Source: a virus
DNA length: 36,987 nt
Strand: one strand, 5' to 3'
IMG/VR virus record: IMGVR_UViG_3300030107_002918
Span: 1-36,987 of that record
Shown here piece by piece: positions 1-36,987 of this stretch; position 1 is the stretch's first letter, and every line of letters starts with the position of its first letter. A program made the position numbers and the translations under genes. Below the pieces are notes generated by a model. The model worked only from the letters and a program-made list of their open reading frames with translations, had not been told where the DNA came from and did not search any database.

Positions 1-3000
1 TCAGGAATTAGATCGTCACTAGTAACATTATACTCGGGTAATATTTTTAATAGTTTACCCATACCATCTCCCGTTGCGTAGAAATTTTGTATGTTTCCAG
101 CTTCAGAAGGTTCTGGTATACCATCAACTATTTTCTTAGCATAAGTTAGGTTCTTAGCTGGATCAGTTATTTTTTTAGAAGGCACGTCAAATATTTCTTG
201 AGCTACCGGACCAGCATACTTATCTGTAACTTCTTTATAAGTGTCTCCTTTTTCCACATCTACGATATTCTTTATATCGTTGACCTTATCAGCTACTCTA
301 CCAATTTTAAGTACATTTGTTTTAGTTCTAGGACGATCTAATTCCTGATCTTGCATTGACGTTAGTTCATCAGCTAATTCTTTCTCTAACGCTGTTCTAG
401 CTTCATCTATTTGCTTTTGAGAATAGTCAGGTATTATGGTAGGGTTTTGTTCAAACGTGTCTAACATTCTGTATTTTATTCTACCATTAAGATAACCATA
501 CAAAGTACCTCTTCCATCAAAACCATTTAAATCACTTCTACCAGTTTTACTTGGAGTTATTAATCTCATTAATATTTCAGCCTGCAATTCTTTTCTTCCT
601 TCTGGATCTATTTTTAAACTTGGCCTTGTTGCGAAGTAATTATTTATTTGAGCATTAACCATACCAGGTAACTCTTCCATTAAAAATCTATTGTTTGGAT
701 CGTATTTTTCTTTTACAAAGTTACCATCAGCATCGGTTGCATCATCTTGTATTTCCTTTAAATTAGTTCTAGCGTTGTCCGCTGCAGCTGACATACTAAC
801 ACCCTCTGTAGCTACACTAGTTCCCGCTGCTTTAGCCGCTTTCATTTTACGTCTAGCCAACGGGGATAAGTTACCTTTTTTAAAGTTATCAATATAATCA
901 ACCATCCAAGCACCAGCATTGGCAGGCGTGTTAATTAAAAAGTCTCCTTTTCCAATACCTTTTATTATATTTACAACACCTTTTTTAGACTTGTTTCTTA
1001 TAGTTTGAAGGTCTTGTCCCCAATTTTGAGTATCCATTAGCATGTCTTGAACGGACTTAGTATACTCATCTTTATATCTTATGTCTTGCTCTTCAAACGT
1101 TTTGCTTTCGTTATATAATAACTTACCAGTAGCGTCTGTAATATTGTTAACACGTTTTAAAGCTCTGTCATGAAGCTCTGGAGTGTTTTTGCTTATTAAA
1201 GAATATAAATTTTTAGTATAGTTTGCTTTTTCTTCTGTAGTTTTAAAAGACATGTCGTCTACAAAGTGACTTATTTCGTGGGATATAACTGTACCCTGAA
1301 GTAAGTCACCATTGTCTAGATTTTCTCTAGCGGCTTTTTTATCTAAAACAACATACTTATTATCTATAATAACAGCTTTAGCCTCTCCTTTAGTTAGTGC
1401 AAAAATAATACCTTGCTTATCTTCATCTGTTAAAGTTTCACTAGAATAAACAGCATCAATCATTTCGTTAATATCTTTTGCTTCAGTAATATTAAGACCT
1501 TCGATCTGCCCTGTATCCATTAAGTTTTTAGCACTTAAACTTCCTTCTTTAGCTAGTATTAAAGAGTTTCTTTGATTTACTAAAAGTGCTTTGGCATAGT
1601 CTTGGTACATACCGTTTTGTACCTTAGTTCTATCCTTTTTATTTTTTATATGAAGAGTTTGTTCTAATACTTCTTTTTCAACCCAAGGATTACTTTTAGC
1701 TTTTTTAACATTGCTTCTAATTTTAGTTGCTCTTATTCTTTCTAGTATTAAAGCTAGCTTACCTCTTTTATCCGCGTTTTTATATTCAGCATTGTCTTTT
1801 AGTTTTCTTTCCCAATACTTACCTCTTTCACCAAAAACTTTTTCAGCAACACCATCATAATCTATATTTTCTATTGTTTTGTTTCTTAGATTATTAATAG
1901 CGGTTAATCTATCTTGATATTCCCTTGCTTTTTCTGGACTTAACGATTCTATATATGCTTTTCTTTTTAAATCTATTGTTGTAGCATTATCGTTAGAAGT
2001 AACACCAGCTTTTTGGTTTAAAAAGTTTTCTTCAACAGCTAATTTAACAAGCTTTTTTACATTAGTAGAACCCATAGCTAAAGCATCAACCTCTAGTTTA
2101 GTATGTTCACCAGCTAAATTTTCAACCTCAGCTTTAAACTCATCTATGTAAACATCGCGCATGGGATCGTTCTTACCCAATGTTGCAAACTTTGCTTTAA
2201 TACCCTCCATTTTATTAAGAGATTTATTAACCTCTTTTCTAAAATCAGAAGTTGAAGCTTGTTGAACTATAGCCGCATAAGTATTAGGTAGCGTAGTCAT
2301 ACCACCAGAAGTAATTATTGATGTTACAGCTACATCATCTAAGTTTTCATGCCAGTCACTAAAGTCTCTACCTAATATCAAACCATCACCAATTGTTGTA
2401 AGAGATTCTATACTTGTTTCTTCTAAAACCTCACCAAACATACCTTTTCCAGATTGTAAAGCAACATCGCCAGCCGCTCTTAAATCAGATCTTAATAATT
2501 TATTTGAAACATTTAAATTAGGAGTTTTAAACTTTCTAATAAGATTTATAGAGTTTGGTACTGTACCTAAAAACGATGTAATAGTACCTTCTATTGCAAA
2601 TGTAGATAACATTGATTTAGCCTTGTCGCTATCAGATATATCACCATACGCAATAGCCTCATTTAACTGCATTTTAGTTCTCATGTAATCCTGAGGGGTA
2701 TACATAAACTTATTGTTTTCTAAATTAGCTAGCCTAAGTTTAGCCTCCTCTCCAGCCTGTCTTTGCATTTCTAAGTCTATACCCTTTTGCAAACCGGTAT
2801 AAGTTCCAAAAACACCATAACCAGTTAGCATTCCTGTACCCACGGTACCAAGACCAGCGCCCATTCCAATACCACCACTAGCAACAGCAACAATAACGTT
2901 TGCACCTTGCGTTGAGAGTTCGCCAGTGGCAAATCTCCATTTTTGTCCAGTTTCTATTGCTGTTCTATAGTCAAGCGCTTTTTCTAAACCAATCTCTTGA

Positions 3001-4961
3001 CCTTCGCGCATTGACTTTGTTTTAGCAACAGCCTTTTCTTCATCAACCAAACTTAAAGCAGAATAAGCCATGCTTCTAAAACCATCATTAAGTTTGCTTA
3101 AATTCATTTGGGCTAAACGATTTTCTCTTGATGTTTTATCTTGTAGTTGTAAAACATCTTTATAGTTGTTTTGCCAATCGTTATATTTTTTAGTATAATT
3201 TTTTTGTGTTTCAGAATAATCGTCTATACTTTTTTTAATAGCATCATTTAAAACAGAAAATTTATTCGCATAAAAATTAACTTTTTCGGTGTTTTCTCCA
3301 GTTACTTGAAAATTATCTACCTCATAACTAATATTAACACCATCTTTATTAGCATCTTTAGCTAAAGAAGATATAGCTACTTCAAATTTCTTAATATCCT
3401 TATCGTAGTTATCCAACATACTACTTACAGCCGCGTCTATTTCTGCTTTTTCTTTAGTATCTTCACGTTCCATTATCTCCGCGCCCATTTTAGCAAGAAT
3501 AGCGTCTTTATTTTTTCTATACAACTGGTCTTGGTAGGTGCTCGCGGACCTATCTATCATTTCGTTTTTAACCTTTAATACTCCTGTTTTTAAATTTTTA
3601 TCAAGTCTTGGTAAAAGATTTTTAAGTATTGCTATATCCGGATGATTAGGATCTGATGCTCTTAGTTGTTCTACAATAGGTTTTAAATCAGTAAAATCAT
3701 TACCATTTAACATAGACATTCCATCCTCATCTAATGACGCAACTAAATTTGTATTATAATATTCATCTATTGCTCTTTTTGTTGACTCTGACAATGGGCT
3801 ATCTAAAATAGTACGCATTGTTTCTTTTTTAAAAGAGTTTTCTAAGTAATCGTTTTCAGCTTCTTGACGTATTTTAACTGTATCTAAATTTTTCTTTTTA
3901 TCATTAACGGCTTTAATATTTTGCCGTGCCTCGTCAATAGATAATATTTTTAACCTTTCAACATCTTTTTCACTAGCGTTATTGTAAAGATATTTTTTTA
4001 TATCATTTATATCACCAGATGCTAGTTCTTTATCATTTTTATCTTTTAACACAATGTCTTGACCACCTTTAGCTAAACTATTAGGAGTGGTTTCAACCTT
4101 ATAACCAAGCTTACCCCAAGATCTTCTTAGTTGATTAGCATCTCTAAATTGTAAACTTGATAAAAGATCAGGATCTTTGTCTGTATTTTTATAAAAGTTT
4201 TGTACTTTTTTACCTAATTCAGTTATTGGTAAACCGTGGTTTTGTGTTGGTTTATATTTTGCGCCTTCTTCAGCATCTGGATCAGACGTGTATTCTTCAC
4301 CGTTTGGTAATGTAATTTTAGCCATAGGACCAATATCCTCACCTATAGCTCCTGGAAATAAATTAGAAGAAGTTATTTTAGAAACTATAGTTTTTTCATC
4401 TCTATTTCTCCAAGTTTCTACGTCATTTAAATTTATTTCACCAGTATAAAGAGTTTTGTTTAAATCATTTAACTTAGCTCTTTCTTTTTTGCTCAATGTT
4501 TCACTAGTAAAAGCTTCTTCTTCTTTACCATTTACGGTTTTATACCACCTAGAATTTTTCCTTTTATAATTTTGAAAATCATCGTCTTGCCAGTGTGAGC
4601 CTCTTCTATCAAGCACCATTTTAGAAACTGGTTTTTCAAAAGTAATAGGTTGCTCTATTTCTATGTCCTCACCATCTATACCTTTAGTAACAACTGTTTC
4701 TGTTGATGGATAAAGAAGTTCTTCTTCTTCTTCTGTTAACAATCTAAATGTTTTAGATTCATTAACTCTTTCTTTTTCTTCTTCTTTTTTAGGTTTAAAA
4801 ATATCCACTTCCAAATCAAACATAGTTCCAGATACAGCAGAGTCATCTTGTTCGTCTAGCTTACCGCCATGTTGAGCAGCATGAGCCTCTTCAGTCATAA
4901 TTAAATGACCTTCACTACCCGGGCCCTCCTTATGTTTTAATGGAGATGATTTTTTCAACAT
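1..4961 (-). CDS. Giant virion protein with HEISH zincin motif, probably ejected (3' end outside window)
   Basis: This is an open frame of 1653 visible residues with no stop, running off the left edge. The start is the ATG at 4961, one base after the stop of the upstream gene. The N-terminus reads MLKKSSPLK, a tag shared with two other large proteins here. The first 600 or so residues are charged and Lys/Glu-rich with coiled-coil character. Around residues 688-725 is a Gly/Ala/Val-rich hydrophobic stretch that could span or insert into a membrane. HEISH (residues 1228-1232, bases 1266-1280), followed by FVDD, is a zincin-type HExxH motif. Near residue 1483 is GRGTLYGYLNGRIKYRMLD, of a kind I associate with large phage virion proteins. 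The size, position at the end of the tail block and domain mix suggest an internal protein ejected with the DNA, like the large polyvalent proteins of phages. That role is inferred; protease activity is unproven because I could not identify a third zinc ligand. Confidence 0.72.
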   Translation of the reverse strand, partial: MLKKSSPLKHKEGPGSEGHLIMTEEAHAAQHGGKLDEQDDSAVSGTMFDLEVDIFKPKKEEEKERVNESKTFRLLTEEEEELLYPSTETVVTKGIDGEDIEIEQPITFEKPVSKMVLDRRGSHWQDDDFQNYKRKNSRWYKTVNGKEEEAFTSETLSKKERAKLNDLNKTLYTGEINLNDVETWRNRDEKTIVSKITSSNLFPGAIGEDIGPMAKITLPNGEEYTSDPDAEEGAKYKPTQNHGLPITELGKKVQNFYKNTDKDPDLLSSLQFRDANQLRRSWGKLGYKVETTPNSLAKGGQDIVLKDKNDKELASGDINDIKKYLYNNASEKDVERLKILSIDEARQNIKAVNDKKKNLDTVKIRQEAENDYLENSFKKETMRTILDSPLSESTKRAIDEYYNTNLVASLDEDGMSMLNGNDFTDLKPIVEQLRASDPNHPDIAILKNLLPRLDKNLKTGVLKVKNEMIDRSASTYQDQLYRKNKDAILAKMGAEIMEREDTKEKAEIDAAVSSMLDNYDKDIKKFEVAISSLAKDANKDGVNISYEVDNFQVTGENTEKVNFYANKFSVLNDAIKKSIDDYSETQKNYTKKYNDWQNNYKDVLQLQDKTSRENRLAQMNLSKLNDGFRSMAYSALSLVDEEKAVAKTKSMREGQEIGLEKALDYRTAIETGQKWRFATGELSTQGANVIVAVASGGIGMGAGLGTVGTGMLTGYGVFGTYTGLQKGIDLEMQRQAGEEAKLRLANLENNKFMYTPQDYMRTKMQLNEAIAYGDISDSDKAKSMLSTFAIEGTITSFLGTVPNSINLIRKFKTPNLNVSNKLLRSDLRAAGDVALQSGKGMFGEVLEETSIESLTTIGDGLILGRDFSDWHENLDDVAVTSIITSGGMTTLPNTYAAIVQQASTSDFRKEVNKSLNKMEGIKAKFATLGKNDPMRDVYIDEFKAEVENLAGEHTKLEVDALAMGSTNVKKLVKLAVEENFLNQKAGVTSNDNATTIDLKRKAYIESLSPEKAREYQDRLTAINNLRNKTIENIDYDGVAEKVFGERGKYWERKLKDNAEYKNADKRGKLALILERIRATKIRSNVKKAKSNPWVEKEVLEQTLHIKNKKDRTKVQNGMYQDYAKALLVNQRNSLILAKEGSLSAKNLMDTGQIEGLNITEAKDINEMIDAVYSSETLTDEDKQGIIFALTKGEAKAVIIDNKYVVLDKKAARENLDNGDLLQGTVISHEISHFVDDMSFKTTEEKANYTKNLYSLISKNTPELHDRALKRVNNITDATGKLLYNESKTFEEQDIRYKDEYTKSVQDMLMDTQNWGQDLQTIRNKSKKGVVNIIKGIGKGDFLINTPANAGAWMVDYIDNFKKGNLSPLARRKMKAAKAAGTSVATEGVSMSAAADNARTNLKEIQDDATDADGNFVKEKYDPNNRFLMEELPGMVNAQINNYFATRPSLKIDPEGRKELQAEILMRLITPSKTGRSDLNGFDGRGTLYGYLNGRIKYRMLDTFEQNPTIIPDYSQKQIDEARTALEKELADELTSMQDQELDRPRTKTNVLKIGRVADKVNDIKNIVDVEKGDTYKEVTDKYAGPVAQEIFDVPSKKITDPAKNLTYAKKIVDGIPEPSEAGNIQNFYATGDGMGKLLKILPEYNVTSDDLIP

Positions 4962-4962
4962 A

Positions 4963-6357
4963 TTATTTTTCTTCTGCTTTACCTTCTTGATTGTTTGGCG
5001 CTTTGTTTAAAACCTTAGCTCTTTCCTCTTCTTGTTTTTTTATTTTTTCAGGTGTCATACCCGTTGGGTAAACTTTACCGTCAAAAGTAAAATCTAACTG
5101 ACCATTTCTTGAGGCTTCAGCTTTTTCTTTTTTAAACCTATCTTTAGTAAGTTCTTTTATTTTAAGTCTCATTACTTCTATCTTACCTTCTGGAAAGCCC
5201 ATACCTTTCCACCAGGCATTTTCTAATTTATAAGTATAATACTCTTTAACTAAAGTTCTTAATAAATTCATATTAAAGAAAGGATTGTCTTGGTTAACAA
5301 TAGCATCAACTAACCTAAGCCTATCCATATCGTCTATTTCATCCGTCCAATGACCTTTATCACCAGGTCCCAATGGTAAATTAAATTCCAACTTATCCCA
5401 GTCAAAACCACCGTAATTAAGATCTTGAATATTTGGGTGCTCATATAAATGCCTTCTAAAAGTACTACCGTCTCTTAACACTTCACTGTCATGACAGAAC
5501 ATTAAAACTAATTCATCTTGTTCTTTAGAAGCTGTACCATCATTAAAACCAAACATAGTGTTTATAAAATAATCTATTCTACCTAAATCAATTTTAACAG
5601 CAGATTTACCAGCATTAGCCTCTTGAGCTGTTTGGAATGTTTCGTTTAAAAAGTTTATGTATTCCATAGCTTTTAGATTGTTTCTAATAAACATATCTTT
5701 GTTACCATCATAAACATTTAACATTACGGGATTACCATAAAAATCAGTAACAATAGCATACATACCCTCTTCTTTTACAACCTCACCAAAGTAATCTGTA
5801 ACACCATCTAATACGTCTTGATTACTAGCATGTACTATTGTAAGTTCTGGATTGTTACAATACATTTGAGTTGCAAAGCTAATTTGTTGCGCTGATACGC
5901 CTTTTGATAATAATGACTCACTATTAAAATGGTCATCAAAAAACTCTGCTATAGCTTCTTTTACTACTGTAACAGCTTCTTTTAATTTTGCTAGTTTTGT
6001 TTTTACTATTCCTTTAGCTTTTTCATCATCATTTTCTAAAGCTATTTTCATTTCTTCTTTATATTGTTTTACTAATATAAAACCAGCGTCAGCATAAGCT
6101 TTAGGTAAACTTATTTGGTTACCAACATCCCAACCACTTCTCTCTTTGTCTCTAAGCGATTGATCTAGTAACTTTCTGTGCTTCATAGATTCAGGCTCTA
6201 TGTCTTTTATGTTTAACTGTAACTCTTCCCAGTTTTTTCTTTTAGTAGCACCACCTATTATATCTAAACCAGCTTCAACCATTTGTTTTTGCTTGTTCAT
6301 TTCTTCTTGTGGTGTTGCTCCCAATTGTTTTAAAGGTGAACTTTTTATTTTTTTCAT
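4963..6357 (-). other. Possible internal start: KSSPLK-type virion module fused behind the S74 domain
   Basis: The ATG at 6357 encodes Met377 of the 840-residue frame and opens MKKIKSSPLK, the same kind of N-terminus used by the large genes starting at 4961 and 18224. The bases before it (TAGATATAAAT on the coding strand) are A/T-rich like the leaders of true starts here. Translation from this site would give a separate 464-residue protein without any stop codon ending the S74 part. Whether cells use it cannot be told from sequence. If they do not, the product is a fusion that S74 self-cleavage would split 67 residues upstream. Confidence 0.4.
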
Positions 6358-7485
6358 ATTTATATCTATTAAATTATAATTGACTTTGTAATAACCATTT
6401 GTCGTGCTAACAACATCTTCTCTACCCATGTCTATTAAGTCTTGAGCCATAGTACCGCTCCAAGTGGTATTATCACCTTTGTAATTAAAGTGGTATATAG
6501 GTATTCCTGATTCTGAGTATTTTATTTTTATTATATTTTCTTTTAATCTTTTATCGCTAAATATTTTACCAACACCGCTAATAGCATCACCAATACCTCC
6601 CCACATTTTTTTATCTCCAGCAGCTTTTTCTTGAGCAGCCATTTGTGCTTCTTGCATTTTAGATTGCATTAACGAATTTTGTTTATTCATTTCAGCGTCA
6701 GCACTCCACATAGCGCCTTCTCCTTTTAGCTTTTGAACTTCCATTTCGCCTTGTGCCTCTGCCATTTGTAATCTTGATGCCTCTGTAGCTTCCGCCATTT
6801 GAAGTCTAGAAGCTTCACCAAGTCTAGCTGATTGCATGGCATCTTCAGCGCTCATTTGCGTTTTTTGGATTTCCATATCTGCAGCACGTTCTTGAGTATC
6901 CAATCTACTTTGTTCAGTAGCTATTTTACCTTGAATATCTTGGTCAGCTTGAGCAGCTTTCATTTGGTTAGCCGATTCTTGAGCACCAATAGAGGCAGAA
7001 GCTTTTTGAGCTTGTAACGAACCAGCGTTAGCCATAGATTGTGCTAAAGCAGCAATACCAGAGCCACCAGCAGCACCAGCCATACTAGACATAATATTAG
7101 CTTGGTTTTGTGCGTTTTGCTGTGCTTCAAATTCAGCTTGTTGAGTATTAACAGTAAGATCTTCAAACGCGTTCTCCATGTCTTCCATAGCGTTTTTCTG
7201 ACCTTTGAACTTGTTTTCCATGTCAGCAAACTTATTCTCAGCATCGTCATAAACGTTTTCAAGGCCAGACATTTTGTTTTCCAAACCTTCATAAGCATTT
7301 TTTGCATCCTCAAACGGGTTTGAAGTATCTACAGCCGCTAAAGCATCTTGTGCTGCGTGCAATCCAGCTTCAGCCGCCGCTTGCTTTTGCTTAGCGCTTC
7401 TTTTCTCTTTACCACCTTGTATTGCTTTAACTGTACCGGCGACTACCATTGCGCCGCCAACTACAGCTGCTGTTACTGCTGCCAT
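4963..7485 (-). CDS. Virion protein: heptad-repeat and Ala/Gln-rich region, S74 chaperone domain, then a fused second module
   Basis: 840 residues. The N-terminus is hydrophobic and Ala/Val-rich (about 1-24). Residues 56-111 are eight heptads of the form N-x-aromatic/Met-x-D/G-x-E/K. A long Ala/Gln/Met-rich, probably helical region follows, with a Gly-rich patch (GAAGGSGIAALAQ) near 140. SDKRLK at 310-315 begins a short Peptidase_S74 (intramolecular chaperone) domain, which continues through GIPIYHFNY and TMAQDL to about 376. Ser310 and Lys315 have the spacing of the Ser/Lys dyad known from endosialidase chaperone domains, which cut just before the Ser. S74 domains normally end a protein, but here the frame runs on into a 464-residue module starting M377-KKIKSSPLK. 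That module has no fold I recognise. The ATG at 7485 lies 3 bases after the stop of the upstream gene. I infer a tail or internal virion protein. The fusion could be stop-codon loss or an error. Confidence 0.75.
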   Translation of the reverse strand: MAAVTAAVVGGAMVVAGTVKAIQGGKEKRSAKQKQAAAEAGLHAAQDALAAVDTSNPFEDAKNAYEGLENKMSGLENVYDDAENKFADMENKFKGQKNAMEDMENAFEDLTVNTQQAEFEAQQNAQNQANIMSSMAGAAGGSGIAALAQSMANAGSLQAQKASASIGAQESANQMKAAQADQDIQGKIATEQSRLDTQERAADMEIQKTQMSAEDAMQSARLGEASRLQMAEATEASRLQMAEAQGEMEVQKLKGEGAMWSADAEMNKQNSLMQSKMQEAQMAAQEKAAGDKKMWGGIGDAISGVGKIFSDKRLKENIIKIKYSESGIPIYHFNYKGDNTTWSGTMAQDLIDMGREDVVSTTNGYYKVNYNLIDINMKKIKSSPLKQLGATPQEEMNKQKQMVEAGLDIIGGATKRKNWEELQLNIKDIEPESMKHRKLLDQSLRDKERSGWDVGNQISLPKAYADAGFILVKQYKEEMKIALENDDEKAKGIVKTKLAKLKEAVTVVKEAIAEFFDDHFNSESLLSKGVSAQQISFATQMYCNNPELTIVHASNQDVLDGVTDYFGEVVKEEGMYAIVTDFYGNPVMLNVYDGNKDMFIRNNLKAMEYINFLNETFQTAQEANAGKSAVKIDLGRIDYFINTMFGFNDGTASKEQDELVLMFCHDSEVLRDGSTFRRHLYEHPNIQDLNYGGFDWDKLEFNLPLGPGDKGHWTDEIDDMDRLRLVDAIVNQDNPFFNMNLLRTLVKEYYTYKLENAWWKGMGFPEGKIEVMRLKIKELTKDRFKKEKAEASRNGQLDFTFDGKVYPTGMTPEKIKKQEEERAKVLNKAPNNQEGKAEEK
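7153..7320 (-). repeat. Eight tandem heptads inside the S74-domain virion protein
   Basis: Residues 56-111 of the 840-residue protein read as eight unbroken 7-residue units: NPFEDAK, NAYEGLE, NKMSGLE, NVYDDAE, NKFADME, NKFKGQK, NAMEDME, NAFEDLT. Asn holds position 1 in every unit and Phe, Tyr or Met position 3. The regular spacing without insertions suggests an elongated helical or coiled-coil rod, perhaps trimeric like other S74-matured fibres. The repeat also explains a spurious minus-strand ORF in another frame over the same bases. Confidence 0.75.
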
Positions 7486-7488
7486 ATT

Positions 7489-7989
7489 TTATTTTTTTGT
7501 ATTAGATACTAGGTTACTGTTTTTACCAACAACTTTTGTTATCTCATGTGATGGTTTTTCATCAACAGCCCAACCTAGTTTTTTATGTTTTTCTATTAAG
7601 TTTTTATGTCTACCTATAGTAAACATGTATTTAAAACCCATTGCTTTAGCGGATTTCTCCGCTTCTATTATAAGTTTTTCCACCGCCTCATTTCTATCTT
7701 CATCTCTATATGTAGGGCTTGAAACTATCCATTCTAATAAAATACCTTTTGAATTTGTCTGATATAAAAATCCAGCAACTATAGGTTCTTTATTTTTTTC
7801 TATCATTAACCCGCCCTTACCATTGTCAGGTAGAAAGTCTTTTGGTGGTGTTGTCCACTCTGGCCAAGTTTTCCACCAAGAATCTAACGTATCCCAGTCA
7901 TCTTCATTTAAAACTCTACATAACAGTTTGTTATCGTTGATTTTAGCATCTAAGCTATCTATTTCTTCTAATAATTCTTTTTCGTCCAT
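7489..7989 (-). CDS. GNAT-like N-acetyltransferase
   Basis: 166 residues. The centre and C-terminal half have the feel of a GNAT fold: a strand with VAGFLYQTNS, then LLEWIVSSPTYRDEDRNEAV, a helix (EKLIIEAEKSAKAMGF), a strand (YMFTI), then HKNLIEKHKKLGW, the usual final helix and turn. The acetyl-CoA-binding loop is degenerate: RDEDRNEA stands where RxxGxG/A is usual. Similar short acetyltransferase-like proteins sit among tail genes of many marine phages. The substrate is unknown. It lies between two virion genes, so it may modify a virion or host protein, but that is a guess. The ATG at 7989 is the first good start and has an A/T-only leader. Confidence 0.65.
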   Translation of the reverse strand: MDEKELLEEIDSLDAKINDNKLLCRVLNEDDWDTLDSWWKTWPEWTTPPKDFLPDNGKGGLMIEKNKEPIVAGFLYQTNSKGILLEWIVSSPTYRDEDRNEAVEKLIIEAEKSAKAMGFKYMFTIGRHKNLIEKHKKLGWAVDEKPSHEITKVVGKNSNLVSNTKK

Positions 7990-8031
7990 TTTATTGTATT
8001 TTAGTATGTTTATAGTTACACTTTTTACTAG

Positions 8032-8409
8032 TTATTTACTACTTTCGACATAATCTATAGCTGTGGCAAATATTTCAGCTTCAACGCTACTATAGTTTCT
8101 ATATTCAGTTTCTGCATAATAACCTATTATTCCAGATGTATTAACAACAGGGTCTTTGCTAAAAAATAAATAATGCGCTGATGTAATCGTGGGAGTTGGT
8201 AAATATGCGGTAGTATCTATTACTATTGTTTTAGTAGCGTGATCTACAGTGGTAACTTGCCCTATTGGGAAAGGTTTTGTACTAGATCCCGCTACTAACG
8301 GTTGATTTACACCTGATTGTGAGTTTATAGTTAAAGATGTGTACATTATATCTCCAACTTGTACAGATACATTTAAATCATGAGGAAATGTTAGTGATAA
8401 ACTAGGCAT
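8032..8409 (-). CDS. Small virion-associated protein, function unknown
   Basis: 125 residues, mostly predicted beta strand. It opens MPSLSLTFPHDLNVSVQVGD and has a central HYLFFSKDPVVNTSGIIGYYAE segment and a C-terminus of mixed charge ending VESSK. The FSKD...N.SG..GYYAE pattern seems familiar from small proteins among tail genes of marine phages, but I know no function for it. Its start is one base after the stop of the 553-residue gene, so the two are surely co-transcribed and probably translationally linked. No signal peptide or membrane segment is visible. Confidence 0.55.
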   Translation of the reverse strand: MPSLSLTFPHDLNVSVQVGDIMYTSLTINSQSGVNQPLVAGSSTKPFPIGQVTTVDHATKTIVIDTTAYLPTPTITSAHYLFFSKDPVVNTSGIIGYYAETEYRNYSSVEAEIFATAIDYVESSK

Positions 8410-8410
8410 A

Positions 8411-10072
8411 TTATAAAGTATATTGTTTTAAGAAGTTAAGAAGATCTAATTTAGCTGTTACATCTGATTTACCAAATTTAATACCAGTTATTACACCTGA
8501 CAATAACACCGCTGGATATACATCTCCATCTGATGTGGCATCTGAGTTTGGTTCACCATAACCGACCGCCGTGGTTTTTGCTCTAAAATCAACTCCACTA
8601 GCAACCTCCGAGTCAGTCATACTCCAATCGTTTGTTATAGTTGTGCCAGCAGCATTTGCACGACTTGCAATTGCATCGTGAGCAGTTTGGTCTTGGTTTA
8701 CATAAGTACCAGGTTTGTCGGTTAGTGGTTGGGTTACTATTCTTACAACTTTATCTGAAGGAGGATAAACTATACATTTAAATATTATATCACCAGTTGA
8801 AGTACCAACCTTACCTTTACCAGTAAATATTTTATCGTTCATTTGGCTTTCTGTAACCGATGTATAAGGTAGTGGTTCCCACGCTAGATCCTCTATAGTC
8901 CATGAGCCACCGTTACCAATTTCCCAATTCATAACACTATAAGTATCAACAACAACTTCTTTTGGAGGATTAATAACAGACTGAATAGCAATGTCTTTAA
9001 TATTTTCATCTTCTACCGATGCTCTTTGCCCTTTAGCGCTCGCTGTTAACGCTTCGTGATCAATAGGTTTATCAGTTGTAAATATAGTTTTATAAGTTTT
9101 TGCCGTAGTTGATTTTGGTATTACAACAGAAACCACAGCCTCACTATATCCAGTAGTACCATATGAAGAACCTCTAGTTCTTGGTATAGTACCTACAAAC
9201 ATACCACCACCCGCTTCAAATTTTCCTGTAGTAAAATTATATGTTTTCTTATCGTTATCTTGAACTATTATTTTAAATTCAGTACCCGGAACACCTCTCA
9301 CCCTCATTATTTTAGTACCACCTTCCGCGCCTATTTTTCTACCTTCGTCAAAAGAATATACTTCATATTCTTCTTTTTTAGTAGCATCAGATTTTTTTCT
9401 ACCATACGTCTTCGTAGAAGTTAAAAAATTAAACTCTATACGATCTTCATTGTTTGTACTATCTAAATCAATAGGTGAGGTGTAGTAAATATTTAGTTTT
9501 TTACTAGTGATTCTTTTCATACTATCTCTAACAACATCTTCTCTAACTGAGTATCTATTACTGTTTCCAGTTATTTTATAATTTGGACCTGAACTAAAAT
9601 AATATCCATTAATAGCTGTTATAGTTTTAGATAAAACTAATTGTGCTTCTCCAGGCGCACTTGTTATACTGTATGATTCACCGTCTGTTTTTATTGATCT
9701 AAAATATGGTGATGTACTTACTACCGATACTTTACTAGTATCATTAATATTAACATCTAATAAACTAAAAGAATCAATGTTTAAAGTTGATTGTGATATT
9801 AATGGTAGTGATATGTTTTGAGATATATTATTGTTTATATTACTAGATATTAAAACTCTAGCTATAACATTTGGGCCTGATTTAATAAAGTCTATAGATG
9901 ATATTTGAAGTGGCAAAGCTCCATGTGAAAGATTTTCTGGTTCTAATACGTAGCCCACTTTGGGTGATATCATTACCTCTACCATATTATTTGATAGAGG
10001 TAAGGATAAAACCTTGTGTTCTATATTAACATTTTCATCTAGTATGTTTGCTCTAAGTATTAAATTTTTCAT
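8411..10072 (-). CDS. Probable tail or fibre protein, beta-rich
   Basis: 553 residues from the ATG at 10072. A TTG eight codons further up (10093) would extend the frame but lies inside the preceding gene, so I prefer the ATG; the gap is then 10 bases. The sequence is beta-rich and Ser/Thr/Asn-rich, with many short strands broken by Gly and Pro, as in phage fibres or baseplate-like proteins. No enzyme motif is seen. The first 100 residues (MKNLILRANIL onward) look like one domain, and a Thr/Ser/Gly-rich middle could form repeated beta sandwiches. It sits directly after the giant Cys-repeat tail protein, so it may be attached to it. The role is inferred from composition and place only. Confidence 0.55.
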   Translation of the reverse strand: MKNLILRANILDENVNIEHKVLSLPLSNNMVEVMISPKVGYVLEPENLSHGALPLQISSIDFIKSGPNVIARVLISSNINNNISQNISLPLISQSTLNIDSFSLLDVNINDTSKVSVVSTSPYFRSIKTDGESYSITSAPGEAQLVLSKTITAINGYYFSSGPNYKITGNSNRYSVREDVVRDSMKRITSKKLNIYYTSPIDLDSTNNEDRIEFNFLTSTKTYGRKKSDATKKEEYEVYSFDEGRKIGAEGGTKIMRVRGVPGTEFKIIVQDNDKKTYNFTTGKFEAGGGMFVGTIPRTRGSSYGTTGYSEAVVSVVIPKSTTAKTYKTIFTTDKPIDHEALTASAKGQRASVEDENIKDIAIQSVINPPKEVVVDTYSVMNWEIGNGGSWTIEDLAWEPLPYTSVTESQMNDKIFTGKGKVGTSTGDIIFKCIVYPPSDKVVRIVTQPLTDKPGTYVNQDQTAHDAIASRANAAGTTITNDWSMTDSEVASGVDFRAKTTAVGYGEPNSDATSDGDVYPAVLLSGVITGIKFGKSDVTAKLDLLNFLKQYTL

Positions 10073-10082
10073 ATTATATCTA

Positions 10083-13000
10083 TTACGGTTCAACTATTGT
10101 AAATTCAATTGCGTCGTTGTAATCCGTACTTCCTGTACCACCGTCCCAATACAACCAATCATTTGCTGCGTATCCATGACATTTAATTCTAGCTCTTAAG
10201 CCTACACCAACAAAACTAGTGCCATTATCCGTATCGTATGTGGCCATATCAAATGAATGTCCAGTTGGTTTTCCATTTCCTCCTGTAACATTAATATTAT
10301 TACTAAAATTATCTTGATCAGTTACATGTATAACAGCTTGCATTGAGTTTCCGCTAACGTGGCAACCAGGATCTTGGTCCCAATTAAACGTTACAAACCC
10401 TGCAACACTTACGTCAACAAAATCGGAATCTGTGCACACTAGATTACCGGTGCATGGATCTACTGCTGGATCAAGCAAAGTTATACAAGATGTTGGATCA
10501 GTGTCAAGATCAGCATTTGGATCATACTCTGCATATGCTGGATCAATACAACCAGCATATAAACATGAACCATCATCAGCAGAAACCGATGGGTTATAAT
10601 TTACAGCTGTTGGATCCGTACATCCATATGTATATGGAATACAAGAACCATCATCACATGTAGCTGCTCCATTATAGTTTGATTGCGTTTCATCTGTACA
10701 TCCATATACACAAGGAATACAACAACTATCCCAACCAGTGGCTTGAACATAATTTCCATCGTTTATATCGTGACCATTACAATCAACTGTTGATGAAGCG
10801 TTGTAATTAGAAGCACCTGTATCAGTACAAGGGACGGAGCCAACTAAAGTGAGACAATAATTAGCATTATCAGGGCAAGTTACAGTTTCATCATATTCAT
10901 TATACGAATCATCATCACAACCGTATACACAAGGAATACAACAACAATTATCTACACCATCATTGTCTTGACCTGGACACTCAGTACAAGGAATATACAT
11001 TGACACGTTAGCGTCTCCCACGTAGTTACTATGTAATTGTGACCCTAAGGTATCACTTCCTACAGTACAACCAACTTGCATAACCGCTAGACTAATACAA
11101 GATCCATCATCTGTGTTCGCTTGTGGATTATAATTACCCATAGCATATCCTAAACCAGCTCCACAAGGCGCGGTAGAAACACCATCTGCACAAAATCCAT
11201 TTACATCAACATTATCACCAGGCGAGTTGTCAGTACAACCATTAACCGTGATATAAAAGCAGGAACCATCATCTGTGTTAGCTGTATAATCGTAATTATT
11301 AGCAAGTGGATCAGTACAACCGTTAACAACGGGCACACAGTTACCACTATCAATATTTGCGCTAGAATTGTAATTAAATGCTGTAGCATCCATACAACCA
11401 ATAATATCATATGTACATGAACCATCGTCTGTATTTGCTCCTGGAGTTGTGTTATTAGCGAGGTTATCTGTACAACCCGTTACAATTGCGATACAACAAT
11501 TTGCACAAGGCGTGTTAAAGTCAACTTGTGGATTACCAATAGGCGCCACGTAATTAAACTGAGTATCATCCATACAACCTTCAATGATTGGATAACAAGA
11601 CCCGTCATTTGTATTCGCGTTTGGATCATAGTTAAACGAACTAGGATCAGTACATCCATAAGTGTAGGGAACACATGAACCGTCGTCACTAGTACATGTT
11701 ACACAATAATTATAAGCACTAGGGTCCGTGCAACCAGCAGGACCAGGCCAACAACTCCCGTCATCAACCGTAGCTGTAGGATCGTATTCACCTGATAACG
11801 AATCTGTACAGCCAAGTATAACAGCTTGTCCAGAACTAGAAAATCCTAACCCTTGTATAGAAAATTCAGATGTATCTAAAAAGTCTCCTTGACCTATATC
11901 TTGACCACCTCTAATCCAATTGAACCATTTATTCTCTTTATCAATAAACTCTTTCATTGTACCGTCTTGAAGATCGGTGTTTATTTTTTCTACTTTCCAA
12001 CCTAGTTTTGGGTGGTTATCATAATAATCTTGTCCAATAATAACGTTATCTATTTTATGCACGTTAGTTAAATCTTCTATAACGTTAGCTTGTGATCCTT
12101 CGTAGTTTAAAGTTTTAAATCTCTTAACAGATCCTTGATCACCGTTAAACATTACTTTAACCATAGAATACGCATCTTTACCGTAGAATCTATTTCTAGC
12201 TGTACTGAAACTTATCTCTGTGCCAAGCGAAACCCAAACACCCGCCGCCGCGAAGTTAGTGCTTGTTCCAGATAACCCAATATTACACAAGCCAGCATCA
12301 CAAGCAACACTTTCAACTCTTGTGTCTATTGGTATTCCGTTACCGGTCACATTCATACCTTCTAATATAACACCTAAACCATCATTTACCTGTATAGTTG
12401 TTAATCCATTAGCAGTTGTTGTTGTTAATCTTTTTAAATTAATATCTAAACTATGTTGATGTGCTTCAGCGTGATTAGTGCCTAAATATGGGACACCAAA
12501 AGGATCATTGCCTGGAGCGGCATTATACGCATTAGAAGGAAAGGTATAATAAATATTTTTATGACTAACACCTCCTTGTTGTATAAAACTTTTAAAACTA
12601 ACCCAACCTCTAACTTTTTCCGCATAACTAATAGTGTAGGCAAATGGATTACCATCTTGATCTTCTGTTTCTACAGTTAAATTATACTGACTATCTCTAT
12701 CGTCATGGCTGCCAATTAAAGAAGTTGAAAACCTAAGATTATCTCTAAACCAATCTTTCATACCAGCATCTGATATTGGTGTTAAACCATCTTTTGATAA
12801 TCTTAATACAGCACCTCTATCTTTATCTGTAAAATATACTCTATAAGATTCCGATGCAAACGATTCTGGATTTCTTGACATTCCATATTCACCACTGAAT
12901 GGTATTGATTGTCCTAGTACTGCTTGATTAGAGGTTACATTTGTATTTCCATCCGCATTAAATAAAGCGTCTTTTTTAGCTAATATTTTAAATACTTTAT

Positions 13001-16000
13001 TTTCGCAGAACGTTACTAAATCAGTATCTCTAGCGAATAACTTTTGTATACTACCATTAATAGGATTTAAATCCTTAGTGATTGGTTCTGCTTGTATAAA
13101 TTGATTTGTTCTGTTAATACCACTTGTAGAGTTATATATACCCGAGAATATTAAACCACTACCTTTTCTTTCTTCTTCATATTGCTCAGCTAAAGGCATA
13201 GAGGCTTTAACACCTTTATCTATAGTAACAGCATTATAATCATCTCTTATTCTATTTGATTCAACACCTGTACCAAACGAATAACAGTTAAAATAACCTA
13301 AACCATGTTTTACTTTATGTGTTTGGTCACTGGTAACCGCCTCTCCAACTCTATATATAGCTTGACCTATATCTTCAGTTATTATTAGATTAACCCATTC
13401 TGTATCATGTTGAACACCGTAATAACTACCTTCTCCATTCCAAAGCACCTTAACAGAAGTGCCAACAGGTATATTAGCTTCAGTACCATCGTTAAGTTGA
13501 GTTTTTCTATCTAAAAATACTAAATCGTCTTTTACATCACATACCCTCATCTCTTGATAACCATCTACAACAAACATAGATCCAACTTTTACTATTTCTT
13601 CACCTCTACCCGTGTAATCATCCCAGTTTGCCGAATAAGTATCATCTTCATCAGCACCAGAATTACCATCATCACCCACGCTATTAGCATCCCATCTATG
13701 GCGTTTTAATTGAACTGGAAAAGATGGACTAGCCGCGTAGTATATATCTAACCCAACATCTTCCTTTGGTTCTGTTTCCCAAATAGCAGGATTATTAGTC
13801 ATTTCTTTTCTCCTATCGTCACCCGTGTATTGAGATACTATTTCTATAGTCGTTTCGTTTAAACCTCTTTCGTGTAAACCTATGTAAGCGTTTGGATTAC
13901 TATTATACCAAGTTTGAGTTGTTAAACTACCCGCTGTAATTTCCGCCGCATACTTAGTATTATATTCTTCGTCGTACATATCTGGCTGCTCAGTTTTACC
14001 TCCTCCCGCTCCATTAGCAGCGTTCCAATAACTATTTAAATTGAAAAAATTTATATTATCAGGAGTACCACCATCAGCAGCTGTAATAGTGCCATCATCA
14101 GCAAGCGAGGTCCAGTAACTCTGTCTACCACGTTTTATATTTGATTTACCTTCAGCGTCTACGTGGTTAGTTATAGGGTGGAAAGAGTTAGGTCCTTCAC
14201 TACCTATTATTTTATCTAATGTTAGTGTATATCTAACTCTACGATTTAAAGGTGATCCACCAGTTAGCATATACCTTTCTTTTTTTGGTTCATGCTCTCT
14301 CATTATCATGTCTGAGTAAAAAGCTACTCCATTAGCTAGGTGTATATCTCTTTCTTTACTTCCATGAGGTGGTATTAAACCACTCATTGCACCACCACCA
14401 CCTTTAACTTCCCAATTATCGTCTTTATCAATATAACTCCAACTACCACAAGGTTTTTCCCAGTTCCAAATATGTTCTTCAACACCAACGTTTGTTACTG
14501 TATATATTGTTTGATCTGGATCTTGTTTGAATCTAAATGTTGCTCCAACTTTAGCTATTGCCTCACCAAATTTCATTTCTGTAGGTTGATGTCTAGATGC
14601 TAATACTGTATTCGTTTGTCCTTGAGGTATATCTGGTCTTCCTATACCCCAAAAAGATAAGTGTATATAAGATTGTTTACCATCGTCCCATATACCGTTA
14701 CCACTACCACCTTGAGCAGCTCCAACTTTATCAAAAAACCATCTATCAGGACTAAAACGACCTAAAGGCCAAACAGCCTTGTCCTTCCATCTATCTCTAC
14801 CTGTCCATAAGTTATACCATTGTGCTCTTAATTTTGCTGTTGTTTCTAATGTCATTACAGGTTGACAACCTTTAGGCCAAGTAGTGCCATTCGCACATTT
14901 CGCAGCGGTAACTTCAAAATCAGATTGGTCACCCCAAATAGCAGGTAATATATATGGGTTTGCAGCGGTTTGATAACCACGATGCTCGCCTGGATCAACC
15001 ACATAATCAACATTGTTATATGACCATTTAGAAGGTGCTAATTCTGGATCACCATCTACACAGGTTAAAGTTTGACCGTTGTGACTACCACCAGTACCAC
15101 CATCATCACAACCTAGTGTTAAATCTAAAATACCAGGGGCTTCTATACCATCACCAGCGCTACTACCAGTTAAATAATCATAAGCATATGTTCCAGAGTG
15201 AGCGTCATTAAACTCTCCACCAAATCTACCGAAATGAACAGCTGGTTCCCAAGCGTGTGGATAGAAACTTGGCCAATCAGATTTTATATCTTGAGAATCT
15301 GGAAACTCCCATTCACCAGTTGAATTGTCTAAGAAATCTCTATATCTATTATTCCAATAATTACCATTAGGACCAGGGGTGTGGTATACACCATTCGTGT
15401 CTCTATGTGGGCCAAAAGGCCAGTGTTTACCACCTATATTTGGACTATCTTGTACGGCTCCACTGCTATCAATATATTGTGCAGTTTTACCCGCTATGTA
15501 TTTACTAAAAGAACTACAAGTATAATTTTCACCGTTATTTGGATTAGCTGTTCCACCATCCGTATTCCACTGTACTTGTGGTGGTATGTAATAAGTAGCA
15601 CTGTGATTCCAATCTTGTCTACCTGGATGTGCGGCGCATATATATTTTATATCTTTAGTTTGTGTTACCTGCCAATCATCAGTGCTTTCCGCTTGAGCTT
15701 CTACAATATTTGTTTCCACGTTAGCATCTCTAAGTATTTTAACAAAAAACCTACCTTCAAATTGAGACTTATCTCTTTCAACCATTGTTCTAGCTTCAAT
15801 TGACAATCCTCTACTCATGGATAAATTACCGTTAGGTTGACCAACTTCAAATGGTTTCAACACAGAGTCAGATTCGCAAAACAAAGCGTCTTGGCCAAAT
15901 GCGGTTTCTAAAGCTATTCTAGTTATTCTAACTGGAGCGCCTTCTACTTCTTGCTCTATACCATTGTCGTCAAAATAAGTTTGAGCTGGTGCGCCCATGT

Positions 16001-18224
16001 AACTTATATTAGCTATATTATACCAATCAGTTGTGTTAAACTTTTCTGAAGCCAACGAGTTGTAAGCGCTAGGTATACCAGGTGACTGTGTTATTCTAAT
16101 TTGAGCTTCACTAAAATCTAAAAGACCTTTTAATATCGTAGCGTCAAAATACTCAGCTATAACATCTATGTTCATACGGTTTGGTAATGGTAAACCAGTA
16201 GGATGTAACATACCAGTATCCCAACTACCTACATCTCCCCACCCAGGTGGAGGAAGCATAAATGGTACAGATCCCCAATATTTGGAATCTCTTTTTATAA
16301 ATTTAGGTGCATTAGCTGATATAGACAATACCTTATAGGTTACATCTAAATCAGTAAAAGCATTAGAATCGTGTTTCTTTTTTAATATTAAATTTGTTTC
16401 TTCGTTTATCTTATTTCTCTCTGAAGAAGGAAAAGATAGCCACACACCACCATCTTCTGCGTCGTACCAACGATCCATCGCGATATTGTAGTACTCGTTT
16501 GAAGTTTCTTTAACGTAAAAAGTATATGATTCAGCCCAATGTGGAGGATCATTTTTTAACTCTACATTTAATCTGTTTTGGTGCTGAGCGTTAGCTTTAG
16601 GTACATCTATAGATCCTGATTGAGATGTTAATATAGGGGTTTCTCTACCATATTTATCTCTATATACAACACCAATTTGATATGTTCTTTGAGATTTTAG
16701 GGATTTAGCTGGAAAACCTAAATCTGTATCATCATCTTCCCATGGATTTAATGATTCTATAGAAGTATCAAACTCTGGCTTAATAGCTATTCTATCGTTT
16801 GTTATTGGATCTATCTTTTCAATATTATATTGCTGCAAATAGTTAGCAAATATAAGTCTATTAGCTGTTATCTCTTGTGCTAAAGCTTTTCTAGGTACAT
16901 TATCCCAAGGTCTTAGTAGTTGGTTAGAAGCAACTACTTTATGTATCATTTCTGTTTTTATAGTATATTTACCAAAATGATTACCGTTTGCTGGTGTATC
17001 CCAGTAGTTATAACTAGCGCCTGTTTCAACAGGATCATCTGGTTTAAACGATTCTACTGTATATATATTAGGGGAGTTTGATTCTTTATATAATATATCT
17101 ATTTGAACAACATCTAACGGCATGTTACTAGGTCTCCAGTTTAAAACCCTTAACAATCTCATTTGATTTTCCATCCCTAAATTATATCCTTTTTTAGGTG
17201 AATAATCAAACTGCCCAGGTATAAACGCTGTTTCAGACCAAGGGGCGAATACAGAGTATTCTCCATCTTGATATTTATATCTATAAGAAAATTTAGGAAA
17301 TTTAACCCTGAATAAAGGTTCTGATTCTACTAATTCAACAGTGTAAACATCAGTCATTTGATGTGCTCCTATTGGAAATCTACCAGACATCGTCATAACA
17401 GTAGCCCAGATAAATTTATTTACACCTTCTCCGGGTAATTTGTAAGCCCCGTAAGTTGCTGTACCAGCACCACCTGGATCTATATCTTCACCGCCTGGAA
17501 ATTGATAAATACCACTACCTGGACTTGTTTCTCCATGAATACTATATGGGCTCCATTCTGGACTTATCCAATCTTCAACACCCGGGTTCTGGGGATCTTC
17601 TATCCATCTAGTTTGCTTAGGGTTTATTATTTGACATCTACACGTTGCACTTTTTTTGTTATTATAAATATCAATATAATCATGAGTTATAAGTAATTGA
17701 TCACCAGCTGCCCAATCTTCCCCTGACTCATCGATATCTATAGGAATAACAAGTTTATCCCCCGCTTTTTTCTGTGTCTTACCTTTTGTATAAAATATAC
17801 TTATATCGGTACCATCAACAGCTGTTCCTCTCTCATTTAAATGCGTGGTTACAGTTGCCATTTGAGTTGCTGGTTCTGAAACCCAGTTAGCTGACTTGTC
17901 CATGTAACCACCTAAAAAAGTAGCTTTTATAGCGGTACCCTCTGTTACTGGATTTACAGCAGCAAGTTGATCTTCAAATTGATACATTTCTAACGTAAGA
18001 GGCATTGTCGGTCCTTTACGTAAAACAGTCATATGTTTTTCTAATAAAAACTGAGGTCTACAAATCTGATTAGTATCACAGAGATCGTTAATTTGAGGTC
18101 TAGGTTCTCCTAATTCATTAAGTTTATCCTCCGTAGTATTAGCTATAGCAGTAACTAGGTTGGTGAGCATATTTACTATGATCTGTGCCATTTTTAACGG
18201 AGAAGATTTTTTATGTTTTGTCAT
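10083..18224 (-). CDS. Giant tail protein (2713 residues) with C-terminal Cys-repeat array
   Basis: It begins MTKHKKSSPLK (tag shared with two other large genes) and then LEKHMTVLRKGPTMPLTLEMY, which looks like the interior of a tail stabilisation/tubular protein family of Bacteroidota phages rather than a natural N-terminus. A conserved block FPKFSYRYKYQDGEYSVFAP...FIPGQFDYSPKKGYNLGM lies near residues 300-350. Near 1800 come FASESYRVYFTDKDRGAVLRLS, DGLTPISDAGMKDWF and RGWVSFKSF, typical of beta-propeller or fibre-like tail proteins. Large Trp/Gly/Asn-rich insertions fill the middle. Residues 2138-2580 hold about 14 GCTD-type repeats, followed by a 130-residue beta-rich end domain that may bind receptors. 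The ATG is 2 bases after the stop of the 382-residue gene, which seems to carry the missing N-terminal part. Tail role is probable; exact position in the virion is unknown. Confidence 0.7.
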   Translation of the reverse strand: MTKHKKSSPLKMAQIIVNMLTNLVTAIANTTEDKLNELGEPRPQINDLCDTNQICRPQFLLEKHMTVLRKGPTMPLTLEMYQFEDQLAAVNPVTEGTAIKATFLGGYMDKSANWVSEPATQMATVTTHLNERGTAVDGTDISIFYTKGKTQKKAGDKLVIPIDIDESGEDWAAGDQLLITHDYIDIYNNKKSATCRCQIINPKQTRWIEDPQNPGVEDWISPEWSPYSIHGETSPGSGIYQFPGGEDIDPGGAGTATYGAYKLPGEGVNKFIWATVMTMSGRFPIGAHQMTDVYTVELVESEPLFRVKFPKFSYRYKYQDGEYSVFAPWSETAFIPGQFDYSPKKGYNLGMENQMRLLRVLNWRPSNMPLDVVQIDILYKESNSPNIYTVESFKPDDPVETGASYNYWDTPANGNHFGKYTIKTEMIHKVVASNQLLRPWDNVPRKALAQEITANRLIFANYLQQYNIEKIDPITNDRIAIKPEFDTSIESLNPWEDDDTDLGFPAKSLKSQRTYQIGVVYRDKYGRETPILTSQSGSIDVPKANAQHQNRLNVELKNDPPHWAESYTFYVKETSNEYYNIAMDRWYDAEDGGVWLSFPSSERNKINEETNLILKKKHDSNAFTDLDVTYKVLSISANAPKFIKRDSKYWGSVPFMLPPPGWGDVGSWDTGMLHPTGLPLPNRMNIDVIAEYFDATILKGLLDFSEAQIRITQSPGIPSAYNSLASEKFNTTDWYNIANISYMGAPAQTYFDDNGIEQEVEGAPVRITRIALETAFGQDALFCESDSVLKPFEVGQPNGNLSMSRGLSIEARTMVERDKSQFEGRFFVKILRDANVETNIVEAQAESTDDWQVTQTKDIKYICAAHPGRQDWNHSATYYIPPQVQWNTDGGTANPNNGENYTCSSFSKYIAGKTAQYIDSSGAVQDSPNIGGKHWPFGPHRDTNGVYHTPGPNGNYWNNRYRDFLDNSTGEWEFPDSQDIKSDWPSFYPHAWEPAVHFGRFGGEFNDAHSGTYAYDYLTGSSAGDGIEAPGILDLTLGCDDGGTGGSHNGQTLTCVDGDPELAPSKWSYNNVDYVVDPGEHRGYQTAANPYILPAIWGDQSDFEVTAAKCANGTTWPKGCQPVMTLETTAKLRAQWYNLWTGRDRWKDKAVWPLGRFSPDRWFFDKVGAAQGGSGNGIWDDGKQSYIHLSFWGIGRPDIPQGQTNTVLASRHQPTEMKFGEAIAKVGATFRFKQDPDQTIYTVTNVGVEEHIWNWEKPCGSWSYIDKDDNWEVKGGGGAMSGLIPPHGSKERDIHLANGVAFYSDMIMREHEPKKERYMLTGGSPLNRRVRYTLTLDKIIGSEGPNSFHPITNHVDAEGKSNIKRGRQSYWTSLADDGTITAADGGTPDNINFFNLNSYWNAANGAGGGKTEQPDMYDEEYNTKYAAEITAGSLTTQTWYNSNPNAYIGLHERGLNETTIEIVSQYTGDDRRKEMTNNPAIWETEPKEDVGLDIYYAASPSFPVQLKRHRWDANSVGDDGNSGADEDDTYSANWDDYTGRGEEIVKVGSMFVVDGYQEMRVCDVKDDLVFLDRKTQLNDGTEANIPVGTSVKVLWNGEGSYYGVQHDTEWVNLIITEDIGQAIYRVGEAVTSDQTHKVKHGLGYFNCYSFGTGVESNRIRDDYNAVTIDKGVKASMPLAEQYEEERKGSGLIFSGIYNSTSGINRTNQFIQAEPITKDLNPINGSIQKLFARDTDLVTFCENKVFKILAKKDALFNADGNTNVTSNQAVLGQSIPFSGEYGMSRNPESFASESYRVYFTDKDRGAVLRLSKDGLTPISDAGMKDWFRDNLRFSTSLIGSHDDRDSQYNLTVETEDQDGNPFAYTISYAEKVRGWVSFKSFIQQGGVSHKNIYYTFPSNAYNAAPGNDPFGVPYLGTNHAEAHQHSLDINLKRLTTTTANGLTTIQVNDGLGVILEGMNVTGNGIPIDTRVESVACDAGLCNIGLSGTSTNFAAAGVWVSLGTEISFSTARNRFYGKDAYSMVKVMFNGDQGSVKRFKTLNYEGSQANVIEDLTNVHKIDNVIIGQDYYDNHPKLGWKVEKINTDLQDGTMKEFIDKENKWFNWIRGGQDIGQGDFLDTSEFSIQGLGFSSSGQAVILGCTDSLSGEYDPTATVDDGSCWPGPAGCTDPSAYNYCVTCTSDDGSCVPYTYGCTDPSSFNYDPNANTNDGSCYPIIEGCMDDTQFNYVAPIGNPQVDFNTPCANCCIAIVTGCTDNLANNTTPGANTDDGSCTYDIIGCMDATAFNYNSSANIDSGNCVPVVNGCTDPLANNYDYTANTDDGSCFYITVNGCTDNSPGDNVDVNGFCADGVSTAPCGAGLGYAMGNYNPQANTDDGSCISLAVMQVGCTVGSDTLGSQLHSNYVGDANVSMYIPCTECPGQDNDGVDNCCCIPCVYGCDDDSYNEYDETVTCPDNANYCLTLVGSVPCTDTGASNYNASSTVDCNGHDINDGNYVQATGWDSCCIPCVYGCTDETQSNYNGAATCDDGSCIPYTYGCTDPTAVNYNPSVSADDGSCLYAGCIDPAYAEYDPNADLDTDPTSCITLLDPAVDPCTGNLVCTDSDFVDVSVAGFVTFNWDQDPGCHVSGNSMQAVIHVTDQDNFSNNINVTGGNGKPTGHSFDMATYDTDNGTSFVGVGLRARIKCHGYAANDWLYWDGGTGSTDYNDAIEFTIVEP
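10485..11813 (-). repeat. Array of about 14 cysteine repeats (GCTD..NY..DDGSC)
   Basis: Residues 2138-2580 of the giant tail protein are built of units that start GCTD, GCMD or GCDD, contain NYN/NYD near the middle and end DDGSC. Regular units are about 21 residues plus a 1-5 residue linker. Several units are longer and carry extra Cys (for example units with PCANCC, CNGHD, DNCCC), which suggests additional disulfides or metal sites. A lone unit of the same kind occurs in the neighbouring 382-residue protein. This family is abundant in secreted proteins of marine Bacteroidota; the acidic DDGS core suggests Ca2+ binding by analogy with thrombospondin type 3 repeats, which is inference. Confidence 0.85.
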
Positions 18225-18226
18225 AA

Positions 18227-19375
18227 TTATAGTGAGTAATTCTCAGCAGGTTCTTCTGCTATTGCTATTTCAGTTGTCGTTGCTTGGAACTCTGCTGGGT
18301 CAAACACTGCGGTAGCTGATTGCGTAGCGTAAGCAGACTGTGGGTATGTACAACTACCATCATCAATATTAGCTAATGGATCATAGTTTTCAGCCGTGGC
18401 ATCTGTACAACCAGGAGTCGATGTATCTATAAGCGTTTTTTGTTCATAACCACCATCTGGACAACCGTCACCAATTAAATCACTTGTTATACAGTCGTAC
18501 TTAGCCGCTTCTTTTACAACTAAAACAGTGTGTTGAATGAAATCATCTATTTTTGGAATTGGTAAACCACTAAATCTTCCAATTAAACCGTCTGTTGTAG
18601 ACCATAATGAAGTATTACTGCCTTTTTTACTTCTTTCTATATCTATTTTTTTTGGTTCAGAATAATTATCTGTCCAAAATAACATACCATCTATAATATT
18701 AAGACCTGTTATAGTTCTTCTATCGGAAAAATTAAGATTTCTATCTCCACTAAAAAACACTTCGCCAACAGCGCCAGTCCATACTTTGTCTAAGTATATT
18801 TCCCCAGTAACATAGTTAATATCTTCAATAAAAGCCGAGTCGTTTCCTTGTTCTACTCTCATACCCCATCTTAATTGCATTAAATTTTTGTTGACTTGAA
18901 TTATACTTTTATTAGATGTGGTACACGGATCTGCTATTGATGTAATATCCGCTTTAACTTTAAATATATCAACAGCTACAGCTGACTCTTTGTCTTGCCA
19001 TGAAGCATCTAAAGGTTTTGTTGTATCATATTCTATTATTCTATCCATCCAAATTCCTTCACTAGGAGAAACCGTATGTACAAACCGATAAAGCATGTCT
19101 GATTGAGGATCTACAATTTCAGCTACATGAAAATTATCGTTAGCGAACTCGTTGTTTACCAAACCAGTTATTGTTGTGTTTGTTTGTGTTCTACCTTGTG
19201 CAGCTTGAGTCACACATATATTACCCAATATGTTTTGAGCAGCTCCAACATCAGAATCTTCTGAAGTTGAAACAGATATATTTAAGGCTTCTCTATATTG
19301 ACCATTAGGAACGATTCTTTCGTCCTTATCCTTCTCCATTTTACCACCTTGAAACGTGTGTTTTAATTCTGGCAT
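18227..19375 (-). CDS. N-terminal part of a tail stabilisation-like protein, split from the 2713-residue ORF
   Basis: 382 residues. It opens MPELKHTFQGGKMEKDKDERIVPNG, then YREALNISVSTSEDSDVGAAQNILGN, a pattern I associate with tail proteins of crAss-like and marine Bacteroidota phages. The FSDRRTITGLNIIDGMLFWTDN segment at about residues 215-240, followed by EPKKIDIERS, also fits. In that family, as I recall it, the chain continues into an EEHITVI..P...PTLEM segment; here that segment opens the next ORF. The present ORF ends instead with one Cys repeat (GCTDATAENYDPLANIDDGSC, about residues 325-345) and a low-complexity tail ending AEEPAENYSL. Its stop is 2 bases before the ATG of the 2713-residue gene. 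I take the pair as a two-piece version of one tail protein. Confidence 0.65.
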   Translation of the reverse strand: MPELKHTFQGGKMEKDKDERIVPNGQYREALNISVSTSEDSDVGAAQNILGNICVTQAAQGRTQTNTTITGLVNNEFANDNFHVAEIVDPQSDMLYRFVHTVSPSEGIWMDRIIEYDTTKPLDASWQDKESAVAVDIFKVKADITSIADPCTTSNKSIIQVNKNLMQLRWGMRVEQGNDSAFIEDINYVTGEIYLDKVWTGAVGEVFFSGDRNLNFSDRRTITGLNIIDGMLFWTDNYSEPKKIDIERSKKGSNTSLWSTTDGLIGRFSGLPIPKIDDFIQHTVLVVKEAAKYDCITSDLIGDGCPDGGYEQKTLIDTSTPGCTDATAENYDPLANIDDGSCTYPQSAYATQSATAVFDPAEFQATTTEIAIAEEPAENYSL

Positions 19376-19378
19376 ATT

Positions 19379-20737
19379 CTAGTGATCTATAAATTTAGAT
19401 TTTGCTCTCATCATTTGAGAGATTTCTTCAATTTTAATATTTGATAATCTTATTTTTGCTTTTCTAGTTTCTGCAAACTTTTCTTGTTTTAATCTTGCTA
19501 CTACTGGTGGTGGAACATCTGTTCTAGCTTGCGCACAACCATAGGCTATCCATTTGTACATAGCTTCTTCTGCTAATTTAGGAACTATAATTTCACCTTC
19601 ATCACTAACACCATCACTAATATATTTTATCACAATAGTTTTACCACTTAATGATCCACCAAAGTGAACCATACCTCTTTCGTAATCTATAAAATAAGAA
19701 CCATTTGCTTGAGCAAACTGAGTATCTAACCCATATCTTTTGCCCATAAGTGTTGTATCAACAGTATGATCAAAACTTATACCTTGATTACCCTTAAATT
19801 TATTCCAACTATTAGAAGATGGTGAGGATAAACTAACTACACCTGACAAACCTGTTGGCCATGTACCTTGTGTTGCTGTTTTTCTATTTATTGGTAAAGA
19901 AAGATCTGTAGATCTTAAGTTACTCCATCCAGCGTGATTTGTTATTTGAGCAACTACATTCCAAACATATGACCCTTGGTCTGGACCACCGCTAGAAGGA
20001 ACTCTTACTTGTGTATTTGTTCCGTTAGAGAAAAAATTATTCCAATCTAATTGTTGCCCACAATTATCTGCAGCTCCAACGTTTTGAAGACAAAAACAAA
20101 AGTTATCTATAGCTGAAATCCATAAGTTCATATAGTTTATTTCATCTGTATAAGTTGGGAAAAGACCCACATTATTCTGTATATATTGACTTATTACGGT
20201 TCCACCTACGTGAGAATTATCTAATCCAGTAACCGCTGGTTCATTGAATTCACAAGAGACAGTTTCATCATCACATTTAATTTCTTGTTCTGCTATTGCC
20301 TCACCTTGTGTAAAATCATATGTATCAGAAGTATCTCCGCAATTTGTACAACTATCTTTTTGTTCAGCCGCGAATGGATTACTTGTTTTTGTGGCTGGAT
20401 ATATTACTCTTTCTATACCATTAGTATCCATCCAAGCAAACTTAACGTGATTAACAAAATCATGTGGTAATGGTACTTTTAAACTAGGACAAACTTCAAT
20501 TTCAAGAGATTTTACAGATCTTAAAGTGTCGTAATTTAACTCTTGCAAAGCCCTATGAGCATGAAAACTAATATCTCCAGATAAAATATTTGGTAATATT
20601 TTATTTTCACCAACATATGCTGCTTGAAAATTATCTATAATATCATCTAAGCTTATAAACTGATAGTTACCAAAGTTTGTCTGTGAATTATAGTAAGTTT
20701 GAGCTCCTTGCGCTCCTGGTCCTTGTGCGTTTGGCAT
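19379..20737 (-). CDS. Tail tubular/adaptor-like protein
   Basis: 452 residues. A conserved N-terminal helix region (ISLDDIIDNFQAAYVGENKILPNI, then HAHRALQELNYDTLRSVKSLEIEV) is followed by LPHDFVNHVKFAWMDTNGIERVIYPA, and the C-terminus has VPKLAEEAMYKWIAYGCAQAR then RKAKIRLSNIKIEEISQMMRAKSKFIDH. This start-and-end combination resembles the connector/tail tubular A-like proteins (T7 gp11-type role) of crAss-like and related podoviruses. The middle holds a Cys-rich insertion (DSCTNCGD, CDDETVSC, CFCLQNVGAADNC), unusual for a cytoplasmically assembled phage protein. The ATG at 20737 follows the stop of the upstream connector gene by 2 bases. Assignment is by recalled family resemblance, not by search. 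Confidence 0.6.
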   Translation of the reverse strand: MPNAQGPGAQGAQTYYNSQTNFGNYQFISLDDIIDNFQAAYVGENKILPNILSGDISFHAHRALQELNYDTLRSVKSLEIEVCPSLKVPLPHDFVNHVKFAWMDTNGIERVIYPATKTSNPFAAEQKDSCTNCGDTSDTYDFTQGEAIAEQEIKCDDETVSCEFNEPAVTGLDNSHVGGTVISQYIQNNVGLFPTYTDEINYMNLWISAIDNFCFCLQNVGAADNCGQQLDWNNFFSNGTNTQVRVPSSGGPDQGSYVWNVVAQITNHAGWSNLRSTDLSLPINRKTATQGTWPTGLSGVVSLSSPSSNSWNKFKGNQGISFDHTVDTTLMGKRYGLDTQFAQANGSYFIDYERGMVHFGGSLSGKTIVIKYISDGVSDEGEIIVPKLAEEAMYKWIAYGCAQARTDVPPPVVARLKQEKFAETRKAKIRLSNIKIEEISQMMRAKSKFIDH

Positions 20738-20739
20738 AG

Positions 20740-21435
20740 TTATTTATTTTCTTGTTGAGTATTTAGTCCATCTTCTGCTGATCCAGCTGAGTATAATTGT
20801 TGATCTTCCATTGATATACCAGCTAATTTTAATATTTTAATTATTAAATCAGGTCTTTCAGATTGATGTAATACAAAATTAGTACTAGCGCTTGGATCAT
20901 ATACTGGCTCCTCATTAACAACAACATAACCCCAGTTACATAATCCTGGTTGACCAGAAATAACTTCTACACTAACACCGCTTGATATTTGGCCAGTTCC
21001 ATCCCAAACTTGTATATGCTTGGGACCATCTTTAAAATAAAGAGCATCAGTCCAACCTTTTTTATGAAATTTAGAGGCGTTGAGATCTGTTATTACATCT
21101 GGATCGACTTCTTTTATAGTTCTACGAGTACCACCTTGTCCCAAAAATATCTCACCATAATATGAAGAAGTAGGTAGATCTGTACCACTTGCAACTGTTT
21201 GAGTTGTTAGAAAACCACCAAGTTTTACTTTTATTAAATTAACCGAATCACCTAAATCCAATATACTTGGAGCATTTCTTTTAAACGCTTGTAAATCATA
21301 AATATATTGTTCAAATATATCTAACTGAGCTTGGTTAGCAAATAAATTAAACTCTTGAGGCGTTATATAACCCCTTTGCTCTTTATTAGCTAAAGCTTGA
21401 ACTGTTTGGTATACTGTGTCTATATTTATTGGCAT
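20740..21435 (-). CDS. Head-tail connector or tail stabilisation-like protein
   Basis: 231 residues. It opens MPINIDTVYQTVQALANKEQRGYITPQEFNLFANQAQLDIFEQYIYDLQAF, which I recognise as the start of a conserved protein found between capsid and tail tubular genes in marine Bacteroidota phages and crAss-like phages. The N-terminal half is helical and the remainder mixed; it ends QQLYSAGSAEDGLNTQQENK, probably disordered. Its place between the capsid block and the 452-residue tubular-like protein fits a head completion or adaptor role (P22 gp4-like position). There is no Shine-Dalgarno before the ATG at 21435, only an A/T-rich leader following the 52-residue gene by 12 bases. Confidence 0.55.
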   Translation of the reverse strand: MPINIDTVYQTVQALANKEQRGYITPQEFNLFANQAQLDIFEQYIYDLQAFKRNAPSILDLGDSVNLIKVKLGGFLTTQTVASGTDLPTSSYYGEIFLGQGGTRRTIKEVDPDVITDLNASKFHKKGWTDALYFKDGPKHIQVWDGTGQISSGVSVEVISGQPGLCNWGYVVVNEEPVYDPSASTNFVLHQSERPDLIIKILKLAGISMEDQQLYSAGSAEDGLNTQQENK

Positions 21436-21447
21436 GTTTTTTGTATA

Positions 21448-21606
21448 TTAATAAGGGAAAAATCTATTTAATGTTTCTTTTCTTTTAGCACAACCACAGT
21501 CTTTACCAGCTGCTTTGCTAACTTTATCTACAACTTTTTTTATCCCTGTTGCTTTTGTTATTTTTTCTATTGTATCACCTAAACCTTTTGATTTTTTCTT
21601 TGCCAT
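21448..21606 (-). CDS. 52-residue basic protein with CGC motif
   Basis: A short frame opens MAKKKSKGLGDTIEKITKATG and continues KKVVDKVSKAAGK, then DCGCAKRKETLNRFFPY before a TAA. It is Lys-rich with one amphipathic helix and a CxC pair at residues 37-39. The GLGDTIEK...TGIKKVVD and DCGC..RKE.LN..FPY blocks look conserved: I recall equivalents in capsid-tail regions of marine and crAss-like phages. The ATG at 21606 has an A/T leader and sits just below a strong hairpin (21626-21654). The function is unknown; the paired Cys and basic charge suggest metal or nucleic-acid binding, which is a guess. It is too short for ordinary ORF cut-offs. Confidence 0.65.
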   Translation of the reverse strand: MAKKKSKGLGDTIEKITKATGIKKVVDKVSKAAGKDCGCAKRKETLNRFFPY

Positions 21607-21625
21607 ATAACTTGATTTTAATAAT

Positions 21626-21654
21626 GTGACTACCCCTTATATAGGAGTAGTCAC
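21626..21654 (-). terminator. Hairpin between the 285-residue gene and the 52-residue gene
   Basis: On the coding (minus) strand GTGACTAC pairs with GTAGTCAC, followed inward by one G-U pair and CCT/AGG, leaving a short ATA-type loop: a 12-pair stem. The bases after it (ATTATTAAAATC) are A/T-rich but not a clean U tract, so it may be a weak terminator, an RNA processing site or a 3'-end stabiliser for the upstream capsid-region messages rather than a full stop. It starts 9 bases after the stop of the 285-residue gene. Confidence 0.55.
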
Positions 21655-21663
21655 TTATTATTA

Positions 21664-22521
21664 TTACTCATTTAATCTTTTTTCTATATTAGAGTAAATT
21701 TCCATACCTTCATCAGTTTTAAACCAATGCGCTAAAGCAGTGTATGGATGTTCGTCAAATGGTATTGTCATTATTTTTCTTCCATTAGAACCCCACAAAA
21801 AGTTTCTTTGATCAGAAGATAATCTTAATATACCAGCTTCAGTAGCTCTAATACCAAAGTTTCTTAACATTACATTTTCATCATCCGCTAATTCTAAGAA
21901 TAGTTTAGGATTATTACGTGCAAATAGTAATAAATCTCTTCTAAGTTCCTTAGAACTCAACTCTGATACTTCAGAACCTTTTTCTACACGCATAATAGCT
22001 TCAGCCATATCAATATCAATATTTTTAGCAGCCATCAACGCATCAACTTGCATATTTAATACATCTATTTCTTCTTCAGCTAATTTAGCTGGTTTGTATT
22101 CATAATAAAGTTGATCTCTATGTGGATGATATAAACTTAACAGCTTTTGTAAAGTTTGTTGGTTTCTTGGAACATATAAACTACCAGATCTAAATACGAT
22201 ATGCTCTAATCTTTGATCTCCAACCATTTCATCAACAAAAGGAGTTTTTTGATTTTGACAATATTTTAATTCTCTTTCATATCCTTTTTCTTCGTCAAAG
22301 TAAAATATATCAGCAGCTTTTATAGACCTAGATAAAGGTTTTTTGTTACCTGTTAAGTAATACATTCTATCTTTTATTTCCCACTCATTAGCAGGTTTTT
22401 TTCTTTCTCTTGCTTTTGGTTGTTCTACAACCGGTGGAGTTTCTTTAACTACCACTTTTTCTACATGCTCATCTCCAGGATCTGCCTGTGGTGAGACTTT
22501 TGTTTCTTGTTTTTTTGCCAT
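21664..22521 (-). CDS. Conserved head-region protein, function unknown
   Basis: 285 residues. The first 45 are Lys/Glu/Pro-rich and probably disordered. Then comes NEWEIKDRMYYLTGNKKPLS, ...IFYFDEEKGYERELKYCQNQKTPFVDE, and further VFRSGSLYVPRNQQTLQKLLSLYHP. The C-terminal half is helical (ELRRDLLLFARNNPKLFLELADDEN, then HPYTALAHWFKTDEGMEIYSNIEKRL). Proteins with this WEIKDR...NQKTPFVDE layout sit next to the capsid gene in marine Bacteroidota phages as I recall, without known function. It is isolated by a terminator upstream (22552-22595) and a hairpin downstream, so its expression probably differs from that of the capsid. I see no catalytic motif. Confidence 0.55.
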   Translation of the reverse strand: MAKKQETKVSPQADPGDEHVEKVVVKETPPVVEQPKARERKKPANEWEIKDRMYYLTGNKKPLSRSIKAADIFYFDEEKGYERELKYCQNQKTPFVDEMVGDQRLEHIVFRSGSLYVPRNQQTLQKLLSLYHPHRDQLYYEYKPAKLAEEEIDVLNMQVDALMAAKNIDIDMAEAIMRVEKGSEVSELSSKELRRDLLLFARNNPKLFLELADDENVMLRNFGIRATEAGILRLSSDQRNFLWGSNGRKIMTIPFDEHPYTALAHWFKTDEGMEIYSNIEKRLNE

Positions 22522-22551
22522 AATATAATATATAATAAAATTAATAAAAAG

Positions 22552-22595
22552 AAAGAGGGGACGGAGAACGTTTGCATGTATGCCGCCCCCTCTTT
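22552..22595 (-). terminator. Intrinsic terminator after the major capsid gene
   Basis: On the coding strand AAAGAGGGGGCGG pairs with CCGTCCCCTCTTT (13 pairs, one G-U), with an 18-base loop. It is followed directly by CTTTTTATTAATTTTATT. A long GC-rich stem in an otherwise A/T-rich region, followed by a T-rich run, is the classic Rho-independent form. It starts 13 bases after the capsid stop codon. It should end most transcripts that carry the capsid gene, so the genes to the left depend on read-through or on another promoter I could not identify. Confidence 0.85.
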
Positions 22596-22607
22596 AATAA
22601 TAAATGC

Positions 22608-24068
22608 TTACTTCATTAACATGAAGTTGTTAGCACCTTGAGTAACTAAACATCTTTCAGAAAGCATGTGGATTTGCATCGCGTCAAGCGCTGAAGTAGC
22701 AGCACCAACCGAACCAGTAACCCATGTTTTCATTCTTCTGTCATCAGTTTGAGAAGCTCTATAACGAACATGTAAGAATGGACGTTTTAGATTTTTCCCT
22801 AACATTTGGTCATAAACAGTAGATGTACCAGCAGGTATAATAACCCCTCTGATTGCTCCAGCAGAATTAGCAGCATTAATACCACCTCTTGTAGCTAGAT
22901 CATTTAAGTATCTAAAGTCAGATTTATAGAAGTCATAAGAACCTCTTCTAAAACCAGAGAAACCTAAATTAAGTGCCATATCTTCAGAGTTGTTGAATAC
23001 ACCGTAAGATGTACCACCAGCACCATAAGAATTCATTGCAGCTAACATGTCATCCATTGCTAACGAAGTAGCTCTGTTTACAAACATCATGTTTTCTTCA
23101 ATAGCACCTTGCTTATCAAACTCTGCTAAAATAGCGTCAAACTCAGCTAAATCAGTAGCAGCGTTAACACCAGTAACACCAGAAGTAATATTACCTCTAG
23201 CTGTAATAGCAGCGAATAAACCTTCAGTACCAACAGTGTTAGTACCATCAGCACCATATAAGAAGTCCTCAATTACGTTACCAGCAGCGTCAAGACGATC
23301 AATCTCACCTTCTAACATTGCCATTTCTAAGTAATCAGTAAAACGTGCTCTTGTATCAGCTTCAGCTTTTAAGTACCATAAGTAACCTGATTGACCACTT
23401 TCACCAGTAGTTTCAACCCAACCGATTCTAGCTGTATCAGAACCTGATACTTCGTAGTAATCTTTCATTATGATTGGTTTGTTACTAAAAGTTTTGAACT
23501 GAGGCTCGTTAGCACCTCTAGTATCAGAGTGTGTACCACCTTTTTGGTTATAACCAACACCTTTTGCGTACTCAGAACCATAAACTAAAAGAGTAGTTGC
23601 ATAGTCAGCAGTGTTTCCAGAAGTTGGAATTGTTGTTGCGTCATAAGTTTTAACAGTAATATTTTGACCAGAGATAGCTGTTACTAAGCCTTTATAAACT
23701 CCAGTTGGAGCAGCTACGATAACAGTATCGTTTAATCTAACAGCATTAGTTGTCATTGTATTACCATCAATATCTTGCTGAATAGTGATAATGTCATTAG
23801 TATCGATATCACATTTGTAAGATAAATGTAAACGACCTTGCTCAGACCAAATAACTTGATCAGCTTGCATCGCTTCTTCAGCTCCTACTTGTGAAAGAAA
23901 ACCTGAAATAGTCCTAGGACCATAAATTTCAGCTTCTTTCTCCATAAGATCTGGTAAATATTGTTGAGCCCAACCCATGTCTGTGTTGAAGTCTAGGTAG
24001 TTTGTAACTAGTGTTTGCTGCGTTGCTGCAGGAATACTATTTAAACTACCACCACCTGTAATTGCCAT
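22608..24068 (-). CDS. Major capsid protein (HK97-fold, probable)
   Basis: 486 residues. It opens MAITGGGSLNSIPAATQQ, then NYLDFNTDMGWAQQYLPDLMEKEAEIYGPRTISGFLSQVGAEEAMQADQ. A beta-rich inserted region follows (residues about 85-155). The long helix region KAEADTRARFTDYLEMAMLEGEIDRLD (about 225-255) resembles the spine helix of HK97-type capsids. The C-terminus is HVRYRASQTDDRRMKTWVTGSVG ... ANNFMLMK. The length, the position after portal and scaffold, and a dedicated terminator all fit. The pattern resembles capsids of crAss-like and marine Bacteroidota phages from memory. Its leader (AATTATTAATT before ATG) has no Shine-Dalgarno even though the gene must be strongly translated, which supports a Bacteroidota host. 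Confidence 0.82.
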   Translation of the reverse strand: MAITGGGSLNSIPAATQQTLVTNYLDFNTDMGWAQQYLPDLMEKEAEIYGPRTISGFLSQVGAEEAMQADQVIWSEQGRLHLSYKCDIDTNDIITIQQDIDGNTMTTNAVRLNDTVIVAAPTGVYKGLVTAISGQNITVKTYDATTIPTSGNTADYATTLLVYGSEYAKGVGYNQKGGTHSDTRGANEPQFKTFSNKPIIMKDYYEVSGSDTARIGWVETTGESGQSGYLWYLKAEADTRARFTDYLEMAMLEGEIDRLDAAGNVIEDFLYGADGTNTVGTEGLFAAITARGNITSGVTGVNAATDLAEFDAILAEFDKQGAIEENMMFVNRATSLAMDDMLAAMNSYGAGGTSYGVFNNSEDMALNLGFSGFRRGSYDFYKSDFRYLNDLATRGGINAANSAGAIRGVIIPAGTSTVYDQMLGKNLKRPFLHVRYRASQTDDRRMKTWVTGSVGAATSALDAMQIHMLSERCLVTQGANNFMLMK

Positions 24069-24088
24069 AATTAATAATTTTTAAATTG

Positions 24089-25291
24089 TTATTTTTTGTT
24101 TTTAATTTTAAATTTGAAATCAGCAGTATTGTCTCCCAATACTCTTGCTTTAACACCTCCACTGTTAAAATTACTATTTAACTCTTGTCTTGGCTCCATG
24201 TTTATATTCTTAGATTCGTCAATACTTTGTTTTAAAGCATCAGCTCTTCCTTGCTCATAAAAATGATTAGCAATTGCATCAGGATTCATTGCAGCATATA
24301 AAGCTTTGTGATAACCGGCTTCGTTAGCCATGTGCCCATCTTTATCAAGAAACTTTCCGATAAAATTATTAATGTCACTTTGGGTATCTTTTACTTTATC
24401 AACGTCATTAACATTGAATCTAAATTTCTTTTCACCAGCATCAAATTCAAAACCTTTGAATTGATCACCAAAGAACTTATTAGTTCTGTTTAAAAAATTA
24501 GATTTAGCTTCTTTTTCGTAACGTTGAGTCTCCTCTGCCTCTTTCGAGTGTTTGTTGAAGTAATCAATAGCTTGTTGTTGCTCATTAGTAAGCTTACTTC
24601 CAGCCTTGATGTCTTCGTAGTATTTAGACTTTGCACTGTCCAAGTGTTGCTTTGCTTGAGCAACGTGCTCCTTCAAAGCTAGTTTTTTTCTTCTTATTTC
24701 TTTATCACTGTCTTCTTCTTCGTCGTATGAAAACTGATCTTCCATGATAAAGTTAATTTCTTCTGCGTTTAGATGAGGTTTTGTTTGCTTGTAATACTCA
24801 TATAACAAATCTTGATTATCCATTTTACTGTAATCTTGATTTAATTTTACGTAGTCATTTAAATCACCACCAGTTTCTTCCATAAAGTTCATCAATTTTT
24901 GAACATTTTCTGGTAATGGTTTTCCTGTTTCTAAATTTTCAACAATTGCTTTCTCAGCGGCAACTGCTACCTCTTCCGCTTTTTCAACAACCTCTTCATT
25001 TGTAATTTCTTCTACCACAGGTTTTTGCTCCACCTCTTTAGTCTCTTCTACCTTTACTTCTTCAGTAACGCTTTCTGCTTTCACTTCTTCTTTCTTGTCA
25101 GTTTCAACAGGTTTGTTTAAATCAACTTTTGTAATAGTTTCTTCTACAACTTGAGGTTTTATTTTTTCTTTAACCTTAGTAATATTTTCTTCTGTTTTAC
25201 TATCTACTGGTTGTTCCTCTTGTTTTTCTTTTACTTTTATTTGACCAACCGAGTCGTCTGCGATTGGCTCTTCTTTTTTCTTTTTTGCCAT
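24089..25291 (-). CDS. Scaffold-like protein upstream of the capsid gene
   Basis: 400 residues. The first 130 are almost wholly Lys/Glu/Val (KVEETKEVEQKPVVEE and the like), low complexity and probably disordered. The middle is helical with YYKQTKPHLNAEEINFIMEDQFSYDEEED and coiled-coil KEHVAQAKQHLDSAKSKYYEDIK. The end has HKALYAAMNPDAIANHFYEQGRADALKQ then a basic tail ending KFKIKNKK. High charge, helices, a basic C-terminus and a place between portal and capsid are the usual marks of a capsid scaffold; the basic end would contact capsid. No protease motif is seen, so processing would need another protein. The leader (TATATTATATTATG) is nearly identical to that of the 285-residue gene. Confidence 0.65.
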   Translation of the reverse strand: MAKKKKEEPIADDSVGQIKVKEKQEEQPVDSKTEENITKVKEKIKPQVVEETITKVDLNKPVETDKKEEVKAESVTEEVKVEETKEVEQKPVVEEITNEEVVEKAEEVAVAAEKAIVENLETGKPLPENVQKLMNFMEETGGDLNDYVKLNQDYSKMDNQDLLYEYYKQTKPHLNAEEINFIMEDQFSYDEEEDSDKEIRRKKLALKEHVAQAKQHLDSAKSKYYEDIKAGSKLTNEQQQAIDYFNKHSKEAEETQRYEKEAKSNFLNRTNKFFGDQFKGFEFDAGEKKFRFNVNDVDKVKDTQSDINNFIGKFLDKDGHMANEAGYHKALYAAMNPDAIANHFYEQGRADALKQSIDESKNINMEPRQELNSNFNSGGVKARVLGDNTADFKFKIKNKK

Positions 25292-25318
25292 AATATAATA
25301 TAATAATAGTTAATAAAT

Positions 25319-27718
25319 TTACATACCCACATCAAAACCTCCTAATCTGTTGTTTGTAGATTCAAAGTTTTGAGAAGGTTTTCCATTTTCTTTTTGATCA
25401 ATCATCGCTGATTGTTGAGAAGCTTGCATTCTAGCTCTTTCGTCTTTACGATTTTCAGCTAATAATTGTGTCTCTGTTTTTGTTTTAGATTCTAATTGTT
25501 TTAATTGCATAGCGTATTGAAACTCTAACTGCATTAATCTTTCTTTGATTGAAGCCTCTTGATCTAAAGCTTGTGCTTTACCATCTATCTTTAATTGTTC
25601 TAACTGCTTTTGTGTTTCAACCATAGATCTATTTTTCTTAATCTCAGCTTCTGAAGCTGCTTCAGCTGCTTTAGCTTGAGCCTCTCCCTGCGCTGCGGTT
25701 TGTTCTAACTGTCTCTGTTGATCTTCTTCACCCTTTCTTTTACGCCTTATTTTTAATAATTGATTCGCTAGTTTAACATTTTTAATAGCTCTTAAATCTA
25801 TAGCGTCTTCTAATTCAATACTACCTTGACTAAGTGCGCCACCTATATTGTTTTCTAACATAGCTTTTTCTTCTTCATCTGGTTCTAATTCTAAAAATAT
25901 ACCAAAGTCATATAAATGTAAATTTGACATTTCTTGAAGTGTAGCTACATTATGAGCACCTATAGATTCTATAAAAGCGTTTTTAGTTGGAGAATATTCT
26001 ATAATATCAGATATTCTGAGAGATAATTGCTCAGCTATTTCAGCTGTTAAAAACATACCACTATTAAGTATATGTCTTGTAGCCGTGTTACTATTTGCTG
26101 CCGCCATTTTTTGCACACCAACCAAAGATCTTTCTGCTGGTGTAGAACCATCTGTGGCTTCGTTTAATCCAGTCACATCTCTTATCATTTGTAGATAATA
26201 ATTATAAGTCTGTATTAAACTTTGCATTTTAGCACCAGAAGCCTGCCCGTTATTTAGTTCTTGTATCGGTATTTTACCTGGGTTACCATCACCCTCAGCA
26301 GTGAATGATCTACCAACTATACTACCTGTTTGAAAGAACATGTTTAAAGCTTCTTGTGGATTATAGTTTGTACCATTACCTAAATCAACTTCAGCTAAAC
26401 CATCAACGTCAACAAATATACCATCAGGAGTCATTCTTGATAACACTTGTTGTATTTTTAAATGTGTCAATTGAATCATATCAGCAAAACCTGTGATACG
26501 ATTAACCAACGAGTCGATTCTACCCTCGTACATTCTAGGTGCAACTATAGCGTAATTCATTTTAACCTTAGTGTAATCACTTTTAGGTCTCATCATATTC
26601 CTAGCTTTTTCCCACTTCAACAACTTATCAGTACCTAACACGTAAGCACCTTCATATAAACACTCTAAATTTCTAGACAGTTTTTCATATCTTTCGTTTT
26701 CTGGTAATTTATCATCTTTAGCTATAGCTTTATCATTACCACTTCCCATTTTTTTAACTTTATAAACTTCATTCATATAAGTTTTATAGTTAAAATACAT
26801 TATGTCAACTTTGTTTTCGTCAGCCTCCATGTTAGTATTAACACCATTATATCCACTATATTTGGTATGGGAACTTTTTGATGTAATCTCTTCTAGGTCT
26901 ACGTTTGTTAAAAATGGAAACTGCTTTTTTAATTCATTTACAGGTATTGTTTTTACTTCACCCACATAATATATATCGTCAAAGAAAGGTGATTCTGTAT
27001 AAGAGTAAACTAAATTAGCCGGATCAACGTAATCTATAACAACGCCTTCAGATGTGTTAAACGTGGTTTTAACGGCCCCAATACCGCAAACAACTAAATC
27101 ATGATAAAATCTTCTTTTTATTAAATCATATTGATTTCCACGCATTAACATGTTTATAGCTTGTTCTTCGGCTATTTCTATAGCTTGCTTATAATCTAAT
27201 TGCATATGTAATCCCAACTCCTCTTCAGTAGCAGGTAAAGATTCTACTTTACTTTCTTTTGTGTTTATATAGAAATTTTGCTGAACGAAGGTATCAAACT
27301 CTTGCATAGCCATATCATTCTGAATAGCCTTCATGTATTCAGTTCTTTTAACAACACCAAATGGATCTTGTGAATATGCTTTTATATCATATAGTCTTTC
27401 AGCGATACCATTAACAACTATATCTACAAATTTAGATATAATAGGCACAGGTGTCCAATCTAAATTTAAATAGGACAAATCACCATTTATAGATAACTCA
27501 TCCTTATACTTTTGTACTGATTGTTCTCCTCTAGCATATAAACGTAGATTATGTATTCTAGAACCGTTATGATTATATCTATTATTAGCCCCGTATGTTT
27601 TTCCGTACCACTCGTGTTGAATAGCTTTAGCTACTTTTAAGCCATAATCATAGCTCATTTTCTCTAAATCACTAACAACTTGACTAGGAAAGTTTATATT
27701 TATAACTGATTCAGCCAT
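25319..27718 (-). CDS. Portal protein
   Basis: 799 residues. The N-terminal half has RLYARGEQSVQKY..., LDWTPVPIISKFVDIVVNGIAERLYDIKAYSQDP and KRTEYMKAIQNDMAMQEFD, and further HDLVVCGIGAVKTTF...YVDPANLVYSYTESPFFDDIYYVGE, the pattern of portal proteins of crAss-like and other large podoviruses (DNA-translocating ring at one capsid vertex). The middle has AIVAPRMYEGRIDSLVNRITGFADMIQL. The C-terminal 150 residues are Gln/Lys/Glu/Ala-rich coiled coil (about 650-770), such as a portal barrel or tail could form. It lies between TerL and the scaffold-like gene, the standard order, and starts 2 bases after the TerL stop. The assignment rests on length, position and recalled motifs. Confidence 0.8.
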   Translation of the reverse strand: MAESVININFPSQVVSDLEKMSYDYGLKVAKAIQHEWYGKTYGANNRYNHNGSRIHNLRLYARGEQSVQKYKDELSINGDLSYLNLDWTPVPIISKFVDIVVNGIAERLYDIKAYSQDPFGVVKRTEYMKAIQNDMAMQEFDTFVQQNFYINTKESKVESLPATEEELGLHMQLDYKQAIEIAEEQAINMLMRGNQYDLIKRRFYHDLVVCGIGAVKTTFNTSEGVVIDYVDPANLVYSYTESPFFDDIYYVGEVKTIPVNELKKQFPFLTNVDLEEITSKSSHTKYSGYNGVNTNMEADENKVDIMYFNYKTYMNEVYKVKKMGSGNDKAIAKDDKLPENERYEKLSRNLECLYEGAYVLGTDKLLKWEKARNMMRPKSDYTKVKMNYAIVAPRMYEGRIDSLVNRITGFADMIQLTHLKIQQVLSRMTPDGIFVDVDGLAEVDLGNGTNYNPQEALNMFFQTGSIVGRSFTAEGDGNPGKIPIQELNNGQASGAKMQSLIQTYNYYLQMIRDVTGLNEATDGSTPAERSLVGVQKMAAANSNTATRHILNSGMFLTAEIAEQLSLRISDIIEYSPTKNAFIESIGAHNVATLQEMSNLHLYDFGIFLELEPDEEEKAMLENNIGGALSQGSIELEDAIDLRAIKNVKLANQLLKIRRKRKGEEDQQRQLEQTAAQGEAQAKAAEAASEAEIKKNRSMVETQKQLEQLKIDGKAQALDQEASIKERLMQLEFQYAMQLKQLESKTKTETQLLAENRKDERARMQASQQSAMIDQKENGKPSQNFESTNNRLGGFDVGM

Positions 27719-27720
27719 CT

Positions 27721-29937
27721 TTAATTTTTAATTATTTTACTTGTCATACTGCTTTGATCATATTTTGCAAAATTTATATCCACAGGTGTTCTTTCTATTT
27801 TAGCGTTTGGTGCGTAAAGATGCTTATTGTTGGCCATTATTGCTAGGCCAGAACTTATAGTTGCGTCAAACTTTGTTCTTTTTGTTATGTCAAATCTACT
27901 CCAATCGTTTAACAAATCGTTAAAATATACATTACCAATCCCACCGTCTTGCATAATACCAACATGATCTTGTATATACATTTCAATTGCTGCAGCGTGC
28001 GCTTGTTTTATATCTTCACTAGAGTTTGGTATACCACCAACTTCTTTTTCAGCTACAGATAACTTGTTCCAAACCTTATCAGGTCTGTTCATACTAAATC
28101 CTCTATAACCTCTTCTTCTTAAGTAATACAACAATCGAGGTTTATTATTCTCTGCAAGTATTGGCATACCGTAAAAAACTAAAGCCATTAATACGTCTTC
28201 AAAGAATATTTCAGCTGTAGGTGGTCTTGATAGATATTCTAAAAAGAAACTACTACTAGGTGCGTCTTCCATGCTAAATTTAGTTAATCCATGTAAAGCA
28301 CCTTTAGAACCTCCACCATCTACAGTTCCTGATATATCGTACGAGTCACAACCAAAAGCTCCTACATGCTCATTACCAGGATATTTAATACCATTTTTTA
28401 ATATAACATTGTTTTGCATATATGATGGAGGCGTCCAACTTAGTTTAAATCTTCCTTTTGGATCTGGATAAAATATTACTTGTGTATCTTTTATACCGTT
28501 AACCCATTGAAAATTACCTGTAGTAATGCCTAGTGTTCTAGACATTTCTTCGTTGTAATCTATTTGCTCGTATATTTTTACTAAATTAAATATACTGTTT
28601 CTTGTCTCATCTCTAAACGCGTGTTCTGTAGTTCTAGGAAACTGACGGTAAAACTCGTTTAAAGCATCGTGATCTCCTTTTAAACCATCAGCTTCGTTTT
28701 GCCAATTATCTATTACGCCTACATCTATTAATTCACCATCTGGTGCGAGTCTATCGACATCAGGAGTATTAAAAACTGGAACTCCGTACTCGTCAATAAA
28801 TCCTTCGTAGTTCCATTCCATTGGGATAAACAAAGAATATAAGCCAGATTTTGTTTGTCCATTTTTATTTCGCTGAGTGACGTCTGATGCATTATATAGT
28901 TTTTTAAAATTATCTCCACCTTTATCTAAAGCATTTGATGTTGATCCCATCATACACTTACCAACTATTCTACTACCTAATCTTAAACATGTTTTTGTAA
29001 CCCTCCAATTGTTTAATATATTATCTGGTCTTTCCCACTTACCACTTTCATCATGTACTAACAATGCTAGTTTTTCACCGTCATAACTATTGTCTCCTGT
29101 GTTTTTCCAATCAATCGTAGTATCCAGCCCTTTAATATCTTCCAGCTTTTCGTTTGCTGTAATTTTTTTTCTTGTAAACTTACTTGCAGGTACTCTATAA
29201 GCAAGTTCGGATTTAGGACGATCCATACCATCTTGGATAGGTTTAAAAAAGAAAGGGTAATTAATAGATATAGGAACAACTTTATCTGTAAACATTTTCT
29301 TTGCATCAGCACCTGTTTTAGATAATATACCATATCTACTATCACTTGCAAGAGTAGCTAAATTAACCGTTTCTGCAGATGACATAAAAGAAAACCCTGA
29401 TCTTCTGTTTTTTAGGTAGCACATACCGTAACATCTTTTGTCTGCTTTACAAGCTTCCCAAAATATAAAAAACAATCTATTTGCCTCTCTGTAATCTGGA
29501 GCACCCACATCAATCTTGCTCCATTGTAAATACATGTAGTGTGTACCTGTTATATACGTTGGCTCACCATTATTTATAAACCAAAAACCCTCGTCTCTAC
29601 GTTTAAATTCTTCGTCTATATAATCAAACCACCGTTCTTTTTGATCTTCCGGATAAGCTCTCCAATCAAATATGTTTTTTATTCTACTAAGTTCTTTTGG
29701 ATATTCAAATTTTACCCACTTATTTTTAGGGTTTTTATAAACATTTTTAGGTACTTTTGGTAAAGCTATAACTAATCCTTGTATTTCTATTATCTCACCA
29801 ATTTGACCAGTATGAGATATTACAATTATATCATGATCTTTATCATATCCATATTTCCATTTTTTACCCTTATTAAGTCTACTAATAGTAGTTCTTTTTA
29901 TAGGTTCAACGGTTTTAACTAAGTCTTGCTCGTACAT
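27721..29937 (-). CDS. terL: Large terminase subunit (ATPase-nuclease)
   Basis: 738 residues. The ATPase part shows a deviant Walker A, LKNRRSGFSF (Lys176 to Ser183), with its Lys at the front as in lambda gpA (KSARVGYS) rather than in a GKS/T. Walker B is LALLVHDE (Asp296, Glu297) and GSTSN (331-335) fits the coupling motif. PRTTEHAFRDE comes at about 434-444. The nuclease half has VGAFGCDSYDISG (Asp531), ILAENNK (Glu596) and KFDATISSGLAIM (Asp691), a D-E-D set consistent with the RNase H-like packaging nuclease. It cuts and drives DNA into the prohead through the portal. Its ATG overlaps the last base of the preceding gene's stop, implying translational coupling. Confidence 0.88.
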   Translation of the reverse strand: MYEQDLVKTVEPIKRTTISRLNKGKKWKYGYDKDHDIIVISHTGQIGEIIEIQGLVIALPKVPKNVYKNPKNKWVKFEYPKELSRIKNIFDWRAYPEDQKERWFDYIDEEFKRRDEGFWFINNGEPTYITGTHYMYLQWSKIDVGAPDYREANRLFFIFWEACKADKRCYGMCYLKNRRSGFSFMSSAETVNLATLASDSRYGILSKTGADAKKMFTDKVVPISINYPFFFKPIQDGMDRPKSELAYRVPASKFTRKKITANEKLEDIKGLDTTIDWKNTGDNSYDGEKLALLVHDESGKWERPDNILNNWRVTKTCLRLGSRIVGKCMMGSTSNALDKGGDNFKKLYNASDVTQRNKNGQTKSGLYSLFIPMEWNYEGFIDEYGVPVFNTPDVDRLAPDGELIDVGVIDNWQNEADGLKGDHDALNEFYRQFPRTTEHAFRDETRNSIFNLVKIYEQIDYNEEMSRTLGITTGNFQWVNGIKDTQVIFYPDPKGRFKLSWTPPSYMQNNVILKNGIKYPGNEHVGAFGCDSYDISGTVDGGGSKGALHGLTKFSMEDAPSSSFFLEYLSRPPTAEIFFEDVLMALVFYGMPILAENNKPRLLYYLRRRGYRGFSMNRPDKVWNKLSVAEKEVGGIPNSSEDIKQAHAAAIEMYIQDHVGIMQDGGIGNVYFNDLLNDWSRFDITKRTKFDATISSGLAIMANNKHLYAPNAKIERTPVDINFAKYDQSSMTSKIIKN

Positions 29938-30212
29938 TATTTAGATCTTCCCTCTGCGAATCCTTTGAAGACTTGTGCTTTCTTTTCTTCAGGTGTTTTT
30001 CCCTCAAGCATATTCTCTTCTTCTTTGATTCTATTAAGTATTTCAAATGCGTCAAATATAGCTAGTTTTTTAGTGGCTGCCGCGTTTTTTAATCTATCAG
30101 CTGATATATCATCATCACTATCAACGATAGGTTCTTTCGCAACTTTAATTAGTTCTTCAACTGCTTTCTGCCCAGCTTGGATTATACTCTTCTTCGTTTC
30201 CTTGGTATTCAT
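29937..30212 (-). CDS. Small protein before TerL, possible small terminase subunit
   Basis: 91 residues from the ATG at 30212 (MNTKETKKSIIQ). An ATG at 30257 would add 15 residues but deepen the overlap with the upstream gene from 56 to 101 bases, so I prefer the inner one. All helical: KAVEELIKVAKEPIV, a short acidic link (DSDDD), SADRLKNAAATKKLAIFDAFEILNRIKEEENML, then a charged end (KAQVFKGFAEGRSK). The SADRLKNAAATKKLAIFDAFEI block looks conserved in phage genes next to TerL. The position and size fit a small terminase that picks the DNA to package, but no helix-turn-helix is obvious, so another packaging helper is possible. The last base of its stop is the first base of TerL. Confidence 0.5.
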   Translation of the reverse strand: MNTKETKKSIIQAGQKAVEELIKVAKEPIVDSDDDISADRLKNAAATKKLAIFDAFEILNRIKEEENMLEGKTPEEKKAQVFKGFAEGRSK

Positions 30213-30747
30213 ATTTAATTGTAATAAAATTTGATAAAACTCTATATAGTCTTTCACTATCTACTATAAATTCATACTCACTATTTGGCGTAAAACCAAC
30301 TAATTCGTTAACTTTAACTGTATTGTCAGAATACTTAACAATACCTTGTAAGGGTTTTTCCACCTCTATATTAAATGGATTTCGCGCTTTTAAAGGTTTA
30401 ACAAAGCAATAACCTTTTGGAGCTATCCATTCTTTATCTCTTTTGTATAAAAAGATTTGATCGTGGTTTATAAAATAAGTAGACTCATTAAAATAACTTC
30501 TACTATTTCTTTCTACACCCTTGACATCGTTCCATCTTCTAAATACATTGTGATGCACTATAACCGTGTCGCCAGGTTTTATATCTGTATCACCAATCAC
30601 GGGTGTTGATATAACAATAGCTTCTCGGTTTACATACTTATGTTGATATATATCAGTGTTGAGTATTAACTCCCCATTATCTAACTTTTTAGTATTGTTA
30701 TATCTTTTTCCTTTTGGTGTTACAACAAAGTTGTAAACACTTTTCAT
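30157..30747 (-). CDS. Tandem GroES-like protein, putative co-chaperonin or head-folding factor
   Basis: 196 residues that read as two GroES-type folds. Half 1 (about 24-101): a VVT strand, then GELILNTDIYQHKYVNREAIVIS, then IKPGDTVIVHHNVFRR, the counterpart of VKxGDxVI in GroES, and YFINHDQIFLYKR. Half 2 (about 112-181): GYCFVKPLKA, PLQGIVKYSD, VGFTPNSEYEFIVDSERLYRVLSNFITIKYE, close to the final GroES strands (E-x-L-x-x-V...I-x-x-I). Both mobile-loop regions lack a clear Ile-Val-Leu tripeptide: half 1 has LILNTD and half 2 a shorter loop. So binding to GroEL cannot be claimed. Chloroplast Cpn20 has the same tandem design. It sits one gene before TerL, far from the phage's true GroES. It could instead be a virion or RNA-linked protein with a GroES-like barrel. 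Confidence 0.55.
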   Translation of the reverse strand: MKSVYNFVVTPKGKRYNNTKKLDNGELILNTDIYQHKYVNREAIVISTPVIGDTDIKPGDTVIVHHNVFRRWNDVKGVERNSRSYFNESTYFINHDQIFLYKRDKEWIAPKGYCFVKPLKARNPFNIEVEKPLQGIVKYSDNTVKVNELVGFTPNSEYEFIVDSERLYRVLSNFITIKYEYQGNEEEYNPSWAESS

Positions 30748-30968
30748 TAGTATTCTAGATTATATTCTACAGATAACGCCATGTTTTTGTTAAAGTCTTT
30801 CCATGGTAGCACGTCTTTACCCTTTTTAATATATATAGAGTACTTATCTTCTTCTTCTATAATATCACAAATAGTATGGCCTCCATAGACTTCCTGACCA
30901 ACAGCGTAGTGCATAGCGTCGTTTTTATAGTCTTTACCTACACTAATCTTTCTTATTAACTTCGCCAT
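30747..30968 (-). CDS. Small conserved phage protein, function unknown
   Basis: 73 residues. It reads MAKLIRKISVGKDYKNDAMHYAVGQEVYGG, then HTICDIIEEEDKYSIYIKKG and DVLPWKDFNKNMALSVEYNLEY, a compact beta-rich fold with a gap-free hydrophobic pattern. The HYAVGQ...WKDFN.NM...EYN pattern seems familiar from marine phage genomes, without a known role. Its stop TAA shares one base with the ATG of the tandem GroES-like gene, and its start lies 26 bases inside the previous gene, so the three are probably translated as a chain. No metal or membrane motif is seen. Confidence 0.6.
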   Translation of the reverse strand: MAKLIRKISVGKDYKNDAMHYAVGQEVYGGHTICDIIEEEDKYSIYIKKGKDVLPWKDFNKNMALSVEYNLEY

Positions 30969-31254
30969 TTTCTTTTGGATAATTTATAATACCATCTTGA
31001 ATGTTAACATCATTAGTACCGTAATCTTTAATTAGTTCGTCTTGTAACATTGTTAACTCATCGTTTGTTCCTGCTAGAAAATGAAGTGCTTGATGTTTTC
31101 TAGCTTCTAAACTACCAATATCTAATTGTGCTCTATTAATTGCGTCTACTAGTTTTTGAATTCTTGTTAATTGCTCATCAGTAACTTTTTCAGGTTTCAC
31201 ACCTTTAAGTTTTTTAATTTTTTTACTAGTTCCTTTTACTTTACTTGTTGCCAT
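30943..31254 (-). CDS. Small coiled-coil protein, function unknown
   Basis: 103 residues. A basic, Lys-rich first third (KVKGTSKKIKKLKGVKPEK) is followed by two long helices, DEQLTRIQKLVDAINRAQLDIGSLEARKHQALHFLAGTNDELTMLQDELIKDYG, that could pack as a coiled coil. The end (NVNIQDGIINYPKENGEVNKKD) is charged. Small Lys-rich coiled coils are common near packaging genes, but I do not recognise a family. Its end overlaps the 73-residue gene by 26 bases. A packaging or scaffold helper is possible, with nothing to prove it. Confidence 0.55.
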   Translation of the reverse strand: MATSKVKGTSKKIKKLKGVKPEKVTDEQLTRIQKLVDAINRAQLDIGSLEARKHQALHFLAGTNDELTMLQDELIKDYGTNDVNIQDGIINYPKENGEVNKKD

Positions 31255-31281
31255 AATTTATTTAATTTAAGTTAATTTTAT

Positions 31282-32112
31282 TTATTTTTCAAATGATAAT
31301 ACTAATTTTATAGGTGATCTATGATATATTTTTACACCATCAGCTATACCTTGCGCGCCAGGACTATCTTTGCCCGCGCTACCTCTATCAACAGTAATAT
31401 CAACATCAGCTCCAGTTGCAGCACCTATACTCGTAATAGTACCTATAATAGTGTTATCGACCTCTTGTATAACATCACCTACTGAGAAAACTAGATTAGC
31501 ATCTTTGGTGTCAGTGTGAACCGTAGTTGTAGTTCCAGCTTCTACTACACCATCAGTTGTTACTGTGCTAGCAAAATTCATAGCGCCACAAGCTATACCA
31601 GCAACCCATAATATATCGTAACCAGGTGTTATAGCTACCCAATCACTACCATCCCAATATTTATCAGCTGGTGTACCTTCTGGAGTAAGAACCATAGTTA
31701 TATTAGATCCATTAGCAGCTACTGAGTTACCAGTGCTAGCAATAGATGTACCAACTAATGATTGACACATGTAGTCAATAGTTTCTATTTTTAATCCACC
31801 TAAAAACTCGTTAATACTAGGTTGTGACGTGGCTGTAGTGTTAAAACTACCTATAGATGTAGGAGCTTCAATGTGACCAGTTGTAGCGTTTAATTTTGAT
31901 TTTGCAAAAAACAATTGAAAAGGATGATGTTGAGCCGTACCATCATTACTAGCTACTTTTGCCGTAACATTTAATAATCTACTAGAACCTTTTGGAACTT
32001 CAAATGGTGTCCATGAAAATATCACGTCATCATCAGATGCTAATGCTGCTGCGTTTAATAAACTAGCGTCTATCAACGGTTTTACTTCTACTGTGAAATA
32101 CTTATTTATCAT
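31282..32112 (-). CDS. Probable virion protein (beta-rich), function unknown
   Basis: 276 residues. It starts MINKYFTVEVKPLIDASLLNAAALASDDDVIFSWTPFEVPKG. Then comes a strand-rich, Thr/Ala/Gly-heavy region with KVASNDGTAQHHPFQLFFAKS and a Val/Asp/Gly-rich stretch (FSVGDVIQEVDNTIIGTITSIGAATGADVDITVDRG) before HRSPIKLVLSFEK at the end. The GDVI...N..IGT.TSI run is like the small beta domains found in capsid decoration or fibre proteins. It sits 27 bases below the 103-residue gene's start, among small genes to the right of TerL, and just before it in transcription comes the holin. A head decoration role is inferred. Confidence 0.5.
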   Translation of the reverse strand: MINKYFTVEVKPLIDASLLNAAALASDDDVIFSWTPFEVPKGSSRLLNVTAKVASNDGTAQHHPFQLFFAKSKLNATTGHIEAPTSIGSFNTTATSQPSINEFLGGLKIETIDYMCQSLVGTSIASTGNSVAANGSNITMVLTPEGTPADKYWDGSDWVAITPGYDILWVAGIACGAMNFASTVTTDGVVEAGTTTTVHTDTKDANLVFSVGDVIQEVDNTIIGTITSIGAATGADVDITVDRGSAGKDSPGAQGIADGVKIYHRSPIKLVLSFEK

Positions 32113-32115
32113 AAT

Positions 32116-32502
32116 TTATTTTTTTACTTTTTCTAGTGATCTCCCACCAAAGTAAGCACCAATCACTGTTATTAATACTAATTGTAATAGATCTGTCCAC
32201 TTATCTTCAACGTTAAAACTTATAGCTCCAGCGTCGATAAATATCATTAATACTGTAGATATAACTAAAAATACTAATACTAATGGACGTATATTTTTAG
32301 ATAACCATGAATCTGAATTCATGTCCATCTTCCATCTTTCTGTTATTTGTTTTTGCATCTCTGCTTCATAACCCATAACTAGGTCTTTTATTTTTCTTTC
32401 TGCTTCTAATTTTTCTTCTTTAGATGTATGTAGGTTATCTATAACTCCACCTACATTTTTTATTAGTTCTCCAGCTCCTGCTGAAAATATTTTACTTATC
32501 AT
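32116..32502 (-). CDS. Holin-like membrane protein (GTA_holin_3TM-type)
   Basis: 128 residues. A hydrophilic helical N-terminus (MISKIFSAGAGELIKNVGGVIDNL, then a charged coiled region about 26-60) leads to SWLSKNIRPLVLVFLVISTVLMIFIDAG (membrane helix about 72-92). A second helix follows, LLQLVLITVIGAYFGGRSLEK (about 105-120), with a basic end KVKK. SKNIRPL...LITVIGAYFGGRS is typical of the GTA_holin_3TM family, so it probably opens the inner membrane at lysis. No recognised peptidoglycan hydrolase lies beside it; the small HEMKH protein two genes upstream is the only nearby candidate enzyme. It follows its neighbours closely (17-base gap upstream). Confidence 0.75.
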   Translation of the reverse strand: MISKIFSAGAGELIKNVGGVIDNLHTSKEEKLEAERKIKDLVMGYEAEMQKQITERWKMDMNSDSWLSKNIRPLVLVFLVISTVLMIFIDAGAISFNVEDKWTDLLQLVLITVIGAYFGGRSLEKVKK

Positions 32503-32519
32503 ATTTAATTATTGTTGAA

Positions 32520-32822
32520 TTATAATCCTGCAGCGTCTTCTTTTCTATCTAAATCTTTATCATCAAACTCATTCATCTCTTTATTGGTAAAAGCGCCTTC
32601 CATTGGTGGGGTTTTTGGTTTTTGACCTTGTACTGAAAAAGGCACGTCTTTATCAAACTTTGTTGGTCTACCTGTTAAATCTGTTAAACCACTTTTTGGA
32701 TCTTTATCTTTCATTGGTGATTTACATTCAGGACAGTTAGTGGCCATAGCGCCACATTTAGCACACTCACTACCTAAATCCATATATCTTGGGGTTGTAC
32801 CCCTTTTCATTTCATATCCCAT
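32520..32822 (-). CDS. Small protein with CxxC...CxxC zinc-ribbon-like motif
   Basis: 100 residues. CAKCGAMATNCPEC (about residues 20-33) holds two CxxC knuckles ten residues apart, a compact zinc-ribbon-like arrangement. It is followed by KSPMKDKDPKSGLTDLTGRPTKFDKDVPF, a Pro/Lys-rich stretch with little predicted order, and an acidic end (MNEFDDKDLDRKEDAAGL). The KSPMKD segment is a loose relative of the KSSPLK tag found elsewhere here. The role is unknown: zinc binding is likely from the Cys pattern, with DNA, RNA or protein as the possible partner. The nearest neighbours are the HEMKH protein and the holin, with gaps of 10 and 17 bases. Confidence 0.6.
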   Translation of the reverse strand: MGYEMKRGTTPRYMDLGSECAKCGAMATNCPECKSPMKDKDPKSGLTDLTGRPTKFDKDVPFSVQGQKPKTPPMEGAFTNKEMNEFDDKDLDRKEDAAGL

Positions 32823-32832
32823 TGTTTGTTAT

Positions 32833-33207
32833 TTAGTGTTTTTCCCAAGGAAATTCTTTACTACCTTCTGGCAACCATTCTCCCTCGTAGTTTATCATAC
32901 CGCGATGTCTTTCATATTTTTCCCCATCATATATTATCTCCTCGTCTGTATATGATAACTTACCAGTTTTCATATCTACCATGTGCTTCATTTCGTGCAT
33001 AAGTACTTTACGCTCTTGAGCACTACCGGGTTTAATATGATTACCTATAAATATCGTACCGTCGTCATTAGCCTCACCATCAATACCAGGATCCAAATCT
33101 TTTCTAATGACAGTAACACCAGGTATCGAAGCATCGTCTTTATCAAAACGATTCTTATTAGTATGGTAATCTACCTTTCTATTTTCATTTCCTAATTTAA
33201 ATCCCAT
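32833..33207 (-). CDS. Small zincin-like protein (HEMKH), putative metallopeptidase
   Basis: 124 residues. HEMKH at residues 71-75, inside VLMHEMKHMVDMKTG, is an HExxH zinc motif on a helix. The upstream TIFIGNHIKPGSAQERKVL supplies the edge strand and lead-in expected of minimal zincins. The end (YDGEKYERHRGMINYEGEWLPEGSKEFPWEKH) is acidic and aromatic-rich with several possible third ligands (Glu or His), but which one is unclear. The compact layout looks like a small family I recall in marine phages without tested function. It might mature a virion protein or cut peptidoglycan near the holin, which is inference. It starts one base after the previous gene's stop. Confidence 0.55.
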   Translation of the reverse strand: MGFKLGNENRKVDYHTNKNRFDKDDASIPGVTVIRKDLDPGIDGEANDDGTIFIGNHIKPGSAQERKVLMHEMKHMVDMKTGKLSYTDEEIIYDGEKYERHRGMINYEGEWLPEGSKEFPWEKH

Positions 33208-33208
33208 A

Positions 33209-34093
33209 TTATCCTATACTTTGGTTTTCTTTCTTTTTATTTTCGTCGTTTATAGTTGATGTAGCGGTACCACTACCTTCAATTATATTAGGCGCTGTTG
33301 CGTCTGTTGCTTCAGCGTCATTTTCACCAGCATTAGCTTCTTCTTGTATTTTAATTTTATGCTCTCTTGCCTTTTTCATTGATTCAACTTCCGTAATTTT
33401 TGCTTGATTTACCGCTAGTTGACTTTCGTGCATCTCTTGCTTTTGTTTAGCGTTTTGAAGATCTTTAGCATCTTGTTCGGTTTTTGTTTTAGTCGCTAGT
33501 TGCGCGGTCTCTTTATCTTTTATATTTTGAGCATATTGCTTGTGTAATTCACTACCATCCTTTCTACCATCACCAGCTATAACAGCCGCCGCATCTCTAA
33601 AGTGAGCTTCTACTTTCATGGCCTCACCACTATCGTGGTGGTCTTTAAATCTTTGCCACAAGCTTTTCTTTTCTGGTTTTGATTCTTCTTTTTGAATACC
33701 TCCCATTGTTTTGGTATCTTTAGCCTCATGCATTCCAGCCTCTTCTGGAGTTTTTGTTACCGCTTCAGTACCTTCAGGTCTAGAAGAAGTATTTGTTTCT
33801 CCAACTTTTTCTCTTTTGCCTGTTTCTGGATTTTCAGTAACTATATCTAGTTTTTTAGGTTCTACTTTTTCAGTTTTAGACTCATCTATTTTAATCACCT
33901 TTTTATCAGCATCTGGGGCTTTTATATCTTTAGTCTTGCTTTCGCCTCCTAAGCCGTCACCACCTAGTATATCCATAAAACCTTGTTTAGCTGGGCTAGT
34001 ATATAACATAGGTCCTTTAGCATCAACACTGTGTTCTGAAAACTTATTACGTTTGAAGTTAGTACTTCCGTCACCAAATTTTAATTTTCCCAT
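33209..34093 (-). CDS. Lys/Glu-rich, coiled-coil protein with SPAKQ segment
   Basis: 294 residues. The N-terminus (MGKLKFGDGSTNFKRNKFSEHSVDAKGPMLYTSPAKQGFMDILGG) is the only ordered-looking part. After it comes a 120-residue Lys/Glu/Thr-rich stretch, then a helix (SLWQRFKDHHDSGEAMKVEAHFRDAAAVIAGD), then coiled coil (KDLQNAKQKQEMHESQLAVNQAKITEVESMKKAREHKIKIQEE) and an Asn/Glu-rich end. SPAKQ recalls the SSPLKQ of the S74-protein module. It is probably a structural or scaffold-like virion component, but no known family is visible. Confidence 0.5.
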   Translation of the reverse strand: MGKLKFGDGSTNFKRNKFSEHSVDAKGPMLYTSPAKQGFMDILGGDGLGGESKTKDIKAPDADKKVIKIDESKTEKVEPKKLDIVTENPETGKREKVGETNTSSRPEGTEAVTKTPEEAGMHEAKDTKTMGGIQKEESKPEKKSLWQRFKDHHDSGEAMKVEAHFRDAAAVIAGDGRKDGSELHKQYAQNIKDKETAQLATKTKTEQDAKDLQNAKQKQEMHESQLAVNQAKITEVESMKKAREHKIKIQEEANAGENDAEATDATAPNIIEGSGTATSTINDENKKKENQSIG

Positions 34094-34094
34094 T

Positions 34095-34535
34095 TTATCT
34101 ATCTTTATCTTTTATCATATCATCTATAGCTTTGTTATAAACTTTATCTGTATATGATTTATTTTTATAAAACACACTTCTCTCTGACACAGGTAAATCC
34201 TCTTCACCAAGAAGTATTCTGTAAATTCTACTTATCATTTGAGAACATTTCCATGAGGTTTTAAATATAGAGTACATTATAGTAGTTCTGTTTCTATGTC
34301 TCCATACATCGATCCAACCTTCACTTCTTAATCTGTCCCATCTTGCTTTATCCCATGAATATGTATAAATACCGTCAATAAAGTCTTGTCGTGTAAATCT
34401 TCCTTTACAATCTAAATAAATTAATAATTCTAAGTCTGCGTCTTTTAACCCGTAAGTTTTACAGACCCACTTTCTAGTGAGCCTGTAATACTTAAGGATA
34501 TTCATGTCACGCAAATCTTGCGCGGTTAATCGCAT
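34095..34535 (-). CDS. Winged-helix (MarR-like) DNA-binding protein
   Basis: 146 residues. The region KDADLELLIYLDCKGRFTRQDFIDGIYTYSWDKARWDRLRSEGWIDVWRHR is a helix-turn-helix with a following wing: LELLIYLDCKGRFT as helix 1-2, DKARWDRLRSEGWI as recognition helix, then the WRHRNRTTIMYSI beta wing. The N-terminal MRLTAQDLRDMNILKYYRLTRKWVCKTYG and the C-terminal YKNKSYTDKVYNKAIDDMIKDK are helical and look conserved in Flavobacteriia phage proteins as I recall. Lying inside the late block, it could regulate late transcription or recognise packaging DNA; the sequence cannot decide. Gaps to both neighbours are 1-3 bases. Confidence 0.6.
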   Translation of the reverse strand: MRLTAQDLRDMNILKYYRLTRKWVCKTYGLKDADLELLIYLDCKGRFTRQDFIDGIYTYSWDKARWDRLRSEGWIDVWRHRNRTTIMYSIFKTSWKCSQMISRIYRILLGEEDLPVSERSVFYKNKSYTDKVYNKAIDDMIKDKDR

Positions 34536-34538
34536 TTA

Positions 34539-34913
34539 CTATGAATCAATAGTAATAGCTACTGCTGAAATAGTAGGCATGCCAGCTGCTGTAACACTAT
34601 TTGTTAAATCCACAACAGTATGCATAACACCACCATGAGGATGTGCTTTAAATAATGAAGCAATAGCGTTGGCTATTTGTTGGCATTTATGACCATTTAA
34701 ATCTGCTTGATCATCAAGTACTGTTGAAGAATTCAAGTGTGTTAATCTAACTTTATCAACACCATCACCAACGCCAGTTTGTCCTTCAAAGTAAATATCT
34801 GTAGTTGTAACACTAACAGGGTCTACACCAATAAATCTTGACATAGGCCACATTGCAGCGTCGCCTGTTGCATCCGCTCCATCTCCGTCTGCGAAGTATA
34901 AGTAATTTTCCAT
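34539..34913 (-). CDS. Paralogue A of a small virion-type protein
   Basis: 124 residues. The layout is YLYFADGDGADATGDAAMWPMSRFIGVDP, then TDIYFEGQTG, a variable loop, NGHKCQQIANAIASLFKAHPHGGVMHTVVD and a short beta end. It matches the next gene up (34940-35377) in this order: YFA, the MxPxSxFxGxxP block, a strand, a helix IASLF/LASIM, then xxxHxGVIxVxD, so the two are paralogues. Small proteins of this kind recur next to virion genes in marine phages; I recall no experimental role. A capsid decoration or fibre role is possible. It has a 26-base gap below the paralogue and no Shine-Dalgarno. Confidence 0.6.
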   Translation of the reverse strand: MENYLYFADGDGADATGDAAMWPMSRFIGVDPVSVTTTDIYFEGQTGVGDGVDKVRLTHLNSSTVLDDQADLNGHKCQQIANAIASLFKAHPHGGVMHTVVDLTNSVTAAGMPTISAVAITIDS

Positions 34914-34939
34914 TTTTTAAATATTTTTTAAGTTAATAA

Positions 34940-35377
34940 TTATGAGATAGCAACTCCTGAAACTAAACCATTGAATTCTTTGTGGTAAACCGCTGCTTTT
35001 GCACCGAATTTAGCTGGAGAGTATGAAGTACCAGAACCACCTGTTGCAGTTGTTAATTCTTTAGCCTCAGTAGTTTCAGCATCAGCAACAACAATAACAC
35101 CAGCATTTGCTTTATGTGGATTAGTGTTCATTATAGAAGCTAAAGCTGTCATAACTGTTTTGTGAGTATCTGTGTCTATTGTAAGAGCTACAGTAACAAC
35201 AGAATCATCACCTTTAGAATTTTTAAAAAATAACGAAAGACCAGTGTCACCCGTTGGATTAGCACCTAAATAAGCGCTAGCAGGAACCATAATTGCCTCC
35301 TGAGTTGTTTCTACCGCTGCTTCAGCGAAATAAAGAAAAGGTCCTTTCGCAGCAATATCATTAAAACTTTTTGCCAT
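34940..35377 (-). CDS. Paralogue B of a small virion-type protein
   Basis: 145 residues. It reads MAKSFNDIAAKGPFLYFAEAAVETTQEAIMVPASAYLGANPTGDTGLSLFFKNSKGDD, then SVVTVALTIDTDTHKTVMTALASIMNTNPHKANAGVIVVADAE and a Thr/Gly/Ser-rich end. It shares a fold plan with the 124-residue neighbour but has about 20 extra C-terminal residues and a longer N-terminus. It is rich in Ala/Thr/Val and low in charged residues, as in strongly expressed virion proteins. It is the first gene after GroES, with a 69-base A/T-rich leader and no clear promoter. The function is unknown. Confidence 0.6.
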   Translation of the reverse strand: MAKSFNDIAAKGPFLYFAEAAVETTQEAIMVPASAYLGANPTGDTGLSLFFKNSKGDDSVVTVALTIDTDTHKTVMTALASIMNTNPHKANAGVIVVADAETTEAKELTTATGGSGTSYSPAKFGAKAAVYHKEFNGLVSGVAIS

Positions 35378-35446
35378 AATTTTGTTTTTTTAATTAATAA
35401 TTTGTTTTTGTTTTTAAGTTTAAGGTTTATGGATTATGGTTTGGGC

Positions 35447-35704
35447 TTAATCTACTAGAACAACGTCACCATCACGAATAACTCTATAAAGATCGTCTTT
35501 CCATGATATGTCGTGTCCAGCGTGTTTATCGTAATATATCGTATCACCATCTTTTAATCCTTCAACTAAATTACCACACGATATTATTTTTGCTTTTAAG
35601 TACCTATTGTCAGTGTCAGTATCATCTGTCATTATAAGGCCAGCAACCTTTTTAGGTTCTGTTTTTATTTTATTTATTATTATATATCTATTGATCGCTT
35701 TCAT
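35447..35704 (-). CDS. groES: Phage-encoded co-chaperonin GroES
   Basis: 85 residues. It has the GroES order: strand NRYIIINKI, mobile loop (GLIMTDDTDTDNR) with a hydrophobic LIM tripeptide where GroES has IVL, LKAKIISCG, LKDGDTIYYDKHAGHDI (the GD.V.YDK.AG pattern), then WKDDLYRVIRDGDVVLV as the last strands. About ten residues shorter than E. coli GroES (97), as in many phage co-chaperonins. It would cap the GroEL ring encoded just upstream. It overlaps groEL by 17 bases, so translation is probably coupled. The order groEL then groES is the reverse of the bacterial operon. Which capsid or tail proteins depend on it is unknown. Confidence 0.85.
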   Translation of the reverse strand: MKAINRYIIINKIKTEPKKVAGLIMTDDTDTDNRYLKAKIISCGNLVEGLKDGDTIYYDKHAGHDISWKDDLYRVIRDGDVVLVD

Positions 35705-36987
35705 TCATTCTCATATTTGAAATTACACAATCTGCAGATATAATAGTTGATACTACGCTTACTGCGTTTTTTAATGCTGACTTAGTTACAAGTACTGGAT
35801 CTATTATTCCAGATTTAACCATATCAACTTCTTCGTTAGTTACAACATTAACGCCTAATCCCTTTTTAGGTCTTGGACTAGTTTGCTCCAAACCAGCGTT
35901 AGCTAATACGGTGTGAAACGGAGCTGTTATAGCTTTGAGTAGTATCTCTTCACCCACCGCGTTAGCGGTGATTTCCTGCGAGGCGTTTAATAATGCGACA
36001 CCACCACCTGGAACAATACCTTCCTTAAGAGCTGCTTTAGTAGCGTATATAGCGTCTTCAACTCTATCTTTCTTTTCTTTTAGTTCTACTTTTGAATCTG
36101 CACCTACTTTAATAACACCAACACATCCAGAAAGCATAGCTAATCTTTGTTGATGTTTTTTCTTGAGAAAAGGGTTTTTATCTTCTTTGTCTATTAACTT
36201 TTGTATACCTTTAACTCTATCTTTTAATTCTTCACTCGGTATATCAATAGTTAATACAGTATTTTTATCGTCTGTTATTGATGTATATGCTTCGCCTAAA
36301 CAATCAACATCTATTAAATCAAGATCATCGCCTAGTTCTTCGTTCATTATTGTAGCCCCAGTTAAAAACGCAAAGTCTTCACACGTGTCTATTTTAGTAG
36401 GACCAAAGCCTGGTAAGTCAATAATATTAACTTTTATATTGCCTTTTATCTTGTTCATTAATAAAGCAGCTTTTACTTGCTCTTCTACAGGCGCTACTAT
36501 TAACAACGATCTTTTATTTTTTATAACGTGCTCTAATACTTTTTGTATTTTTCTTATATTTGATATTTCAGAGCCAACTATAAGAACTAAAGGATTATCA
36601 AGTTCGCATATTTGCTTATCTTTATCGGTTACAAAGTGTGGGGATGTAAGTCCTGAATCTACTTGGACGCCGTCAACTATCTCGACGTATGTTTGTTCAG
36701 TTGGAGACTCTTCCATTAATACCACGCCATCTTTACCTACTTCAGTATAAGCTTCCGCTATAATCTTTCCTAGCTCTTCATCATTGTTACAGCTAATTGA
36801 ACTAACAGATTTCAGCATGTCGCCCTCGATCTTGACAGAAATCTTATCCAGGTAATCGTTTACTTTATCAAGTCCAGACTTAATACCGTCTTTAACTTGT
36901 CTAATAGTTACATTTTTTTCTCTACTATTAACTTCTTTTAGTAAAGATTCAGCAAGGACGGTAGCTGTAGTAGTACCGTCACCTGCC
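35688..36987 (-). CDS. groEL: Phage-encoded chaperonin GroEL (N-terminus outside window)
   Basis: 432 residues are visible. The first, AGDGTTTATVLAES, is the GroEL ATP-site signature (D87 GTTT in E. coli), so about 84 N-terminal residues lie beyond the edge. An inner ATG at 36818 is not the real start. Apical-domain features are VDGVQVDSGLTSPHFV and LIVGSEISNIRKIQKVLEHV; the equatorial return has VEDAIYATKAALKEGIVPGGGVALL, whose Asp matches E. coli D398 (ATP hydrolysis). The C-terminus ends MRMNESDQ with no GGM repeat tail. The expected total is about 516 residues, close to but shorter than bacterial GroEL (548). It probably folds head or tail proteins with the neighbouring GroES. Being in a compact phage gene block, it is a viral copy rather than the host gene. 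Confidence 0.9.
   Translation of the reverse strand, partial: AGDGTTTATVLAESLLKEVNSREKNVTIRQVKDGIKSGLDKVNDYLDKISVKIEGDMLKSVSSISCNNDEELGKIIAEAYTEVGKDGVVLMEESPTEQTYVEIVDGVQVDSGLTSPHFVTDKDKQICELDNPLVLIVGSEISNIRKIQKVLEHVIKNKRSLLIVAPVEEQVKAALLMNKIKGNIKVNIIDLPGFGPTKIDTCEDFAFLTGATIMNEELGDDLDLIDVDCLGEAYTSITDDKNTVLTIDIPSEELKDRVKGIQKLIDKEDKNPFLKKKHQQRLAMLSGCVGVIKVGADSKVELKEKKDRVEDAIYATKAALKEGIVPGGGVALLNASQEITANAVGEEILLKAITAPFHTVLANAGLEQTSPRPKKGLGVNVVTNEEVDMVKSGIIDPVLVTKSALKNAVSVVSTIISADCVISNMRMNESDQ

Follow-up and report, generated by a model that had tools for sequence, protein, structure and literature searches.

A marine phage lineage that encodes GroEL, an overlapping GroES and a probable third chaperonin-related gene

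The window analysed here is an entire virus record of 36,987 bases (IMGVR_UViG_3300030107_002918). At one of its ends lies a gene for GroEL, followed by a gene for the co-chaperonin GroES (Table 1). The groEL reading frame runs into the end of the contig, where its 5' end is lost, and 432 amino acids remain readable. The first of these aligns with A85 in E. coli numbering; thus, 84 N-terminal residues are missing, and these are visible only through complete homologues. The protein ends in SNMRMNESDQ, where a GGM tail is absent. An initial annotation had described a loss of about 84 residues, the missing tail, three GroEL motifs (the GDGTTT of the ATP site, the aspartate of VEDA and the GGG turn), and an intact GroES gene that overlaps groEL by 17 bases. 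All of these are indeed found. The overlap is consistent with translational coupling of the two genes.

Against the Pfam profile Cpn60_TCP1, the GroEL scores 134.5 bits (cut-off 34.3) over profile positions 59-488 of 490; this homology, above the curated cut-off, spans the equatorial, intermediate and apical domains. GroES scores 32.3 bits against Cpn10 (cut-off 21.1). The corresponding PHROG scores are 353 bits for groEL and 50 bits for GroES. The AF2 model of GroES is a confident Cpn10 fold (pLDDT 86.5), and its top 35 PDB matches in Foldseek are all Cpn10-type co-chaperonins, including T4 gp31 (1g31). The large neighbouring genes lie on the same strand, and include those for a holin, a tandem Cpn10-like protein, the terminase, the portal and head proteins.

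Table 1. Features of the chaperonin genes and of their phage neighbourhood, in window coordinates
Feature	Position	Strand	Basis
groEL, residues 85 to C-terminus (E. coli numbering)	35688-36986 (to 36987 at contig end)	minus	ORF, Pfam, PHROG
GroEL ATP-site stretch AGDGTTT	36966-36986	minus	motif; clade-invariant
GroEL apical helix EEQVKAALLMN, bearing the clade-wide L259K in the substrate/GroES-binding surface	36453-36485	minus	alignment
GroEL RVEDA, catalytic Asp (D398 equivalent)	36051-36065	minus	motif, alignment
GroEL GIVPGGG	36000-36020	minus	motif
groEL/groES overlap, 17 nt	35688-35704	minus	ORF coordinates
groES (Cpn10), intact, 85 aa	35447-35704	minus	ORF, Pfam, PHROG, AF2, Foldseek
GroES mobile loop, residues 14-33, GLIMT	35606-35665	minus	alignment, AF2 model
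Site of missing GroES roof hairpin, residues 44-52	35549-35575	minus	alignment, AF2 model
Two-domain (tandem) Cpn10-like protein, 196 aa, 5' of terL	30157-30747	minus	PHROG, AF2/Foldseek, profile
Tandem protein, N-terminal domain, Cpn10-like by predicted fold only	30421-30747	minus	Foldseek
Tandem protein, C-terminal Cpn10 domain	30196-30420	minus	hhalign to bacterial GroES
Candidate small terminase, between tandem Cpn10 and terL	29937-30257	minus	inferred from position
Terminase large subunit (terL)	27721-29937	minus	PHROG
Portal protein	25319-27718	minus	PHROG
Structural protein of the head/virion (52.6 kDa); its size alone makes it a possible client	22608-24068	minus	homology

Relatives and gene order

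Scans of IMG/VR deliver at least about 590 relatives of this GroEL and at least about 560 of the GroES. Across 171 relative loci (a set in which some contigs are counted twice and a few named phages are included), GroEL precedes GroES, the sole exception being an in-frame fusion. The two genes overlap by 1-17 nt in 166 of the 171, by 17 nt in 96, by 14 nt in 64, and by 1 nt in six. Because this order and overlap are near-universal, they are not random. Here, the initial description of a full pair owned by the phage, overlapping and with groEL first, is supported.

Three records show other arrangements. In the fusion (L045, ORF 2202-3933), a deletion takes in the GroES start and the greater part of its mobile loop; this is either a true fusion or an assembly artefact. 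In a contig that was counted twice (L048 and L149, positions 1425-1837), about 415 bases separate the two genes, which normally overlap. The record that holds L068 (G185, positions 10076-11419) matches GroEL in two pieces, profile positions 1-155 and 239-488, with a gap between; this copy is disrupted, shortened or misassembled.

The same annotation had taken a full phage pair to be rare, and this does not hold. As many as 241 phage records encode a GroEL relative, and pairs occur in Flavobacterium phage elemo, Maribacter phage Panino, ctfjg026, Cellulophaga phage phi38:1, Calle and immuto. GroEL followed by GroES is part of the annotation of elemo, can be seen in Panino and occurs in ctfjg026, as it does in hundreds of marine contigs; GroES comes first in phi38:1, Calle and immuto. 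GroEL was found in 36 of 78 phi38:1-like marine viral genomes, where it was placed with the GroEL of Cellulophaga phage (Nishimura 2017, PMC5332604), and the paper on Panino names both genes (PMC11590407). The pair is already known in related phages, and its occurrence as such is no new finding.

The terminase, portal and head protein ally the phage with phi38:1 (Pervagoviridae), phi18:3 (Pachyviridae), elemo, Panino and ctfjg026. These genes are shared in the same order, which places the phage in the phi38:1-like flavophage lineage. Besides this lineage, elemo (Elemovirus), Panino and ctfjg026 (MW202828) share with the window the order groEL-then-groES and a tandem Cpn10 gene by terL; however, their GroELs are only 33-37% identical to that of the window, and in Panino and ctfjg026 the two genes, as read here, do not overlap. 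Both phi38:1 and Calle encode GroEL, a single Cpn10 and a tandem Cpn10, but in the order groES, one gene, groEL.

Only four loci in the genome collection encode a close relative, all of them in MAGs (Flavobacteriaceae, Sphingobacteriales, Maricaulis and Woesearchaeota); these are probably phage contigs that were binned with cells. Because relatives were isolated on such hosts, Bacteroidota are the best guess for the host.

The window also encodes a 2,713-aa virion protein (10083-18224), with a weak match (E 0.006, below the cut-off) to the C-terminal domain of the muzzle protein of crAss-like phages, which hints at a relation to crAss-like tails. Two matches to a DxDxD-type polymerase motif in this protein both lie in acidic stretches, and are not convincing.

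A tandem Cpn10-like protein upstream of terL

The tandem protein matches phrog_13932, “co-chaperonin GroES.” Its C-terminal half aligns by hhalign with bacterial GroES (probability 95%, E 2e-8), and the same half of its orthologues in phi18:3, phi46:3 and phi38:1 scores over the Pfam Cpn10 cut-off. Judged from these profiles, the C-terminal Cpn10 domain is firm. The N-terminal half has no significant profile match to bacterial GroES (6%), and its likeness to Cpn10 is one of predicted fold only. Given the AF2 model of the protein (pLDDT 76.6), Foldseek returns as its best PDB match chloroplast Cpn20 (7ekq_R, E 4e-4, TM 0.51); the match is full-length, with 204 columns, and 28 Cpn10 chains come next. 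A direct profile comparison of the tandem family with the phage GroES family was not significant (5.9%). For this reason, the link between the two is drawn via bacterial GroES and the phi18:3 and phi38:1 orthologues. The tandem gene is a probable third chaperonin-related gene.

Chloroplast Cpn20 likewise holds two Cpn10-like domains in one chain, beside a single Cpn10, and the two proteins mix to a total of seven domains (PMC5780408; PMC3542282). The tandem protein differs in that a sequence-level match to Cpn10 is confined to its C-terminal half. Further, the apicomplexan Cpn20 keeps a roof and a mobile loop in both domains (PMC3542282), while the tandem protein does not.

In 239 of 268 loci, the tandem gene is found upstream of terL, at a distance of at most 700 bases. 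Large related contigs carry it in 29 of 29 cases, and GroEL in 27 of 29. Single and tandem Cpn10 are both encoded in phi18:3 and phi46:3, complete Pachyviridae genomes that have no GroEL. Because these two phages encode the lids without GroEL, such lids evidently need no phage ring beside them, and presumably sit on the host GroEL. This makes phi18:3 and phi46:3 natural test cases for a phage lid on a host ring. As for the neighbouring candidate small terminase, it is a 106-aa ORF with a GTG start, for which an internal ATG may fit better; it has no family match, and a homologue is found in 128 of the 171 loci that bear the groEL-groES pair.

Ratios of dN/dS (0.08-0.17 for GroEL, 0.09-0.20 for GroES and 0.10-0.19 for the tandem gene) point to strong purifying selection on all three. 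Their distances also vary together. Between GroEL and GroES, r is 0.72-0.82 in sets of up to 76 loci. In sets of at least 32 loci, the tandem gene correlates with GroEL at 0.71-0.77 and with GroES at 0.71-0.81; in two sets of 16-22 loci its correlations are lower, 0.42-0.64. In the same sets, r does not exceed 0.60 between any of the three and any other gene, those that lie between GroES and the tandem gene included. Across 22 longer regions, the pairs among the three genes give 0.72-0.75 (Mantel p = 0.0005 each), the tandem gene and terL 0.54, GroES and terL 0.63, and the portal about 0.2. The co-divergence of the tandem gene with GroEL and GroES thus exceeds linkage, though correlation does not prove contact, and different recombination rates could add to the correlations. 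In six of eight comparisons, the dS of groES (0.36-0.68) comes to roughly half the value of about 1.0 seen in neighbouring groEL, which may reflect recombination or constraint on synonymous sites.

The matched co-evolution of GroEL and GroES that had been proposed from the start gains measured backing in this part: their correlation is above that of the other genes tested, the tandem Cpn10 excepted. The missing GGM tail and the altered loop (LIM), on which the proposal was built, are not evidence for it.

The odds are about even that the tandem protein is a packaging or head component built on a Cpn10 fold, and not a co-chaperonin; this reading, of course, rivals only its part as a third component. 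Its gene always lies close upstream of terL, relatives occur in phages without GroEL, and the N-terminal half carries no Cpn10 sequence signal. Conversely, the tandem protein tracks GroEL and GroES better than it tracks its neighbour terL, and the annotation of the phi18:3 portal cites MS/MS proteomics, where that of the tandem protein cites sequence similarity only. On the competing view, whose likelihood is somewhat less than even, the tandem protein would add another part to the lid and might mix with GroES, as Cpn20 does with Cpn10.

Anatomy of the ring and the lid

The residues that bind and hydrolyze ATP are kept in the phage GroEL (D87, T89-T91, D398, G414-416 and D495), and T30 and D52 are present in its full-length relatives. 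Twenty positions of the ATP site were compared in 29 clade representatives. None of them varies within the clade, and 19 are as in bacteria, P33A being the sole clade-wide change. Hinge residue G192 and the D155-R395 salt bridge are also retained.

The positions of contact between rings behave differently. Positions 105, 109, 452, 461, 463 and 464 we take to be the ring-ring contacts, after E. coli GroEL and the SR1 mutant. Their mean entropy is 0.48 bits in bacteria, and rises to 2.5 bits in the clade. Positions that are conserved in bacteria and drawn at random have 0.53 bits in the clade, and none of 20,000 draws reaches 2.5 bits. The excess holds with two alignments and inside the equatorial domain alone. 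Further, the region of E434 is deleted in the clade. The combination of an invariant ATP site with contact residues that appear scrambled is a detail newly added here.

Given this loss of conservation at the ring-ring contacts, the phage GroEL is predicted, with somewhat better than even confidence, to work as a single seven-subunit ring. This is the simplest reading of the pattern; the six positions could also belong to an interface that was rebuilt rather than lost. The alternative is a double-ring GroEL/GroES of the conventional kind, no more than a copy of the host's own system that would boost folding capacity. The overall homology, the intact ATPase site and the retained salt bridge would all be expected of it. 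It is nevertheless the less likely reading, given the unconserved ring contacts, the loss of the R197-E386 contact (S or C and K stand there instead), a GroES without its roof hairpin, and a place deep in a phage clade that is not that of a recent host copy.

The apical binding surface carries changes that are clade-wide or nearly so: Y199L, Y203H, L234Q, L259K and V264M. Positions 234 and 259 bind both substrate and GroES in E. coli. Because L234Q and L259K alter such positions, docking of GroES onto the phage GroEL is not assured.

The GroES itself has a mobile loop of low confidence in the AF2 model, as expected of a flexible loop. It reads GLIM where GIVL is usual. In 41 relatives, G22-L23-I24-x-T26 is invariant or nearly so and position 25 varies. 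GLIM thus looks like a mild, lineage-wide variant in a loop of the normal type with its hydrophobic tripeptide present, and as a conserved variant it was rejected as a sign of co-evolution. The roof is another matter. GroES is nine residues shorter than that of Salmonella at the roof hairpin, which is absent in both the alignment and the AF2 model; the hairpin is missing lineage-wide, and kept in the GroES of Salmonella and immuto. T4 gp31 is also without roof loops, and their absence is believed to help it fold the 56-kDa gp23 (PMC6318259). Because gp31 lacks it too, the hairpin is not required in a working co-chaperonin. Both are phage-encoded lids of GroES fold; gp31, however, works with the GroEL of its host and its mobile loop is longer, while the GroES of the window has a phage GroEL beside it.

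Compared with bacterial GroEL-GroES, then, the phage pair keeps the domains, the ATP site, the hinge, the GroES fold and the mobile loop; it differs in its reversed gene order, the lost tail, ring contacts and R197-E386, the changed apical residues, and the absent roof. More telling than the GGM tail or the LIM loop are three features that the initial annotation did not mention: the loss of the hairpin, the loss of ring-ring contacts, and the two-domain Cpn10.

A proposed dedicated folding machine

The reading preferred here, with a probability of roughly 0.7, is that the phage encodes a dedicated folding machine of group-I type, a GroEL chamber with its cognate GroES lid, for phage proteins. 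Chamber and lid would be made together from the overlapping genes and, during infection, would fold phage proteins, probably late virion proteins. The GroEL would act as a single seven-subunit ring. With no roof on the GroES, the chamber may be wider or open at the top, like that under T4 gp31, and larger or differently shaped chains would fit into it; the apical surface may be retuned to a narrower set of clients. The tandem Cpn10 near terL would be a further part of the lid, possibly mixing with GroES into seven domains. The full assembly, in which a single-ring GroEL is closed by a hetero-oligomeric lid of roofless GroES and tandem Cpn10, an independent viral parallel to Cpn60/Cpn10/Cpn20, is a speculative and rather improbable sum of these parts.

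One candidate for a co-evolving client was rejected. The 486-aa head protein (22608-24068) does not track GroEL in the 22 longer regions (r = -0.05). Nor do its distances follow those of any other gene tested, with r near 0 or negative throughout; it looks as if it were swapped by recombination independently of the other genes.

The phage chaperonins of EL, OBP and AR9 work without a co-chaperonin (PMC9598537). They resemble the window in having a GroEL-like ring of phage origin, with single rings known there and predicted here. By analogy, the GroEL of the window might work alone, with GroES and the tandem protein serving as gp31-like lids on host GroEL, as the lids of phi18:3 and phi46:3 and the altered apical surface would allow. 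Yet the window encodes a GroES, and so is not of the co-chaperonin-free type; its similarity to these chaperonins is only remote (26% over part to AR9, against 38-45% to ordinary GroEL). Since groES overlaps groEL in nearly every locus, and the two proteins co-diverge, this reading is improbable, well behind that of a chamber with its own lid.

The nearest GroELs are those of other phage contigs, with up to 88% identity. The GroEL tree joins the sequence of the window and 33 relatives in one group (support 96). This lies within a broader group made up of phages only (support 96), to which phi38:1, Calle, elemo, Panino, ctfjg026 and immuto belong; long branches leave the inner order of the phage group unsure. 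The GroEL of the window groups with phi38:1, elemo and immuto, far from AR9. The GroELs of Vibrio phages adjoin that of Salmonella, and would be separate captures. Recent host contamination or a chimeric contig, against which a tree with bacterial and phage homologues had been suggested as a check, may be rejected as having next to no likelihood: groEL is cut by the contig end, but genes on one strand with phage neighbours, the same arrangement in more than 160 loci, a related contig (G184) that bears GroEL pieces at both ends like a circularly permuted genome, at most 45% identity to cellular GroELs (118 genomes of Bacteroidota and 60 of Pseudomonadota, not counting phage contigs in MAGs), and the placement deep in the phage clade all speak against it.

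What is added here to the known pair is the prediction that its ring is single and its lid roofless, together with a tandem Cpn10 that co-diverges with both. Phage chaperonins that have been studied to date fall into two kinds: those that use the ring of the host, as does T4 gp31, and those that have no lid, as in EL, OBP and AR9. Here, a common marine phage lineage with a ring, a matching lid and a third lid-like protein would offer a self-contained folding machine that has been little studied. Three questions could be tested on such a system: the reason for a virus to replace GroEL, the ability of a natural, lidded single ring to cycle, and the fit of a tandem lid to a ring of seven-fold symmetry.
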